Origin: Desulfitobacterium dichloroeliminans LMG P-21439
GTDB lineage: Bacteria > Bacillota > Desulfitobacteriia > Desulfitobacteriales > Desulfitobacteriaceae
Assembly: GCF_000243135.2 (NCBI RefSeq)
Contig: NC_019903.1
Location: 1,278,001-1,342,000, forward strand
Reading direction: 5' to 3'
DNA length: 64,000 bases
Shown here: positions 1 through 64,000 of the stretch, piece after piece
How the letters are laid out: every line of letters begins with the position of its first letter
Position numbering within the stretch: position 1 is the first letter of the stretch
The notes under the pieces: generated by a model
Database searches by the model: none
Seen by the model: only the letters and a program-made list of their open reading frames with translations
Told to the model about the DNA's origin: nothing
Position numbers and translations under genes: made by a program

Positions 1-28
1 GCGGGAAATCCCTGTGAGAAATTCTTGA
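1..28 (+). CDS. hisF: HisF C-terminal tail (partial)
   Basis: The first complete codon starts at base 2 and the frame reads REIPVRNS before a TGA at 26-28. HisF proteins (the cyclase subunit of imidazole glycerol phosphate synthase) commonly end in a short tail with I/V-P-V-R, and the next gene is hisIE, its usual neighbour. Only eight codons are visible, so the call rests mainly on context. The enzyme would form imidazole glycerol phosphate and AICAR in the cytoplasm. Confidence 0.5.
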
Positions 29-110
29 AGAGAAATTAGTCAAGGGGACTTAGGCAGAAAATGATTACTAACAGAACATAATTAATAATGCGTTAAGAGG
101 TGGAATTCCT

Positions 111-791
111 ATGACAACTGAGAATCCGGAGGAATCAACGGTAGTGATTCCGGAAGGAATCCGATGGAATGAGGATGGTTTAATACCTGCGATCGTGCAG
201 GATGTAAATACCCAGAAGGTTTTGATGTTGGCCTATATGAACGAGGAAGCTCTGCGCTTGACCTTGAAGGAAAACAGGGCCTGGTATTATAGTCGGAGCC
301 GCCAATCCCTTTGGTTGAAAGGGGAGACCTCAGGTAATATCCAGCAGGTTATGGAGCTCCGCTTTGACTGTGATCAAGATGCCATTTTATTGACAGTGCA
401 GCAAAAAGGGGTAGCTTGTCATGAAGATTATTATTCTTGCTTCCATTATGCAGCCCAAGGGCGGGAGTTTGTACCGCTTGGTGAGCCTAAGGTCATTCCA
501 CCCCTCCCTTTAGGTAGAACTCTTGAGCTCCTGGCGGAAGTGATTCATTCTCGCAATTTGGAGCGCCCCGAAGGGGCCTATACCACATATTTGTTTGAAA
601 AGGGCATTGATAAGATTTTGAAAAAGGTAGGTGAGGAAAGCGCGGAGACAATCATTGCGGCCAAGAATTCCTCAGTGGAGGAGATTCGCTATGAAGTATC
701 CGACCTTTTTTATCATCTCTTAGTCTTGCTTGAAGAGCGCGGAGTAACGCTCCAGGAAATTTCACAAGAATTGCTTGCCCGAAAAAAATAA
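111..791 (+). CDS. hisI: Bifunctional phosphoribosyl-AMP cyclohydrolase / phosphoribosyl-ATP diphosphatase
   Basis: HisIE fusion of 226 residues catalysing steps 2 and 3 of histidine synthesis in the cytoplasm. The N-terminal HisI half (about 1-115) carries [18 protein letters not shown] and the metal-binding cysteine region around [11 protein letters not shown]. The C-terminal HisE half (about 130-226) carries the helix [15 protein letters not shown] with its acidic Mg-binding residues. The length suits a bacterial HisIE fusion. The ATG follows AGAGGTGG. It lies just after the hisF tail and is closed by a strong terminator, so it looks like the last gene of the his operon. Confidence 0.95.
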
Positions 792-806
792 AGTGTAGAT
801 AATGAA

Positions 807-846
807 CCTAGCGAGAGAGTATAGAAACTCTCCCGCTAGGATTTTT
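807..846 (+). terminator. Rho-independent terminator after hisIE
   Basis: CCTAGCGAGAGAGT (807-820) pairs with ACTCTCCCGCTAGG (827-840) with one mismatch, and ATTTTTTC follows. It closes the his operon. Confidence 0.85.
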
Positions 847-1000
847 TCATACCATAGGAACACAATCTTAGGTAAGCTATTTGATTCTCAAGATGGGTAT
901 GGTATTATTTGTAGAGAAAATAAGGATTTTGTTGGCTCTATACTAGTCGCTTTAAAAGGTGTCATCAGGTATGGCATTGCAGAAGATAAAGGAGATGGAT

Positions 1001-2080
1001 TTGTTGATTATCATCAAGGAGCAGGCAAAAAAATGGGTGGCATCAATCGCCATCGTCTTATTGTCCGTAGGATTACTGGCAGGATGTAATGGGAAAGCTG
1101 TACAGAAAGAAGCTCCCGAAGCATTTGAAGCCACTGACTTTGCTATGGGAACGATTATCAGCCAAAGAGTATTTGGGGCTGATGGGCAGGCTGCCATCGA
1201 TGAGACGACGGAAAAAATGAATAGTCTCGAAGCGTTATTAACCTTCAATGCTCCGGGTGGCGATGTAAATAAGCTTAATGAAAACGCCGGTAAGCAAAGG
1301 GTGAGTCTGGATGCAGAGACGTTAAGGATTATTAATAAGTCCCAGGAAGTTTCCGAGCTCAGCGGAGGGGCTTTTGATGCGACCATCGGTCCCATCGTAA
1401 AAAGCTGGGGAATCGGCTCTGCAGGAGAGAGGATACCGTCCGAAGCGGAATTACACAAGTTACTTCCTTTAGTGAATTATCAAGATTTAATTATTGAAGG
1501 GAATACAGGCTATTTAAAAAACGAGGGCCAAGCAGTGGATTTAGGTGGCATTGCTAAAGGATATGCAGGAGATGTAGCTGTTGAAATCTACAAGAAGCAT
1601 GGTATCGAATCGGCCTTTATTAATTTAGGGGGAAATGTAGTCACCATGGGAAGTAAGCCGGATGGTTCTCCCTGGCGGGTGGGGGTTCGAAATCCACGAC
1701 CTAGCAACGCCGAGAGCGGAGAACTTGTAGGTATGGTGGAGGTAATCGATAAGGCGGTGGTGACAGCCGGAGATGACCAACGCTTTTTTGAAGAAGGCGG
1801 AATTCGTTATCACCATATCCTCAATCCCCACACAGGCTATCCGGCCCAATCCGATCTCATGAGTATCACCTTAATAACGGATTCTTCTTTGGAAGCGGAT
1901 GCTCTGGATACTGCGGCTTTTATCTTAGGCTTAGAAAAGGGAAGAGCGATGCTTGAGCAATATGGTGGGGTGGAAGCGATTTTTATCACTCAAGATAAGA
2001 AAGTTTATGTCACTAAGGGCATCAAGGATAGCTTTGAATTCAATGATGCGAGCAAAGAATACGAGTACGTAAAAGAATAG
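1001..2080 (+). CDS. apbE: ApbE-family FAD:protein FMN transferase lipoprotein (copy 1)
   Basis: ApbE enzymes transfer FMN from FAD onto a Ser/Thr of exported proteins outside the membrane. The N-terminus is a lipoprotein signal with lipobox LLAGC. Family motifs are visible: DFAMGTI near the mature start, DLGGIAKGYAGD, NLGGNVV, and the Mg-site region around DALDTAAF. The reading frame is open from a GTG at 959, but that start and ATG 971 lack good ribosome sites. AAAGGAGA at 988-995 sits five bases before TTG 1001 (eight before TTG 1004), which gives a clean signal peptide, so I chose 1001. It is followed closely by the NusG-II, Gx and EcfT genes. The likely substrate is the tandem FMN-binding lipoprotein at 4370. 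Confidence 0.9.
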   Translation: MLIIIKEQAKKWVASIAIVLLSVGLLAGCNGKAVQKEAPEAFEATDFAMGTIISQRVFGADGQAAIDETTEKMNSLEALLTFNAPGGDVNKLNENAGKQRVSLDAETLRIINKSQEVSELSGGAFDATIGPIVKSWGIGSAGERIPSEAELHKLLPLVNYQDLIIEGNTGYLKNEGQAVDLGGIAKGYAGDVAVEIYKKHGIESAFINLGGNVVTMGSKPDGSPWRVGVRNPRPSNAESGELVGMVEVIDKAVVTAGDDQRFFEEGGIRYHHILNPHTGYPAQSDLMSITLITDSSLEADALDTAAFILGLEKGRAMLEQYGGVEAIFITQDKKVYVTKGIKDSFEFNDASKEYEYVKE

Positions 2081-2119
2081 AACCTATTGAGCAGTGGATA
2101 TAGGGGATTGGAGACATCG

Positions 2120-2503
2120 ATGAAATCTGAGGGTAAACGTAAAAAAGGTGACTTTATTATCATTCTTGTGGTGCTCTTAGTGGGGATTGGCGCAACCCTT
2201 CCGTGGCTATGGAATAAGGTTAATCCAAGTAATCCAGCGGATGAACGCATTGCAGTTATTACAAGAGGCGGTAAGGAAATGGCCAGAATCGATTTGAACG
2301 GTGTTCAAGAACCTCAGCATTTTCATTATGAAGATGGTATTGAGGTGACGATTTTAGCCGAAAATGGCACAATTAAATTCGAACAGGCTGGATGTCCTGA
2401 TCAAATCTGTGTTAAAACCGGCACCTTGACGAAGAAGGGTGATATAGCCGTTTGTTTACCGTCTGAAACAATCGTAGTTATTGAAGGTGATAAATATGAA
2501 TAG
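2120..2503 (+). CDS. NusG domain II-type membrane-anchored protein (EetA-like)
   Basis: A 127-residue protein with one N-terminal membrane helix (about 10-28), then a small beta domain with the motif GCPDQICVKTG and a third Cys in AVCLPSE. This matches the stand-alone NusG domain II family often coded beside ApbE and FMN-binding proteins, and resembles EetA of the Listeria-type flavin electron-transfer locus. ATG 2120 follows TTGGAGA at good spacing; the open frame continues upstream to a TTG at 2087 with no ribosome site. It overlaps the next gene by eight bases, which implies translational coupling. The biochemical role is not established. Confidence 0.75.
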   Translation: MKSEGKRKKGDFIIILVVLLVGIGATLPWLWNKVNPSNPADERIAVITRGGKEMARIDLNGVQEPQHFHYEDGIEVTILAENGTIKFEQAGCPDQICVKTGTLTKKGDIAVCLPSETIVVIEGDKYE

Positions 2504-3119
2504 AAACAAGCGCTTTGCGATTATTATCATCTTAGTCACCAATGCCATTATTATTTCTTTCCTTGAATCCTTTATTCCTGTGCCCATTCCCGTACCGGGG
2601 ATTAAACTCGGCTTAGGCAATATCATCACGATGATCGCCATTGCCTTTTTAGGTTTTAAAGATGTTTTGTTTATCGTGGCAGTGCGCTGCTTTGTGGTAG
2701 CGATCCTGACGCGAGGTGTGATGATGCTCGCTTTTAGTTTAAGCGGTGGTATCTTAAGTGCCATAGTCATGTGGGTCTTATATAAGAAGCTATCGAAATA
2801 TTTTAGTATCAAAGGAATCAGCATTGCCGGAGCAATGGTTCATAACATAACCCAGATTACGGTGGCATCCTTCATTCTCGGCCAGCTTGTGGTTCTTTAT
2901 TACCTGCCGATTCTTTTGGTCTCAGCCGTTGTGACCGGTTTGATCACCGGAAGTATCGGTGAATTAGCCATTAATGAGGTTAGGAAAAAGAACATTTTTG
3001 GAGAAACTCGTAATGTAGAGAATCAAGATAATGTAGATAATCAAGAGGATTCAGAAGACCAGGTCCCTCCTCAAGTTGAAGAGACCAAAGCAGAAGGGGA
3101 TCGGGATGAGGGATTCTAA
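2496..3119 (+). CDS. Gx transporter family / heptaprenyl diphosphate synthase component I-like membrane protein (EetB-like)
   Basis: A 207-residue protein with five to six membrane segments. The opening has SFLESFIPVPIPVPGIKLGL, a family signature in which a loop rich in Pro and Gly joins the first helices. These proteins resemble ECF transporter S-components and are often annotated as heptaprenyl diphosphate synthase component I. The C-terminus (about 170-207) is a hydrophilic tail rich in Asp, Glu and Asn. ATG 2496 overlaps the previous stop and follows GAAGGTGA. With its neighbours it fits a flavin or quinone supply role for extracellular electron transfer; the substrate is unknown. Confidence 0.75.
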   Translation: MNRNKRFAIIIILVTNAIIISFLESFIPVPIPVPGIKLGLGNIITMIAIAFLGFKDVLFIVAVRCFVVAILTRGVMMLAFSLSGGILSAIVMWVLYKKLSKYFSIKGISIAGAMVHNITQITVASFILGQLVVLYYLPILLVSAVVTGLITGSIGELAINEVRKKNIFGETRNVENQDNVDNQEDSEDQVPPQVEETKAEGDRDEGF

Positions 3120-3137
3120 AGGTGATATGAATGCAAT

Positions 3138-3929
3138 GTGGAAAAGGATTTGAACTTGATGAATAGTGAAGGTGCAAATAAAGCAGAACGCGCACAGATC
3201 GATGGGGTAATCAAATTGATCCTGGCGATTCTGCTCATGGTTATGCCCTTTTATTTCCAAAACCCTATTAGTTTTGCGCTGTTGGGCTTTTATATAATCC
3301 TTGCCACTGGGGTCCTTAGGGTCAATCTGCGAACCTTAATGCTCAGTGGGGCGTCCTTCGCGATTATCGTCTTAGTTCCTTATTTATTTGGCCTTCTGAT
3401 GAACGCTCTTTTCTATTACTTTTTTAAGAACCCTTTGTTTGCCTATCAAGGGTCAAATGCTATTTTTCTTCGGTTATTTAAGCTCTTTGTTATTTGGTAT
3501 GTCAGTATTCTTTACTTCCATACCACCCCGATGAAAACGTTTATTGGGATGTTGGATCGATTTTTCTATCCGTTGAAGAAGCTGGGTCTCCCGACCTCAG
3601 ACTACCTGAAGGTGATTATGTGTATCGTAGTCCAGCTTAAGGAAACGGGTTCAGAAGTGAAAAAGAGCTTAGGGGAAAAGATGCGTGCGGTGGTCGGGGA
3701 AGAAAAGCGGAAATTTAAGATCAATGTGAAGGGGATATCTCAGATCATCGTGACATTGATCGTGGACTCTTTTGAGAAGATCGATAAAATTCAAGAATAT
3801 GTAGAAAAAGTTCGTCCTGAAGATCTATATGGTTACCACTTTAAATTCACTTGGAAAGATGGGGTAGCTATTTTGAGCTTTATGAGCGTAGCAGATCTAA
3901 TCTGGATAGCCGAAAAAGGGATGCTATAG
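3138..3929 (+). CDS. EcfT/CbiQ-like energy-coupling factor transmembrane protein
   Basis: A 263-residue protein with several hydrophobic helices in the first 130 residues, then a cytoplasmic part with helices around LKETGSEVKKSLGEKMRAVVGEEKRK, the region where EcfT proteins contact their ATPases. No ECF ATPase lies nearby, so it would have to use one coded elsewhere. The start is uncertain: GTG 3138 keeps the longest frame, and ATG 3159 is the alternative. It is the last gene of the apbE-NusG-II-Gx run. ECF involvement in moving FAD outward is known for Listeria FmnA-type systems; that role here is inference. Confidence 0.65.
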   Translation: MEKDLNLMNSEGANKAERAQIDGVIKLILAILLMVMPFYFQNPISFALLGFYIILATGVLRVNLRTLMLSGASFAIIVLVPYLFGLLMNALFYYFFKNPLFAYQGSNAIFLRLFKLFVIWYVSILYFHTTPMKTFIGMLDRFFYPLKKLGLPTSDYLKVIMCIVVQLKETGSEVKKSLGEKMRAVVGEEKRKFKINVKGISQIIVTLIVDSFEKIDKIQEYVEKVRPEDLYGYHFKFTWKDGVAILSFMSVADLIWIAEKGML

Positions 3930-3987
3930 ATCTGTTTTGTTACATCAAAACAATACTGTTTATTGACTAAATGCCACTTGTTTAGTT

Positions 3988-4030
3988 GCGGGTAATGGTT
4001 CTGCCTAGGTAGAATTATTGCCCGCGTTTT
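3988..4030 (+). terminator. Probable Rho-independent terminator after the EcfT-like gene
   Basis: GCGGGTAAT (3988-3996) pairs with ATTGCCCGC (4016-4024), an inner stem of about seven pairs lies between them, and GTTTTGATT follows. The U-run is short, so termination may be partial. Confidence 0.6.
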
Positions 4031-4127
4031 GATTAATGAACGTTTTTCCTCGGGATTTCATGCTAAAGCTAAGTCTCTAAAATCTTTAATACAAAGCAAA
4101 TAAATTAAAAGAATTCTAAATTTGATA

Positions 4128-4156
4128 TTGACAGAGATAGCCCTTTCTGATAAAGT
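4128..4156 (+). promoter_or_regulatory. Sigma-A type promoter for the FMN-binding lipoprotein
   Basis: TTGACA at 4128-4133 is followed after 17 bases by TAAAGT at 4151-4156. The -35 is perfect and the -10 matches four of six positions. Transcription from here would give a leader of about 200 bases. Confidence 0.5.
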
Positions 4157-4369
4157 CGTATTGAGAAAACTTGTTGGAGACAAATATTGCCCATACATAT
4201 ATTGTCATTAGCATTTATTGTATGCGCAAGCTTGTGCTAAAATTCGTTTTCTCAACGGAACTTTCACAAGGTGGAAGGGGGAGCTAGAGGGTACAAAAAC
4301 TGTACACAAATGCTTAACTTGATATCTTGAAAAGTTCAAATAGGGTGCTAAATAAGGAGGAGTAAGGAA

Positions 4370-5257
4370 ATGAAAAAAATTAAATCTTTGGTAACAGTTA
4401 TGACTTTAGGAGCGGTACTCGTTTTAAGTGGTTGCGGTAACCAATCTACACCGGCTACGGCTGTTGATCCTGCAAAAAACGAGCCTGCAAAAACTGAAAC
4501 AGCTCAAGGAAAATATCAAGATGGAGTATACTACGCTGAAGATGCTATGTATGGTTCAGGTGGCTGGAAGTATTTCGCTGCTTTAACCGTTGAGAATGGT
4601 AACATTGTTGCTGCTGATTGGAACGGCTTAAACATCAAAGGCGGCAAAGACAAAGACAACTTATCTAAAGACGGCGAATATGGTCTTAAAGAAAAAGGTA
4701 AAGCTCAAGCTGAATGGCATGAGCAAGCTGAAAAAGCTGAAGCATACCTCTTAGAAACCCAAGATGCAACCAAGATCACTTACAAAGATGCTGAAGGTCA
4801 TACTGATGATATCGCTGGGGTATCCATCCATGTATCAGAGTTCTTCAACCTGGCTCAAGCTGCTTTAGACAAAGGACCTGTTGCCAAAGGAGCTTACAAA
4901 GATGGCATTTACTACGCTGCTGACGAAGCTTTCGTAAAAGGCTGGAAGTACATGACTAGCATCGTAGTTAAGAACGGAACCATCGTAGGCGCAGACTGGA
5001 ATGGTCTTCCTGAAGACGCAACCAAGCCTAACAAAGATATTCAATCCACTGAAGGTGAATACAAACTCGCTCCTGGAAACCAAGGTGAGTGGGTTGCTCA
5101 AGCTCAAAAAGCTGAAGCTCATCTCTTAAAAACTCAAGATGCAACCAAAATCGCTTACAAAGATGCTGAAGGTCACACCGATGATATCGCTGGTGTATCC
5201 ATCCATGTATCTGAATTCTTCAACCTGGCTCAAAAAGCCCTTGAAGGTGCAAAATAA
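4370..5257 (+). CDS. Tandem FMN-binding-domain lipoprotein (PplA-like flavin electron carrier)
   Basis: A 295-residue exported lipoprotein (lipobox LVLSGC) with two FMN-binding domains (about 47-163 and 171-292) that are similar even at DNA level, so they arose by recent duplication. Each domain ends in HTDDIAGVSIHVSEFFNLAQ; DIAGVS occupies the place of the D-x-x-S/T-G-A-T flavinylation motif, with Ser as likely FMN acceptor. The architecture is that of Listeria PplA, a surface lipoprotein given two covalent FMNs by ApbE/FmnB. Two apbE genes flank it. The ribosome site AAGGAGGAGTAAGGAA is very strong and codon use is biased, suggesting high expression. The motif deviates from consensus (Ala for Ser/Thr, Val for Ala), so flavinylation needs proof. 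Confidence 0.85.
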   Translation: MKKIKSLVTVMTLGAVLVLSGCGNQSTPATAVDPAKNEPAKTETAQGKYQDGVYYAEDAMYGSGGWKYFAALTVENGNIVAADWNGLNIKGGKDKDNLSKDGEYGLKEKGKAQAEWHEQAEKAEAYLLETQDATKITYKDAEGHTDDIAGVSIHVSEFFNLAQAALDKGPVAKGAYKDGIYYAADEAFVKGWKYMTSIVVKNGTIVGADWNGLPEDATKPNKDIQSTEGEYKLAPGNQGEWVAQAQKAEAHLLKTQDATKIAYKDAEGHTDDIAGVSIHVSEFFNLAQKALEGAK

Positions 5258-5283
5258 TAGTTTAAACTAAAAAAACTTTAATG

Positions 5284-5322
5284 AATGAAGAAGCGGTTCC
5301 GACTGCTTCTTCATTTGATTTA
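5284..5322 (+). terminator. Terminator after the FMN-binding lipoprotein
   Basis: AATGAAGAAGC (5284-5294) pairs perfectly with GCTTCTTCATT (5305-5315), followed by TGATTT. A second weaker hairpin, AAGCC/GGCTT with seven T's, follows at about 5322-5351. Confidence 0.75.
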
Positions 5323-5416
5323 AGCCTACACTCTACATTCGGCTTTTTTTGTAATATAATAGAGCTTAATAGATTTATATGATTTTTCTAAACCAAAGAT
5401 GGGGGTTTCACACAAC

Positions 5417-6508
5417 ATGCAACATCGAAGATATTTACCATTTAAATCATCAGGGTTGATCCTTATTATGTGTTTAAGCATGATATTCTTGCTTGTTGGT
5501 TGCTCGGACACTAAGACGAAAGTGAAGGAGATAGAACCCGTAGCTGAAACAACCTTTTTGATGGGAACGGTAGCTAGGATTACAATCTATGATGAGATCA
5601 AAGATAAAGAGATTTTTCAAAGAATCTTTGATCGCATCACAGACATTGAGCACAGGATGACTATTAATGATGAGTACCCAGAAAGTGAAATCATCCGCTT
5701 AAACGAGGCTGCCGGTGAAGATTCTATTAAACTAAGCTCAGACACTTTTTTCGTACTGGAAAAAGCAAAATATTTCTCGGAGTTATCTCAGGGGAAATTT
5801 GATATTACAATAGGGCCGATTGTTAAGCTTTGGAATATTGGGTTTCCTGATGCGAGAGTGCCGGGAAAAGAGGAAATTACCAAGACGTTGCCCCTGGTCA
5901 ATCATCAGGAGTTGATTTTAGATAAAGAGAATTTTACAGCTAGATTAACCCAACCGGGCATGAAGGTGGATCTGGGTGCTATTGCCAAAGGCTATGCAGC
6001 AGATGAAGCTGTCAAAATTCTCAAAGCGGCTGGAATCCAGCATGCTATTGTTAACCTAGGAGGCAATGTTATCGTCATTAATACCAAACCTGACGGCTCG
6101 CTCTGGAGGCTTGGCTTACAGGATCCCTACGAACCCAGAGGCGATTCGATGGGTGTCGTATTCTTGAATGATCAAACTTTGGTTTCCTCTGGAACCTATG
6201 AGCGTTACCTAGAGGATAATGGCAAGATTTATCATCATCTCATCGATCCGGACACAGGATATCCTGGGGATAATGGCCTCATTAGTGTTTCAATCATTAC
6301 GAAGGAATCCGTCAACGCAGATGGGTTGACTACCGGGACCTTCCTGCTGGGTCTAGAAGAAGGTATGAAAGTAATTGAAGAATTACCTGATATGGAGGCC
6401 ATATTTATCACTGCCGATAAAAAAGTGTTTGTAACATCCGGCATTAATGAAGCTGATTTTGAAATCACGGATCCTGCCTATACACTACAGCCGAAGGTTG
6501 GCTCGTAA
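5417..6508 (+). CDS. apbE: ApbE-family FAD:protein FMN transferase lipoprotein (copy 2)
   Basis: A second flavin transferase of 363 residues with lipobox LLVGC. Conserved parts are TFLMGTVARI, DLGAIAKGYAADEA, NLGGNVIV and NADGLTTGTFLLG, equivalent to the Mg-binding region. It is clearly paralogous to the copy at 1001 but divergent. The frame is open from ATG 5399, which has no ribosome site; ATG 5417 follows GATGGGGG at about 11 bases and gives a better signal peptide. A -10 like TATAAT lies just downstream of the preceding terminator, so it probably has its own promoter. The nearest likely substrate is the tandem FMN-binding lipoprotein upstream. Confidence 0.9.
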   Translation: MQHRRYLPFKSSGLILIMCLSMIFLLVGCSDTKTKVKEIEPVAETTFLMGTVARITIYDEIKDKEIFQRIFDRITDIEHRMTINDEYPESEIIRLNEAAGEDSIKLSSDTFFVLEKAKYFSELSQGKFDITIGPIVKLWNIGFPDARVPGKEEITKTLPLVNHQELILDKENFTARLTQPGMKVDLGAIAKGYAADEAVKILKAAGIQHAIVNLGGNVIVINTKPDGSLWRLGLQDPYEPRGDSMGVVFLNDQTLVSSGTYERYLEDNGKIYHHLIDPDTGYPGDNGLISVSIITKESVNADGLTTGTFLLGLEEGMKVIEELPDMEAIFITADKKVFVTSGINEADFEITDPAYTLQPKVGS

Positions 6509-6523
6509 GGGCAGAGGAAATCA

Positions 6524-6566
6524 AGCAACGCCCTTGCTTCGAATGAAGCCAAGGGCGTTGCTTTTT
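6524..6566. terminator. Bidirectional terminator between convergent genes
   Basis: AGCAACGCCCTTG (6524-6536) pairs with CAAGGGCGTTGCT (6550-6562), followed by TTTT on the plus strand. It lies between the converging apbE copy 2 and the CoA-disulfide reductase gene and can serve both strands. Confidence 0.8.
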
Positions 6567-6586
6567 GGTGTATTTCCTTTATAGAC

Positions 6587-8332
6587 TTACTTTGGTTTTA
6601 CCGCCTGAGTTTCCAAATCTATACTACTTTCTGAATTACAGCAGGCATAGACACTGGCTTGAGTTTTGTGCTCATCGATACCTTTGCTTGGATCGAAGCC
6701 AAGGACGGAATAGGTGGTATAGCCACCGGTAATATTTTCAACTCGATAGCCCTTCTGAGAGAGGATGCGGTCAGCGATATACGCTCTTATCCCCACCTCA
6801 CAATAGAGGACGATAAGTTTTTGAGGGTCTAATTCAAGGTAGCGCTCGCGCAAATCATCAACTGGAATGTTGATAGCCCCTTCTACATGCCCCCGGGCAA
6901 ACTCACCTTTTGTACGAACATCTAATAGTATATGCTCTTCTTTTAATTCCTCAAACTCCTGCCATGTCGTAGTGTGAGCTCCTTTGTTTAAGTCGTTTTG
7001 AGCCACAAAGCCAGCCATATTCACAGGGTCCTTAGCCGAGGAGAAAGGCGGGGCGTAAGCCAGTTCCAGTTCAGTGAGATCATCAACCGTACCCTTGAGA
7101 CGAATCACAGTAGCAATCACATCAATGTGCTTATCCACGCCATCCTTACCGATTCCTTGTGCGCCTAAGATTTTGCCAGCAGCATTGAAGATCAGCTTCA
7201 GGGTCATGGGCGTTGCACCAGGATAATAAGAAGCATGGGAAACAGGATGGATGGTGATTATCTGATAAGGAATATTGGCGCGTTGCAAGGTCCTTTCATT
7301 TGCTCCGGTACTCGCAGCGGTCATGCCAAAGATCTTGATGATGGCTGTACCTTGGGTTCCTTGATAGGTTGAAGGAATACCGGCAATATTATCAGCGGCA
7401 ATTCGTCCTTGTTTGTTGGCCGGACCGGCAAGGGGGATGGCTGTTTTAGCTTTTGTGATATAGTCGACCACCTCCACAGCATCACCCACCGCATAGATCC
7501 CCGGGATATTGGTTGCCATATGCTCATTGACAACAAGATGTCCTCTGGGTCCTAATTCCAAGCCACTATCCTTAAGAAAGCCGGTATCAGGAGTAACACC
7601 GATGGCCAAGATGACAAGTTCCCCTTGGAGCTTTGTAGCGCTGGCAAGGGTGACTTCAACTTGGTCGCCAAGCTCAGTAAAGGACTTCACACCATCATTC
7701 AGGATGAGTCGGATGCCATGATCAACTACTTCCTTTTCTGCAAGCACCACCATATCTGAATCAAAGGGTGCGAGGATATGGGGGGCTGCTTCGACTAGGG
7801 TCACATTTAAACCTCGTTCTTTGAGATTCTCAGCCATTTCGACTCCTACGTATCCGCCGCCAATGACGATGGCGTTCCTGACATTTTTTTGATCAACAAT
7901 CTCCTTGATCGCATCTGTATCTGGAATATTGCGGAGGGTAAAGATCCTCTTGCTGTCGATACCGGGAATATTCGGACGCAAGGCTCTTGCCCCGGGTGAG
8001 AGAATCACAAAGTCGTAATCCTCTTCATAGGTTCCCTTGGCCACACTGTGAATAAGCGCTTTTTTATTTTCGGTATCGAGCCTGACCACTTCACTATTAA
8101 CGCGAACATCGATATTAAAACGAGCTTTCATTTCCTCAGGGGTCTGAACCATAAGGTACTCACGCTTATCGATGGCTCCACCAATATAGTAAGGCAATCC
8201 GCAATTGGCAAAGGAAATATAATTATCTCGTTCGAAGAGAATGATTTCGGCCTTTTCATCTAGTCTTCTTAGTCGAGCTGCTGCCGAGGCTCCACCGGCT
8301 ACTCCGCCAACTATCAGTACTTTTTTCTTCAT
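6587..8332 (-). CDS. CoA-disulfide reductase / NAD(P)H-dependent persulfide reductase with C-terminal rhodanese domain
   Basis: A 581-residue FAD-dependent disulfide oxidoreductase fused to rhodanese. The N-terminus has the FAD motif GGVAGGASAAARLRR, and the redox Cys is C44 in SFANCGLPYY. A second nucleotide-binding motif is GGGYVGVEMAENL, and the FAD site GIYAVGDAVE follows. The rhodanese domain (about 460-555) has the active loop YCEVGIRAY. The last residues include a vicinal pair in VYACCNSE, not usual for rhodanese. Such CoADR-Rhd proteins reduce CoA persulfides or polysulfide in the cytoplasm. The start is one base beyond the ArsR stop, with ribosome site AAAGGGG, so the two form an operon. 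Confidence 0.9.
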   Translation of the reverse strand: MKKKVLIVGGVAGGASAAARLRRLDEKAEIILFERDNYISFANCGLPYYIGGAIDKREYLMVQTPEEMKARFNIDVRVNSEVVRLDTENKKALIHSVAKGTYEEDYDFVILSPGARALRPNIPGIDSKRIFTLRNIPDTDAIKEIVDQKNVRNAIVIGGGYVGVEMAENLKERGLNVTLVEAAPHILAPFDSDMVVLAEKEVVDHGIRLILNDGVKSFTELGDQVEVTLASATKLQGELVILAIGVTPDTGFLKDSGLELGPRGHLVVNEHMATNIPGIYAVGDAVEVVDYITKAKTAIPLAGPANKQGRIAADNIAGIPSTYQGTQGTAIIKIFGMTAASTGANERTLQRANIPYQIITIHPVSHASYYPGATPMTLKLIFNAAGKILGAQGIGKDGVDKHIDVIATVIRLKGTVDDLTELELAYAPPFSSAKDPVNMAGFVAQNDLNKGAHTTTWQEFEELKEEHILLDVRTKGEFARGHVEGAINIPVDDLRERYLELDPQKLIVLYCEVGIRAYIADRILSQKGYRVENITGGYTTYSVLGFDPSKGIDEHKTQASVYACCNSESSIDLETQAVKPK

Positions 8333-8333
8333 G

Positions 8334-8645
8334 TTATTTTATACCCCTTTCTGAGTCCTTGTGCCCATCGGCGAGAATCTCATCAATCAGTTTAGCCACT
8401 TTTTCATTCTTAATGGTATAGTAAACCTCAAGCCCATTTCTTTTGCTTTCAACAATTCCTGTTGCTCGCAATTTTTGTAGATGCTGAGAGATTGTGGATT
8501 GGGGAACATTGAGGCAACCCTGCATATGAGTAACATTGCACTCTCCGCTACCTAAGATACCGTTCACGATGCAAAGTCTTACAGGATGAGCTAAGGCCTT
8601 CAGGATCTCGGCAACTTCTTCATATTTAGCTAAATCTTGATTCAA
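8334..8645 (-). CDS. ArsR/SmtB-family repressor, probably sulfur- or thiol-sensing
   Basis: A 103-residue winged-helix repressor. The core LKALAHPVRLCIVNGIL and recognition segment VPQSTISQHLQKLRATGIV are typical of ArsR proteins. Cysteines lie at 25, 36 and 44 in the first half. Persulfide sensors of the SqrR/BigR group use a pair of Cys, but I cannot map these onto that pair with certainty. It is co-transcribed with CoA-disulfide reductase/rhodanese, which favours (per)sulfide control over metal control. The palindrome at 8696-8705 is a candidate operator. Confidence 0.85.
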   Translation of the reverse strand: MNQDLAKYEEVAEILKALAHPVRLCIVNGILGSGECNVTHMQGCLNVPQSTISQHLQKLRATGIVESKRNGLEVYYTIKNEKVAKLIDEILADGHKDSERGIK

Positions 8646-8673
8646 AGGAATTCCGCCTTTCCTTCAGGAATAT

Positions 8674-8705
8674 AAATTATATCCATATATCCCTATATTC
8701 GAATA
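8674..8705 (-). promoter_or_regulatory. Candidate arsR promoter and operator palindrome
   Basis: On the minus strand a TATAAT box lies in GGATATAATTTA (about 8676-8682 on the plus strand). The perfect palindrome TATTCGAATA at 8696-8705 sits where the -35 would be. AT-rich dyads overlapping the promoter are typical of ArsR autoregulation; binding is inferred. Confidence 0.4.
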
Positions 8706-8804
8706 ATATGATATAATAGGTTTATAGTCAAGAGTAATGCTGGCGAAAGGCCTAATATATTTCTTGAGTGAGTTTTTGAGGCGACTAAAGCGGTTAGTAA
8801 AAAG

Positions 8805-8836
8805 GAAATTCTAGATTGCATGTAGAAATTCTAGAT
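8805..8836 (+). repeat. Direct repeat pair upstream of the Crp/Fnr gene
   Basis: GAAATTCTAGAT occurs at 8805-8816 and again at 8825-8836, exactly 20 bases apart (two helical turns) and just before the ribosome site of the regulator. It looks like a two-site operator or a promoter-proximal duplication. Confidence 0.5.
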
Positions 8837-8862
8837 ATTGGAGATTTCAAGGAGGGTGAGGA

Positions 8863-9549
8863 ATGGGAGATAAAAGATCGGCGATAATCGAGGAATTGAT
8901 TGAAACGTTCTGTTTCGCCGGAGATTTATCCTATAAGCAGCTTGAAAACTTGATGGATCATTCCAACTACCAAGAAGCACCTGCAGGTACAATCGTTGCC
9001 GAAAAGGGGTCATTTTGCCACGGGTTAGCACTCGTTTTATCGGGTGATTTGCGAGTGGCTATGAATTCGGAAGATGGACGCGAAATAACGATGTACCATA
9101 TTGGCAAAGGGAGGATTTGCCCTCTTTCTGCAGCTTGTGTACTAGGAGATTTTAAAGGAAATACGGTCACAGTCACCGCGGAAGTTGATACGAGAGTCAT
9201 TTGGGTGACGAGAAGATTTTTTGAGCAATCTTTTACCGAATGTGAGCCGTTTTATCGATTTGTAATGAGTGATCTTTCCAACCGCCTCTTTGAGGCGACG
9301 TTGATGGTAGATGGTCTCGCGTTTATATCGGTCAGAAAGCGACTGGCTCAACTTCTGCTTTCTAATAGTAATGATGGAAGATGCCCGGTTTATATCACAC
9401 ATGAAGGAATCGCCCGCGAACTTGGCACAGCTCGCGAAGTCATTAGCCGGGAATTAAAAGGTTTTGAACGCGTAGGGATTTTAACATTATCCCGTGGCCG
9501 CTTAGATATCAAGAATTCTCAGGAATTAGAGAAAATCATCCAGCAATAG
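8863..9549 (+). CDS. Crp/Fnr-family transcriptional regulator
   Basis: A 228-residue regulator with an N-terminal cyclic-nucleotide-type beta-barrel (about 20-120; EAPAGTIVAEKGSFCHGLALVLSGDLRV), a dimer helix and a C-terminal winged HTH with THEGIARELGTAREVISREL as recognition part. Cysteines at about 17, 52, 86 and 91 could support redox or Fe-S sensing, but the N-terminal Cys cluster of Fnr is absent. The ATG follows AAGGAGGGTGAGG. It lies directly before the sulfur oxidoreductase operon, whose promoter has Crp/Fnr-type dyads, so it is the likely activator. Its effector is unknown. Confidence 0.9.
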   Translation: MGDKRSAIIEELIETFCFAGDLSYKQLENLMDHSNYQEAPAGTIVAEKGSFCHGLALVLSGDLRVAMNSEDGREITMYHIGKGRICPLSAACVLGDFKGNTVTVTAEVDTRVIWVTRRFFEQSFTECEPFYRFVMSDLSNRLFEATLMVDGLAFISVRKRLAQLLLSNSNDGRCPVYITHEGIARELGTAREVISRELKGFERVGILTLSRGRLDIKNSQELEKIIQQ

Positions 9550-9574
9550 ATCAAACTTAAAAAGATGAAACGTG

Positions 9575-9612
9575 AATGTGAAGAATAATGAGTTTGTTCT
9601 TCACATTTTTTT
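9575..9612 (+). terminator. Terminator after the Crp/Fnr gene
   Basis: AATGTGAAGAA (9575-9585) pairs with TTCTTCACATT (9597-9607), followed by a run of T's. It separates the regulator from the operon it probably controls. Confidence 0.75.
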
Positions 9613-9672
9613 CACATATGTACTTTAGTCACAGATGAAAAAAGGAGGGTGTGGTAGGATAACAATAGAAGT

Positions 9673-9713
9673 TGTGAAATGTTACATAAGTGGAATTATA
9701 AAACCATTATAGA
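9673..9713 (+). promoter_or_regulatory. Crp/Fnr-type operator and -10 box of the sulfur operon
   Basis: TGTGA-AATG-TTACA at 9673-9686 is a Crp/Fnr-family dyad (TGTGA-N4-TYACA). A -10 like TATAGA lies at 9708-9713, so the start would be near 9720 and the dyad centre near -40, the position of class II activators. This suggests activation by the regulator coded just upstream. Confidence 0.5.
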
Positions 9714-9748
9714 ATTCTGACTGTTCTGATGGTTCTACTAAACCCTTA

Positions 9749-9764
9749 TGTGAATACGATCACA
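9749..9764 (+). promoter_or_regulatory. Second Crp-type palindrome near the start codon
   Basis: TGTGA-ATACGA-TCACA is a perfect Crp-consensus half-site pair with six-base spacer, placed about 26 bases before the ATG at 9791 and downstream of the proposed start site. It could be a repressing site, or the activating site for a different promoter. Confidence 0.45.
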
Positions 9765-9790
9765 AGAAGTTTAAAAGGAGGGGGTAGCCA

Positions 9791-10864
9791 ATGAAAAAGC
9801 GGATTTCATTTGGAGTGTTGTTGGGAGTGTTATTGCTTGCGCTAAGCATGGCTGGATGCTCTGGTACAGTTCAAACTCAAGATATTACAGCAACAAGCGT
9901 TAACCCGACGGTTGATCAAGAATTACCGATGGTCGACCAGTTTGAATCCGTCAGACAGATTGTGGATGATTATCTCGCCCATGGGGAAATCGGTGCCATG
10001 ACACCTGAGGAGCTTTATGAGATTATTGAGCAAAAAAATGCGGATTACTTCTTAGTCGATATCCGTGCTAATCAAGATTTTGTCAACAGTAATATTAAGG
10101 GATCTGTATGTGTTCCTTATGCCCAGACGTCTAATCCTGAACGCTTAGAAAGTCTGCCCAAAGACAAAAACATCGTAGTAATCGATTACAATGGGCATCA
10201 GGCTGCCCAAACTGCCGCTACATGGAGTCAGCTAGGGTTCAAGGCAGTACCGTTGCTCTATGGCATTCAAAGCTGGACCCAAGAAGATTCACCGAGGGGA
10301 TATGAGGCTTTTCCCGTTCAACCTTTGAAATATCCTCTAGTTACGGGATCAGAAGTCATTAGCCCAGCGAATGATACTGTGCCGGAGATTAAATATCCGG
10401 AGAAAAGAACGGATGAGTATATCACTGAAACTACCCGTGTGTATTTAGATCGCAATTATAAAGGGGTAGTTACAGCCGAAGACCTGGCTAGTGAAATCCA
10501 ACAAGGATCAGGATCGACCTACTTGGTTGATATTCGGGAACCTCAGCATTATCAACTGGGACACATTGAAGGATCGGTTAATATTCCCCTTGCGGATTTG
10601 GCCAGTTCCGACAAAGTGAAGACACTTCCCTTAGACCGTCGCATTGTTTTGATTGGTTATGATGGCATGGACGCAAGTTTGGGAGCTCGCAGCTTAGTGA
10701 CCTTGGGTTATGATAGCGTAGCTCTGAAATACGGGATGAGTTATTGGAGTGAAGATGAACAAATCACAGGGGTTGCACCGGTAGGCAACCTAGTTAAAGA
10801 TTACTATGAATTAATACCGCTGAACTATGTACAGCCAAGTGCGGGTGCTGCGGGTTGTGGTTGA
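9791..10864 (+). CDS. Lipoprotein with two rhodanese-like domains lacking catalytic Cys
   Basis: A 357-residue lipoprotein (lipobox SMAGC) with two rhodanese folds (about 75-165 and 225-325). The folds are clear: DYFLVDIRANQDFVNSNIKG and TYLVDIREPQHYQLGHIEG are the entry motifs. The active loops are altered: IDYNGHQAA has Asp where Cys should be, and IGYDGMDAS has Gly. Neither domain can form a persulfide at that position, so a binding or scaffold role is more likely. The protein ends in GAAGCG. It is the first gene of the operon with the molybdopterin oxidoreductase. The ribosome site AAAAGGAGGGGG is strong. Confidence 0.85.
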   Translation: MKKRISFGVLLGVLLLALSMAGCSGTVQTQDITATSVNPTVDQELPMVDQFESVRQIVDDYLAHGEIGAMTPEELYEIIEQKNADYFLVDIRANQDFVNSNIKGSVCVPYAQTSNPERLESLPKDKNIVVIDYNGHQAAQTAATWSQLGFKAVPLLYGIQSWTQEDSPRGYEAFPVQPLKYPLVTGSEVISPANDTVPEIKYPEKRTDEYITETTRVYLDRNYKGVVTAEDLASEIQQGSGSTYLVDIREPQHYQLGHIEGSVNIPLADLASSDKVKTLPLDRRIVLIGYDGMDASLGARSLVTLGYDSVALKYGMSYWSEDEQITGVAPVGNLVKDYYELIPLNYVQPSAGAAGCG

Positions 10865-10893
10865 TGAATTATTGAGATAAGGAGGGAAGGTTA

Positions 10894-13092
10894 ATGCAGC
10901 TACTATCACGCCGATCATTTATAAAACTTGCCGCTGCGACCACCACTGCCGTTGCGTTGCCCCAAGCTTTGGAGATGGACTTTAAGGTTTTTGCTGAAAA
11001 TGCCAAAGACGGGGAGATAACTCGCGTTCCGAGCCTTTGCAATGGCTGCTCCAGTTATTGCGGAGTATGGGCTTCAGTAAAAAACGGCAGACTTTGGAAG
11101 GTCGAAGGCAATAAAACCCATATAAAGTCAAGAGGTCATCTTTGTGCGCGTGCTCATGGGATTGCCCAAAATGTCTATAATCCAGGACGGGTAACCCAAC
11201 CGATGAAGCGCGTTGATGACAAAAATAATTTCCAACCCATCACTTGGGAGGAAGCATTCCAAGAGGTTGGAACCAAAATGAAGGACATCGTTGAGGAGCA
11301 TGGTGGCGATAAATTCGTTTGGGCCTGCCACGGTGGTAAGGAAACCTATGCTCAGCAATTTATGGATATTATTGGCTCCGCCAATTACATTACCCACTAT
11401 GCTACCTGTTTTACAGCCAAGACGAACATCTGGCAGAACATGGTCGGCGGCATGTATAATTCGGACTTCGATCAGGCCAAGTATATGCTCTTTGTCGGGA
11501 GAAACTATGCGGGAGGTATTATCCCTGCCGCCATGAGCCGCATCACGGAGGCCAAAACTAAAGGATCGAAAATTGTCGTGGTAGACCCCCGTTTCTGTGA
11601 ATTAGCGACCATCGCCGACGAATGGATCCCCATCAGACCGGGAACAGACTTGGCATTCTATTTGGGAATTGCCCATACCCTTATTTCCGAAGAGCTCTAC
11701 GATAAGAAATTTGTTCAGGAGTATGTTTTTGGGTTTGATGAATTCTGGATGCATAATAAGGACTTTGACGCTGAGAAAGCGGCGGGGATCTGCGGCATAC
11801 CAGCGGATAAGATTTGGGAAATCGCCCACGGTCTTGCCGATAATGCCCCTCAGGCCTTCTTGGATCCAGGTTATCACGGACTTGCCGCTCATTACCAAAA
11901 TTCCAATGAAACGGCCATGCTCAATATCATTATCAACGCTCTCCTCGGGAACTATTGGAAAGCGGGTGGATTATTCCCAGCTGCCAGCACGACCTTTGGG
12001 CATCCGGAAGCTACTTATTACGGACCTTCAGCTGTCAAAGGACCTCGTGCCGATGGTGCGGGAGTCGCCGGACAGTACCCCTTAGTCGAGGCCTCCCGTG
12101 GAATTCCCCAGCGGATTCCCGATATGATTGAAAAGGGAACAGCGAAGATCGTTTTCTTCTATTCATACAATCCCTTACGTTCAGCACCTGAGCCGGAATA
12201 TCAAAAGGGGATTAAAAATGCCGATCTTGTTGTGAGCATACCCTTAGATTGGAATGAGACATCCTTATATACCGCCGATTATATCCTCCCCGAGAATCAC
12301 TATCTTGAGCGGACTGAACACCCTAAGGTCATCAACGGCAATGTGTATTGGCCGGCAGCTCAAGTAGCTACCCGCTTTAAAGCCCTGGAGAGCACAACCT
12401 CAAGTCTTGGTTTGTTGGATATTATGCAAGGCTTAACCAAGGCTTACGGGATTGAAAATCTTTATGGCTACACTGTCGAAGAGGAGCTAGAAGTAGCTCT
12501 TGGACCTCTAGGAATTACCGTGGAGCAACTCAGGGAAAAAGGTTGCATTGAGCTCATGCCTTCAGTTCTGCCTAAGGATGAAGGAATACATTTTAATACG
12601 TTCACAGGTAAGATTGAGTTCTCTATTGGTGCCTGGCGTAAAGAAGGATATCAAGGTGTTCCTACTTGGGTACCACCCTTGGTGAAACCTCAAGCAGCCA
12701 ACGAGTTCCGCCTGATTCATGGCAAGCAGCCTTGGCATTCCCACATTATGACAACCAATAACCCCTATCTGATGTCCATAACGGAAGAGAAAAAGGGAAC
12801 CTATATGTGGATGAATCGTTCCCGAGCTGCAGAGTTAGGACTCCAAGAAGGAGACTGGGCTACAGTGAAGAGCGATATCACCTCCAAACAGGTACAGATT
12901 CATGCCACAGAAGGGCTTCATCCCGATTGTGTATGGGTACCTTCCACCTACGGAACCTACTCAGAAAAATTAGAAATCGGGTATGGTAAAGGGGTAAATT
13001 ACAACGACTTTATTCCTGCTCGAGTGGATAAAAAGACCGGTCATGTCATGGGACAAGAATGTATCGTGACCATTGCCAAGGGGGGTAAATGA
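10894..13092 (+). CDS. Tat-exported molybdopterin oxidoreductase, polysulfide/thiosulfate reductase (PsrA/PhsA) type
   Basis: A 732-residue catalytic subunit. The Tat signal is SRRSFIK at residues 5-11. A [4Fe-4S] cluster is bound by C49, C52, C56 and C84 (CX2CX3CX27C). C172 in THYATCFTAK lies where Psr/Phs enzymes have the molybdenum-ligating Cys. The C-terminal cofactor-binding domain starts about residue 600. Enzymes of this family reduce polysulfide or thiosulfate outside the membrane using quinol electrons. Downstream are the FeS subunit, the NrfD-like anchor and a TorD-like chaperone, with rhodanese lipoproteins on both sides. Substrate is inferred; tetrathionate, arsenate or other oxyanions are not excluded. 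Confidence 0.88.
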   Translation: MQLLSRRSFIKLAAATTTAVALPQALEMDFKVFAENAKDGEITRVPSLCNGCSSYCGVWASVKNGRLWKVEGNKTHIKSRGHLCARAHGIAQNVYNPGRVTQPMKRVDDKNNFQPITWEEAFQEVGTKMKDIVEEHGGDKFVWACHGGKETYAQQFMDIIGSANYITHYATCFTAKTNIWQNMVGGMYNSDFDQAKYMLFVGRNYAGGIIPAAMSRITEAKTKGSKIVVVDPRFCELATIADEWIPIRPGTDLAFYLGIAHTLISEELYDKKFVQEYVFGFDEFWMHNKDFDAEKAAGICGIPADKIWEIAHGLADNAPQAFLDPGYHGLAAHYQNSNETAMLNIIINALLGNYWKAGGLFPAASTTFGHPEATYYGPSAVKGPRADGAGVAGQYPLVEASRGIPQRIPDMIEKGTAKIVFFYSYNPLRSAPEPEYQKGIKNADLVVSIPLDWNETSLYTADYILPENHYLERTEHPKVINGNVYWPAAQVATRFKALESTTSSLGLLDIMQGLTKAYGIENLYGYTVEEELEVALGPLGITVEQLREKGCIELMPSVLPKDEGIHFNTFTGKIEFSIGAWRKEGYQGVPTWVPPLVKPQAANEFRLIHGKQPWHSHIMTTNNPYLMSITEEKKGTYMWMNRSRAAELGLQEGDWATVKSDITSKQVQIHATEGLHPDCVWVPSTYGTYSEKLEIGYGKGVNYNDFIPARVDKKTGHVMGQECIVTIAKGGK

Positions 13093-13640
13093 TGGCCAAT
13101 TATGTGATGTTCATTGACCCCGATAAATGCACAGGCTGTAATGCTTGCCGTATTGCTTGTCAAATGCAGTGGGGTTTACCACCAAATATGAATTTCAACA
13201 GCTTGATTGAACAGGAAACAGGTCAGTATCCCCATGTTAAGCGGACGATTGTACCAGTTCAATGTCAGCATTGCGATGATGCTCCCTGCCAAAAGGTATG
13301 TCCTACAGGCGCTACCTATAAGCGGGAAGATGGCATAGTCCTAATCGATGCGAATAAATGCATTGGCTGCAAGTATTGCATGGTAGCGTGTCCCTATAAT
13401 GCTCGTGTTATCAATGAGCATGGGGTTCCGGAAAAGTGCCGTTTCTGTGCTGAATATGTAGTCAACGGGGAGACTCCTTCCTGCGTTTCGACCTGCATGA
13501 ATGGTGTCCGAATCTTTGGGGATTTGGATGATCCTGATAGTCCACTTCATAAGGTTTTGACGACGCAAGAAGTAGTTCAGTTGCGGGCTGATCTCCATAC
13601 CAAGCCGCGAATTTATTACGCCAAAAGTAAAAGAGTTTAG
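13089..13640 (+). CDS. Four-cluster ferredoxin subunit (PsrB/PhsB-like)
   Basis: A 183-residue electron-transfer subunit with four Cys clusters: CTGCNACRIAC, CQHCDDAPCQKVCPTGA, CIGCKYCMVACPYNA and CRFCAEYVVNGETPSC. It has no signal peptide, so it would be exported bound to the Tat-directed catalytic subunit. The ATG at 13089 overlaps the previous stop (ATGA), and a second ATG follows at 13092. It carries electrons from the membrane subunit to the molybdenum subunit. Confidence 0.92.
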   Translation: MMANYVMFIDPDKCTGCNACRIACQMQWGLPPNMNFNSLIEQETGQYPHVKRTIVPVQCQHCDDAPCQKVCPTGATYKREDGIVLIDANKCIGCKYCMVACPYNARVINEHGVPEKCRFCAEYVVNGETPSCVSTCMNGVRIFGDLDDPDSPLHKVLTTQEVVQLRADLHTKPRIYYAKSKRV

Positions 13641-13651
13641 GAGGTGCGCCC

Positions 13652-14791
13652 ATGGAGAAAAGAAAGTATCAGAAAAGCTTATGGACCTATCTCTCCCTGG
13701 TGTTAGTGGCCTTTGCTCTGCTCGGCTCTATCAATAAATACTTCATCAGTGGGGAGCATGCCTTTGGAGTCACTCCCGATGTCCCATGGGGAGCTTTGAT
13801 CTCCGGATATGTTTTTTTTGCAGTAGCTGCTACAGGTACGGGTCTAGTCGGTTCCTTAGGCCATGTGTTTCGGATTAAAAAATTCGAAGTCCTTTCCAAA
13901 CGATCCTTATTGGCTTCGATTCTCTTGCTTCTTTCTGCCTTTATCGTGTTGGCAGTAGAACTTTCAAATCCTTTTAAATTGATTTACCTACTGTTTTCCC
14001 CTAACTTGGACAGCCCTATCTTCTGGATGGGTGCCTTCTATGGAGCTTATCTGATTCTGCTCTTTGGGGAGTTTTACTTCACCATGAAAGACAACCATAA
14101 GGTGGCTACGGGGATCGCCTATGTATCCCTTTTGGTCAAATTATCAGCCATCATTAATTTGGGCCGAGTCTTCTCTTATACGTATGCACGGGGATTCTGG
14201 GATGGCTACTACTATCCAATCTACATGGTGATATCGGCAATTGTTTCCGGAGCTGCAGTTCTGACCATTATAAGCTATCTTTCTAAGGATAACTCTTATC
14301 GTGATCAAGCTCAGCGTAAGGATTTAATTCAATCCTTAAGTAAGATACTGGCCGGTGCTTTGATTGTCTTTGCTGTTTTCCAAGGGATCAAGTTAGGAAC
14401 AGCCTTGGGCAGTGAGAATCTGGCCGTCGCTGAAGCAGCTAAATCCATGGTGTCGGGCCCCATGGCGATACCCTTCTGGGTTATGGAAGTGCTAATGGGT
14501 GTCGTGGCCCCCTTATTTATCTTATCTCAATCCAAATTCACCTCTCTGGGCAAGTCCTTCGCAGCTGCACTATTGGCCATGCTCGGTTTACTCTTCTCGC
14601 GGTTGGACTTCGTCTACGCAGGACAAGTGGTTCCCCTACAAATTACGGATGCTACGGCCTTGGCTGTAGGAACGTGGAATGCTTATTCTCCAACCTGGAG
14701 TGAATGGTCTTTGATCATCGGGGTAATTGGCTTCGTCATTCTGATGTTTGATTTCGCTGAAAGCAAACTCTCTTTGGACACTCATCATTAA
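13652..14791 (+). CDS. nrfD: NrfD/PsrC-family membrane anchor, quinol-oxidising subunit
   Basis: A 379-residue protein with about nine to ten membrane helices and the NrfD fold (residues 45-180 contain WGALISGYVFFAVAATGTGL and ELSNPFKLIYLLFSPNLDSP, where the family has its quinone-side helices). It would oxidise menaquinol and pass electrons to the FeS subunit. The ATG follows TTAGGAGGTGCGCCC. It lies 11 bases after the FeS subunit, in the same operon. It could serve PsrC-type or related oxidoreductases; the context supports PsrC. Confidence 0.88.
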   Translation: MEKRKYQKSLWTYLSLVLVAFALLGSINKYFISGEHAFGVTPDVPWGALISGYVFFAVAATGTGLVGSLGHVFRIKKFEVLSKRSLLASILLLLSAFIVLAVELSNPFKLIYLLFSPNLDSPIFWMGAFYGAYLILLFGEFYFTMKDNHKVATGIAYVSLLVKLSAIINLGRVFSYTYARGFWDGYYYPIYMVISAIVSGAAVLTIISYLSKDNSYRDQAQRKDLIQSLSKILAGALIVFAVFQGIKLGTALGSENLAVAEAAKSMVSGPMAIPFWVMEVLMGVVAPLFILSQSKFTSLGKSFAAALLAMLGLLFSRLDFVYAGQVVPLQITDATALAVGTWNAYSPTWSEWSLIIGVIGFVILMFDFAESKLSLDTHH

Positions 14792-14811
14792 GCTAGATAG
14801 AAGGTGAGAAC

Positions 14812-15486
14812 ATGAGCTATTCCGGTATTTCCCAGCAGGCTTTTTATGACCTATTTTCAGTTTTTGCAGAATTCTTCACCTTTCCAGACCAAGAATTCTG
14901 CGAGTCGGTCCGCAGTGGGCAGGTCGATCAGCAGATTAGTGAACTCAGTCAAAAAGTAGGTTATCCGATTGCTAGTGAGCTTAAAAAGGATGCCCCGACA
15001 TACGAGGAGTGGGTTGCCCTATATAATCATTGCTTTTTAGGAGCCCGCAAACCCTTTGCCCCTCCCATTGAATCCATTTATAAGCAATGGACCTTAGATG
15101 GGAGTTATCAAGTCCCGTTTAAACATCAAAAAGGGTATCTCATGGGGGATTCAGCTCAACATGTTCGACATCTTCTGCAGGCCTTTGAATTAGAGCTACC
15201 TATAGAATACAACATGATGCCGGATCATCTCTCGATTCTCTTAGAACTTTTAGCTTTCCTCGTGGGCAACGGTTTTGTTAAGGAGGCCCAGCAGTTCTGT
15301 CAAGACCATTTGGATTGGCTCCCGGACTTGTATAAAGCTCTTGCAGATTTACCAGTCGACAGTAGCATTTACTTGGCAGTTCTTAACGAATTAGAGAAGG
15401 CTCTCCAGATATTTGCTTGCTCTACGATTGATAACACCCAGACCATAGAGTATTCATGTGTCACAGCGGCTTCCGAATTAAATTGA
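14812..15486 (+). CDS. TorD-family chaperone for the molybdopterin oxidoreductase
   Basis: A 224-residue all-helical cytoplasmic protein. Family features are YNHCFLGARKPFAPPIESIY and PDHLSILLELLAFL, the conserved hydrophobic helix of TorD/DmsD/NarJ proteins. Such chaperones bind the Tat signal of the catalytic subunit and hold it until the cofactor is inserted. Its position directly after the NrfD gene assigns it to the Tat-exported enzyme at 10894. Confidence 0.85.
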   Translation: MSYSGISQQAFYDLFSVFAEFFTFPDQEFCESVRSGQVDQQISELSQKVGYPIASELKKDAPTYEEWVALYNHCFLGARKPFAPPIESIYKQWTLDGSYQVPFKHQKGYLMGDSAQHVRHLLQAFELELPIEYNMMPDHLSILLELLAFLVGNGFVKEAQQFCQDHLDWLPDLYKALADLPVDSSIYLAVLNELEKALQIFACSTIDNTQTIEYSCVTAASELN

Positions 15487-15526
15487 CTCCTAAAGAGTTG
15501 GTTTAAATAAAAAAGGGGGAAAAAGA

Positions 15527-16399
15527 ATGTTAAAACAATCAAAAGCTCTAACACTGATCATTTCCTTACTACTGACACTTAGTCTAGTCACGGGTTGTGG
15601 ATCTGCAGCACCGGCTGCCGCTCCACCAGCTAAAGAACCAGCACAGCAAACACAGACCCCAGAGCCTGAGAAACCCGCCGCTACAGCGACTTTAGAGTCC
15701 AATACCTTAGCCTGGGATGCCTGGTCAGCCAAGATGACAGGAACCATTAACAAAGACTACTATATCGTTGATTTAAGAACTCCCGACGAAATCAAATTAG
15801 AAAAAGCTTTAGAAGGCTCAATCAATATCGACGCTAACGCTACACTCGGCACGGGAAACACCGATGTTATCGATGAAAAATTACAAGGTATTTCTAAGGA
15901 TGCTGTTGTCTTAATTCACTGCAAGTCCGGTGGACGTGCGAAAAAGAATCTCCAAGCTTTCTTAGATAAAGGCTATGTCAACACGTTTGCATTAGATGGA
16001 TGGACCGCATTTGATACTAAAGGCTACTTTGGTGCAACTAAAATCACTGGTAGCTCTGAACAACTCAAACCCGATGCATGGGTTGCTAAAATGCAAGGAA
16101 CAATCGGTAAGGACTATTATGTCGTTGACGCTCGTGACAAAGCAGAATACGATAAAGGACATATCGAAGGTGCTTTGAACTTTGGGGTCAGAGATCAATT
16201 CACTGTGGATCATCCTGCTACAATCGCTAAAATTAACACAGCTATCCCCAATAAAGATGCTTTAGTCTTAGTTCATTGCGCAGTAGGTGCTCGTGCTAAA
16301 GTTGCTCAAGCTCATCTTAAGTCTGAAGGCTATACCAATGTGTTAGTTCTTGACAATAAGATCACCATTGATGCTGCCGGAAAATATGCTTTTGAGTAA
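15527..16399 (+). CDS. Lipoprotein with two catalytically intact rhodanese domains
   Basis: A 290-residue lipoprotein (lipobox LVTGC) with a Pro/Ala/Glu-rich linker, then two rhodanese domains (about 65-165 and 180-285). Both active loops keep Cys: IHCKSGGRA and VHCAVGARA. This contrasts with the Cys-less pair in the first gene of the operon. Rhodanese lipoproteins of the Sud type carry polysulfide sulfur to PsrA in Wolinella, and the same role fits here. A terminator follows, so this ends the operon. Codon use is strongly biased, suggesting high expression. Confidence 0.88.
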   Translation: MLKQSKALTLIISLLLTLSLVTGCGSAAPAAAPPAKEPAQQTQTPEPEKPAATATLESNTLAWDAWSAKMTGTINKDYYIVDLRTPDEIKLEKALEGSINIDANATLGTGNTDVIDEKLQGISKDAVVLIHCKSGGRAKKNLQAFLDKGYVNTFALDGWTAFDTKGYFGATKITGSSEQLKPDAWVAKMQGTIGKDYYVVDARDKAEYDKGHIEGALNFGVRDQFTVDHPATIAKINTAIPNKDALVLVHCAVGARAKVAQAHLKSEGYTNVLVLDNKITIDAAGKYAFE

Positions 16400-16437
16400 G
16401 TAAGGATTAGCGCAGAAAACTTCATAGAAACGTTTGT

Positions 16438-16475
16438 GGGACCGTGTGAATAGTATTTTCGCACGGTCCCTCTCT
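16438..16475 (+). terminator. Terminator ending the sulfur operon
   Basis: GGGACCGTGTGA (16438-16449) pairs with CGCACGGTCCC (16460-16470) around a short loop, followed by TCTCTAT. The stem is strong but the U-run is weak. Confidence 0.7.
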
Positions 16476-16565
16476 ATAAGCTCAGTTTAGCTAATCCAAA
16501 AAAAATATAAGACAAGCTTCCCTCCTATGATATAATATTAAGTTGAATAGTGAGGTGGAGAGAAG

Positions 16566-18830
16566 ATGTATAGATTAGAGGATTTGAATCCGGTGCAGTG
16601 TCAAGCGGTGGAACACCGGGAGGGTCCCTTGTTGATATTAGCTGGGGCAGGTTCAGGAAAAACCCGCGTTTTAACCTATCGGATTGCCCATTTGATTGCT
16701 CAAGGAATTGATCCATGGAATATCCTAGCGATTACCTTTACCAATAAAGCGGCTCAGGAAATGAGAGAGCGCGTGTACAGTTTAGTGGGTAGTGAAGGAA
16801 GAGGACTTTGGGTCGCCACCTTTCACTCTGCTTGTGTGCGCATTTTAAGAAACGAAATCGGCTATCTACCGGGATATTCTCGGAGCTTTGTCATATATGA
16901 CAGTGGGGATCAATTAGCGGTAGTTAAATCCTGTATGAAGGAGCTCGCTCTCGACGAAAAGAAATTTGCGCCGCGTGCCATATTATCTACCATTAGTGAT
17001 GCCAAGAATAAGTTACAGACCCCAGATGATTTTTCGCGTCGGGCGACCGATTACTTCGAACAAAAGGTCGAAAGTGTATATAATCTTTATCAAAAAAAGC
17101 TTATCGGTAATAATGCTTTGGACTTTGATGATATTATTATGCTGACGGTTCGGTTATTCCGAGAAAACCCTGAGGTACTGGCTCAGTATCAAGATAAATT
17201 TCGCTATATTTTGGTCGATGAATATCAGGACACGAACCATGCGCAATATGCCTTAATCAATCTTTTGGCTAAGAAGTACCGCAATCTTTGTGTAGTCGGA
17301 GATGATGACCAATCCATCTACATGTTTCGAGGAGCGGATGTCAAGAATATCTTAGACTTCGAGCGGGATTATCCGGAAGCCAAGGTCTTGAAGTTGGAAC
17401 AGAACTATCGTTCAACCAAAAGCATTCTGCAGGCGGCCAATGCCGTGGTGCAAAACAATACTGAGCGTAAAGAGAAATCCTTATGGACGGATAATGAAGA
17501 CGGCCAGCCCATTGTCTATTATGTATCGGAAAATGAACACGATGAGGCTCGCTATATGGCGGAGCGGATCCAGCGCTTGCTCAATGTGGAAGGCCGTCGC
17601 TTCAACGATTTTGCCGTACTTTATCGTACCAATGCGCAATCCCGTGTAGTGGAAGAACGTTTTATGCGGGAAGGCATTCCTTATCGAATATTCTCAGGAC
17701 TAAAGTTCTATGAGCGTATGGAAATTAAGGATATTTTGGCTTATCTGCGAATACTCCATAACCCAGCCGATCAAGTGAGCTTTTCCCGAGTCTTAAATGT
17801 CCCTAAGCGAGGACTAGGGGAGAGCACTTTAGAAAAAATATTAGACTATGCCACAGAACAGGAAATGCCGGTACTAGATGCAATCATGGAAGCGAACTAT
17901 ATTCCGGAACTCCAAACACGAGCTAAGAAGCCTTTGTTGGCATTTGCTCAGCTGATGCAAGAGCTTAAAACCCTCGCTGTTGAGGAAAGTTCAGTCACCC
18001 GATTAGTAGAAGAAATTTTAAAACGCACAGGCTATTGGGATAATCTGATAGGCGATAAATCCCCGGAAGCCGAAGCGCGGCAGGAAAATATCCGCGAGTT
18101 CTTATCCGTTACCGCCGAGTACGATGAGAAAGCCGATCAATATGAGGAAACCGTGGAAGTGGAGGGGATGGAAGAAGCCGTTCGCCCCGGTTTGGCAGGT
18201 TTTCTCGAGCAGGTATCCTTAGTTGCTCAAATCGACACCTTAGACCAAGGGGACGAGGCAGTGGTTATGATGACCATTCACAGTGCCAAAGGCTTGGAGT
18301 TCCCAGTAGTTTTCATAGGAGGGATGGAGGAAGGAATCTTCCCCAGCAGTCGTTCGATGCTTGACCCCGTGCTACTGGCGGAAGAACGGCGACTTTGCTA
18401 TGTGGCGATTACCCGTGCTCGGGAACGTTTATATCTCAGCTATGCCCAACAACGGATGCTTTATGGCAGGACACAGTACAACCGTCCTTCGGAGTTTTTT
18501 CAAGAGATTCCGACCCAGATTCTAGTGGATAGAGACCCCATCGATCCCCCAACTAAGCGCATGCAAAAACCTCGCCCCGCCACAGTAAGCGCAGGTAGCA
18601 CGACCTCAGAAGTCTCCCCTTGGCGAGTGGGGGAAAGGAATATTGGCAATCCTATCATGGACGCTCCCGGCCTCGATTACAAAGTAGGAGAAAAAGTGGA
18701 GCATGCCAAATTCGGCAAAGGTGTGATCGTAGCGATCAAAGGGGAAGGAAGCTCTGCTGAGCTTTCGGTAGTCTTTGGTGGTGAGATAAAGAAACTTATC
18801 GCAGAATATGCCAAGCTAATGAAGCTATAA
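16566..18830 (+). CDS. pcrA: ATP-dependent DNA helicase PcrA (UvrD/Rep family)
   Basis: A 754-residue SF1A 3'-5' helicase used in replication, repair and plasmid rolling circle. Motif I is AGAGSGKTRVLTYRIAHL, motif Ia is ITFTNKAAQEMRERV, motif II DEYQDTNHAQY, motif III GDDDQSIYMFRGAD, motif IV LEQNYRSTKSIL, motif V TIHSAKGLEFPVVF, and motif VI YVAITRARERLYLSYA. The C-terminus (about 700-754) has the Tudor-like segment VEHAKFGKGVIVAIKG that binds RNA polymerase in PcrA. The ATG follows GTGAGGTGGAGAGAAG. It heads a replication/repair run with pyrophosphatase and ligA. Confidence 0.97.
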   Translation: MYRLEDLNPVQCQAVEHREGPLLILAGAGSGKTRVLTYRIAHLIAQGIDPWNILAITFTNKAAQEMRERVYSLVGSEGRGLWVATFHSACVRILRNEIGYLPGYSRSFVIYDSGDQLAVVKSCMKELALDEKKFAPRAILSTISDAKNKLQTPDDFSRRATDYFEQKVESVYNLYQKKLIGNNALDFDDIIMLTVRLFRENPEVLAQYQDKFRYILVDEYQDTNHAQYALINLLAKKYRNLCVVGDDDQSIYMFRGADVKNILDFERDYPEAKVLKLEQNYRSTKSILQAANAVVQNNTERKEKSLWTDNEDGQPIVYYVSENEHDEARYMAERIQRLLNVEGRRFNDFAVLYRTNAQSRVVEERFMREGIPYRIFSGLKFYERMEIKDILAYLRILHNPADQVSFSRVLNVPKRGLGESTLEKILDYATEQEMPVLDAIMEANYIPELQTRAKKPLLAFAQLMQELKTLAVEESSVTRLVEEILKRTGYWDNLIGDKSPEAEARQENIREFLSVTAEYDEKADQYEETVEVEGMEEAVRPGLAGFLEQVSLVAQIDTLDQGDEAVVMMTIHSAKGLEFPVVFIGGMEEGIFPSSRSMLDPVLLAEERRLCYVAITRARERLYLSYAQQRMLYGRTQYNRPSEFFQEIPTQILVDRDPIDPPTKRMQKPRPATVSAGSTTSEVSPWRVGERNIGNPIMDAPGLDYKVGEKVEHAKFGKGVIVAIKGEGSSAELSVVFGGEIKKLIAEYAKLMKL

Positions 18831-18870
18831 GAAAAGCTACCCGACCTAGAATGAAAGGATAGTTTTTACC

Positions 18871-20505
18871 ATGCCAGAAAAAGTATATGTAATAGGCCAT
18901 CGAAATCCAGATACAGATTCCATCTGTGCCGCCATTTCCTACTCCCGTTTAAAGGAACGCTTAGGAATGAGCCAGGTAATCCCTTGCCGTGCCGGAAAAA
19001 TCAACCGGGAGACGGAATTTGTGTTAAATTCCTTCGGGGTGGAAGCTCCGTTGCTCATAAAAGATCTTCATCTGCGAGTAAAGGATTTGCTCAGTGGCCC
19101 CATTCCGACGGTAGGGCCCAAGACCTCTCTATTAGAAGTCTGGAAGATCATGCAGGAAAAGAACCAAAAAACTCTCCCCGTAGTGGATAAGAAAGAACAG
19201 ATGATGGGCATGATTACCGTCGGTGATTTATCCGGTTCTTATATTGAGAACATGGCTGATTATGATTTGAGCCCTCTTCATGTCTCAGCTAAAAATGTCG
19301 TTCGTTCCTTGAACGGTTCACTCTTGGCCGGAGATGAAGAGCAGGAGCTTTGTGGCAAGGTCTATGTTGGGGCAATGCGTCATGAGTCTCTGGAGTCCTA
19401 TGTGGGAACCGGTGATATCGTGCTGATGGGAGACCGTGAAAAGGCGCAAAGAATTGCACTGCGCCAGGGAGTCTCTGCCCTCATCTTGACCGGGGGCGCA
19501 ACCCTAACCCCAGAGATAGAGGAACTAGCTCGTCAAAGTAACAGTGTGGTCATCTCGGTGCCTCATGATACCTTTACGGCAGCCCGCCTTCTCCCCATGA
19601 CCGCACCCGTACAAAGTGCCATGAAGACCGAAGGGATTATCTCCTTTAACGAAGATGATCTTATTTCGGAAGTCAAAGATAAGATGCTGCAAACTCGCTA
19701 CCGTAATTATCCCGTTCTCGATGAGCAGGGTAAGGTTGTCGGTTTGATTAGCCGCTACCATCTCTTAAGCTTAAGCCGCAAAAAAGTGATCCTCGTGGAT
19801 CACAATGAATTGGGTCAAGCAGTCGTTGGAGCAGACCAGGCGCAGATTCTTGAAGTGGTAGATCATCATCGGGTGGGTGGCATCCAAACCGGCGAACCTA
19901 TCTTATTCCGCAACGAGCCAGTGGGCTCAACCTGTACAATTGTCGCCAAAAGCTATCGGGATTGGGGGATTGTTCCCGATAAGGCCATAGCCGGAATCAT
20001 GCTCGGGGCTATTTTATCCGATACCGTCATTTTTAAATCCCCGACCTGCACGGATAGGGATAAAGAGATAGCTGCGTATCTGGCTGATCTGGCCGGAGTA
20101 GATCCTAAGGAATTTGGGGTGCAGATGTTCAAGGCTGCCTCCAACCTCGGGGAACGCAGGGTGGATGAGTTAATCGAAGAGGACCTTAAGGAATTTACCA
20201 TGGGAGATTTACGCATGGGCATCGGCCAGTTCAGCGTCATGGGGATTGAAGGACTTGACCAATTGCGTGTCGAATTATCCCAAAGACTTGAAGAGCTGCG
20301 CGGCCAACGGGCGATGAATTATCTCATGCTGATGGTAACGGATTTGATTGAAGAAAATACGGAGTTATTTATCAGCAGTGCCCAGCCCGAAGAAATAGCT
20401 AAGGCTTTTGATAAACCCTTAGAAAATGGAAGCATCTTCCTGCCTGGGGTATTATCACGGAAGAAGCAAGTTGTTCCGCCATTATCTAAGTACTTTCTTC
20501 GATAA
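18871..20505 (+). CDS. ppaC: Manganese-dependent inorganic pyrophosphatase with CBS-DRTGG-CBS regulatory insert
   Basis: A 544-residue family II pyrophosphatase. The N-terminal metal site is VIGHRNPDTDSICAA; DHNE and VDHHR follow after the insert. Between them lie a CBS motif (about 70-125), a DRTGG-type domain (about 130-245) and a second CBS (about 250-305), an arrangement known in Clostridia to bind adenine nucleotides and Ap4A. The C-terminal DHHA2 part completes the active site. It hydrolyses pyrophosphate in the cytoplasm. It lies 40 bases after pcrA and is followed by a very strong terminator. Confidence 0.93.
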   Translation: MPEKVYVIGHRNPDTDSICAAISYSRLKERLGMSQVIPCRAGKINRETEFVLNSFGVEAPLLIKDLHLRVKDLLSGPIPTVGPKTSLLEVWKIMQEKNQKTLPVVDKKEQMMGMITVGDLSGSYIENMADYDLSPLHVSAKNVVRSLNGSLLAGDEEQELCGKVYVGAMRHESLESYVGTGDIVLMGDREKAQRIALRQGVSALILTGGATLTPEIEELARQSNSVVISVPHDTFTAARLLPMTAPVQSAMKTEGIISFNEDDLISEVKDKMLQTRYRNYPVLDEQGKVVGLISRYHLLSLSRKKVILVDHNELGQAVVGADQAQILEVVDHHRVGGIQTGEPILFRNEPVGSTCTIVAKSYRDWGIVPDKAIAGIMLGAILSDTVIFKSPTCTDRDKEIAAYLADLAGVDPKEFGVQMFKAASNLGERRVDELIEEDLKEFTMGDLRMGIGQFSVMGIEGLDQLRVELSQRLEELRGQRAMNYLMLMVTDLIEENTELFISSAQPEEIAKAFDKPLENGSIFLPGVLSRKKQVVPPLSKYFLR

Positions 20506-20511
20506 CGGTTA

Positions 20512-20558
20512 GACTATAGATAGCGTTGTGAGGGTGACCCGCAACGCTATCTATAGTC
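20512..20558 (+). terminator. Strong hairpin after the pyrophosphatase gene
   Basis: GACTATAGATAGCGTTG (20512-20528) is a perfect 17-base inverted repeat of 20542-20558 with a 13-base loop, followed by ATTTTTAC after eight bases. The stem is unusually long for a terminator. Confidence 0.75.
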
Positions 20559-20647
20559 CACTCGGATTTTTACATAAGCTTTACCTGTAGGTATCCTATT
20601 TGCCCAAGGACTACCGGCTGTAAATTGTCTATATTCGATTTTTCTAG

Positions 20648-22642
<1,995 letters not shown>

Positions 22643-22743
22643 GGGCTTGGTTTTGCTACACTATCAATTATCATAATTTAGGTCGAGTAGCTCTTACTTG
22701 GCTTAATTTTGTAGAGTAAATATATGTAGGATGGTGGAAAAAA

Positions 22744-23028
22744 GTGAAGATATCACGGGAAGAAATCGAACATGTAGCATTGCTTGCTCGCTTGGAATTG
22801 ACGGAGGAAGAGCTGATTACAAATACCGAACAGTTGAATTCCATCCTCGACTATGCAGCTATGCTAGAGAAGCTCAATACGGATGATATTAAACCCACGG
22901 CTCATGCTGTTCCTTTACATAATGTGCTGCGTGAAGATCAAGTGCAGCCCTCTATGGATCGTGAGAAAGTACTCGGCAATGCGCCGCAAGCTGAAGGCGG
23001 CTTCTTTAAAGTACCGCGGATTGTTTAA
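22744..23028 (+). CDS. gatC: Asp-tRNA(Asn)/Glu-tRNA(Gln) amidotransferase subunit C
   Basis: A 94-residue GatC starting at GTG 22744. [17 protein letters not shown] and the C-terminal [10 protein letters not shown] are family signatures. It stabilises the GatAB heterodimer that converts Glu-tRNA(Gln) or Asp-tRNA(Asn). GatCAB run as a tight operon, in order. Confidence 0.93.
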
Positions 23029-23051
23029 TTGGGGAAGGGGAAATAGACTTC

Positions 23052-24527
23052 ATGGAGATAACGACGCGAACGATTGGGGAGCTGCACGAGCTTTTAGAAA
23101 GCAAGGCCATCAGTGCCACAGAGCTTGCCCAGGGGTTCTTAGCTAGAATAGAATCAGTAGACCCTGAGATTAAAGCCTTTATCACGGTAACCAAGAAAAC
23201 AGCTCTCGAACAGGCGAAGGCTGTGGATGAAAAGCTGGCGCGAGGAGAAAAGCTCGGAGCACTTGAGGGAATTCCCATGGCTCTCAAAGACAATCTCTGT
23301 ACAGAGGGCATTCGGACCACTTGCTCCTCAAAAATCTTAGACAATTTTATCCCGCCCTACAATGCGACAGTGACCGATAAACTCAAGGATGCCGGTGCCG
23401 TTCTTTTAGGCAAGCTCAATATGGACGAATTCGCCATGGGCTCCTCCACAGAAAACTCAGGATTTTTTGCTACTCGCAATCCTTGGGATCTTGAACGGGT
23501 ACCGGGAGGATCTTCGGGGGGTTCGGTGGCTGCTGTGGCGGCCGATCAAGCGGTATTTACACTCGGCTCCGATACAGGGGGCTCGATTCGGCAGCCCGCG
23601 GCTTTTTGCGGCGTCGTCGGCTTAAAGCCCACCTATGGGTTGGTGTCTCGCTATGGACTCATTGCCTATGCTTCATCCTTGGATCAAATCGGCCCAGTGA
23701 CCAAAACGGTGGCGGATAATGCTTGGGTTCTCAATGCCATTGCCGGGCATGATGCCAAGGATTCCACTTCCGTGTCCTTGGCGAAGCCAGATTATACTCG
23801 TTCTTTAACAGAAGATATTCGGGGGCTACGCATCGGGGTGCCTCAGGAATACTTTGGTCAAGGAATGGATCCCCAGGTTGAAACCGTCCTTCGGGAGGCT
23901 ATCCGTACCTATGAAAGTCTCGGAGCAATCGTTGAGGAATGCTCCTTACCCCATACGGAATATGCCATGCCGGCCTACTATTTGATTGCTACAGCAGAAG
24001 CCAGCTCTAACTTGGCGCGCTATGATGGGGTTCGTTATGGGCATCGCACAGAATCCCCAGAGGATATCCTCAGCATGTTTTGCAAAACCAGGGCCGAAGG
24101 TTTCGGCTCAGAGGTGAAGCGCCGGATTATGCTGGGAACTTATGCGTTAAGTGCCGGTTATTATGATGCCTATTATTTAAAAGCCCAGAAGGCACGCACC
24201 TTAATCGTGCGGGATTTTGACCAAGCTTTTGAAAAATATGATGTACTGCTTTCCCCGACTACCCCCACAACCGCTTTTCGGATTGGGGAAAAATCTTCTG
24301 ACCCTCTGACCATGTATCTGTCCGATGTGTGCACTGTCCCCATTAATTTGGCAGGAATTCCTGCTTTATCGATGCCGGCGGGTTTTGTGGATGGACTGCC
24401 GGTGGGAATGCAGCTGATGGGCAAACATTTTGCGGAGGGAACCCTCTATAAGGCAGGGTATGCTTTTGAAAAAAACACCTCCTTCCATACTGTGAAACCA
24501 AGCTTGAGTCAAGGAGGGGCAAAGTAA
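23052..24527 (+). CDS. gatA: Asp-tRNA(Asn)/Glu-tRNA(Gln) amidotransferase subunit A
   Basis: A 491-residue amidase that frees ammonia from glutamine. The catalytic triad region is visible: Lys in MALKDN, cis-Ser and Ser nucleophile in the glycine-rich loop [16 protein letters not shown], and the PGGSSGGS motif. The gene overlaps gatB at 24527 by one base, so translation is coupled. Confidence 0.96.
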
Positions 24528-25981
24528 TGAAGGCCTTTGATCGTTATGAAATGGTCTGCGGAGTGGAAGTTCATGTGGAGCTCGCCACGAAGACCAAGAT
24601 TTTCTGCAATTGCTCCACGGAGTTTGGTGGGGAGCAAAATACCCATGTTTGTCCTGTTTGCCTAGGTTTGCCTGGGGTATTACCGGTCCTCAACAAGGAA
24701 GTCGTCAATCTGGCGATTAAAGCGGGGCTAGCTTTGAACTGCGAAATCGCTGACTTCTCCAAGTTCGACCGTAAAAACTACTTTTATCCTGATGCCCCGA
24801 AGAACTTCCAAACCTCCCAATACGACCTGCCCATCTGTAAGCAGGGCTGGCTCGACTATGAAGTAGAAGGAAAGACGAAGCGGGTCGGGATCACCCGGGC
24901 TCATATGGAGGATGATGCGGGAAAGCTGGTGCACAGCGGCGCCACTATTTCCACTTCTCAAGAATCCTTTGTGGATTATAACCGGACCGGGGTACCGCTC
25001 TTGGAGATTGTTTCCGAACCGGATATGCGTTCGATTCCCGATGTAGTGGGCTTTTTAGAAGAGCTGGTCAGGACCATTCAATACACGGAGGTCTCGGATT
25101 GCCGGATGGAACAGGGCTCGGTACGTTTTGATATCAATGTCTCTCTGCGTCCCCTCGGTCAGCTAGAATTCGGCACCCGGACAGAATCGAAAAACCTTAA
25201 CTCTTTTAGCTCGGTACGGCGTTGCTTAGAATATGAGATTGAGCGACAAGCGCAACTTTTGGATAAGGGGCAAGCTGTCGTGCAGGAAACACGTACCTGG
25301 GACGAAGGCCAAGGAGTCACCCTTTCCTTGCGTTCCAAGGAAGAAGCTCATGATTATCGCTACTTCCCTGAGCCGGATTTGGTGCCCTTGGTCATCAGTC
25401 GGGAGTGGGTGGAGGAAATTCGCCAAACCCTGCCTGAAATGCCTGCGGTGCGTCGGGAACGCTATACATCATTAGGACTCACGGAGTATGATGCTGGCGT
25501 CCTTACCGCGTCCAAGCAACTGTCGGATTATTTTGATGAGGCTCTGCAGAATTATGGAGAGGCCAAAACCTTGGCCAACTGGGTCATGGGTGAATTGACC
25601 CGACTTCTGAATGCGCAGCAAATCAGGGTGGAGGAATCCCCGGTGAGGCCCAAGCAATTGGCGGAGCTCCTGACCATCATCGACAAAGGAACCATTAGCG
25701 GTAAGATCGGAAAAACCGTCCTTGAAGACATGTTTGCAACCGGACAAGACCCGGAAGTCATTGTCAAGGAAAAGGGTCTGGCTCAAATCAGTGATACCGG
25801 TGCCCTACTTAAGATTGTCGATGAAGTGATTGCCGCTAATCCCCAATCCGTGGAAGACTTCAAGGCGGGTAAAGAAAAAGCCATCGGCTTCCTTGTGGGC
25901 CAGCTAATGAAGGCTACGAAGGGTCAGGCCAATCCTGGGGTTGTCAATAGCTTGCTGAAGGAACAGCTTTCGAAACTGTAG
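24527..25981 (+). CDS. gatB: Asp-tRNA(Asn)/Glu-tRNA(Gln) amidotransferase subunit B
   Basis: A 484-residue kinase/tRNA-binding subunit. It starts [17 protein letters not shown] and has the zinc site CNCSTEFG and CPVCLGLPG, and [19 protein letters not shown], a GatB signature. The C-terminal YqeY-like tail (about 400-484) binds tRNA. It phosphorylates the misacylated tRNA and completes amidation. It is the last gene of the operon; the structured repeat follows almost immediately. Confidence 0.96.
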
Positions 25982-25985
25982 CTTT

Positions 25986-26306
25986 GGGTCGTGTAGCTTA
26001 ACATACTTCCGCGACCTTCGGGCGTGATCTCCTGAAACCATTCACCGGATGGTTTCTTTATCGGAGAATCACGTGCTCAGGCGCTCCAGGGCTAGCGTGC
26101 TTGTTTCCGTAGCAAAATCCTCGGCGGGTAAGCATCATCTGTGGATTCCGCCTCGGCGAAAATGTCCACCGGACACTTTCGTCGCCAAACCTCCGGGTAA
26201 TACCTGATGTAAACCGTGGCTCCGTTAATGCTACGGAAACGGCGTCCGCTTTACACCCTTCCGCGCAAATCGCTCTCTACTGTATGTTAAGCTACGCTTG
26301 AGGGTC
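25986..26306. repeat. Structured non-coding repeat element, copy A
   Basis: A roughly 310-base element that recurs at 29697-30082. Terminal inverted repeats are perfect: GTAGCTTAACATAC at 25993-26006 and its reverse complement at 26282-26295, with GGGTCG just outside both ends. Inside is a second inverted pair, GTTTCCGTAGCA (26103-26114) and TGCTACGGAAAC (26229-26240), plus hairpins CGTGATCTCC/GGAGAATCACG (with GAAACCAT/ATGGTTTC inside it) and GGCGAAA-TGTCC/GGACA-TTTCGTCGCC. No shared ORF exists. It could be a MITE or a mobile structured RNA. It fills most of the 447-base gap before the NifV-like gene; the remaining 120 bases are AT-rich with no clear gene. Confidence 0.8.
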
Positions 26307-26428
26307 GCTAGGGATCTTCTTTGAAGTATACAGTATTTATAATCTAGATTAGTTTAAAAATTTCTAGTTTATGTTAGTATTAAGTTCGATAAATATATTG
26401 CTTTAAAGGCTAAGGAGCTGAAGTAGTC

Positions 26429-27571
26429 GTGGTAGAAAGAAAACTAACCATTGTGGACACGACATTGCGGGATGGGGAACAAACCGCAGGCGTAGTTTTT
26501 TCCAATCAGGAGAAAATAATGATTGCCCGGATGCTGGATGATCTTGGGGTGGACCAAATTGAGGCTGGGGTTCCGGTGATGGGTGGCGATGAGCAAAAGG
26601 CCATCAAGGATATTGTTAAGATGGGCTTAAAAGCTAGCATTATGGGATGGAACCGAGCGGTTGTTGCTGATATTCAGAAATCAATCGAATGTGGTTGTGA
26701 TGCTGTGGCAATTTCTATTTCCACTTCGGACATCCATATCGAACATAAACTCATGACCACTCGCGAGGATGTCCTTGAGAGAATGGTTAAGGCCACTGAA
26801 TTCGCCAAGAAGAATGGACTTTACATATCGGTGAATGCAGAAGACGCTTCCCGGTCAGATATGGATTTTCTTTTAGAATTTGCCCGCCAGGCTAAGAATG
26901 CCGGCGCAAACCGACTTCGTTATTGCGATACGGTGGGAATACTCGAACCCTTTAAAACCTTTGATCGGATTGCCCAAATAAAGAAGAGTGTGGATATCGA
27001 TATCGAGATGCACACTCATAACGACTTTGGTATGGCTACTGCCAATGCCTTGGCCGGAGTAAAAGCCGGGGCTTCACATATCGGTGTAACTGTCAACGGC
27101 TTAGGAGAACGAGCAGGCAATGCCGCTCTGGAGGAAGTCGTCATGGCCCTCAAACATTTAGTGGGAATCGATCTGAACTTTGCCACGGAGCGCTTCGTGG
27201 AGGTTTCTGAATTTGTGGCTAGAGCATCTGGCCGCTCCGTTCCTGTGTGGAAAGCCATCGTGGGCAGTAACATGTTTGCTCATGAATCAGGAATTCATGC
27301 CGATGGTGCGTTGAAAAATCCCCTTACTTATGAAGTGTTTAAGCCGGAGGAAGTCGGCTTAGAGCGGCAGATTGTGATTGGGAAACACTCAGGCACCGCA
27401 GCGATTAAAGCAAAGTTCCGCAATGAGTACGGTAAAGAAATCTCCAGTGAAGAGGCAGATGTGCTTTTGGCACGGGTGCGGGAATTTGCCGTAGATATGA
27501 AGCGTTCCCTCTTTGATAAGGAACTTATGTATCTCTACGAAGACTTGCATCGAGATAAAGCTGAGTCATAA
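26429..27571 (+). CDS. nifV: NifV-like homocitrate synthase, or Re-citrate synthase
   Basis: A 380-residue enzyme of the DRE-TIM metallolyase family that condenses acetyl-CoA with a 2-oxoacid. Signatures are VDTTLRDGEQTAGVVF, HTHNDFGMATANALAG, GLGERAGNAALEEV and ESGIHADG. Family homology fits homocitrate synthase, but no nif genes are near and the next gene is NADP-isocitrate dehydrogenase. Re-citrate synthase of Clostridium kluyveri is a NifV relative, and the pairing here suggests citrate formation for glutamate synthesis. The two functions cannot be told apart by eye. GTG start with AAGGAG upstream. Confidence 0.8.
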   Translation: MVERKLTIVDTTLRDGEQTAGVVFSNQEKIMIARMLDDLGVDQIEAGVPVMGGDEQKAIKDIVKMGLKASIMGWNRAVVADIQKSIECGCDAVAISISTSDIHIEHKLMTTREDVLERMVKATEFAKKNGLYISVNAEDASRSDMDFLLEFARQAKNAGANRLRYCDTVGILEPFKTFDRIAQIKKSVDIDIEMHTHNDFGMATANALAGVKAGASHIGVTVNGLGERAGNAALEEVVMALKHLVGIDLNFATERFVEVSEFVARASGRSVPVWKAIVGSNMFAHESGIHADGALKNPLTYEVFKPEEVGLERQIVIGKHSGTAAIKAKFRNEYGKEISSEEADVLLARVREFAVDMKRSLFDKELMYLYEDLHRDKAES

Positions 27572-27630
27572 ATCAGTAGCATAAATAATGAAGTTTAACA
27601 AGGAACAGAAATTATTCAAAGGAGGCTGAC

Positions 27631-28845
27631 ATGGAAAAAATCAAAATGAACGTACCCTTGGTGGAGATGGACGGGGATGAGATGACCCGAATCATCTGGG
27701 AGTACATAAAAGAGATTCTCCTGCAACCTTATATCGAGTTAAAAACGGAATATTACGATCTTGGACTGCAGAAACGCAATGAGACCGATGACCAGATAAC
27801 CATCGATGCGGCTCTAGCTACGAAGAAATACGGGGTAGCCGTTAAATGTGCGACCATTACCCCCAATGCCCAGCGGGTCGAGGAATATAACCTGAAGGAA
27901 ATGTGGAAAAGCCCTAATGGCACCATCAGAGCGATCCTCGATGGCACCGTATTCCGTGCCCCCGTCCTTGTGGAAGGTATTAAGCCTCTGGTGACCACTT
28001 GGAAAAAGCCCATCACCATTGCTCGTCACGCTTATGGAGATATCTATAGAAATGTTGAGTACCGCGTTGAGGGTCCCGGTAAGGCGGAACTTGTCTATAC
28101 CGATAAAATAGGCAAAGAAACTCGTCAGACGATATTTGATTTCCCTGGTAAAGGCGTCTTAATGGGAATGCATAACCTGGATAGCTCCATCGAGAGCTTT
28201 GCTCGGGCTTGCTTCAACTATGCCCTAGATGTTAAACAGGATTTGTGGTTTTCTACTAAGGATACTATTTCCAAACAATATGATCATACCTTCAAAGACA
28301 TTTTTCAAGAGATCTATGATCAGGAGTATAAGGAAAAGTTTGAAGGGGCCAAGCTGGAATACTTTTATACATTGATTGACGATGCTGTAGCTCGCGTCAT
28401 TCGCTCCGAAGGCGGTTATATTTGGGCTTGTAAGAACTACGATGGGGATGTCATGTCGGACATGGTCGCCACTGCATTTGGTAGCTTAGCGATGATGACT
28501 TCAGTGTTGGTATCACCAGAAGGCTATTACGAATATGAGGCTGCCCACGGCACGGTGACTCGTCACTATTACAAGCATCTGCAAGGGGAAGAGACCTCGA
28601 CGAACCCCATCGCCACCATATTCGCATGGACTGGTGCATTACGCAAACGTGGTGAGTTGGATGGCCTAGAGGATTTAGTGATGTTTGCTGATCAACTGGA
28701 TAAAGCTTCTTTACAAACGATTGAAGCAGGGATTATGACCAAGGATCTGGCCCTAATCTCTGAACTGCCACATAAGCAATCGGTAACGACTGAAGCATTT
28801 CTTCACGCAATTAAGAAGACCTTAGATGGTACTCGTTCAGTCTGA
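27631..28845 (+). CDS. icd: NADP-dependent isocitrate dehydrogenase (homodimeric, eukaryotic-type)
   Basis: A 404-residue decarboxylating dehydrogenase giving 2-oxoglutarate and [38 protein letters not shown] and [10 protein letters not shown]-like [18 protein letters not shown] segments (here [13 protein letters not shown]) and [12 protein letters not shown] mark the type II IDH. The ATG follows AAAGGAGGCTGAC. It lies 59 bases after the NifV-like gene, presumably in one operon. No aconitase is seen in the window. Confidence 0.94.
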
Positions 28846-28926
28846 GCTAACTCGGTAGCTCGATAAGGTTGGGCTTTCGTATTATGCTGGCTCAAGAAAC
28901 CTGATGGGATGAAGGGAGTATATATC

Positions 28927-29613
28927 ATGGAAAAAATATATACCGGGAAGACAAAAGATGTCTATCGTCAAGAAGACGGAACCTATCTGCTAAAATTTAA
29001 AGATGATGTCACCGGCACCGATGGTGTCTTTGACCCGGGTGCGAATACGGTGGGACTGTCGATTGAAGGAGCGGGTAAAGCCGGACTTCGTCTGACTCAG
29101 TTCTTTTTCGAGAAGATCAATGAGGCGGGTATCCCAACCCACTATTTGGCAGCTAATATCGAGCAAAACACCATGACGGTAAAGCCAGCCAGACCCTTTG
29201 GACAAGGGGTGGAAGTTATTCTTAGGTACAAGGCTGTGGGCAGTTTTCACCGGAGATACGGCAAATATTGCAATTCAGGTGATCCTCTCGATGGCTATGT
29301 CGAAGTTACCTTAAAAGATGATGATCGCAATGACCCCTTGATAACGGACGAAGCGCTGGAAATGCTGGGGATCATGACCAAAGAGGAATATAAGACCTTG
29401 GGTCAGCTAACCCGAAAAATTGGCGAGATTGTCAAAGACGAAATGGCCAAAAAGGACCTAGAGCTCTATGATATCAAATTTGAGTTTGGCAGAGTGGGCG
29501 AGGACAATCACGTAGCCCTTATCGATGAAATCTCCGGAGGCAACATGCGGGCCTATCGCGGGGAGCAGTATATTGAGCCGCTTGATTTGGAAAAGATGAT
29601 GTTAGAAGCATAA
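28927..29613 (+). CDS. purC: Phosphoribosylaminoimidazole-succinocarboxamide synthase
   Basis: A 228-residue SAICAR synthase of purine synthesis. It opens MEKIYTGKTKDVYRQEDG and has the nucleotide and substrate segments RYKAVGSFHRRYG, KFEFG and DEISGGNMRAY. AAGGGAG lies eight bases before ATG 28927; the frame is open to an ATG at 28909, which lacks its own ribosome site. It stands apart from other pur genes. Confidence 0.94.
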   Translation: MEKIYTGKTKDVYRQEDGTYLLKFKDDVTGTDGVFDPGANTVGLSIEGAGKAGLRLTQFFFEKINEAGIPTHYLAANIEQNTMTVKPARPFGQGVEVILRYKAVGSFHRRYGKYCNSGDPLDGYVEVTLKDDDRNDPLITDEALEMLGIMTKEEYKTLGQLTRKIGEIVKDEMAKKDLELYDIKFEFGRVGEDNHVALIDEISGGNMRAYRGEQYIEPLDLEKMMLEA

Positions 29614-29620
29614 GCTTGTC

Positions 29621-29653
29621 AGGCCACGTAAGGAATACTTACGTGGCCTTTTT
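29621..29653 (+). terminator. Rho-independent terminator after purC
   Basis: AGGCCACGTAAG (29621-29632) pairs perfectly with CTTACGTGGCCT (29638-29649), followed by TTTTC. Confidence 0.9.
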
Positions 29654-29696
29654 CAGCTTAAGACTTCCACGAAGCTAAGCTATACCGTTTATGTTT

Positions 29697-30082
29697 GGGT
29701 CGAGTAGCTTTTCCACTCCGTGGATAAGTCAGCTAGGGCTTCTGTACATTCTTCACACAAGCCAAGCTTCCTATAGCATACATCCGCGACCTTCGGGCGT
29801 GATCTCCTGAAACCATTCACCGGATGGTTTCTTTATCGGAGAATCACGTGCTCAGGCGCTCCAAGGCTAGCGCACTTGTTTCCGTAGCAAAATCCTCGGC
29901 GGGTAAGCATCATCTGTGGATTCCGCCTCGGCGAAATTGTCCACCGGACACTTTCGTCGCCAAACCTCTGGGTAATACCTGATGTGAACCGTGGCTCCGT
30001 TAATGCTACGGAAACATCGTCCGCAAGACGCCCCTCCGCCGCAAATCGCTCTCTTCTGTATGATAAGCTACGCTCGCGGGTC
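29697..30082. repeat. Structured non-coding repeat element, copy B
   Basis: Second copy of the element at 25986. From about 29776 to 30082 it matches copy A over some 300 bases with about twenty visible differences, and keeps the internal GTTTCCGTAGCA/TGCTACGGAAAC pair and the hairpins. The right end is GTATGATAAGCTAC. The left end is split: GTAGCTT lies at 29704-29710 and about 60 extra bases follow before the core, so copy B carries an insertion or copy A a deletion. GGGTCG flanks both ends. Confidence 0.8.
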
Positions 30083-30182
30083 GGATAGTGTTTCCTTGGG
30101 CGCAAGCTTCGTTTGCGGCTTTTTTATAGTAGATATTAAATGATCCATGTACTCTTAATAAAAAAAGTTTGATGCACTAATT

Positions 30183-30211
30183 TTGAGTAGATAATAGGGT
30201 TATGGTACAAT
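30183..30211 (+). promoter_or_regulatory. Promoter of lgt
   Basis: TTGAGT at 30183-30188, a 17-base spacer, then TACAAT at 30206-30211 with an extended TG motif. It lies 37 bases before the lgt ATG. Confidence 0.65.
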
Positions 30212-30247
30212 GTTGGCAGGATTCTATAAAGAAAGGCGACTAGAGAT

Positions 30248-31063
30248 ATGTCAGATCGTTTCCTAGTACAAAACTTATTTGGAATTGAAGGACTAAATAT
30301 TGCTTGGTATGGTGCCATTATTTCTTCTGCCATCATCATTGGGGTATGGTTAGCTAGTCGAGAGGCGGAGCACCAAGGTCTTAAAAGTGATGCGATTTTC
30401 GACTTCTTGATGATAGTCCTACCCTTAGCTATTATCGGGGCAAGGGTTTATTACGTAATTTTTGAGTGGCCCCAATATGCCGCCAATCCGATAGATATCA
30501 TCGCGACTTGGAAAGGTGGTTTAGCAATCTATGGTGGTGTAATTGGCGGCTTCATCGGAGCCCTTATTTTTGCCAAGCTTAACAAATTTCCTTTGTTGCG
30601 TATCATCGATATCGTCGTTCCCAGTTTGATTCTAGGACAAGCGATCGGACGCTGGGGGAACTATATCAACCAAGAGGCCTTCGGAAATCTGGTCACGAAT
30701 CCCAATCTACAATTTTTTCCTTATGCCGTGCTAATCGATTGGTTAGGAGAATGGCACCAAGCCACTTTCTTTTACGAGAGTATGTGGAATTTAGGAGTCT
30801 TCTTTCTTCTTATCTATTTCCGACACAGAACCAAATTCACCGGTCAGCTCCTCGCCACTTATTTCATTGGCTATGGTCTAGGGCGCTTTTGGATTGAGGG
30901 TCTGAGAATGGATAGTCTATTTTTGATACCTGGGCTGCGTGTATCACAAGGTTTATCCTTGGTATTAATCATTGTCGGCATTGTGATGATCGTATTTCAT
31001 AAGAAGCTTTTTAAAGAAAATCTTCCTTACGAAGGTAAGTATTTGCTAAAACCAGATAAGTAA
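30248..31063 (+). CDS. lgt: Prolipoprotein diacylglyceryl transferase
   Basis: A 271-residue membrane enzyme with about seven helices that attaches diacylglycerol to the lipobox Cys of lipoproteins. The signature GRWGNYINQEAFG (about 136-148) carries the essential Arg and is intact; GYGLGRFWIEGLRMDS is the second conserved region. Its substrates would include the many lipoproteins coded in this window. It has its own promoter and is monocistronic or followed loosely by the polyamine pair. Confidence 0.95.
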   Translation: MSDRFLVQNLFGIEGLNIAWYGAIISSAIIIGVWLASREAEHQGLKSDAIFDFLMIVLPLAIIGARVYYVIFEWPQYAANPIDIIATWKGGLAIYGGVIGGFIGALIFAKLNKFPLLRIIDIVVPSLILGQAIGRWGNYINQEAFGNLVTNPNLQFFPYAVLIDWLGEWHQATFFYESMWNLGVFFLLIYFRHRTKFTGQLLATYFIGYGLGRFWIEGLRMDSLFLIPGLRVSQGLSLVLIIVGIVMIVFHKKLFKENLPYEGKYLLKPDK

Positions 31064-31116
31064 GTAGAGCTAGAACATGTTTTAGCGCTAAAATCGCTAA
31101 AATGCGAGAAATTTTA

Positions 31117-31145
31117 TTGATAAAGTACTGCATTTTAATTATAAT
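31117..31145 (+). promoter_or_regulatory. Promoter of the polyamine pair
   Basis: TTGATA at 31117-31122, a 17-base spacer and a perfect TATAAT at 31140-31145, 40 bases before the ATG of the carboxynorspermidine synthase gene. Confidence 0.7.
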
Positions 31146-31185
31146 CATGTTTGTCTAAATTTTTAACGAAAATGGAGGTTTTAAC

Positions 31186-32391
31186 ATGGGAAGAGCCTTG
31201 ATTATTGGGGCCGGTGGTGTCGCCAGCGTTGTAGCACACAAATGTTGCCAGGTTCCGGAAGTGTTTGAGGAAATTTGTATTGCGAGCCGAACGCTTAAAA
31301 AATGCGAGGACATCCGAGATAAACTCATCGGCAGTCAGACCAAAGTTAGGGTAGCTCAGGTTGATGCCGACATTACCGAGAATGTGATTAAGCTTATTGA
31401 AGATTTTAAACCGGAAATTGTTATCAATGTGGCGCTTCCTTATCAAGATTTGACGATTATGGATGCGTGTTTAGCTACTGGAGTCCATTATCTCGATACA
31501 GCCAATTACGAACCACCGGATGTACCGAAGTTTGAATACAAATGGCAGTGGGCTTACAGAGATAGATTTGCTCAGGCAGGACTAACAGCCTTATTGGGAA
31601 GTGGCTTTGATCCTGGGGTGACCGGGGTATTTTGTGCCTACGCACAAAAGCACTATTTCGATGAAATCCACACCATTGACATTGTTGATGCTAACGGTGG
31701 GGATCATGGGTATCCTTTTGCGACGAATTTTAACCCAGAAATCAATATACGGGAAATTACGGCGAAGGGTCGCTATTATAAGGACGGCGAATGGATCGAA
31801 ACAGATCCCCTTTCCGTTAAGAAAGAGTATGATTTAGATGAGGTTGGCCCCAAGAACATCTATCTGCTCTATCATGAAGAATTAGAATCTTTAGCTAAGA
31901 ATATTAAGGGTATTAAACAAATCCGCTTCTGGATGACCTTCTCCGATAATTATCTAAACCATTTAACCGTCTTGCAAAATGTTGGCATGACCTCCATTGT
32001 GCCTATTGATTTTGAAGGTCACAAAATTATACCCTTACATTTTTTAAAAGCTGTTCTGCCGGATCCTGCCTCCTTGGGACCGAGAACCAAAGGGAAAACC
32101 AATATCGGTTGTATTATCCAAGGGGTTAAAGACGGTAAGCCCAGAACGTACTACGTTTACAATATCTGTGACCATCAAGAATGCTATGCTGAAGTGGGCT
32201 CACAAGCGATTTCTTATACTACAGGGGTTCCGGCCATGATTGGTGCCATGTTGATTATGCAAGGAATTTGGAAAAAGCCCGGGGTATATAATGTGGAAGA
32301 ATTCGATCCCGATCCCTATATGGCGGCCTTAAATAAGTATGGTTTGCCTTGGAAAGAGGACTTCGCACCGACATTATTGGATGAGGAATAA
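31186..32391 (+). CDS. Carboxynorspermidine/carboxyspermidine synthase (saccharopine dehydrogenase family)
   Basis: A 401-residue NADPH-dependent enzyme that condenses aspartate semialdehyde with a diamine. The Rossmann motif IIGAGGVASVVAHKC opens the protein, and YLDTANYE and LLGSGFDPGVTGVFCAY are family segments. The next gene, six bases on, codes the matching decarboxylase, which settles the assignment over saccharopine dehydrogenase. Known products are norspermidine or spermidine by the alternative route; which diamine is used here is not visible. Confidence 0.88.
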   Translation: MGRALIIGAGGVASVVAHKCCQVPEVFEEICIASRTLKKCEDIRDKLIGSQTKVRVAQVDADITENVIKLIEDFKPEIVINVALPYQDLTIMDACLATGVHYLDTANYEPPDVPKFEYKWQWAYRDRFAQAGLTALLGSGFDPGVTGVFCAYAQKHYFDEIHTIDIVDANGGDHGYPFATNFNPEINIREITAKGRYYKDGEWIETDPLSVKKEYDLDEVGPKNIYLLYHEELESLAKNIKGIKQIRFWMTFSDNYLNHLTVLQNVGMTSIVPIDFEGHKIIPLHFLKAVLPDPASLGPRTKGKTNIGCIIQGVKDGKPRTYYVYNICDHQECYAEVGSQAISYTTGVPAMIGAMLIMQGIWKKPGVYNVEEFDPDPYMAALNKYGLPWKEDFAPTLLDEE

Positions 32392-32396
32392 GATCA

Positions 32397-33527
32397 ATGA
32401 ATGTAACTGAACTAGCGACACCAAGTTATGTTGTGGATGAGAACCTTCTCAAAAGGAATCTAGAGATTTTGAAGTCTGTCCAAGATCGGACTGGCTGCAA
32501 CATCTTGCTTGCTTTGAAGGGTTTCTCCATGCATGCTGTCTTTCCTTTAGTCGGTCAATACCTCAAAGGAATTACGGCCAGCTCCCTGTTCGAGGCTCGA
32601 TTGGGCTTTGAAGAGATGGGCAAAGAAGTTCATATCTATGCACCGGCATACATTGATGAGGAAATCGATGAACTGTTAGAGTACTGTGATCATATGGTCT
32701 TTAACTCCTTTGCTCAGTGGCGCAAATTTAAGGATAAAATCAAGAGCCATCCTCGCAAAATCGGGTGTGGGATTCGCGTCAATCCGGAATACTCAGAAAT
32801 TGAGACGGATATTTATAACCCCTGCTTTCAGAACTCGAGGTTAGGAGTCACCCTAGCTAACTTCCGGCCGGAGGAACTGGAGGGGGTCGAAGGTCTGCAT
32901 TTCCATACCCTCTGTGAACAAGACTCGGATACCTTGGAACGTACTATCAAGGTGGTCGAAGAAAAATTCGGCGAGCACATCAAGAAGATGAAATGGCTTA
33001 ACCTAGGTGGCGGTCATCATATTACGCGACCGGATTATGATTTGGAAACCCTGATTCGCTGTATCAACTATTTAAAGGAAAAGTATCAGATTGATATCTA
33101 TCTGGAACCGGGCGAGGCTGTGGCCTTAAATACGGGCTTCTTAGTCTCCAAAGTCCTCGATATTGTGGACAATGGCATGCAGATTGCCATTTTGGATGCT
33201 TCCGCCGCCTGTCATATGCCTGATGTTCTGGAGATGCCATATCGACCGGCGATTATCAATGCCGGTCAACCGGGAGAACATCCCTATACCTATCGGCTGG
33301 GAGGTAATACCTGCCTTGCCGGAGATGTCATTGGCGATTACTCGTTCCCGGAGCCCCTCAAGCCGGGTGACAAGCTCATCTTTTGCGATATGGCACACTA
33401 CACCATGGTGAAAAACAATATGTTTAATGGTGTGAATCTACCGAATATCGTGGTCTACAACGAAGAATTAGGTTTTAAGATGATTCGACGTTTTGGCTAT
33501 GAGGATTTCAAGAATCGTTTATCATAA
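32397..33527 (+). CDS. nspC: Carboxynorspermidine decarboxylase
   Basis: A 376-residue PLP enzyme of the alanine racemase/ornithine decarboxylase fold type III. The PLP lysine lies in ILLALKGFSM; LHFHTLCEQ and WLNLGGGHHITR give phosphate and substrate sites; NTCLAGDVIGDY carries the Cys of the second active-site half. It removes the carboxyl group made by its partner to give norspermidine or spermidine. The two genes form an operon ended by the hairpin at 33609. Confidence 0.93.
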   Translation: MNVTELATPSYVVDENLLKRNLEILKSVQDRTGCNILLALKGFSMHAVFPLVGQYLKGITASSLFEARLGFEEMGKEVHIYAPAYIDEEIDELLEYCDHMVFNSFAQWRKFKDKIKSHPRKIGCGIRVNPEYSEIETDIYNPCFQNSRLGVTLANFRPEELEGVEGLHFHTLCEQDSDTLERTIKVVEEKFGEHIKKMKWLNLGGGHHITRPDYDLETLIRCINYLKEKYQIDIYLEPGEAVALNTGFLVSKVLDIVDNGMQIAILDASAACHMPDVLEMPYRPAIINAGQPGEHPYTYRLGGNTCLAGDVIGDYSFPEPLKPGDKLIFCDMAHYTMVKNNMFNGVNLPNIVVYNEELGFKMIRRFGYEDFKNRLS

Positions 33528-33936
33528 AGCGGTTCACTTATCTTGAAGATCCCACTATTAAAATTGATGCTTATAGTTCAGATGGTTAAGTAATTTGGCA
33601 TTACAGATAAGCCGGTGGAAGGTAAATTATTACATTACCTGCACCGGCTTTTTGAGTTAAATCTTCCCATGGACAGAAATGGCTAAATAAACAGAAAAGA
33701 ATACTAGTAATTATGCTTCACAAAATTTATAATGGTAAAGGATTGTTTTTTACTGTTGATACCCTTTGTGATAATCTTCATCTATTTAGGTTTGAGGATT
33801 GAGCACAGAATTGCTTTTCTGCCTAAATTCAAGAAGATTTTAAACTAAAATTAAGCAATTATTAATATTTTGTTTAGTAGTTCTTTAAGATTTTCTGTGA
33901 TAATGGTTATATCAATAACTTCGGAGGATAATTATA
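33528..33936. other. Intergenic region
   Basis: 409 bases with one terminator (33609-33653) and then a long AT-rich stretch that should hold the promoter of the papain-fold gene. No other feature or gene is seen. Confidence 0.6.
33609..33653 (+). terminator. Terminator after nspC
   Basis: AAGCCGGTG (33609-33617) pairs with CACCGGCTT (33642-33650), with a second inner stem GGTAA/TTACC, followed by TTTGAG. Confidence 0.8.
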
Positions 33937-34542
33937 TTGAAAAAGTATTATGTATATATCATTTTGACCCGAACCAACACCCTAATATCCAAACTCATCC
34001 ATATGATTAAAGATGATGAATATACTCATGCATCCATTACATTTGATCAAGAACTTAATCAAATGTATAGCTTTGGCAGAAGGACTACCTACAATCCTTT
34101 CATTGGTCGCTTTCGGAGTGAAGAGTTCCACAAGGGAGTGTATGGATTCTGCAAAACTTTACCTGGAGTGGTTATTGAGGTTGAGGTAACCTTAGAGCAA
34201 TATGAAAAAGCCAAGGAAATGCTAGAGCATTTTATTACCCATAGCGACCAATATAAATACAATTATATGGGTTTAGTGAACGGTTTACTGGACAAGCCTC
34301 TGCATAATGAGAATAGGTTTTTGTGCTCGGAATTTGTCTATCACCTCTTGAAGGAAAGTGGCATCGTGGATTTAAATATGCCAAGGAGTCTGGTGAGGCC
34401 GCAGAACCTACTTGATTTAGAAGGTAAGATAACATATCAAGGTGATCTTAAGGCCATAAGCCCTAAAACTAACAATGAGGGTTATCCAAAGAGCAACAGA
34501 AGAAGGAGACTTGCTTTATTAAGTGCACTTCTTTTTGGATAG
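33937..34542 (+). CDS. Permuted papain-fold (NlpC/P60-like, YiiX-like) protein
   Basis: A 201-residue protein with a TTG start behind CGGAGGA. A His in DDEYTHASITFD (about 30-38) and a Cys in FLCSEFVYHLL (about 129-139) fit the permuted His...Cys order of NlpC/P60 relatives such as YiiX and lipid acyltransferases. No signal peptide is evident, so it may be cytoplasmic or act on a lipid or amide substrate. The C-terminus (about 185-201) is Arg-rich then hydrophobic. A specific substrate cannot be named. Confidence 0.65.
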   Translation: MKKYYVYIILTRTNTLISKLIHMIKDDEYTHASITFDQELNQMYSFGRRTTYNPFIGRFRSEEFHKGVYGFCKTLPGVVIEVEVTLEQYEKAKEMLEHFITHSDQYKYNYMGLVNGLLDKPLHNENRFLCSEFVYHLLKESGIVDLNMPRSLVRPQNLLDLEGKITYQGDLKAISPKTNNEGYPKSNRRRRLALLSALLFG

Positions 34543-34842
34543 ACTCTTATTAAACTACTCACATTTGAAATCGAATTTTATCATATCAGTAGGAGCATTT
34601 TCTGTAGAGGAGCCGTTAGGCTCCTTTTCTTTTTTATTAGCATAATGAATGAATTCTCTATCGTTTCATCGTTTGATAGTATGAGGCAACCAGCGACTTC
34701 GCCTTATGCGATGCGTGTATCATAAAGATCAGCAAAGTCGGGTTTTCTTTAGCCATGCTTTATGGACACTTGTAGACCTTTAGATTAAAATAAGTAATGA
34801 ACATAACATTATAGACATCATTGATGGTTAAGGAGATTATTG
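34543..34842. other. Intergenic region
   Basis: 300 bases. A terminator lies at 34608-34635 (AGGAGCC/GGCTCCT with a TTTCTTTTTT tail). The rest is AT-rich with no clear gene; the CPBP protease gene follows with ribosome site AAGGAG. Confidence 0.6.
34608..34635 (+). terminator. Terminator after the papain-fold gene
   Basis: AGGAGCC (34608-34614) pairs with GGCTCCT (34619-34625) around a GTTA loop, followed by TTTCTTTTTT. Confidence 0.85.
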
Positions 34843-35571
34843 ATGGAAGAGAAAACCTCCAATAAAGCAAGTGATAAAGCAAGCAAGGAAATTCCTCCAC
34901 GACGCCCGGCTTGGAACGTCTGGCAGGGGCTTTTTTTATTGCTCATCATATATGCTCTCGAGTTCTTTTTTGGCTGGCTCAGGACTCCTCAAGAATTGGA
35001 TCAACTGGAGGGGTTCTTTCGCTATTTGACGGTAGGTATGGGAGAAGCTTTACTCTATCTCGTCATACTCCTAGGTTTCTTTAGGCTTATCAAGCGTCCC
35101 TTGCGTGAGCTAGGGCTAGTTCGACCACTTTTTCGTTATATTCTCTTGGGACTGCTGATGGGGGTTTTTCTCCTTGTCGCTGTGGGCTTATTGGGGAATT
35201 TCCTCGCTAATCTCTTAGGAACTCCAGCTCCGCAAAGCTTTACCCTGGTTCTGGTGGGGGCGCAATATGACTGGCAATTGATTTTGCTGATTTTACTGGG
35301 CGGGGTAATAGCTCCGATCAAAGAAGAAGTTTTCTTTCGAGGGTTATTCTATCCACCTTTTCGACAAGAATATGGAAGAGGCAAAGGCATTCTGTTTACA
35401 GCAGGCTTGTTTGCTCTGTTGCATTTTGATGTGGTTCGTTTTTTACCCTTGCTTGTGGGCGGAGTCGTCCTGACATGGCTTTACGAAAAATCGGGCAGTC
35501 TTTGGCCGTCAATTATTGCCCATGGAACATGGAATACCCTCATGGCCTTAATGGTGTGGATTCAAAGGTAA
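34843..35571 (+). CDS. CPBP-family intramembrane glutamic protease
   Basis: A 242-residue membrane protein with about seven helices. Catalytic motifs of the CaaX-protease/bacteriocin-processing family are present: KEEVFFRGLFYPPF (EExxxR), LLHFD and AHGTWNT. ATG 34843 follows AAGGAG by seven bases; the frame is open one codon earlier to a TTG. The substrate is unknown. It lies shortly before the RNA methyltransferase gene. Confidence 0.88.
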   Translation: MEEKTSNKASDKASKEIPPRRPAWNVWQGLFLLLIIYALEFFFGWLRTPQELDQLEGFFRYLTVGMGEALLYLVILLGFFRLIKRPLRELGLVRPLFRYILLGLLMGVFLLVAVGLLGNFLANLLGTPAPQSFTLVLVGAQYDWQLILLILLGGVIAPIKEEVFFRGLFYPPFRQEYGRGKGILFTAGLFALLHFDVVRFLPLLVGGVVLTWLYEKSGSLWPSIIAHGTWNTLMALMVWIQR

Positions 35572-35602
35572 GTGGCGATGGGTGAAAGAAGGAGGAAACT
35601 CT

Positions 35603-36958
35603 GTGAATAAAAAGAATCGCTCCAATCAGTCGAAGCTAGAGCGAATTATTGAGGTGGAGTGCCTGCGCCTATCTTCCGAAGGAGCGGGGGTGGGCTATCA
35701 CGACGGGAGGGCCACCTTTGTAGCCGGACTATTACCGGGCGAAACAGGGAAAGTCCAGATCTTCGAAGAGAAAAAAAGCTGGCAACGGGGCAGACTTATA
35801 GATGTCCTAGATGCGACCGTATCAAGTCAGCGCGTGAATCCTCCTTGCACAGTCTACGGCCTTTGCGGTGGCTGTCAACTGCAGCATCTTAGCTATCCCG
35901 AGACGTTGGCCTGGAAGAAGCGCTGGGTGGCCGACAATCTCATGAGGATTGGCAAGATTGCGATGGATGATGTCATTATGCACCCGACTATGGGCATGGA
36001 GGACCCTTGGCGTTATCGAAACAAAGGTCGGTTCCATCGGGGCGTTGATCATCGACTAGGATATCATCAGGAAAAGAGCAATACCATCGTTCGCTTTACT
36101 GATTGCTTATTGATCAGTGAGCCGATGAATCGGTGGTTAAAAGAAATAGAAGACATCCTACTCAAGGAAGCACCGGAAATCAAAGCCCTCACCTTACGTG
36201 AGAATTCACATGGGGAGGGTATGCTTGTCTTGGAGCCGGTCAGTGATGGGGGAAGCCTTCGCGAGCTCTTAGGGAAAATGGATTCGTTATCAATCGAAAG
36301 CAATGGAAATTCTAAGCGAGCAGGAATTCGCTCAATATGGGGAGTTAGCGCCGCAGGTAAACCAGAGTTGCTCATAGGGGAAGGGGACTTTAGACAAGAA
36401 ATTTTGGGGTTAGAATATAAGGTTTCACCCCTTGCCTTCCTACAAGTCAATCCTATTCAGACCCAAAAGCTCTATACTACGGTCTTGCAATGGGCGCAAC
36501 GATCACCCGCAGAGGTAGTTTGGGACCTTTATTCCGGCATTGGCACGATTACCTTAGCGTTAGCTGCCAAGGCTCAGAAGGTCTGGGGAATCGAAGAAAA
36601 TCCTTATGCGGTTGAGGATGCCAGAATGAATGCACAGCATAATCGAATCGAGAATGTGGAATTTATTGCGGGGAAAGTTGAAGATACTTTCCAAGAGATA
36701 GATGAGCATCCCGACCTAGTGGTCCTTGACCCACCCCGGGCCGGTGCCCACCGTAGGGTGCTAGAAGGGCTAATCAAGCTACAGCCTCAGCAGATCATTT
36801 GTGTGTCGTGTGACCCCGGAACATTGGCGAGGGATTTAGGTATTCTGCAGAGCGGTGGATATCAGGTGCGTGAGGTACAGCCGGTGGATATGTTTGGGTG
36901 GACCGCCCACGTTGAGTGTATAATAATGATGACGAATAGTGGTTTGAAGGGCAAATGA
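35603..36958 (+). CDS. rlmD: TrmA/RlmD-family 23S rRNA (uracil-5-)-methyltransferase
   Basis: A 451-residue SAM-dependent enzyme. An N-terminal TRAM domain (about 15-75) is followed by the Fe-S cysteines in CTVYGLCGGCQLQHL. The SAM motif is WDLYSGIGTITLALA, then DPPRAGAHR and the catalytic Cys in ICVSCDPGTLARDL. The start is GTG 35603, seven bases after AAGGAGG; the frame is open to a GTG at 35582. The exact target uridine cannot be told. The 3' end of rumA/rlmD is known as an integration site for some mobile elements, and the accessory region begins just after. Confidence 0.88.
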   Translation: MNKKNRSNQSKLERIIEVECLRLSSEGAGVGYHDGRATFVAGLLPGETGKVQIFEEKKSWQRGRLIDVLDATVSSQRVNPPCTVYGLCGGCQLQHLSYPETLAWKKRWVADNLMRIGKIAMDDVIMHPTMGMEDPWRYRNKGRFHRGVDHRLGYHQEKSNTIVRFTDCLLISEPMNRWLKEIEDILLKEAPEIKALTLRENSHGEGMLVLEPVSDGGSLRELLGKMDSLSIESNGNSKRAGIRSIWGVSAAGKPELLIGEGDFRQEILGLEYKVSPLAFLQVNPIQTQKLYTTVLQWAQRSPAEVVWDLYSGIGTITLALAAKAQKVWGIEENPYAVEDARMNAQHNRIENVEFIAGKVEDTFQEIDEHPDLVVLDPPRAGAHRRVLEGLIKLQPQQIICVSCDPGTLARDLGILQSGGYQVREVQPVDMFGWTAHVECIIMMTNSGLKGK

Positions 36959-36966
36959 GGCAGGTT

Positions 36967-36986
36967 AACCACTACATGTAGTGGTT
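36967..36986. terminator. Perfect palindrome after the methyltransferase gene
   Basis: AACCACTACATGTAGTGGTT is a 20-base perfect palindrome followed by TTGG, only eight bases after the stop. It could be a terminator, or part of an integration site at the border of the accessory region. Confidence 0.5.
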
Positions 36987-37104
36987 TTGGAGCAAAATAT
37001 GGGCTAAAATCGAGCCGAAAAAGTGCATTTTTTGACCCTGTTTTTTAGGGCGTTTTATAGATGACATTTGATTTTATCTAAAGAAATGAAACGGGGTGTG
37101 AGAT

Positions 37105-38388
37105 ATGTCACATGATTATGTGGGGAAAAGTTGGGGTGATGTTCCCAATGAAGTTAAAAAGCAACTTTTGAGTAATGCGATTTGTTTGGATATAGAGCAT
37201 TCTTGTATTGCATCTGAAGGATCGTGCTTAGTCGAATTAAAAGAAACCCTTGTTGTCCCAGGTGAACTTATCGATGGAAAGATAGTAATTGATAATAATG
37301 CGGAGCTTTACAACCCTATCATCAGGGATCTAAATGATGATTTATTTACTGAACCAGATGACGAGGTGTATAAAAAATACGAGCGGCATATGAAAAATAG
37401 ACCTCACGTAGTTTTATTAGGTGCTGGGGCAAGCATGGCAGCTTTACCAAACGGAGATAAAAATGGTAGAAAAATATCTGCTATGTCTGGGTTTATTCAG
37501 AAGTTAGGCATGGAGGGAGTCCTTTCAAGCATTAATTTGAAAACAAAAAGTGATAATCTTGAAGATATTTATATGGAAATGTACGACAGAGATGATTGCA
37601 CACAGGCGCGATTAAACTTAGAAGAACGAATATACAATTATTTCGTTGACTTTGTTATTCCTGATGGACCAACAGTATATGATTTTCTGATGTTAAGCTT
37701 GACCAGGAAGGACTTGATTGCATCATTCAATTGGGATCCTTTATTAGTTCAGGCTTATCTAAGGTGTGTTAAAATAACTGACAATTTACCTCAATTAGCT
37801 TTTTTACATGGTAATGTAGCCGTAGGATTTTGTGACAGTTGCAATGTTATGGGAACTACATTTATGGAATGTCCTCATTGTGGGAAACATCTTATGCCTG
37901 TAAAATTATTATATCCTATCAGAAATAAAGACTATGCATCTATCAAAGCCGTAGAGAAGAGTTGGAAATCGTTGCAGAATGCACTGGAAGTTGCATATAT
38001 GGTAACGATTTTTGGATATAGCGCTCCTAAATCTGATGCCGCAGCTATTGCTATGTTAAAACAAGCGTGGGGAAATGTGACAGATAGGAAATTTGAAGAA
38101 ATAGAAATAATTGATATTCGAAATGAAGATGATGTGGTAAAGTCATGGGAGAATTTTATTCATACACATCATTATTCAGTCCATAATAGTTTTTTCAAAT
38201 CAACCCTAAGTCATTGCCCAAGAAGAAGTTGCGAGGCTACATTTGACAGATTAATGAATTGCAGATGGCTTCAGGCCGGACGAGGTTATAATGAGAGCAT
38301 GAATTTTGATGATATTAAAATGCTGTTGAAAAGCTTGATTATAGAAGAAAAAAACAATTCTGGGATGCTATCAGATCCCTATATCTAA
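37105..38388 (+). CDS. SIR2-like NAD-binding protein with zinc ribbon, possible defence effector
   Basis: A 427-residue protein. After an unassigned N-terminus (1-95), VVLLGAGASMAALPNGDKNG (GAGAS at 106-110) is the NAD-binding start of a Sir2 fold. IASFNWDPLL (209-211) and LAFLHGN (234-237) are the typical Asn and His segments, four Cys (243, 246, 256, 259) form a zinc ribbon, and VTIFGYSAPKSDA follows. Stand-alone SIR2-like proteins often act as NADases in phage defence. Base use is more AT-rich than in both neighbours, and it sits at the start of the accessory region, consistent with transfer. It has no visible partner gene, so function is open. Confidence 0.7.
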   Translation: MSHDYVGKSWGDVPNEVKKQLLSNAICLDIEHSCIASEGSCLVELKETLVVPGELIDGKIVIDNNAELYNPIIRDLNDDLFTEPDDEVYKKYERHMKNRPHVVLLGAGASMAALPNGDKNGRKISAMSGFIQKLGMEGVLSSINLKTKSDNLEDIYMEMYDRDDCTQARLNLEERIYNYFVDFVIPDGPTVYDFLMLSLTRKDLIASFNWDPLLVQAYLRCVKITDNLPQLAFLHGNVAVGFCDSCNVMGTTFMECPHCGKHLMPVKLLYPIRNKDYASIKAVEKSWKSLQNALEVAYMVTIFGYSAPKSDAAAIAMLKQAWGNVTDRKFEEIEIIDIRNEDDVVKSWENFIHTHHYSVHNSFFKSTLSHCPRRSCEATFDRLMNCRWLQAGRGYNESMNFDDIKMLLKSLIIEEKNNSGMLSDPYI

Positions 38389-38421
38389 AGACGGGATACT
38401 TTTCACTTAAAGAAAGTAAAA

Positions 38422-38448
38422 GCATCAGGAATAATTCTGATGCCTTTG
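38422..38448 (+). terminator. Terminator after the SIR2-like gene
   Basis: GCATCAG (38422-38428) pairs with CTGATGC (38437-38443), followed by CTTTGTTTTC. Confidence 0.65.
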
Positions 38449-38480
38449 TTTTCATATAGACCCAACACAATTATATATGT

Positions 38481-38557
38481 GCTGCCATCAGGCAGGAGCA
38501 TGAGAGGCTATATTTTTCTTTTTGAGAAACATAGTCTCTTTTTTATTGCCTGGCAGC
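38481..38557 (+). promoter_or_regulatory. Nested-hairpin leader with internal terminator
   Basis: GCTGCC-AT-CAGGCA (38481-38494) can pair with TGCCTGGCAGC (38547-38557). Inside, AGAGGCTAT (38503-38511) pairs with ATAGTCTCT (38531-38539), followed by TTTTTTA, a terminator-like unit. The arrangement resembles an attenuator placed just before the GC-rich accessory block. Confidence 0.4.
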
Positions 38558-38582
38558 GTAAAAAAGAATGGAGGAAATCAAA

Positions 38583-39095
38583 ATGGCAAACGAAACAATG
38601 CGTATCTTTTTCCCTCTGAAGATCATCATCTACCCTCAAGGCGAGTATGGATTTGAGGACAACCCGGAGGACATCACTTCCAAAGAGGCCGTAGCGTATG
38701 AGGACTCTATCCTCGCCGCAATCGCAAAAGAGAATCGGTTTTTTGAAAATGACCGTGGCCTTGCCGAATACATCCACGACGAAGCTCTCAATAAAAAGGT
38801 GTATAGCCTGTACCCGTCAGTGGAAGTCGTCGATGGCGAGCTATGGGGAGTCATGACAGCAGGACTAAAAGAATCGCTCTCCGGCGAAGAAACCGCCGAG
38901 CTCATTAATTTTGTGTCTGGGCAAAATAGTGACGGATACGGTGAGGGCCTGGAACAGCGCCCCATTAAAACGTCCAACGGAGAAATCTATGTCAGCTTCT
39001 GGAATCACGAAAACTATTCCTTAAAGCTGGAGCAGGAGATGAAAAATAAAACTCCTGACATTGGATATGGCGGTCCGGTGATGGGAGGAATGTAA
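38583..39095 (+). CDS. Accessory-element protein of unknown function with Met/Gly tail
   Basis: A 170-residue cytoplasmic-looking acidic protein starting MANETMRIFFPLKI behind a GGAGGAAAT site. I do not recognise a domain. It ends in GYGGPVMGGM, one of the shared tails described in the findings. It is the first gene of the GC-rich block and the next gene starts one base after its stop, so they are coupled. Confidence 0.7.
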   Translation: MANETMRIFFPLKIIIYPQGEYGFEDNPEDITSKEAVAYEDSILAAIAKENRFFENDRGLAEYIHDEALNKKVYSLYPSVEVVDGELWGVMTAGLKESLSGEETAELINFVSGQNSDGYGEGLEQRPIKTSNGEIYVSFWNHENYSLKLEQEMKNKTPDIGYGGPVMGGM

Positions 39096-39422
39096 ATGAG
39101 CAAGGTGTTCTCTATCATCGGTCTGGAAACCAACACCGGTATCCAAGACGTCGGACTCATGGGCGGCATCCCCCAAGCGGAGGACATCCAAAAATCCCGG
39201 CTATACAAAGAGCTGGTTGAGGACTGCGGCGGATCAGAATATATCATGGTGGCGGTTAAATCCTACCGTTATGGTGAGGGAGAGCCGGAGGATGCCATGA
39301 CCGAGGATCTCGATTGGCTCAAAGCTCGTCCCGATTTTTTGTTAAGCGAAGCGGTTACACATCTGCAGACTAAAAGCTTCGCTATTCTATACCCCGATCA
39401 GGGAATGCAGATGAACATGTAG
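39096..39422 (+). CDS. Accessory-element protein of unknown function
   Basis: A 108-residue protein starting right after the previous stop. No known domain seen. It ends PDQGMQMNM, another Met-rich tail. Two terminators follow, so the pair forms one transcription unit. Confidence 0.65.
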   Translation: MSKVFSIIGLETNTGIQDVGLMGGIPQAEDIQKSRLYKELVEDCGGSEYIMVAVKSYRYGEGEPEDAMTEDLDWLKARPDFLLSEAVTHLQTKSFAILYPDQGMQMNM

Positions 39423-39460
39423 CGCTCTTTGGTTTCTATGAAGCTGAAGGGCGCTTTTTG
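39422..39460 (+). terminator. First terminator after the accessory gene pair
   Basis: AGCGCTCTT pairs with AAGGGCGCT across a loop of about 17 bases, followed by TTTTTGC. Confidence 0.65.
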
Positions 39461-39511
39461 CATTTTCAAAAACTGTGATGTAAACCAAATAACTAAATAA
39501 GTGAACGAGAA

Positions 39512-39550
39512 GGCGCTGTCTTTACAAAAAAGGCAGCGCCCTTTTTGTTT
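39512..39550 (+). terminator. Second terminator after the accessory gene pair
   Basis: GGCGCTG (39512-39518) pairs with CAGCGCC (39534-39540), followed by CTTTTTGTTTTT. Confidence 0.75.
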
Positions 39551-39571
39551 TTCCGAGAAAGGGGCTGAACT

Positions 39572-39775
39572 ATGAACAATGATTTAAACACAGAAGTAAA
39601 AATCGACGCAGAAGGAACCGGACCACCTAAAAAGTATGCCGTGCCTTCGCCCGAAGATACCGCCCGATGTGCTGGATGTCCTTATCCCGGCGTCGGTTTC
39701 ATCTGCTGGGGTACAGACGGCTCCTGTATGAGAACAGAGGTTGAAAGGATCAGCCGCCGAAGCAGAGGGAGGTGA
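39572..39775 (+). CDS. Small cysteine-motif protein
   Basis: A 67-residue protein behind GAAAGGGGC. Cysteines in ARCAGCPYPGVGFICWGTDG and a fourth in SCMRT suggest a small metal-binding or disulfide-linked module. I do not know the family. It is immediately followed by the DNA methylase gene. Confidence 0.6.
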   Translation: MNNDLNTEVKIDAEGTGPPKKYAVPSPEDTARCAGCPYPGVGFICWGTDGSCMRTEVERISRRSRGR

Positions 39776-39779
39776 TGTA

Positions 39780-40712
39780 ATGAACAGCCCCATCAGCTGG
39801 GTGGGCGGTAAAAAGGCACTGCGGGATCTGATTTATCAGAGGATGCCGAAGGAATTCGGCAGATACATTGAAGTCTTTGGCGGAGGCGGCTGGGTGTTGT
39901 TCGGGCGAAAGCCCGGCACCGCTATGGAGGTTTACAACGATTTTAACTCCGACCTTGCTAATATGTTCCGCTGCATCCGTGACCGCCCCATGGCCTTGCT
40001 TAAGGAGTTGGGCTTCCTTCCGCTGAACGGACGGGATGAGTTTAATGTCCTGAAAAAATTTCTGGAGAAGGATGAATTCACGAACGAGTACCTGCAGGAG
40101 GAAATAGAGATCGCCCAGCGGTATCTCACAGCACCGCAGTTTGATGAAATCAAGCTCATCCTCTTGGAAAATGCGCAAATGAATGACGTCAAACGCGCTG
40201 CTGCCTTTTACAAGCTCATCCGTTTAAGCTACGGAAGCGGCTGCACCAGCTATGGCTGTCAGCCATTCGATATCCACAAAACCTTTGACCTCATCTGGCA
40301 GGCAAGCCGCAGACTCAAGGACACGGTCATTGAGAACAAGGACTTCGAAGCTCTGATCAAGCAATACGACCGTGAGAACGCCTTCATTTACTGCGATCCC
40401 CCATATTATCAAACAGAGGGACACTACGAAGTGGTATTCAGAAAAGAAGATCATTACCGTTTGCGGGATACCTTGGCATCCTGTCTGGGCAAATGGCTGG
40501 TCAGCTACAACGACTGCGAATTCATTCGTGAGTTATATCAGCACTTCAACATCGAAGCGGTCAGCCGCATCAACAACCTTGCGCAGCGCTATGACAACGG
40601 CTGCGAATATGCCGAGGTGCTTATCTCCAACTACGACACCAGCGAGCGCATGCGGGATATGCCTATCCAGATGGGTTTATTCGACCTCGGCGGATTGTTC
40701 GGCATGCAATGA
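39780..40712 (+). CDS. D12-class DNA N6-adenine methyltransferase
   Basis: A 310-residue methylase. Motif I is SWVGGKKALRDLI (FxGGK type) and motif IV is IYCDPPYYQTEG (DPPY). The ATG at 39780 follows GGGAGGTGAT; the longer frame from 39741 lacks a ribosome site. No restriction enzyme is seen next to it, so it is more likely a solitary methylase protecting or marking the mobile element. The end GLFDLGGLFGMQ is again Gly/Met-rich. Confidence 0.9.
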   Translation: MNSPISWVGGKKALRDLIYQRMPKEFGRYIEVFGGGGWVLFGRKPGTAMEVYNDFNSDLANMFRCIRDRPMALLKELGFLPLNGRDEFNVLKKFLEKDEFTNEYLQEEIEIAQRYLTAPQFDEIKLILLENAQMNDVKRAAAFYKLIRLSYGSGCTSYGCQPFDIHKTFDLIWQASRRLKDTVIENKDFEALIKQYDRENAFIYCDPPYYQTEGHYEVVFRKEDHYRLRDTLASCLGKWLVSYNDCEFIRELYQHFNIEAVSRINNLAQRYDNGCEYAEVLISNYDTSERMRDMPIQMGLFDLGGLFGMQ

Positions 40713-40749
40713 CAGGAAAACAAATTATTTTATCAGGAGGTTTTACTTT

Positions 40750-41331
40750 ATGAAAATGATTGAAATGCGTACATGCGTGGACAAGGACGGCCGACTTGTC
40801 ATTTCTGAAAAAACCGTAGGAGGGGCTGGATTCAATCCCGGCGATGAGGTGTACGTCTCCCTTGCAGTTGCGAAAGGGGAAACCCATCCCAGCCCGATAC
40901 ACCTCAGCACAACTGAACCTTCAAATATCATTATTAATCCAGATGATGAGGATGTGTTCGCTCCGGAGGATGAGCTGCACATACCGGATGTGCTTCTGGA
41001 GGCTGCGGGTATTCCGAAGGACTGCAGTCTCGGCGCTTTCGGCGGGAACGGAAGCCTTGTCTTTTACAATGCAGATGAAGATGAGGAAGATGAGCTGGAG
41101 GATGAGTCGGAGGACGAAGGTGATCTGTTTGTACCCGGTGAGCTGTTGGAGGCGGCAGGCATTCCGGAGGATAGCGATCTCGATATCATCTTCACTGACG
41201 GCGCCATCGTCATAATGGAAGCAGATATTCTGGACAATCTGCCGGATGAGCTTCGGGATCTGTTCGGCAATATTGGCATTGATCCTGATACGGTGCGGGA
41301 GGTTATGAGAAAGGAAGGTTATTTCGTATGA
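40750..41331 (+). CDS. Protein with three AbrB-like swapped-hairpin repeats
   Basis: A 193-residue protein behind a CAGGAGG site. Three AbrB/SpoVT-like segments are visible: DKDGRLVISEKTVGGAGF, the repeat around IPDVLLEAAGIPKDCSLG and the repeat around VPGELLEAAGIPEDSDLD, each followed by a short beta stretch. A very acidic linker lies between the last two. It overlaps the next AbrB-type gene. Likely a DNA-binding or antitoxin-like regulator of the element; no toxin is visible. Confidence 0.65.
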   Translation: MKMIEMRTCVDKDGRLVISEKTVGGAGFNPGDEVYVSLAVAKGETHPSPIHLSTTEPSNIIINPDDEDVFAPEDELHIPDVLLEAAGIPKDCSLGAFGGNGSLVFYNADEDEEDELEDESEDEGDLFVPGELLEAAGIPEDSDLDIIFTDGAIVIMEADILDNLPDELRDLFGNIGIDPDTVREVMRKEGYFV

Positions 41332-41621
41332 AAGCAAAGCCCATTTACAAGATCCTTGATGACAAGGGCAGAGTCCTGATTCCCAAGGCGCTCCGCGCAT
41401 CCGCTGAAATGGAGCATGGCGATATTGTGCGTCTCGGCGTGAACAAGGGGGTCATCACAGCCAAGAAGGTTGATCTCATCGAGCTTGGCGACCAGTCTCC
41501 GGAAGCAGTGGAAGCGTTTGTGCGCGCCGCCATCCGCGACATGCCGGAGGAAACGCAGATAGGCATCGCCGCAAGACTGCTGGAGCTGGTCGAACAGAGA
41601 AAGGAGCAGCGCCATGAGTGA
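41328..41621 (+). CDS. AbrB/MazE/SpoVT-type regulator
   Basis: A 97-residue protein with an N-terminal swapped-hairpin domain (YKILDDKGRVLIPKALRASA) and a helical C-terminus. It overlaps the previous and next genes, so the three are co-translated. It probably regulates transcription of the element; a MazE-like antitoxin role would need a toxin partner that I do not see. Confidence 0.75.
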   Translation: MKAKPIYKILDDKGRVLIPKALRASAEMEHGDIVRLGVNKGVITAKKVDLIELGDQSPEAVEAFVRAAIRDMPEETQIGIAARLLELVEQRKEQRHE

Positions 41622-42201
41622 GGAAGTATTGTTTTCTCAGGAGGACTGTCTGAAGAGCGGGTATGACTTTTCAATCAACGGTAAGGTTATAGTCCTCAAA
41701 CCCTCCGTGTTATCGGAGGAATTCCGTAACACCAAGCATCAGCTGTACTTCTGCACCGGAGGCTTCGGCAGCAATCCCAATCCCAGCGGCCGATCAGTTT
41801 TTGTCGTTTCCCTTGCGGACGGTGAGCAGGTTCGCTGGAACCGAAGCGACATCCTCGGTATCGCAAAGCCGGAGATCCTGTCCGACCACGCCCGGCTGCA
41901 ACTCTCGCAGATCCGTCCGGCAGCTGCGCTGGATCTCAAAAGCCATGAGCCGCAGTACAGCGGCTATTGCTTTTTGCCGGACGGCCGATATACCTCCGGC
42001 GTATGGCTGTGCAGCACCAAGGAGGTGCAGGACTACATCGAAATGCAGAAGGACTATCAGCACCGTGTAATGATTTGCGACCGTTATGACTTCTGTGTGT
42101 TCGAGATGATTGACGGCAAGCTAATTCATCCTTCACCGGAGGTCTTGGAAGCTTTCTTTAAGGAACAGCAGGAGCCGGGCGGCATGGAGCTGAAGCTATG
42201 A
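41614..42201 (+). CDS. Accessory-element protein of unknown function
   Basis: A 195-residue protein starting inside the AbrB-type gene. No domain recognised. The C-terminal part reads FFKEQQEPGGMELKL, a Gly/Met end like those of neighbouring genes. A terminator follows at 42221. Confidence 0.65.
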   Translation: MSEEVLFSQEDCLKSGYDFSINGKVIVLKPSVLSEEFRNTKHQLYFCTGGFGSNPNPSGRSVFVVSLADGEQVRWNRSDILGIAKPEILSDHARLQLSQIRPAAALDLKSHEPQYSGYCFLPDGRYTSGVWLCSTKEVQDYIEMQKDYQHRVMICDRYDFCVFEMIDGKLIHPSPEVLEAFFKEQQEPGGMELKL

Positions 42202-42220
42202 AAGCAATATGGGCTTAAGG

Positions 42221-42250
42221 CCGGAATCAGATAAAGGGTTCCGGTTTTTT
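42221..42250 (+). terminator. Terminator before the surface protein gene
   Basis: CCGGAA (42221-42226) pairs with TTCCGG (42239-42244), followed by TTTTTTC. Confidence 0.75.
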
Positions 42251-42286
42251 CATTGTCAAAATTAAAAGAAAGGATTGAGAAAACCC

Positions 42287-45200
42287 ATGAAACAGAAAGG
42301 AAAACGCATCGTCATTATTGCCCTTGCTCTCCTTCTCCTTATATGCGGCGGAATCTATACGGCGTACCGCCTGCATCCGGAGAGCTTTGTCGGGCAGGAT
42401 GAAATCATCACACGCGGTGAGTACGCCGCAATTCTGGCGCAGGAAATTCCGCTCGATACCTCAAATGCGGAAAAAGACCCGCCCAGCTTTTCCGACATTG
42501 ACGGTCACTGGTCGGAAAAATACATCGAAGCACTCATTGACGCCGGAATCATTGACCCCGCCGATTATCCCGACGGCTTCCATCCCGACGACCCGATCAC
42601 CCGCGCCGAGATACTAAAGATGCTCGTGAGAGCGGATGGCAAGGACGAGGAAGCAAAAAACACTCAAGGGCACAGCGGATATGATGACCAGCCGGACATC
42701 AGGGATGAGGACAAGGGATATGTCATCATCGGCCGTGAGAACGGAATCATCGGAGATACGGATGATAATAAAATCCGTCCCAATGATCCGGCTACCAAGG
42801 GCGAAGCCGAGGATATGAACGACAAGGTCACGCCGAAGCCGACTGAACCAACGCCAACCACTCCGAGTCCGACTCCCGGAGCCAAGGATCAGCCGACGCC
42901 TACCCCGACGAATCCGGACGAAAACCAGCCAACCCCAACTCCTACCCTGCCTCCTACGCCCACACCCGGCAATCCTGGCGGCGGCTCAGGAGGCGGCTCA
43001 TATTATCCTCCCGCACAGGTGAGGTTTGAACTCCACGAAACGGTTCATACCGACAGCGAAATTCATGTGATGCCTGTATGGAAGTACATGAAAACCTATA
43101 CCTGGACGCTGACCAAAACCGCCGTTGATGGTTCACAGCAGCCTATGGAGCTGGCTGATGCTGTAAGCGGAACCCTCGGCTTGGAGGGGGGCACAATCCA
43201 ATTCAAGGAGGAAGGACAGTATACTCTGACCGCCACAGCCAAAAACGCCAGAGGAAAGGAAACCGTGCTGTCCAAGCGGGTAACAGTGTATCCGGTTATC
43301 GACCTGAGCTTTGACCTGCCGGAAACCACCCATACCGACAAATCAGTCACGCTCACTTTCCCGTTGGAAAAGTTCTATGGACACGACATCGTGTGGTCGG
43401 CGGCAAAGGACGGCGAAGCTGTCCAGCCGACAGACATTCTGGAGGGCGAGCTTGGAAACGAAGGCGGCACCTTTGTGTTCGGGAATAAGGGCAAATATAC
43501 GCTCACAGCGTCCATTGCCGACGAAATCGGCCGAGTATTCACCCATAGTGAAAATACCAAGGTCTATCCTGTGGCGGGCATAGCATTCTCACTTCCCGCT
43601 GCGTCCCATACCGACACGGCGCTGGATGTGGTCACAGCTCTGACCGAAGCGGAAGGTCTGACCGTCAGCTGGAGCCTGACGAAGAATGGTGAAGCGGCAG
43701 CGCTTGCCGACGAGCTGGAGGGCAGCCTCACCAGTGGCGGCGGGAATATCCGCTTCAAGGACAGGGGCGTGTATATGTTAACCGGGACGCTCGCCGACGA
43801 AACCGGCAGAATCTTTGAAGACTCCCATACCATAACCATCTATCCGGTAGGCTCCATCGGCTTTTACGCACCGGAGATCACCCATACCGACAAAACGATC
43901 CATGTGGAAACACTCTTTGAGAACCTTGGCGACGCTGCAATCCAGTGGTCGCTGACCAAGGACGGAGAAGCTATTGTCCTTGCTGATGCGGTTCAGGACG
44001 AGCTGACCAACGAGGGCGGATATATCCGCTTCATAGATAAAGGCGAGTATGTTCTGAAAGCCGCCTTCACCGATCCGGCTGGCAGAAGCTACAGCTATAC
44101 GGCGCCCGTCAAGGTTTACCCTGTTCCCGGCATCACATATACATTACCGGAAACCGCCCACACCGATACCATCGTCAATGTGATTTCGGAAACCACGGAA
44201 CTGGATGGACTCAATGTTGAGTGGCTGTTGGAGAACGGCTTTGGCTTCCAGAATTGGGCGACATATATCGATGGGACACTGGATAACAGCGGAGGCTCCA
44301 TCCGCTTCAAGCATGCCGGAACCTACGAGCTGATTGCAAGAATTACCGATGAAACCGGGCGGGTATTCCTGTTCGAAAACGGCGGCAGGATCGAAGTCCT
44401 GCCAGTGCTGAGCATCAGCTTTGAGCTTCCTGAAGCAACCCATACCGACAGAACCATCGACCTAAGGACCCGAGGCAATAACAACATACTGCCGGTGGAG
44501 TGGATAATCACCAAAGACGGCACGAATGTTGAGCTATATGACGTTGTGGATGGAGCACTGAATGCCTACGGCGGTAAAATACGCTTTATGCAGACCGGAG
44601 ATTACACCCTGACTGTCGCCATGACGGATGCTCTGGGCAGGGCGTTCTCTTACAGTGCATCAACGACAGTCTGCCCAATCCCAACGATTAATCTCAGCAT
44701 GCCGGAGGTTTGGTACGACGGTGAAGCCGGAACGATCAGAGTAAGCGGTACGGATTTGGAGAGCCTCACCTCTGAATGGACGGTCGTGAAGGATGACGGC
44801 GGTGCTGAACCGTACTCAATTTATGCATCCGGTACACTCACCAAAGCAGGCGGCAGCCTGACCTTCCCGACTAAGGGACAATACACTCTGCTCCTGACCA
44901 TGACAGACCCCACCGGACGCAGCTTCACAAAGAGCAGGAGCTTCACGGTATTTCCCATCCCGACCATGAGCATCAGCGTCCCGCCGCTGACCTACAGCAC
45001 TGATTCCATGGCAATCACCGTCTCCGGTACAGAGCTTAACGGCACGGATACTGCTTGGTTTATCTCTGTGGATGGCGGTCAGGCCGAGTCCTATACCCAA
45101 TATGCCACAGGCACTGTCGGCACAGGCGGCGGTAGTCTTACCATCAGCACGGACAAAACCATTGCTGTTAAGCTGATTGGCGAAACTACCGATGTGAATG

Positions 45201-46327
45201 GAAGGAAATTCACCTTTACATCCAACACGGCGACGATCAAGCCGATAGCCAGCTTCCCGTTCACCATCCCGTCCTCTGTTCATATCGGGAGCAATATAAA
45301 CGTATCCCTGCCGACTATGTCGGGATTGGAGGGCAGAACCCTTACATGGTCGCTGACCAAAGGCGGAAGCCCGGCGAGTTACACCGGAAGTCTGTCAAAC
45401 AGCGGCGGCGCTATTACAATAAGCGTACCTGGCAGCTATGTTCTGACTGCCAGCACGACCGACAACACAGGCAGAGCTTTCACTTATTCGCAGAGCATCA
45501 ACATCACCAATACTGCACCGAATAAGCCCACCGGCAGCGCCACGGTCACAAGAACAGCGCTAAACGGCAAGCTGAAGGTAAACATTTCGGCATTTGCAGC
45601 CGATCCGGACGACGACACTGTTACGCTGGAATACTCCGGCAACACAGCGGACAGCTATTATTCCGTGGGTACTCATACCGTCTATGTCAGAGCAAAGGAC
45701 GCATGGGGGCTGTATTCCGACTGGACACCAATCACCTTCACTGTGAACAACTCTGCGCCCACAACTCCGGTAATTAACCGTACTCCTGACGGCAACAGCA
45801 TCGCTCCCGGCGTACCAATTACAATCACCGCCTCCAGCAGCGATGCTGACGGCGACGCTATCAACTATGTCTGGGAAGGCCGTCCGGCACAGACAAGCAC
45901 TGCTTATCCCCTCGGTAAAAATGTGGTGCGTGTGAAAGCTGTTGACTCAACTGGCGCCGAATCGCCTTGGGCGGCTATCGTGTTCTTTATCGCCGACCCC
46001 AATCGCGGCGGGGGCATGACGCTGACCGGCCCTGAATCGGTCATTCTGGAACAGGGCATCGCAGGAGCGACCATCACCAACTATACCTTCACGGTGCCGC
46101 CTGTTTCAGGTCACAGCGGCGACGACTACGGTCGTGTTCGCGGCTATAATGTGCTGACTGGACAGTGGGATCAGCTGAACTACGGCACAACCACCAACGG
46201 CATCACCTTCAGCCGCAGCCTGTCGCCCGGTATCTACAGTCAGCTGGAGTTCTACTATTACACCAACCACGACTGCATGTACAACAAGAGCAATATCACT
46301 TACTCCGTAAGCTTCTATTTCCAGTAA
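42287..46327 (+). CDS. Large SLH-domain, Ig-like repeat surface adhesin
   Basis: A 1346-residue exported protein. It has an N-terminal signal/anchor helix (about 8-28), SLH repeats (about 40-170; FSDIDGHWSEKYIEALIDAG and GIIGDTDDNKIRPNDPATKG) and a Pro/Thr-rich linker (about 180-240). About nine Ig/PKD-like repeats of 85-95 residues follow to about 1110; the first six contain a conserved HTD near the start and YTLTA or similar at the end. Two Fn3/PKD-like modules and a C-terminal beta domain end it. SLH domains bind cell-wall polymer, so it is a surface adhesin, possibly for mating-pair or biofilm contact. Its place among mobile-element genes is unusual. Confidence 0.8.
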   Translation: MKQKGKRIVIIALALLLLICGGIYTAYRLHPESFVGQDEIITRGEYAAILAQEIPLDTSNAEKDPPSFSDIDGHWSEKYIEALIDAGIIDPADYPDGFHPDDPITRAEILKMLVRADGKDEEAKNTQGHSGYDDQPDIRDEDKGYVIIGRENGIIGDTDDNKIRPNDPATKGEAEDMNDKVTPKPTEPTPTTPSPTPGAKDQPTPTPTNPDENQPTPTPTLPPTPTPGNPGGGSGGGSYYPPAQVRFELHETVHTDSEIHVMPVWKYMKTYTWTLTKTAVDGSQQPMELADAVSGTLGLEGGTIQFKEEGQYTLTATAKNARGKETVLSKRVTVYPVIDLSFDLPETTHTDKSVTLTFPLEKFYGHDIVWSAAKDGEAVQPTDILEGELGNEGGTFVFGNKGKYTLTASIADEIGRVFTHSENTKVYPVAGIAFSLPAASHTDTALDVVTALTEAEGLTVSWSLTKNGEAAALADELEGSLTSGGGNIRFKDRGVYMLTGTLADETGRIFEDSHTITIYPVGSIGFYAPEITHTDKTIHVETLFENLGDAAIQWSLTKDGEAIVLADAVQDELTNEGGYIRFIDKGEYVLKAAFTDPAGRSYSYTAPVKVYPVPGITYTLPETAHTDTIVNVISETTELDGLNVEWLLENGFGFQNWATYIDGTLDNSGGSIRFKHAGTYELIARITDETGRVFLFENGGRIEVLPVLSISFELPEATHTDRTIDLRTRGNNNILPVEWIITKDGTNVELYDVVDGALNAYGGKIRFMQTGDYTLTVAMTDALGRAFSYSASTTVCPIPTINLSMPEVWYDGEAGTIRVSGTDLESLTSEWTVVKDDGGAEPYSIYASGTLTKAGGSLTFPTKGQYTLLLTMTDPTGRSFTKSRSFTVFPIPTMSISVPPLTYSTDSMAITVSGTELNGTDTAWFISVDGGQAESYTQYATGTVGTGGGSLTISTDKTIAVKLIGETTDVNGRKFTFTSNTATIKPIASFPFTIPSSVHIGSNINVSLPTMSGLEGRTLTWSLTKGGSPASYTGSLSNSGGAITISVPGSYVLTASTTDNTGRAFTYSQSINITNTAPNKPTGSATVTRTALNGKLKVNISAFAADPDDDTVTLEYSGNTADSYYSVGTHTVYVRAKDAWGLYSDWTPITFTVNNSAPTTPVINRTPDGNSIAPGVPITITASSSDADGDAINYVWEGRPAQTSTAYPLGKNVVRVKAVDSTGAESPWAAIVFFIADPNRGGGMTLTGPESVILEQGIAGATITNYTFTVPPVSGHSGDDYGRVRGYNVLTGQWDQLNYGTTTNGITFSRSLSPGIYSQLEFYYYTNHDCMYNKSNITYSVSFYFQ

Positions 46328-46346
46328 CCAATCCTCTGATGACGGG

Positions 46347-46385
46347 AACAGCACCATGATTATCATGCTGCTGTTCCTAACCGTT
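46347..46385 (+). terminator. Hairpin after the adhesin gene
   Basis: GGAACAGCA pairs with TGCTGTTCC across ATGAT/ATCAT inner pairs (46347-46379), followed by TAACCGTTTT. The U-run is weak. Confidence 0.5.
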
Positions 46386-46413
46386 TTACAAATCAGGAAA
46401 GGAGAAATCGCCT

Positions 46414-47007
46414 ATGAGCGTAAATGCCAGAGAAGAACATCATGAGCATGTGGAGCTGTTCGGGAAACCGGCGCTCTTTACCAACTCCCGCATCGAGCGG
46501 TCGACTGTTCCGAAGGGTTTTCACTGTTACGATGTGCGCGGCTCGGACAATGATCCCGGCAGCCCGGTAACGGTTGAAAACCTCGTCGCTGTGAATCACG
46601 CCGCAACTGTTCTTACACCGGAACCGGTCGCCATCCCACAGGAAGGATATCGCCGGTTCAAGGGAGAACTGAATTTCCTCGGAGAATGTATGACGCTTGC
46701 CGAGTTCTGTGATGAACACGGTCTCACGCTTGGAGATATAAGCGAGCTGCCAGACATGTGCTTCTCCGTTCTGCCTAGCGACGGCAGCCTCATTTGTGTC
46801 AAGCATAGTGAAACCGGCTATTACAAATCGGATTGGGATACCGGCGACCCTGTGAAAAACAGAGAGCTTGCCGACTTCAACAACGAGGAGCTGGGCGTGT
46901 CAAGAGCGCAGGAGGAAGCCATGGTCATCAAATCCATGACCGGCTGGGTGTCTCAGGAGCCATCCTCGCAGGAGTTCGGCATGGAGCAGAAAATGAGTGG
47001 AATGTGA
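46414..47007 (+). CDS. LPD28-domain protein
   Basis: A 197-residue protein. FGKPALFTNSRIERSTVPKG, FHCYDVRGSDNDPGSPVTV and VNHAATVLTPEPV match the LPD28 domain (large polyvalent protein-associated), which occurs in Firmicute conjugative elements and phages. The C-terminus EFGMEQKMSGM is Met-rich. The ATG follows a GGAAAGGAGAAATC site. Function of LPD28 is not known. Confidence 0.75.
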   Translation: MSVNAREEHHEHVELFGKPALFTNSRIERSTVPKGFHCYDVRGSDNDPGSPVTVENLVAVNHAATVLTPEPVAIPQEGYRRFKGELNFLGECMTLAEFCDEHGLTLGDISELPDMCFSVLPSDGSLICVKHSETGYYKSDWDTGDPVKNRELADFNNEELGVSRAQEEAMVIKSMTGWVSQEPSSQEFGMEQKMSGM

Positions 47008-47022
47008 TACAAGGAGGCTTTC

Positions 47023-47583
47023 ATGAACGGTATTCAGATTAAAAACAACCGAATTCTCTACTACGGCAACACAGCCGGATATCTCGACAAGGATAAGGCT
47101 GTTGTAGACCCCCTGTTTGAAAACGACGAGCTCAAGTCCTATCTTTCAAACACCAAGGGAATCAATGTGGAGTGGACGCCCGGCACCTACGAGCGGCTGG
47201 CGGAGGGAAAGCTCGATTCGGAAGGCAATGCACTGATTCTGAAGAAGTGCCGTGTCTGGCAGCTCAGGCCCGATGTTGACCCCATGATGAAATTCATCGG
47301 ATACGACGAGTTGCTGAAGAATTTCGGTGAGCCAGATCCGGATAATTACCGGGTGGTCTACGACGGCGAGGTGGATACCAACGAGCTGGAGGCCCTATAT
47401 GCCAAATTCAATCTCGACCATCCCTCCGGCTACGAGGGGCATAGTCTCTCCATGTCGGATGTTGTCGAATTATACAATAATTCCGGCAGTATCTTTCACT
47501 ATGTAGACCGCTTCGGCTTCAAGGAAATATCCTTCAAGCCGCAGGAGCAGGAGCTATACCAAGGACCGGAGATAAGCATGTAA
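47023..47583 (+). CDS. YodL-domain protein
   Basis: A 186-residue protein. YRVVYDGEVDTNELEALY and DHPSGYEGHSLSMSDVVEL are the YodL-like domain found in proteins of Firmicute mobile elements. It ends YQGPEISM. Ribosome site ACAAGGAGGC. It lies in the same run as the LPD28 gene. Function unknown. Confidence 0.75.
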   Translation: MNGIQIKNNRILYYGNTAGYLDKDKAVVDPLFENDELKSYLSNTKGINVEWTPGTYERLAEGKLDSEGNALILKKCRVWQLRPDVDPMMKFIGYDELLKNFGEPDPDNYRVVYDGEVDTNELEALYAKFNLDHPSGYEGHSLSMSDVVELYNNSGSIFHYVDRFGFKEISFKPQEQELYQGPEISM

Positions 47584-47594
47584 CCCAATCAGCC

Positions 47595-47618
47595 GCAGCC
47601 GAAAGGCTGTTTTTTTTA
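47595..47618 (+). terminator. Terminator after the YodL gene
   Basis: CAGCC-GAAA-GGCTG (47596-47609) followed by TTTTTTTT. Short but with a good U-run. Confidence 0.7.
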
Positions 47619-47648
47619 ATTCCAAAAATTTATAAGGAGGAATCACCA

Positions 47649-48053
47649 ATGCGTAAAACACAGAATGCGGCCAACACAGCGCAAGAAGCTGCACAGACTG
47701 TAGCCGAGCAGACCATACCCATGAAGGTAGACGTCAAGATCGGTTCCATCCGTCCGGAAGGCAATGTCCGAGCCTATGCATCCGTCAACCTCAATGACTG
47801 TTTTGCCATCAGGAATATAAAGGTTGTGGACAGCTCCAAGGGGCTGTTCATCGCCATGCCCAGCTACAAGGCGGGAAACGGCGAATATAAGGACATCTGC
47901 TTCCCTGTCACCAAGGAATTCAGGGAGCAGCTGAATAATGCGGTCATCGACGCATACAAACAGGCTCTCACGCAGAGTCAGCAGCAGAAGGCGGCGGATT
48001 CGCCCCCTTTTGACCAGGCACTGGAGCAAAGCTCCGGCATGCAGATGGGATAA
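47649..48053 (+). CDS. spoVG: SpoVG-family septation protein homologue
   Basis: A 134-residue protein with the SpoVG core (about 27-100: DVKIGSIRPEGNVRAYASVN, GLFIAMPSYKAGNGEYKD, PVTKEFREQL). SpoVG proteins are RNA/DNA-binding regulators, and mobile elements often carry extra copies. After the domain, a 30-residue tail runs QQQKAADSPPFDQALEQS and ends SGMQMG. The same kind of tail is seen on the protein at 48363. Ribosome site AAGGAGG. Confidence 0.85.
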   Translation: MRKTQNAANTAQEAAQTVAEQTIPMKVDVKIGSIRPEGNVRAYASVNLNDCFAIRNIKVVDSSKGLFIAMPSYKAGNGEYKDICFPVTKEFREQLNNAVIDAYKQALTQSQQQKAADSPPFDQALEQSSGMQMG

Positions 48054-48094
48054 TCAGGGAAAAGGCTATCTTAAAATTTTTGGAGATGATGCCT

Positions 48095-48307
48095 ATGAGC
48101 AAAGAGCAAGTCCTAATACCTCTGGGTACCGGCCAAACCTTTTACTACCAGCTTCCCAACATGAAGCTTCCGGATAACCATGCAATTCGTGAAGGGTTCC
48201 TGTGCAAAGGAAATATGCCCGCAGCCCTTGTGACTTCAGGGGTTGTTGAAGCTGCTGCCCAGGGCTTTTTCCATGTGGATGACGCACAGGAATACGAAAC
48301 CGAATAA
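48095..48307 (+). CDS. Small accessory protein of unknown function
   Basis: About 70 residues from ATG 48095 (ATGs at 48086 and 48089 and a TTG at 48080 are in the same frame; GGAG at 48082-48085 could serve only 48095). No domain seen. It ends DDAQEYETE, without a Met-rich tail. Confidence 0.5.
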   Translation: MSKEQVLIPLGTGQTFYYQLPNMKLPDNHAIREGFLCKGNMPAALVTSGVVEAAAQGFFHVDDAQEYETE

Positions 48308-48324
48308 GATTTCACAGGCAGTTT

Positions 48325-48352
48325 AACACCGGACTAAACCACCGGTGTTTTT
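48325..48352 (+). terminator. Terminator between small accessory genes
   Basis: AACACCGG (48325-48332) pairs with CCGGTGTT (48342-48349), followed by TTTTG. Confidence 0.75.
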
Positions 48353-48362
48353 TGCTGCCCAT

Positions 48363-48728
48363 ATGGAGGTGGTAAACACGAAAGAAGTAGAGCTGGAACT
48401 GGATCTGATCAGAGTTGTGTGCGATCCCAACCCACTTTTTAAGTATCAGCTTATTTACAGGGACGGAATGGCCACAGGCGTGGCAGGAGTATACAGCTTC
48501 GACGAGGACTGGTATTACCTTTACAAAAGTGACACGGAAAGATACAGGGTCAAGCGGTGCAAAGACCTGGAAGGCATTCCGCCCGCCTTTACCTATAAGC
48601 AGCAGCGAAAAAGGCGGGAAGATAAACCGGACGAACAAAAACCCCTTGAGCAAAGTGTGGCAGCAGATTCGCCCGCTTTGGAAGAAGTGCCGGAGCACAG
48701 CGGCTCCTTGCGCATGGGCGGTATGTAA
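48363..48728 (+). CDS. Accessory-element protein with shared C-terminal tail
   Basis: About 121 residues; the start is uncertain (ATG 48363; the frame runs up to a GTG at 48345 that lies in the terminator). The domain part, LELDLIRVVCDPNPLFKY to about residue 85, is not recognised. The tail SVAADSPALEEVPEHSGSL then RMGGM parallels the SpoVG tail (AADSP, acidic, MG end). The next gene is the pilin-like one. Confidence 0.6.
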   Translation: MEVVNTKEVELELDLIRVVCDPNPLFKYQLIYRDGMATGVAGVYSFDEDWYYLYKSDTERYRVKRCKDLEGIPPAFTYKQQRKRREDKPDEQKPLEQSVAADSPALEEVPEHSGSLRMGGM

Positions 48729-48772
48729 ACAAAAACCGATCAATGAAAATATGAATTTGGAGGTAAATCACA

Positions 48773-49036
48773 ATGAAAAAGCTCACTAAAAAAATCATCG
48801 GCAAGGCAAACGATATGATCACAAGGGTGATCGCCAAAAACACAGAAATGTTCCTCAAGTCTAGGGTCATTCTCTGCTCCCAGCGCGGGGAAGGCTTCGT
48901 GGACACTGCCATCAAAATCCTGATGGCAGTTGTCATCGGCGCCCTCCTTCTCGGCGGTCTTTATGCCCTGTTCGGCGAAACTATCCTGCCGACCTTGAAG
49001 CAGCGTATCATCGATATGTTCAATTATGGAGGCTGA
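48773..49036 (+). CDS. Flp/Tad-type pilin-like membrane protein
   Basis: An 87-residue protein with a basic N-terminus and QRGEGFVDTAIKILMAVVIG, a short leader before one long hydrophobic helix as in class III/Flp prepilins; cleavage would fall after the Gly before E. The next gene codes the prepilin peptidase and overlaps it. Assembled product would be a thin pilus. The leader (about 40 residues) is longer than in classic Flp, so the call is moderate. Confidence 0.6.
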   Translation: MKKLTKKIIGKANDMITRVIAKNTEMFLKSRVILCSQRGEGFVDTAIKILMAVVIGALLLGGLYALFGETILPTLKQRIIDMFNYGG

Positions 49037-49469
49037 TCTGGACGCTTTGTCACAACTGGCGACGCTTATGCAGGGCGGTTTTTTTGCTGCCCTGCTTGCG
49101 GCGGCGTCAATTACTGATATCCGCAAGGGTATCATTCCCGATAGGTTTTGCGTCGGCATAGCCCTGACCAGCCTAATTGCCTTTGGGCCACTGAAGCTGC
49201 TTGGTGTTTCCGCATCAATTATCTTTCTGATAGCTGCCCTTTTATTCGGCGGCATGGAAGGCGGAGATATCAAGCTCATGGCGGCGGCCGGGCTGGTGCT
49301 GGGCTTCAACAAAAGCATGATCGCTGCGGTCATCGGCTTAACCGCCCTGCTGGTATTCCATGCAGGCAATTATATAATCAAAAAGCTGCGCGGAAGGGCT
49401 GCTCAAAAGGCATATCCTCTCGCGCCGTTTCTTTCCCTCGGCTGCCTCGCAGCCTACTTTATAACTTAA
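49026..49469 (+). CDS. Prepilin peptidase (A24 family, TadV/CpaA)
   Basis: A 147-residue membrane peptidase with about four to five helices. The two catalytic aspartates are in SITDIRKGIIPDRF and GGDIKLMAAAG. The length is that of the short CpaA/TadV type without a methylase domain. The start is uncertain: ATG 49026 overlaps the pilin gene. It cleaves the prepilin leader at the membrane. Confidence 0.82.
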   Translation: MEADLDALSQLATLMQGGFFAALLAAASITDIRKGIIPDRFCVGIALTSLIAFGPLKLLGVSASIIFLIAALLFGGMEGGDIKLMAAAGLVLGFNKSMIAAVIGLTALLVFHAGNYIIKKLRGRAAQKAYPLAPFLSLGCLAAYFIT

Positions 49470-49482
49470 GGAGGAACACTCT

Positions 49483-50343
49483 ATGAGCTTTCTGAAAAAC
49501 CGCACGGTGCTGGGAGTTATTTGCATTGTGCTTTCTTTAACCATCTGCTTTGCGCTAACGCCTCTCTTTAATCAGAGCGTGTCTCAGAAAACGACCGTCA
49601 TCCGGGTAGCGAAGGACATCAAAGCAGGAGATACCATCACTAAGGATATGATCCAGACCGTGGAAGTCGGCGGCTACAACCTGCCGGAGGATGTAATCAG
49701 GCAACAGGACGCCGTTCTCGGTAAATACGCAGTGGCGGATCTGTCCCCCGGTGACTATGTCCTCACGGCCAAGCTGTCGGATACACCGGCGTCGGAGAAT
49801 GCCTATCTGTACAACCTGAACGGCGACAAGCAGGCTATTTCCATCAGCATTAAAAACTTTGCCGGAGGCTTGTCCGGCAAGCTGATCTCAGGCGACATCG
49901 TGTCGGTAATTGCGCCCGACTATAAAAAGCAGGGCTCCACCGTGATCCCTCCGGAGCTGACCTATGTGGAGGTCATCGGCGTGACCGCCAGCACAGGCTT
50001 CGACACCAATCAGCAGAACGCCGAAGCCGACTCAACCGTAAAGAATGATAACGAAAAGCAACTCCCCGCCACTGTCACCCTGCTGGCTTCACCGGAGCAG
50101 GCCAAAATATTCGCGGAGCTGGAGTCGGACGGCAAGCTCCATCTGTCCCTCGTGTACAGGGGCTCCAAGGAGGATGCCGCGAAATTTACCGAGCTGCAGG
50201 ACAAGGTAATTGAAGCCCTGTATCCGAAGCCTGCGTCGCGGACGGCTGAACAAACCCCGCAAGCGGCTGTTTCGGAAACACCGATCCCCTCGGCGGTTCC
50301 AACTGAGCCTCAAAATTCTGTACAGGAAACCGGAGGTGAGTAA
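49483..50343 (+). CDS. CpaB/RcpC-type SAF-domain pilus assembly protein
   Basis: A 286-residue protein with one N-terminal membrane helix (about 8-27), then a SAF domain (about 38-100; VIRVAKDIKAGDTITKDMI) and a beta domain (about 120-245). The C-terminus is rich in Pro and Ala. CpaB shapes the channel end of the Tad pilus. It is followed by TadZ at two bases' distance. Confidence 0.8.
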   Translation: MSFLKNRTVLGVICIVLSLTICFALTPLFNQSVSQKTTVIRVAKDIKAGDTITKDMIQTVEVGGYNLPEDVIRQQDAVLGKYAVADLSPGDYVLTAKLSDTPASENAYLYNLNGDKQAISISIKNFAGGLSGKLISGDIVSVIAPDYKKQGSTVIPPELTYVEVIGVTASTGFDTNQQNAEADSTVKNDNEKQLPATVTLLASPEQAKIFAELESDGKLHLSLVYRGSKEDAAKFTELQDKVIEALYPKPASRTAEQTPQAAVSETPIPSAVPTEPQNSVQETGGE

Positions 50344-50345
50344 AG

Positions 50346-51158
50346 ATGCTTAATTTCATGAAAGGGAGTATTTTCTCCCGCAAGCAGGCTGAGTCTGTGC
50401 CGGAGGAACCGGAACAGAATGTGCAGGTGCTGGCGGTATGGGGCAGCCCCGGCAGCGGAAAGACCACTGTGAGCGTCCGTCTTGCGAAATATCTGGCGGA
50501 TCAGAAGAAGAATGTGGTCTTGCTGCTGTGCGACATGACCACGCCCATGCTGCCCTGCATCTGTCCGCCCGGCGATCTGGAGTGTGAGCGATCCCTCGGC
50601 AGTATACTTGCCGCCACCCATGTGACGGATCTGCTCATCAAGCAGAACTGCATCACCCACAGGAAGCTGGACTACCTGACCATTATCGGAATGCTCAAGG
50701 GTGAGAACGTGTTTACTTACCCGCCGTACTCCCAGGAGCTTGCAGCCGAGCTGATTGACCATCTGCGGGACATAGCAGCCTACATCATCATCGACTGCGG
50801 CAGCGCCATCGCTCACGATATCCTGTCTGCGGTTTCGCTGCTGGAGGCTGATTCTGTTCTCCGGCTGGTAAACTGCGACCTGAAGTCTGTCAGCTACCTC
50901 TCCAGCCAGCTCCCACTCCTGAAGGATCAAAAATGGGACGCCGACAAGCAGTACAAGGTGGCTTCCAATATCAAATCGAATCAGGCAGGAGAGCATATCG
51001 AGCAGGTCTTGGGCAATGTCTCCTTCAGGCTTCCCCATTCGGACGAGCTGGAGAATCTGGCTCTATCGGGGAACCTGCTGGGAGGGCTGACACTCAAGGA
51101 CAGCCGGAGCCTCCGCAAGGAGATCGCCCAGCTCGCAAAGGAGGTGTTCGGCGTATGA
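50346..51158 (+). CDS. TadZ/CpaE-like P-loop ATPase
   Basis: A 270-residue ATPase of the MinD/ParA-like group. Walker A is VWGSPGSGKTTVSVRLAKYL and the second acidic site is YIIIDCGSAI. TadZ/CpaE proteins locate the pilus machine at the membrane or pole. The receiver domain found in some CpaE is absent. It overlaps tadA by four bases. Confidence 0.75.
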   Translation: MLNFMKGSIFSRKQAESVPEEPEQNVQVLAVWGSPGSGKTTVSVRLAKYLADQKKNVVLLLCDMTTPMLPCICPPGDLECERSLGSILAATHVTDLLIKQNCITHRKLDYLTIIGMLKGENVFTYPPYSQELAAELIDHLRDIAAYIIIDCGSAIAHDILSAVSLLEADSVLRLVNCDLKSVSYLSSQLPLLKDQKWDADKQYKVASNIKSNQAGEHIEQVLGNVSFRLPHSDELENLALSGNLLGGLTLKDSRSLRKEIAQLAKEVFGV

Positions 51159-51610
51159 GCAGAAAGAATCGCATGAAGGATATAAACATCCCGCCGCTTG
51201 CGGGAGTGAAACCTCAGGCCATCACCATGACAGGCAATCAAGGCCTGTTTTTTTCATCCGATGGAGCTGCCAGGGATTTCAACTCTGTGTTACATGAGGT
51301 GCAGGAGTACATCTCCGGCAAATATGCCACACTGATTACCGATGGCGGCACGGAGGAAGTCAAGGCGCAGATCAAGCGGTATATAACCAAATATGTTCAG
51401 GATTACCGTATCGCTGTTTCGGGTATGTCACAGAAGCAAATGGTGGACGCTCTGTACACCGAGATGGCGGAGTTTTCGTTCCTGACAAAATACATCTTCG
51501 GAGCCGGTATTGAGGAAATTGACGTCAATGCATGGAACGACATCGAGGTACAGTACAGCAGCGGAGTCACCAAAAAGCTGGATGAACATTTTGACAGCTG
51601 TGAATGGTGA
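51155..51610 (+). pseudogene. Truncated TadA/CpaF pilus ATPase (N-terminal part)
   Basis: Starts at an ATG overlapping the previous stop (ATGA). It reads through FGAGIEEIDVNAWNDIEVQY and SSGVTKKLDEHFDS, typical of the region before the nucleotide-binding half of TadA/CpaF ATPases, and then stops at 51608-51610 in the recombinase sequence. The Walker motifs are gone, so no motor activity is possible. No TadB or TadC is found downstream in the window. Confidence 0.75.
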
Positions 51611-52613
51611 GATGGTCATCGTTCCAGAAGAAGCAGAAGTTGTTAAGCGCATTTTTTCAGAGTGCCTTTCTGGTAAAGGTGGAAGTGTGATCGCAAAGGG
51701 CCTTAACAGGGACAAGATTCCTGCAAGAAGAGGTAATCATTGGAGCACAGGAACAGTGATTGATATGCTCCGAAATGAAAAATACAAAGGGGATGCGCTT
51801 TTCCAAAAGACTTACACCGACAGCAACTACAATCGGCGACCTAATAAAGGTGAGAAAGACCAATTTTACTGCAAGAATCATCATGAGCCTATCGTCAGCA
51901 AAGAAGTGTTTTCTAAGGCACAAAAGCTGATAACAAAAAGAGCGAAGAGTAAGGCTGTTAACAAAAAAGCTTATCAAAATAGATATGTATTAAGCGGCAG
52001 AATCATCTGTGGAGAGTGTGGGTCCACGTTTAGAAGAAAAACAAACTACTCTGCTGGCAGAAGTTATATCGCCTGGAGCTGCAAAGGGCATATTGAAGAC
52101 AAGAACAGCTGCTCCATGCTGTTCCTGCGTGATGGAGAGATAAAGGCAACCTTTGCCACCATGATGAATAAGCTTGCCTACAGCAGAAAGATTATCCTTG
52201 GGCCACTTTATGAGGCTATAAGTAAAAACCAAGAAGAGTGCGACCTTGAAAGAATTGATGCCATCGATAAGCGAATGGAGCAATTGACCGAAGAGCGCAA
52301 TACGCTTATTGGTCTTATGACAAAAGGGTTCCTTGAACCAGCACTTTTTAGCAAGGAACGAAATGCTCTGGATAGCGAAATAAAAAATCTAACCACTGAG
52401 AAGACAAACCTGGTCATGTCATTTACAAGTGGAACATCACGGGCTGATGAGGTAAAGACGATTCTTGAGCATGTGTCAAAAGATAAGTTTGATGGCAATT
52501 ATACAGACGAGGCATTTGAAAAGTTTGTAGAAAACATCATTGTAAATTCAAGGGATGAACTGACATTTAAAATGAAATGCGGACTTTCCCTGAAAGAAAG
52601 GGTGGTGAGGTAA
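51600..52613 (+). pseudogene. Large serine recombinase lacking its catalytic domain
   Basis: About 337 residues starting at the junction with tadA (a GTG at 51600 could serve as start). It begins VNGEMVIVPEEAEVVKRIF, which in intact relatives lies some 180-200 residues after the start, just behind the resolvase domain. It keeps the recombinase domain, the zinc ribbon (IICGECGSTF and WSCKGH) and a C-terminal coiled coil. Without the Ser catalytic domain it cannot recombine on its own. It runs in the same order as in three-gene recombinase cassettes. Confidence 0.78.
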
Positions 52614-53030
52614 ATGGCTTATGTACCATACGGATATACAATTACAGAAGGTATTGTTACTATCGATGAGAAGGCAGCAGATCAAGTGAGGGTGTTCTTT
52701 GAAAAGTACATTTCCGGGCTTTCCCTTGCTGTGGCCGGTGAGCAGGCTGGTATTCAGAAGACACATTCATCCATGGGGCTTATTTTGAAAAACGTCAACT
52801 ATCTTGGAAATGACGTATACCCCGCAATCATTGATAAAGAGACGTTTGATAAGGCTGAAGAAGTTAGAAGTAATCGTGCGAAGGATCTAGGGAGGATTGC
52901 AGAGCTTGCAGCTTTCAGTGCTCCTCCACCTATAGAAAGATTTAAAATGAAAAAATCAGAAGGTAAGCTTCCAGATGCTCCAATAGCGCGAGCGGAGTAC
53001 CTATATAGTCTGATAGAAAGCGAGGTGTAA
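52614..53030 (+). CDS. Recombinase-domain small protein
   Basis: A 138-residue protein consisting of the recombinase domain only ([40 protein letters not shown]) followed by a basic tail. No resolvase catalytic part. It starts immediately after the stop of the truncated recombinase. It is a usual middle member of such cassettes, perhaps a directionality or accessory factor. Confidence 0.7.
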
Positions 53031-53031
53031 A

Positions 53032-54594
53032 GTGGCCGAGAAAAACATAACTGTAATTCCAGCACGAAAAAGGGTGGGAAGTACAGCCGCAAAAGAAAAG
53101 GTAAAAAAACTTCGTGTAGCTGCTTATTGCCGTGTTTCTACAGAAACTGAAGAGCAGAACTCAAGCTATGAGGTGCAGGTTGCTCACTACACTGAGTTTA
53201 TAAAGAAAAATGCTGAATGGGAGTTTGCAGGCATATTTGCAGATGACGGCATTTCAGGCACTAACACGAAAAAACGAGAAGAGTTCAATCGCATGATTGA
53301 CGGGTGCATGGAGGGGAACATCGATCTGGTGATTACAAAGTCCATTAGTCGATTTGCCAGGAATACTCTGGATTGCCTAAAATATATTAGGCAGCTCAAG
53401 GATAAGAACATATCCGTATTTTTTGAGAAAGAGAACATCAACACAATGGATGCCAAGGGAGAGGTGCTTCTGACCATTATGGCATCCCTCGCGCAGCAAG
53501 AAAGTCAGAGCCTTTCACAGAATGTTAAGCTGGGACTTCAGTATCGATACCAGCAGGGCAAAGTTCAGGTCAACCACAATCGATTTATGGGGTACACGAA
53601 AGATGATGAAGGCAACCTAATCATTGTTCCTGAAGAGGCTGAAATCATTAAGCGCATATACAGAGAGTACCTTGAGGGTAAAAGCCTAGCAGGCATTGGG
53701 AGGGATCTTGAGAAGGATGATATTTTAACAGCTGCAGGAAAACCAAGATGGCGACCGGAGACCATAAAAAAGATTCTGATGAACGAAAAATACATCGGGG
53801 ATGCCCTTTTACAGAAGACCTTCACTGTGGATTTTCTTACGAAGAAAAGAGTCAAGAATGAAGGCCATGTCCCACAGTATTATGTTGAAAATAGCCATGA
53901 GGCGATCATACCAAAGGAACTATTTTTACAGGCTCAGGAAGAACTTCATCGCAGGAATAATATTTATACAGGGGCAGATAAAAACAAAAGACTCTATAGC
54001 AGTAAATACGCTTTGAGCACCATAACCTTCTGCGGAGATTGCGGGGACATTTACAGACGGGTCTACTGGAATATACGCGGTAGAAAAGAGTTCGTATGGC
54101 GATGCGTTACGAGAATCGAGCAAGGTCCTGAAACGTGTAAGAACCGCACGGTAAAAGAAGGAGATTTATATGACGCGGTAATGACGGCCATTAACAAGCT
54201 CCTTGCCGGTGGAGATAACATGATGAGAACACTGGAAGAAAACATCCATGCAATAATTGGTGACACCACAGAGTACAGAATATCAGAGATAAACACCTTA
54301 CTTGAAGAAAAACAGAAAGAAATAATCAGCCTGGCTAATAACGGAAAAGACTTTGAATTCCTTTCAGAAGAGGTTGATAAGCTCCGTGAAGAGCGGCAGA
54401 GGCTTCTTGTGGAAGATGCATCCTTAAGTGGAGAGAATGAGCGAATCAACGAGCTGATAGGATTTATCTGCAGGAACAAATATCGCACCCTACTGTATGA
54501 TGACACTTTAGTAAGGAAGCTGATCCAAAACGTCACTGTGTACGAAGACCACTTTGTAATAAGCTTTAAGTCTGGCATTGAAATTGAAGTATGA
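53032..54594 (+). CDS. Large serine recombinase (site-specific integrase)
   Basis: A 520-residue recombinase with start GTG 53032. The resolvase domain (about 25-170) has the nucleophile Ser in [13 protein letters not shown] and the motif [18 protein letters not shown]. The recombinase domain lies about 185-290, the zinc ribbon with [10 protein letters not shown] and WRC about 325-365, and a coiled coil about 390-475. It looks complete and could catalyse integration or excision of the cassette. Its length suits transposon-type large serine recombinases. Confidence 0.93.
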
Positions 54595-54608
54595 AAAACG
54601 GACTTAAT

Positions 54609-54645
54609 TAACCCATGACTCTAGAGTAGAGTTGTGGGTTTTATT
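54609..54645 (+). terminator. Terminator after the recombinase cassette
   Basis: AACCCATGACTCT pairs with AGAGTTGTGGGTT with two mismatches, followed by TTATTATG. It may also mark the cassette end. Confidence 0.65.
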
Positions 54646-54680
54646 ATGATTAGGCAATTATGAGAATATTCGGTATGTTA

Positions 54681-54709
54681 TTGTACATATCAACCAAATG
54701 GTTTATAAT
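54681..54709 (+). promoter_or_regulatory. Promoter of the XRE gene
   Basis: TTGTAC at 54681-54686, a 17-base spacer, and perfect TATAAT at 54704-54709, 29 bases before the ATG of the XRE-type gene. Confidence 0.7.
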
Positions 54710-54737
54710 ATAATTTAGTAGAATATGGAGGTGCTGT

Positions 54738-54962
54738 ATGACTACGGCAGATATGATCAAACAACTGTGTGAACAAATGAATATAAGCGTCGCAGAACTT
54801 GCCAGACGTATTGGTCAGACTCCACAGAATTTCAATAAAAAACTAAAACGTGAAACTGTAACATTGGATGAATTGAAAGCCATAGCTGATGCACTGGATA
54901 TTAAGTTTGAGCAGGTATTTATTTTGCCTAATGGCAATGAAATAAAGACAGGTAATGAGTAA
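54738..54962 (+). CDS. Small XRE-family HTH regulator
   Basis: A 74-residue DNA-binding protein. The HTH is SVAELARRIGQTPQNFNKKL and the rest completes a five-helix XRE fold. ATG 54738 follows ATATGGAGGTG. It is followed at 15 bases by a gene of unknown function, with which it likely forms an operon, perhaps as element control genes. Confidence 0.85.
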   Translation: MTTADMIKQLCEQMNISVAELARRIGQTPQNFNKKLKRETVTLDELKAIADALDIKFEQVFILPNGNEIKTGNE

Positions 54963-54977
54963 AGGAGGTGGCCTAAT

Positions 54978-55229
54978 ATGATGATTAGTCCAGAAAGTTA
55001 TTATGAAGAGTACCTTAAAGGAAAAACTAGAGACCAGATAATGACGGCTATTCGCGGGCTTAAGCAAGAAATTGGTCGCCTCAAAAATACAATGGAAGGC
55101 CCGGAATATGGCATAAAAGAAATCATGCATCCGAGTGAAGATACGCGTTTGCATTGGACTCGCGAATACCTAAAAAGAGCCAAGCAAGCATATGCGTTAA
55201 ATTCATCTATTTTTCTAAATATTCTTTGA
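54978..55229 (+). CDS. Small protein of unknown function downstream of the XRE gene
   Basis: An 83-residue protein with a strong AAAGGAGGTGG site. Sequence is helical and charged (DQIMTAIRGLKQEIGRLKNT suggests a coiled coil). It ends by overlapping the convergent flavodoxin gene tail by about 20 bases. Family not recognised. Confidence 0.6.
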   Translation: MMISPESYYEEYLKGKTRDQIMTAIRGLKQEIGRLKNTMEGPEYGIKEIMHPSEDTRLHWTREYLKRAKQAYALNSSIFLNIL

Positions 55230-55617
55230 CAAAAGTTACTGCATCCTGTAAGTCTTTCGTATTGGGTCTGCCGCTATGCATCAATGTAAATTGACCCCGG
55301 CAATGATATTCATGCTCAGACATCTTTAAGCCGCTTTTTTCTACTATGCTTTTAACTTGAGCATACGTAGATTCGATGATGGCTGCAGAACTAATGTTAA
55401 CAACTTCTCCGACCTTTACATCAATGTTAGCAATGAATTTTTTAACATCCCCAGCCAAGCCTGCGGCATAAACTGAATTTGCCAAAAACAAAGTATCAAT
55501 ATCTTCTGTAAGAGGCTCCGTAATTGGTAATGCCTTGACCCCTGCTTCTTTTGCAACAGCTTCTGCAAGCTTCTTGGTGTTACCGGTTCGTGTGTAATAT
55601 CTAACGGCTATTTTCAT
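55207..55617 (-). CDS. Flavodoxin-like protein
   Basis: A 136-residue protein with the FMN phosphate loop YYTRTGNTKKLAEAVA and a flavodoxin fold; SVYAAGLAGDVKKFI is the second flavin-side segment. Likely a small electron carrier in the cytoplasm. It lies in an operon-like order behind the PNPOx-like gene, and divergent from the HxlR regulator. Confidence 0.8.
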   Translation of the reverse strand: MKIAVRYYTRTGNTKKLAEAVAKEAGVKALPITEPLTEDIDTLFLANSVYAAGLAGDVKKFIANIDVKVGEVVNISSAAIIESTYAQVKSIVEKSGLKMSEHEYHCRGQFTLMHSGRPNTKDLQDAVTFVKEYLEK

Positions 55618-55723
55618 ATTTATTCTCCTTATATTGTTGGATTAGAATCAATGAAGTTAGGTAGCCGAATCGCACTTGCTAGTTTGATTCGACTCCTGAC
55701 AGTCATAAAACGGTTGATTGTTT

Positions 55724-56119
55724 TTAAAATTCGTAGCTTTCTGATTCTCCGCCCATGGAACCAATGCTTGCTTTAGTATCTTTTAGATAGTAAGGTGCAA
55801 TGACTTCTTTCGGGAACATCTGTTCAATCTGTTCACTCATACTGATGAAAGCATCCTTTGTCTCATCAGTATCATCAAGGACTGCAGCTCCATAAAGTCT
55901 TAATATTTTCTCATCATAATAAGCAGATATTGCTACTTTGCCATCGATCTGGAGCTGTTTGTGAAGGTTCATTGGCTTAGCGAGGATGAAGTACAGTTTT
56001 CCATTGTAAGGTATAGCAATACCCATTGGTCTTACATCAGGACCGGCTTCACCATTCGTTGCCAGATACCACACTTTGCTGTCCTGCAAATACTTTGCTA
56101 CTACATTAACATTTTCCAT
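55724..56119 (-). CDS. Pyridoxamine 5'-phosphate oxidase-family flavin-binding protein
   Basis: A 131-residue split-barrel protein: VWYLATNGEAGPDVRPMG is the typical entry of FMN-dependent PNPOx-like proteins. Start at 56119 follows AAGGAG; an alternative ATG two codons upstream lacks spacing. Substrate unknown; many such proteins are FMN or F420-type reductases. It is divergent from the HxlR regulator, which likely controls it. Confidence 0.8.
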   Translation of the reverse strand: MENVNVVAKYLQDSKVWYLATNGEAGPDVRPMGIAIPYNGKLYFILAKPMNLHKQLQIDGKVAISAYYDEKILRLYGAAVLDDTDETKDAFISMSEQIEQMFPKEVIAPYYLKDTKASIGSMGGESESYEF

Positions 56120-56214
56120 GATCATTCTCCTTTTCTTGATAGATAAACTTGTTATTTATCTTTAACATGATATAATCATAGCATGCATTACAAATTATGC
56201 AAATACTATTAATA

Positions 56215-56250
56215 AAGATATATACTATCATAATTGATAGTATATATCTT
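56215..56250. promoter_or_regulatory. Perfect 16-base inverted repeat upstream of the HxlR gene
   Basis: AAGATATATACTATCA (56215-56230) and its exact reverse complement (56235-56250) flank a TAAT centre. It lies just before the ribosome site of the HxlR gene and within about 100 bases of the divergent PNPOx start. A strong candidate for the operator of this regulator. Confidence 0.65.
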
Positions 56251-56267
56251 TTCATTAAGGAGTGCTT

Positions 56268-56651
56268 ATGAATTCTAAATACTTAGAAGAATGTTCCGAA
56301 TGTAAAATCAGTAATGATGTAAAAATGCAACTGTGTCCATATTGCATGGCACAAAAAGTTATTATGGGAAAGTGGAAATTATTGATATTCTGGCATCTTC
56401 AACAAGGAACTAAAAGGTTCAGTCAGTTAAATCGACTCATCCCCTGCACTCAAGCAACATTAAACCGTCAACTGAATGAGCTTGTGCTAGACGGAATCGT
56501 TCATCGTGAAGTCTATCAAATTATTCCTCCGAAAGTTGAGTATTCATTAACACCTCTTGGAGAGAAATTTTGTGATGTTATAAGCTCTATGGGGAATTGG
56601 GGACTAACTTATTTCCATGCCAATGGTATGTTAACAGACATGAAAGAGTAG
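56268..56651 (+). CDS. HxlR-family transcriptional regulator with N-terminal Cys motifs
   Basis: A 127-residue winged-helix protein. GKWKLLIFWHLQQGTKRFSQ, IPCTQATLNRQLNELVLDGI and YSLTPLGEKF are HxlR signatures. The N-terminus carries two CxxC pairs, in EECSECKI and LCPYCMA, not usual in the family, which suggests thiol or metal sensing. The ATG follows TTAAGGAG. It is divergent from the flavin protein genes. Confidence 0.88.
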   Translation: MNSKYLEECSECKISNDVKMQLCPYCMAQKVIMGKWKLLIFWHLQQGTKRFSQLNRLIPCTQATLNRQLNELVLDGIVHREVYQIIPPKVEYSLTPLGEKFCDVISSMGNWGLTYFHANGMLTDMKE

Positions 56652-56703
56652 ATCAAATAGTGAAATAGTCAATTAGATTTGTAACACCACTATAGGTCAT
56701 TTC

Positions 56704-57479
56704 GGGGTCTGTCAATTATTTTGTGCTTTTAGCTATTAATCTCCTTTACAATAGATAACTTTGAGCCCTTTCCGATCGGTTTTTCAGCTCATTGAGAACC
56801 ACCAGCCAGAACTTGGAGGTTTCATTCTCTCCTATCCACAGACCAGAACATCCTTTTGTCCGTCCATATCGATGCCGATGACCATATAGATCGCTTTATT
56901 GACGATCATTCCGTCTTGCTTTACTTTATAGTGAATAGCATCCAAAAGACCATGACGTAGATCCGCATCAACGGACGGTTCTGCCATTCTTTCATAGTGG
57001 GCATGATTTTGTTTGTGATATTTGATATAAGGATTGGAATACCTTAATTCCATACAACTGCTGCAGATGAGCTTGAATGTCTCTGGTGCTGACTCCTTTG
57101 GCCTTTCTTGACAATCACCAGTTCGAAGTCACTCTCTCGATCCCGGGGAATCTCCAGACCGGCTTCTCCGTAGTCGCTGCGGACTGTTTGGGTGCTATGG
57201 TCGTTTCGTCGATTTGCAGTTTCCTTCTTGCATCTTCATGTTTCTGATACCTGAGATGAGTATCCATTTCCCCTTCCAGCCTGCCTTGCAGTGCTTCTAC
57301 AAACATGTCTTTGAGGACGTTTTGGATATCCTCCACGGATTGGATCTCGTTTTCTTTGATAAACTGCCTTACTTGATCCTGGGACATAATTCTTGGTTTT
57401 TTGCTCTTAGCCATTTCCGACAACTCCTTAGTGCTATTATAGTTGGATTAGCTAAAGGCACAATTTATTTTACACTCCC
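56704..57479 (-). mobile_element. Decayed IS256-type element
   Basis: A remnant of about 776 bases against about 1.3 kb for an intact member. Ends look like inverted repeats: GGGTCTGTCAATTATTTTGTGC near 56705 and, on the other strand, GGGAGTGTAAAATAAATTGTGCC at the 57479 side, sharing GT, AAT and TTGTGC. Inside is the transposase with frameshifts and its C-terminal half deleted. Confidence 0.7.
56735..57423 (-). pseudogene. IS256-family transposase fragment, frameshifted
   Basis: The start (57423) gives QVRQFIKENEIQSVEDIQNV and RLEGEMDTHLRYQKHEDARR, the N-terminus of IS256-type transposases. Further on, the pieces YGEAGLEIPRDRES, SNPYIKYHKQNHAH-like, DAIHYKVKQDGMIVNKAIY and WIGENETSKFW lie in different frames. 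The alignment stops near LNELKNR, before the rest of the catalytic domain. Not functional. Confidence 0.8.
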
Positions 57480-58141
57480 AAGCATTAATTGAAATCGAGG
57501 ATTCCATTAACTTAGTGAATGAGGCATAAGATGAGAATAACTATAAGATTTACGAAGCTGAGACATGATTTTATGAAACTTTCAAGCCCTAATTTGACTG
57601 TATGTTGAGACGGTCTATCTGCTTACAAGGCTTGTGTTTTAATCTAAAACTTACTTCTAAACAACTAGGCTAAATAAGAGACGGCTAATCTCTAATGATA
57701 TGTTTCCGCAAACGACAGCCAATCTTGGATATGTTCCCTAATACGACCCTTGATAAAAAAAGGGCTTGGAACAATAAAAATGATAGCTATCAATGCAACT
57801 CCAAGCATGTGGAGGCCGTAATCCTGTTGCGACGGCGGAAATGCTGATAAATAAAGGGGCTGAGGGATTATAAATGAAAACATGTTTTGACGTGAGAGGG
57901 CGCTTCACGTCTTTTCTTTTTTTGATAGAATATAAATGGGCTTGGTGTTTATAGTGTCTGTAAAAACGGGGTATGGGTCAACTCATGTGACATATCGTAT
58001 CACCGTTGAATCTATGGTAACATTTTTAGGATTCAACAGTTATTAAGAAAAATCGCTGGTATCATACGTATCAACGTATTATACTGGAAAGTACTAACAT
58101 ATTAGTCGAAATGTTCTATCTAAAGCAGAGGACGTGATTTT
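57480..58141. other. Intergenic region after the IS remnant
   Basis: 662 bases, AT-rich. A 63-codon minus-strand frame at 57692-57883 (hydrophobic, GVALIAIIFIVPSPFF) has no ribosome site and may be a degraded membrane-protein fragment. A hairpin GACGTGA/TCACGTC (57889-57911) followed by TTTTCTTTTTTT is a terminator on the plus strand. The promoter of the PAS/AraC gene should lie in the last 200 bases. Confidence 0.5.
57889..57922 (+). terminator. Hairpin with T-run, gene of origin unclear
   Basis: GACGTGA (57889-57895) pairs with TCACGTC (57905-57911), followed by TTTTCTTTTTTT. No intact gene precedes it on the plus strand, so it may be left from a lost gene. Confidence 0.6.
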
Positions 58142-59074
58142 ATGGACTACATGACAGTTCGGGAAGCTGCAGAAAAGTGGGGAGTATCTGTAAGACGGGT
58201 ACAATATCTGTGCATGCACAATATGATAACGGGTGCTGTCCAGTTTGGCAGGGTCTGGACCATTCCCAACGACGCTGCCAAACCAAGAGATGGCAGATAT
58301 AAAGTAACGGAAGAAAGTCAAAAAGACATTGTCCGTCCTTTTCAATCCTGGGGTGGAAATGAAGAGATGCTTTCAAGGATTATAGAATTTTTTCCTTATC
58401 CAATTCAAGTTTATTCACCGAACGGGACGATGGTTTTAACTAACGAAGCATCTTTAAGGCTAATGCATATACCATCGAAAGATCATTTAATCGGGAAATT
58501 CAATGTATTGAAAGATCCAGTTATCGACAAATGGGAAGAACGAGCGAGAGAACAAATTTTAAAGTCATTTCAAGGTGAAACCGTACAATTTCAAGATTTA
58601 GAAATGCCAATTCAAGAAATTATCAATAGATTTGAGGTAGGCGAGCTTTGCTTTGACATGAGCTTCCAGAACATTACTTGTTTTCCTATTTTTGATGATC
58701 ATAATCAACTGGCCTATGTCGTCCATGTCTTTGTTACATCCAAGCTGTATAATGGTAAAGAAGAAATGGTTAAAGCGAAGGTATACATAGAAAGCCATTG
58801 GCTGGAAGAATTTGATCTGGACATGGCGGCAAGGTCGGTAAATCTGAGTCGATATCACTTTTCCCGTCTTTTCAAAAGGTATACTTCCATGACTCCCTTC
58901 AGCTATTATCAGGACGTTAAAATAAACAAGCTGAAGGAGAAGCTTTGCGATCAGAATCTATCTATTGGCGAAGCTTTTTCTACCTGCGGTTTGAATTACA
59001 ATGGAAATTACGCCAGGGTGTTCAAGGAAAAGGTAGGAATGACACCATCGCAATACCGAAAAACACTTGGATAA
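58142..59074 (+). CDS. Excisionase-type HTH / PAS / AraC fusion regulator
   Basis: A 310-residue regulator. The N-terminus (1-65) is an excisionase/MerR-like winged HTH (MTVREAAEKWGVSVRRVQYL and FGRVWTIPNDAAKPRDG). A PAS domain (about 78-208) begins EFFPYPIQVYSPNGTMVLTN. The C-terminus (about 215-310) is an AraC HTH (MAARSVNLSRYHFSRLFKRY, VGMTPSQYRKTL). So one protein has two DNA-binding domains around a sensor. A paralogous PAS-only protein follows. Target genes are probably the lipoproteins downstream; the ligand is unknown. Confidence 0.82.
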   Translation: MDYMTVREAAEKWGVSVRRVQYLCMHNMITGAVQFGRVWTIPNDAAKPRDGRYKVTEESQKDIVRPFQSWGGNEEMLSRIIEFFPYPIQVYSPNGTMVLTNEASLRLMHIPSKDHLIGKFNVLKDPVIDKWEERAREQILKSFQGETVQFQDLEMPIQEIINRFEVGELCFDMSFQNITCFPIFDDHNQLAYVVHVFVTSKLYNGKEEMVKAKVYIESHWLEEFDLDMAARSVNLSRYHFSRLFKRYTSMTPFSYYQDVKINKLKEKLCDQNLSIGEAFSTCGLNYNGNYARVFKEKVGMTPSQYRKTLG

Positions 59075-59097
59075 AAATAAAAAAGTATAGGATAAAG

Positions 59098-59135
59098 GCT
59101 TCCGTGTCAGTGATAAGAACACGGGAGCTTTTTTA
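59098..59135 (+). terminator. Terminator after the PAS/AraC gene
   Basis: GCTTCCGTGT (59098-59107) pairs with ACACGGGAGC (59119-59128) with one mismatch, followed by TTTTTTAATT. Confidence 0.8.
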
Positions 59136-59243
59136 ATTGAGCAATATCTTTACTAAAGTCAGGTTGATATTAACTATATTTATTTTCTGAAAATCACTAC
59201 CATGAAGTAAAAGAGGCCTTTTAATGAAATGAGGTGGTGAATA

Positions 59244-59735
59244 GTGAGCAAAAAAAAGAGCAAGGAGAAACTTCTGGAAGATCTGATTCAGATGCAAAAA
59301 AACATTGAAATAAAGGTTAAGGTTCAGGACAGCTTAATAAAAAGCATGCAATTGCTAATTCAAAACGAGGGACTGCATTTCCAGGTGATTGGTAATTTCC
59401 CTTATCCAATTGCCATTTTTGAACGCAACGGCATGCTGATCATGGCAAATCATATCCTGCTGCAAAGAGCAAACATAAAGCCTGACGATGTAAAAGCAGG
59501 AAAGATCAATTTTCTAAGCCGCATTACCAATGAGAATTTTGCTGTGCTGGAAGCTGTGGAAGATATCTTTTTAGGGGAAACAACGCTGCTGAAAAATCTG
59601 GTTGAGCCTCTCTCCATGTTTGTGAGGGATGACTTCATCCCGAATCATAGTGACGATTATGAAAGCGCCGTTTTTTTCCCGGTAGTCGAAAGCAATGATA
59701 ACATATCTCATGGAGCGATGATGCTTATGAAGTAA
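59244..59735 (+). CDS. Stand-alone PAS-like protein, paralogue of the neighbouring PAS/AraC sensor
   Basis: A 163-residue protein starting GTG 59244 with GAGGTGGTG before it. A coiled-coil N-terminus (about 1-45) precedes a PAS domain that opens NFPYPIAIFERNGMLIMANH, parallel to FPYPIQVYSPNGTMVLTN in the regulator upstream; further shared segments are FLGETTLLKNL/FQGETVQFQDL and the end VFFPVVESNDN/CFPIFDDHNQL. No output domain. It could pair with the regulator to tune it. Confidence 0.7.
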   Translation: MSKKKSKEKLLEDLIQMQKNIEIKVKVQDSLIKSMQLLIQNEGLHFQVIGNFPYPIAIFERNGMLIMANHILLQRANIKPDDVKAGKINFLSRITNENFAVLEAVEDIFLGETTLLKNLVEPLSMFVRDDFIPNHSDDYESAVFFPVVESNDNISHGAMMLMK

Positions 59736-59795
59736 GAGATTATTGTGGTATTCTAGCACTTCTAAAAAAAGAACTTGAAAGAGAAGGAAAAAACA

Positions 59796-60599
59796 ATGAA
59801 AACAATAAGGTGTTTTGTTACTGTGGTGATAATAGTGTGTATGGCGTTTATGATAACGGCTTGTGGATCAGGCAGTAAAACAGATGAAAACAATGGGGGG
59901 CAGACCCAAGGAAATGCTGGCCAGAGCGGAAGCACAAATGGCGACCTCGATGTCGGCCAAAATTTAAAATGGCCTGCCGATAACATGGGAAATCTACCGG
60001 AATTAAAAGGCAAGATCACTGCCGTGTTGAAGGATGACAGTACCGGGCAATGTACAGTAGCTTTCTCCGAAATGGCAAAAGAGGATGCCCAAGCCTATAT
60101 TACCGAAATGAAAAAAATGGGATATAAAGGGGAGATGAGTATGGCCGACGAAGAAAGTCTGATTCACAGCGGTAAAGCGGCAGACGGTTCAACAGCGGTC
60201 TTCACCTATAATATTACTGCCAAGGAAGGCACAATATCCTATGGGTCGGGCAACGCTTCCGGCCAATCCGCTACGGCTGTCGATATGAATGACGCTGCAT
60301 CATGGCCGGAAGACTTTATGGAAAGTGTTCCCGAACTGGCAGGGAAGATTACCGATGTTGTCAATGACAATAACAAAAGCATAACGGTTCATTTAGAATA
60401 TGTGGATCAAGCAATTTTTGAAGGTTATATCAAATTTCTGAAACAGAACGGCTTTACGACAGATGTAGACGAAAGCACAAGCGTTTCAGCGATTGATTTT
60501 CGGGCTTATAACGCCAAAGGCGAATGGGTTAACGCCTACATGAATATTGAAAAGGGTAACAATACAGTGACAGTCACGATGGAGAAGCCGGTGCAATAG
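59796..60599 (+). CDS. Lipoprotein with two internal repeats
   Basis: A 267-residue lipoprotein (lipobox MITAC) with a disordered Gly/Gln/Asn linker. Two repeats are visible: WPADNMGNLPELKGKITAVL (about 60) and WPEDFMESVPELAGKITDVV (about 170), each followed by a similar segment, so it duplicated. No known domain identified. The ATG follows AAGGAAAAAAC. It lies in a row of lipoprotein genes. Confidence 0.75.
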   Translation: MKTIRCFVTVVIIVCMAFMITACGSGSKTDENNGGQTQGNAGQSGSTNGDLDVGQNLKWPADNMGNLPELKGKITAVLKDDSTGQCTVAFSEMAKEDAQAYITEMKKMGYKGEMSMADEESLIHSGKAADGSTAVFTYNITAKEGTISYGSGNASGQSATAVDMNDAASWPEDFMESVPELAGKITDVVNDNNKSITVHLEYVDQAIFEGYIKFLKQNGFTTDVDESTSVSAIDFRAYNAKGEWVNAYMNIEKGNNTVTVTMEKPVQ

Positions 60600-60643
60600 C
60601 TAATATGTTACTTTACGTTACGAAAAAAAGGAGTATTACCGCA

Positions 60644-61204
60644 ATGAAAAAACTAATGGTACTTTGTATTTGCTTGATTTTAATGGCTGCTCTCTCAGCC
60701 TGCAGCTCTCAAAAAACACCTGCACAGGACCAAAAATCGGTAAGTCAAGGTCAATCCGATCCAAGTGCCCAGGCAGCATCGCCGGCAACAGCCCAAACGG
60801 CGGAAACAAAGATTTTGATTACGCCGCCCTCCGGCTGGGAGAAGGTAACCGGTTCTGTTCTCCCGGTCCAATATATGAAGAACACGGCTAGCTTTATGGT
60901 TAAAAAAGAAAATTTCAGCGGCAAAACCCTTGAGGCCGTTGTACAGGAAGCCAAAGGATACTTCGAAGGATCCTTTGATAATGTCAAGTACATTGGTCAA
61001 TCAGAAAAGATAAGTATAGGAGGAATCGACGCCCAAAAAATTATGTTCACCTGTATGGTCAGCAAGATGCAGATGAAATATGAATATGTCTATCTTTTAG
61101 AGGGCACAGACGTCTATGCAATTACTTTTGGCGATTTAGCCAGTTCCTTTGATTCACTCTCGGCAGATTATGAGCAAATACTTTCGAATATCCGCTTTGA
61201 ATAA
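60644..61204 (+). CDS. Lipoprotein of unknown function
   Basis: A 186-residue lipoprotein (lipobox ALSAC) with a Gln/Ser/Ala-rich linker and a globular part of about 120 residues (ILITPPSGWEKVTGSVLPVQ through YALLEG-like VYLLEGTDVYAITFGDLASS), resembling PsbP/Mog1-like folds. ATG 60644 follows AAAAAGGAG. Role not known. Confidence 0.7.
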   Translation: MKKLMVLCICLILMAALSACSSQKTPAQDQKSVSQGQSDPSAQAASPATAQTAETKILITPPSGWEKVTGSVLPVQYMKNTASFMVKKENFSGKTLEAVVQEAKGYFEGSFDNVKYIGQSEKISIGGIDAQKIMFTCMVSKMQMKYEYVYLLEGTDVYAITFGDLASSFDSLSADYEQILSNIRFE

Positions 61205-61289
61205 CACGATGAATATCCTGATGGCAGATCAAAATAACAGCTAGTTATTGAAAAAACGAATTATTACAAGAGAGAATCAGGGTTGTGAA

Positions 61290-63071
61290 ATGATTGCAAA
61301 AAATAAAAAAATCATCAGTATTTTCTTATCAGTTGTCATGTTATTGGCTGCTTGTTCCTGCGCGAAAACATCAGCTAAAAAAACAACGGATGATGATCTC
61401 AAAAAATTTATTGAAAAGCAAGAGGTTACTTTGGCCAATCAGGAAACAAGCGGCAAAGACACAACGAATTCATATTATTCTTTAGGGAATGCCGCTCTAA
61501 CCCTGGATAAGACACGCAAAGATTCCGTCCGCTATGTGCCTCTGCGCGGTCCGGTCTTTCTGGAGCTTAAAGATACGGAAGGAAATGTCTGGCGCCTGGA
61601 TATTCCGGAAAATGCCCTGCCGTATGCCGAAACAATTTCCATGCAATTGGCCGGAGATATCAGCACAGACATGGTTTCTGGCAAGCTGAATGCCGGCGTC
61701 GTTTTGCGGCCGGAAGGCCTGCAGTTTATTATTCCGGCCACTCTGTCCATTAGCGGACCAAAGGCCAGTACAGACAAATCCTTTGTTTTTTTCGGGGATC
61801 AATCCGGGACGCACTTGAATTTTGCTTCCAAGAAAGCGGAAACGGATATGCTTTCCATAGAAATAGCCCATTTTTCTTCCTATATTCTCTATACACCGGT
61901 GAGCGAAGGGGAATTTCAGCAGGCGGCTGAAATGGCTGCAGAGTCGTACAAAGAAGCCGTTATTGAAGCCAGAGCTTTTCTCAAGACCCCGATATCCGCA
62001 CCCCCTGTGCCGCCAGATTATACCTTTATGTGTCAGGATGAAGACGGAGAAAATGCCTCGGAAGTAAGAAACCGGGCCCTGGACATGTACATTGAAAGTG
62101 TTGTTCAGCCGGAAAAGGACCTGATCATCAAGCTTTTAGCCTCAGGCCGTGAAGTCGCTCTGGTGGGTCAGGAGCAGGAATCCTTTTATTATGCCGGGCT
62201 TCTGCAGATGAGAAATATCAAGAAAGCCGATAAATTGATCCGAACCTACAAAAACGATGTCGATAAACTGATCCCGGTAATGAACGCGTCACTGAAGATT
62301 TTAAAAGAAGCCCAAACTCTGGGAGTGGATATCTCTATCCAACCTTATTTGGATACATTTTCCGACTGGATGGTCCGTGCCGCAGACAAGAAGATTAAAG
62401 AAATCAGAGAAGAGCATAATTACAAAGCAATGGGACCGGCAGTGTCGCTGATCCAGAGCGCGTTGATTTTCACCTCAGACTTTCAGGTCTCCCAGGACTT
62501 TTCCCGGAAGTACCTGCAGAAACTCAAAGATGCGATGACCTTCACTATAAACTATGACGTCTCGCTGCACTCCGGCATTGCCAACCAAAGAATGACGTTG
62601 AAGGGCAAAGTGAAATTATCCTGGCTGGATGAAAACGACGAAAAAGTATTTACCGGAAAGGGTGAGGGAGAATATGTAAGCTATTCCAACAGTTCACCAA
62701 ATACGACACGGATTGATTATCCTAACAAATATCCGGTGAATATGAAGTTTATCAACTTCTCTCCCTGCGACAGTAAAACGGTGGATGTTCAGGTCGATAT
62801 GATCGGAGCGCAGACGAAAGTCTGGTATAACCCCGAGCTTGATCAAAAATCGTCCGATGAATACAGCTTTGTCAACTTTATGGCGGAACAATTATTCCAA
62901 GATTACAAACAGGAAGACGGAAATTACCTTTTCCAAGTGCCCTTCACCAACAATAATGCAGTCATGGGCTCGGAAAGTTTCACTAAAACCGCTTCGATCG
63001 GCTATCCTGAAGAAGGCAGCGCCTCTGGAAGCATTACGTATACGATTGAGATTAAGCATACGCCCAAGTAA
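61290..63071 (+). CDS. Large lipoprotein with ZU5-like domain
   Basis: A 593-residue lipoprotein (lipobox LLAAC, then CSC). The first half (about 75-215) has LDIPENALPYAETISMQL, GLQFIIPATLSIS and IAHFSSYILY, a pattern like ZU5-type beta-sandwich domains. The middle (about 220-400) is mostly helical. The final 180 residues are beta-rich. The start is set at ATG 61290 from the signal peptide; the frame runs up to a TTG at 61248. No catalytic motif seen. Confidence 0.65.
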   Translation: MIAKNKKIISIFLSVVMLLAACSCAKTSAKKTTDDDLKKFIEKQEVTLANQETSGKDTTNSYYSLGNAALTLDKTRKDSVRYVPLRGPVFLELKDTEGNVWRLDIPENALPYAETISMQLAGDISTDMVSGKLNAGVVLRPEGLQFIIPATLSISGPKASTDKSFVFFGDQSGTHLNFASKKAETDMLSIEIAHFSSYILYTPVSEGEFQQAAEMAAESYKEAVIEARAFLKTPISAPPVPPDYTFMCQDEDGENASEVRNRALDMYIESVVQPEKDLIIKLLASGREVALVGQEQESFYYAGLLQMRNIKKADKLIRTYKNDVDKLIPVMNASLKILKEAQTLGVDISIQPYLDTFSDWMVRAADKKIKEIREEHNYKAMGPAVSLIQSALIFTSDFQVSQDFSRKYLQKLKDAMTFTINYDVSLHSGIANQRMTLKGKVKLSWLDENDEKVFTGKGEGEYVSYSNSSPNTTRIDYPNKYPVNMKFINFSPCDSKTVDVQVDMIGAQTKVWYNPELDQKSSDEYSFVNFMAEQLFQDYKQEDGNYLFQVPFTNNNAVMGSESFTKTASIGYPEEGSASGSITYTIEIKHTPK

Positions 63072-63242
63072 CTACTCCTTGTTTTTTAAGTATGTTTCAA
63101 CACAAAGCATACGGCATCGTGTAATAAATGAAATCCCACTACCCGTAAGCAGGAGAAATCAATAGGGATGGTATAAGCAAAGGCTTGTGCTATCTGCCTC
63201 GGTGAATGCCGAGAGTCTATATTATTTTTAGGAGGATTATCA
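63072..63242. other. Intergenic region with hairpins before the CWB2 gene
   Basis: A stretch of about 90 bases (63150-63225) can fold into hairpins, among them CTCGG-TGAATG-CCGAG near 63208-63223. It is not a clear terminator or a riboswitch class I can name. The gene after it has a strong TAGGAGGA site. Confidence 0.4.
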
Positions 63243-64000
63243 TGAAACAATCATCTGTTAGGACTTGTCTGCTGTTAATTGTGGCACTTCTCGTTACCGC
63301 ACTATTCCCGATCACTGCATTTGCAGCTTTGCCGGAAGGTGTTCCTTCATCCATAGAAGCTCCTTCAATCCAGAACATCGCGTTAAAGACATATGATGAC
63401 GGCAGGCCATATTTTGAAGCCCAGGTCTATTTCCCCCAGAGCGTTCTCAATCTCGACAGCGAGGCCCCTGGCGGCGGTTCTGTTTTCTGGGACTATTCGG
63501 TGAAGGTTGACGACGGATCCTGGAACGAGTTCGGCGGCGGCGGATATATTAATGTTTACACCGGCGGCGAGGACGGCGAAGCACCCGTTAGCGCCGGGAC
63601 CTTTGCAATTACCTTCGATCCCATTGACGAAGGTACCCTGACCTCTGTCGATATTAAAAGCCATATTTATTCCTACCAGCTCCGCGTCTACTACGATTAC
63701 TACGAGGGCTGGCCGGACGTGCAGCCTATATATTCTCCCGTCTCCAATGTGGTTACCATCGGATCCGGCAGCTTCTACGCCGATTCCAAAACGGATCGTT
63801 TGAGCGGAGCCAGCCGAATAGAAACCGCGATTGCGGTATCGCAAGAGGGCTGGCCAAGCGGCGCCGATACCATCATTTTGACACGAGAGGACAATTATCC
63901 CGATGCGCTTACCGGAACGCCCCTGTCCAAAAAATGCGACGCTCCCATTCTGTTTACGAACCGTCTGACGCTGACCCCTGCCACAGCTGCGGAAATTGCC
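63243..64000 (+). CDS. Cell-wall-binding repeat 2 (CWB2) surface protein, N-terminal part
   Basis: A signal peptide (about 1-28, ending ITAFA) is followed by a domain of about 150 residues of beta character (unknown) and then the first CWB2 unit: RLSGASRIETAIAVSQEGW, ADTIILTREDNYPDALTGTP and APILFTN (from about 182). CWB2 repeats in Clostridia bind anionic wall polymer, so this is a surface protein. The gene runs off the window end, and usually three CWB2 units are present. Confidence 0.85.

What the first reader, a model, noticed from the sequence alone, without database searches (positions are those of the whole stretch)
38583..48728. Unrelated mobile-element proteins share Met/Gly-rich C-terminal tails
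Seen: C-termini are GGPVMGGM (ends 39095), QGMQMNM (39422), GGMELKL (42201), FGMEQKMSGM (47007), SGMQMG (48053) and GSLRMGGM (48728); the methylase ends LGGLFGMQ and the YodL protein GPEISM. The SpoVG and 48363 proteins share a longer pattern: AADSP, an acidic stretch, then E-(Q/H)-S and an MG end. The domains before the tails (SpoVG, LPD28, methylase, unknowns) are unrelated. Inference: a common docking or sorting tag, for example for a conjugation or pilus machine, added to many cargo proteins. I know no description of such a tag.
Basis: partly seen in the sequence, partly recalled or inferred. Interest (0 to 1): 0.78.

Follow-up and report, generated by a model that had tools for sequence, protein, structure and literature searches.

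The report
Shared C-terminal tag on conjugation cargo
Many unrelated proteins of a family of Gram-positive conjugative elements end in the same short acidic, methionine-rich tag, a second family of such elements uses a different shared ending, and the most likely reason is that each DNA-transfer machine recognises its own protein cargo by that ending.

Summary
All eight tails are exactly as stated. Two further copies of the element in the same genome and 80 relaxase-anchored relatives show one motif on at least a dozen unrelated families: a disordered acidic Q/E/P linker, then G-(M/F)-x-M-x-(M/L)-COOH (for example EENQGMTMSM). Carriers include a Toprim primase, ArdA, a D12 methylase, SpoVG, YodL, LPD28, an amidoligase and, in many elements, the MobP3 relaxase. 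VirB4, VirD4 and other machine parts never carry it (0 of 261). Tagged genes: 20% in these loci against 2% in host genes and at internal positions. Chromosomal SpoVG lacks the tail (30 of 30); element SpoVG has it. Elements with a canonical CD1115-type VirD4, living in the same genomes, lack this tag but share another ending, basic linker plus ER-COOH, confirmed on held-out loci (35 of 347 against 2 of 474). Homologous primases and DUF5688 proteins carry the tag of their own element class. Export is not shown. I found no published description.

The parts
38583..39095 (+). 170-aa protein, no known family; tail GGPVMGGM (39069-39092)
   Evidence: 81-83% identical copies in E1 (GGPVMGGM) and E2 (GGPVMQ)
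39096..39422 (+). 108-aa protein, no known family; tail QGMQMNM (39399-39419)
   Evidence: E1 copy ends QGLQMNM
39780..40712 (+). D12-class adenine DNA methylase; tail FDLGGLFGMQ (40680-40709), a weaker match to the motif
   Evidence: PF02086 E=6e-30; E1/E2 copies end FYGME/FNGME
41614..42201 (+). 195-aa protein, no Pfam or NCBIfam match; tail GGMELKL (42178-42198)
   Evidence: E1/E2 GGMELKL/GGMDLKL
46414..47007 (+). LPD28 protein; tail FGMEQKMSGM (46975-47004)
   Evidence: PF18843 E=3e-38; E1 copy ends SGMEQTMGGM
47023..47583 (+). YodL-domain protein; tail GPEISM (47563-47580)
   Evidence: PF14191 E=2e-39; E1/E2 GPQMSM/GPTMSL; likely relatives in other genomes end TMDMSM and GQSMNL
47649..48053 (+). 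SpoVG-domain protein; disordered linker and tail SGMQMG (48033-48050)
   Evidence: PF04026 E=4e-33; linker variable, GMQM conserved; AF2 pLDDT below 50 over nearly all of residues 118-134
48363..48728 (+). 121-aa protein (GTG start at 48345 also possible); SpoVG domain absent relative to homologues, tail GSLRMGGM kept (48702-48725)
48773..51610 (+). Untagged envelope and pilus genes: DUF6133 small protein, A24 peptidase, CpaB, CpaE-like ATPase, start of the gene at the cpaF position

Best explanation
The tail is a short linear C-terminal recognition tag, an E/Q-rich acidic linker then G-phi-x-M-x-phi-COOH, that marks element-encoded cargo for the element's own conjugative type IV secretion system. 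Most likely the VirD4 coupling protein, or a cytosolic complex docked on it, binds the tag, so that the tagged proteins gather at the channel and at least some are delivered into the recipient together with the relaxase-bound DNA. There the primase, ArdA and DNA methylase would start complementary-strand synthesis and protect the incoming DNA. Shown: the tag, its spread over unrelated families, its absence from machine parts and from chromosomal homologues, and its change with the class of transfer machine.
For: Breadth: in 80 loci anchored only on the relaxase the tag sits on amidoligase (45/46), Toprim primase (56/68), DUF6329 (20/30), DUF6103-like proteins (31/84) and others, and on none of VirB4, VirD4, the peptidase, the 138-aa accessory protein or the TrbL-like protein (0/261). 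Relaxase: 26 of 80 MobP3 genes are strictly tagged and 46 of 53 distinct relaxase ends finish in a hydrophobic residue, mostly after an acidic stretch (DDHEQTMSL, DEHEQDMKL, DDHEPEMKL). Within-family control: the 30 best-scoring SpoVG, read as chromosomal, lack it; 17 SpoVG in this element type carry it; 5 SpoVG in another ICE type lack it. Class specificity inside the same four genomes: M-tag 13/125 against 2/200 genes, ER-tag 0/125 against 27/200; the ER ending held up on 20 loci not used to define it, 35/347 against 2/474 host, p = 7e-12. Natural tail swaps: primase homologues about 30-32% identical end NFSMTM or HERNEER; DUF5688 ends QQGMHLEM or KRGREMER, and nearly all DUF5688 genes with no VirD4 found nearby are untagged. 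Class B relaxases end RGPER and QSHER. The tail of SpoVG is outside the fold. E1 also carries a tagged ArdA.
Against: No binding or transfer data. In the window's own subclade the relaxase ends in TTY or QSY rather than M-x-M. An AlphaFold model of VirD4 with a natural read-through primase tail showed no docking and low confidence. Class B tags are looser and only a subset of class B loci has ER endings. A distant MobP3 plasmid (VirD4 35% identical) shows only weakly similar ends.
Confidence: 0.62

Rival explanations
1. The tag docks proteins in the donor onto another element-encoded hub (relaxosome, replication or partition complex, or a scaffold) and has nothing to do with export.
For: Same sequence evidence: class-specific, element-encoded reader. 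Many tagged proteins act on DNA (primase, methylase, ArdA, relaxase). SSB-type acidic-hydrophobic tips are a known way to recruit to a DNA hub (own knowledge).
Against: Tagged proteins include ones with no evident DNA role (amidoligase, YodL). The tag changes with the VirD4 class.
Confidence: 0.2
2. The tail is a degradation tag read by a host AAA+ protease such as ClpXP, keeping element proteins short-lived.
For: Short hydrophobic C-termini can be degrons (own knowledge).
Against: Two different tags coexist in the same host genomes, each confined to its element class; a host reader would not distinguish elements. The relaxase carries it too.
Confidence: 0.05
3. The similarity is a by-product: low-complexity drift, ribosome-binding sites of the next gene, or common descent of the 3' gene ends.
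For: For SpoVG and the 48363 protein the longer pattern looks like common descent. One tail is followed directly by the next start codon. Some pattern hits are ordinary domain ends, such as NADGYKLLMG.
Against: Codons differ between tails; no gene starts right at the other tails; the tail is conserved while the linker varies; 20% against about 2% background; swapped in step with element class.
Confidence: 0.05
4. A Gly-Met-rich tail like that of GroEL, acting on folding or self-association.
For: A blind DNA pattern search for GMxMxM-stop also found proteins ending GGMGGMDMGM, one of them confirmed as a chaperonin.
Against: The element tags are acidic plus alternating hydrophobic, not GGM repeats, and sit on many folds; net charge of the last 25 residues -2.75.
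Confidence: 0.02

Closest known systems
Dot/Icm (type IVB) C-terminal signals: E-block (EExxE) plus terminal hydrophobic residue (PMC7251119)
   Same: Acidic glutamate-rich stretch and hydrophobic residues at the extreme C-terminus of many unrelated substrates, read at the coupling-protein complex.
   Different: Bacillota conjugative elements with a VirD4 of the CD1115 family, not DotL; much tighter methionine motif; substrates look like DNA-establishment proteins and relaxase, not host-cell effectors; export untested.
Protein co-transfer by conjugation: SogL primase of ColIb-P9 and pED208 ParA, ParB, SSB, PsiA, PsiB (PMC8406263)
   Same: Same kinds of cargo: primase and proteins that help the DNA establish in the recipient, alongside the relaxase.
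   Different: In the passages read no common C-terminal tag is described for these; F TraI uses internal translocation signals.
Polyvalent proteins of conjugative elements (PMC5512222)
   Same: YodL, ArdA and LPD domains of Firmicute elements are discussed there as acting in biological conflicts during transfer.
   Different: The passages found in that paper for C-terminal, tail and signal mention no common tail. In class B elements the large proteins (about 2400-2700 aa) end in ER.
GroEL GGM tail
   Same: Met/Gly-rich C-terminus.
   Different: Repeat sequence and single protein family; coincidental resemblance.

Membership tests
C-terminal type IV secretion signal | At the extreme C-terminus, outside the folded domain | tested here: met
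   SpoVG model: domain mostly 80-90 pLDDT, residues 118-134 mostly below 50; variable linker, conserved tail
C-terminal type IV secretion signal | Shared by unrelated substrates of one machine | tested here: met
   Shared by many unrelated proteins per element; that they are substrates is not shown
C-terminal type IV secretion signal | Carried by the known obligate substrate, the relaxase | tested here: inconclusive
   26/80 strict; 46/53 distinct ends finish in a hydrophobic residue; the window's subclade ends TTY
C-terminal type IV secretion signal | Absent from machine parts and from non-substrate homologues | tested here: met
   0/261 machine genes; chromosomal SpoVG 0/30; DUF5688 with no VirD4 found nearby untagged, apart from one tagged copy
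C-terminal type IV secretion signal | Bound by the coupling protein or its adaptors | tested here: inconclusive
   AF2 of VirD4 with read-through tail: no docking, low confidence
C-terminal type IV secretion signal | Necessary and sufficient for translocation | not testable with these tools
   needs a transfer assay
Dot/Icm signal | E-block EExxE plus terminal hydrophobic | tested here: inconclusive
   E/Q-rich positions before the hydrophobic pair and M/L at the end; the exact EExxE pattern was not counted
Dot/Icm signal | Reader is the DotL/IcmSW/DotM complex | not tested
   Coupling protein matches the CD1115 VirD4 family; no search for DotM or IcmSW homologues was made
GroEL GGM tail | On a chaperonin | tested here: not met
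   Carriers with a known domain belong to other families; only the pattern-search look-alike L135 is Cpn60

The most novel reading that the evidence does not exclude
Gram-positive conjugative machines each have their own C-terminal postal code: acidic GMxMxM for one VirD4 class, basic ...ER for another. Any protein domain that gains the code is delivered into the recipient with the DNA, so these elements inject a set of establishment and counter-defence proteins that can be read from the sequence.
Probability: 0.5. Interest if true: 0.92.

Novelty: new variant of a known kind. Interest (0 to 1): 0.8.

Why it matters
How Gram-positive conjugation machines choose protein substrates is poorly understood; the protein-transfer work read here concerns Gram-negative systems. 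A short tag that can be read from sequence would let one list the likely delivered proteins of these common elements, predict new anti-restriction and anti-defence proteins, and suggest a role for orphan families (DUF3849, DUF6103, DUF6329, DUF5688, LPD28, YodL). The two-class code makes a clean tail-swap experiment possible.

Tried and rejected
Ribosome-binding or start-codon by-product: rejected from codons and gene spacing. GroEL-type tail: only a superficial match. Docking model: VirD4 folded with a natural read-through primase tail (L055, stops read as Q) gave a low-confidence helical artefact, so it says nothing. Phage homologues of the primase as an untagged control: the hits were mostly unannotated faecal contigs that I judged likely ICE fragments, not used. 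The ER pattern was noticed in the first class B loci, so its p-values there are post hoc; only the held-out test is clean. The M-tag pattern was written after reading part of the class A loci and counts a few ordinary domain ends as tags. Genes were called with a simple script of my own, so start sites are approximate (stops are not). Literature searches found no description of either tag; the library lacks most subscription papers and preprints.

Full report
Check. The eight tails are in the sequence exactly as written. The window is bases 1278001-1342000 of a single 3.62-Mb contig. Two more copies of the element lie in the same genome: E1 at 1350.4-1392.5 kb and E2 at 1749.7-1787.3 kb. The window copy stops at 51.6 kb, where the gene at the cpaF position gives way to serine-recombinase genes. 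E1 and E2 go on to the transfer genes: VirB4-like ATPase, NlpC/P60-like protein, MobP3 relaxase with Sel1 repeats, DUF3991/Toprim primase and a VirD4 of the CD1115 family.

More carriers. E1 and E2 add tagged proteins not in the window: DUF6329 (EESGMTMKF), DUF3849 (IGGMKME), DUF6103 (ENQGMTMNM), the primase (EQAVNFSMTM), an amidoligase (DESPGLSMSM), a 77-aa protein (TPGMKLQL) and ArdA (TGQQMG). The relaxase, VirB4, VirD4 and Tad-type genes are not tagged there.

Breadth. One scan with the relaxase, which carries no M-tag in the query copies, fetched 80 loci, mostly from Bacillota. Gene calling gave 1263 proteins including the three local copies. The tag recurs on unrelated families: amidoligase 45/46, primase 56/68, DUF6329 20/30, DUF6103-like 31/84, relaxase 26/80; VirB4 0/53, VirD4 0/69, peptidase 0/59, accessory protein 0/73, TrbL-like 0/7. 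Aligned on the last hydrophobic pair, the consensus is roughly E-E-E/Q-S/T-Q/P-G-M/F-T/S-M-S-M-COOH, net charge -2.75 over the last 25 residues against +0.14 in host proteins.

Counts. Fixed pattern: 20% of genes in the loci, 2.1% in host stretches, 2.7% in class B elements, 1.8% at internal positions. With one member per homology cluster, p = 3e-6 against host and 9e-6 against class B.

Relaxase. Across 53 distinct MobP3 C-termini the common pattern is GHxxDDHEQ then hydrophobic-x-hydrophobic-COOH: TMSL, EMKL, DMKL, QIHL, TTY; 46 of 53 end in a hydrophobic residue. L130, judged a relaxase C-terminal half from its Sel1 repeats and GHxxDDHE signature, ends DDHEQEQTPGMTMTM. The window's own subclade has TTY or QSY, so this point is partial.

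Same fold, different context. The 30 best-scoring SpoVG genes, read as chromosomal, end at or just after the domain; 17 SpoVG hits in this element type add a variable linker and GMQMG, RMQMGSM or PVMGGM; 5 SpoVG in another ICE type and 2 beside mot-like genes have no tail. The tail lies outside the SpoVG fold.

Second code. Searching the VirD4 family in genomes that host these elements separates two main classes by score, about 237-274 bits for full-length window-type proteins (A) and above 390 for canonical CD1115 (B), with a few in between. Class B loci lack the M-tag but share another ending, a basic linker and ER-COOH, on unrelated proteins including relaxases (RGPER, QSHER), DUF6674, DUF3801, DUF5688 and very large proteins of about 2400-2700 aa. 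Within the same four genomes: M-tag 13/125 in A and 2/200 in B, ER 0/125 and 27/200. On 20 further class B loci not used to define it, ER is 35/347 against 2/474 host genes, p = 7e-12, concentrated in loci with the highest-scoring VirD4. Class B is therefore not uniform.

Swaps. Homologous proteins carry the tag of their element. Primases about 30-32% identical over the body end NFSMTM in class A and HERNEER, SERRYER or RDELER in class B. DUF5688 ends QQGMHLEM in A and KRGREMER in B; other class B copies have other ends, two of them basic; copies with no VirD4 found nearby are untagged, except one.

Reading. Two tags in one genome, each confined to one element class, argue against a host reader. 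Absence from machine parts and presence on relaxase and establishment proteins point to a substrate tag of the transfer machine. Conjugative co-transfer of primase, SSB, Par and Psi proteins is known in Gram-negative systems (PMC8406263). Dot/Icm effectors use an E-block or a terminal hydrophobic residue (PMC7251119), which this tag resembles without shared ancestry being shown. Binding to VirD4 and export are inference; a docking model was uninformative.

The extra similarity between SpoVG and the 48363 protein is best read as descent: relatives have N-domain plus SpoVG plus tail in one protein, and the window copy lacks the SpoVG domain but keeps the tail.

Noticed in passing
51610-54594: The gene at the cpaF position ends after 151 aa and runs straight into serine-recombinase genes, so the window copy lacks the relaxase, VirB4 and VirD4 half found in E1 and E2; its tagged cargo would depend on another copy's machine.
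   Followed up: partly
42287-46327: 1346-aa SLH and PKD surface protein sits inside the cargo block and is untagged; 1535-aa versions lie in E1 and E2.
   Followed up: no
L044:3549-4043: A GGACT (AIG2-like) protein next to the amidoligase belongs to a family with its own conserved ending, LFG(M/L)KWW, after a similar acidic Q-rich linker; possibly a variant tag.
   Followed up: partly
39780-40712: D12 methylase tail also holds QMGLF (QLGLF in E1), which resembles a sliding-clamp binding motif (own knowledge).
   Followed up: no
L280 (plasmid CP141730.1): Distant MobP3 plasmid with Tad-type genes shows other ends (NFMLDMD, TMEFDR, MQMERGIQP), perhaps a third code.
   Followed up: partly
37105-38388: 427-aa protein with a GAGAS motif, SIR2-like by eye, no Pfam match, between the upstream host genes and the element.
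   Followed up: no
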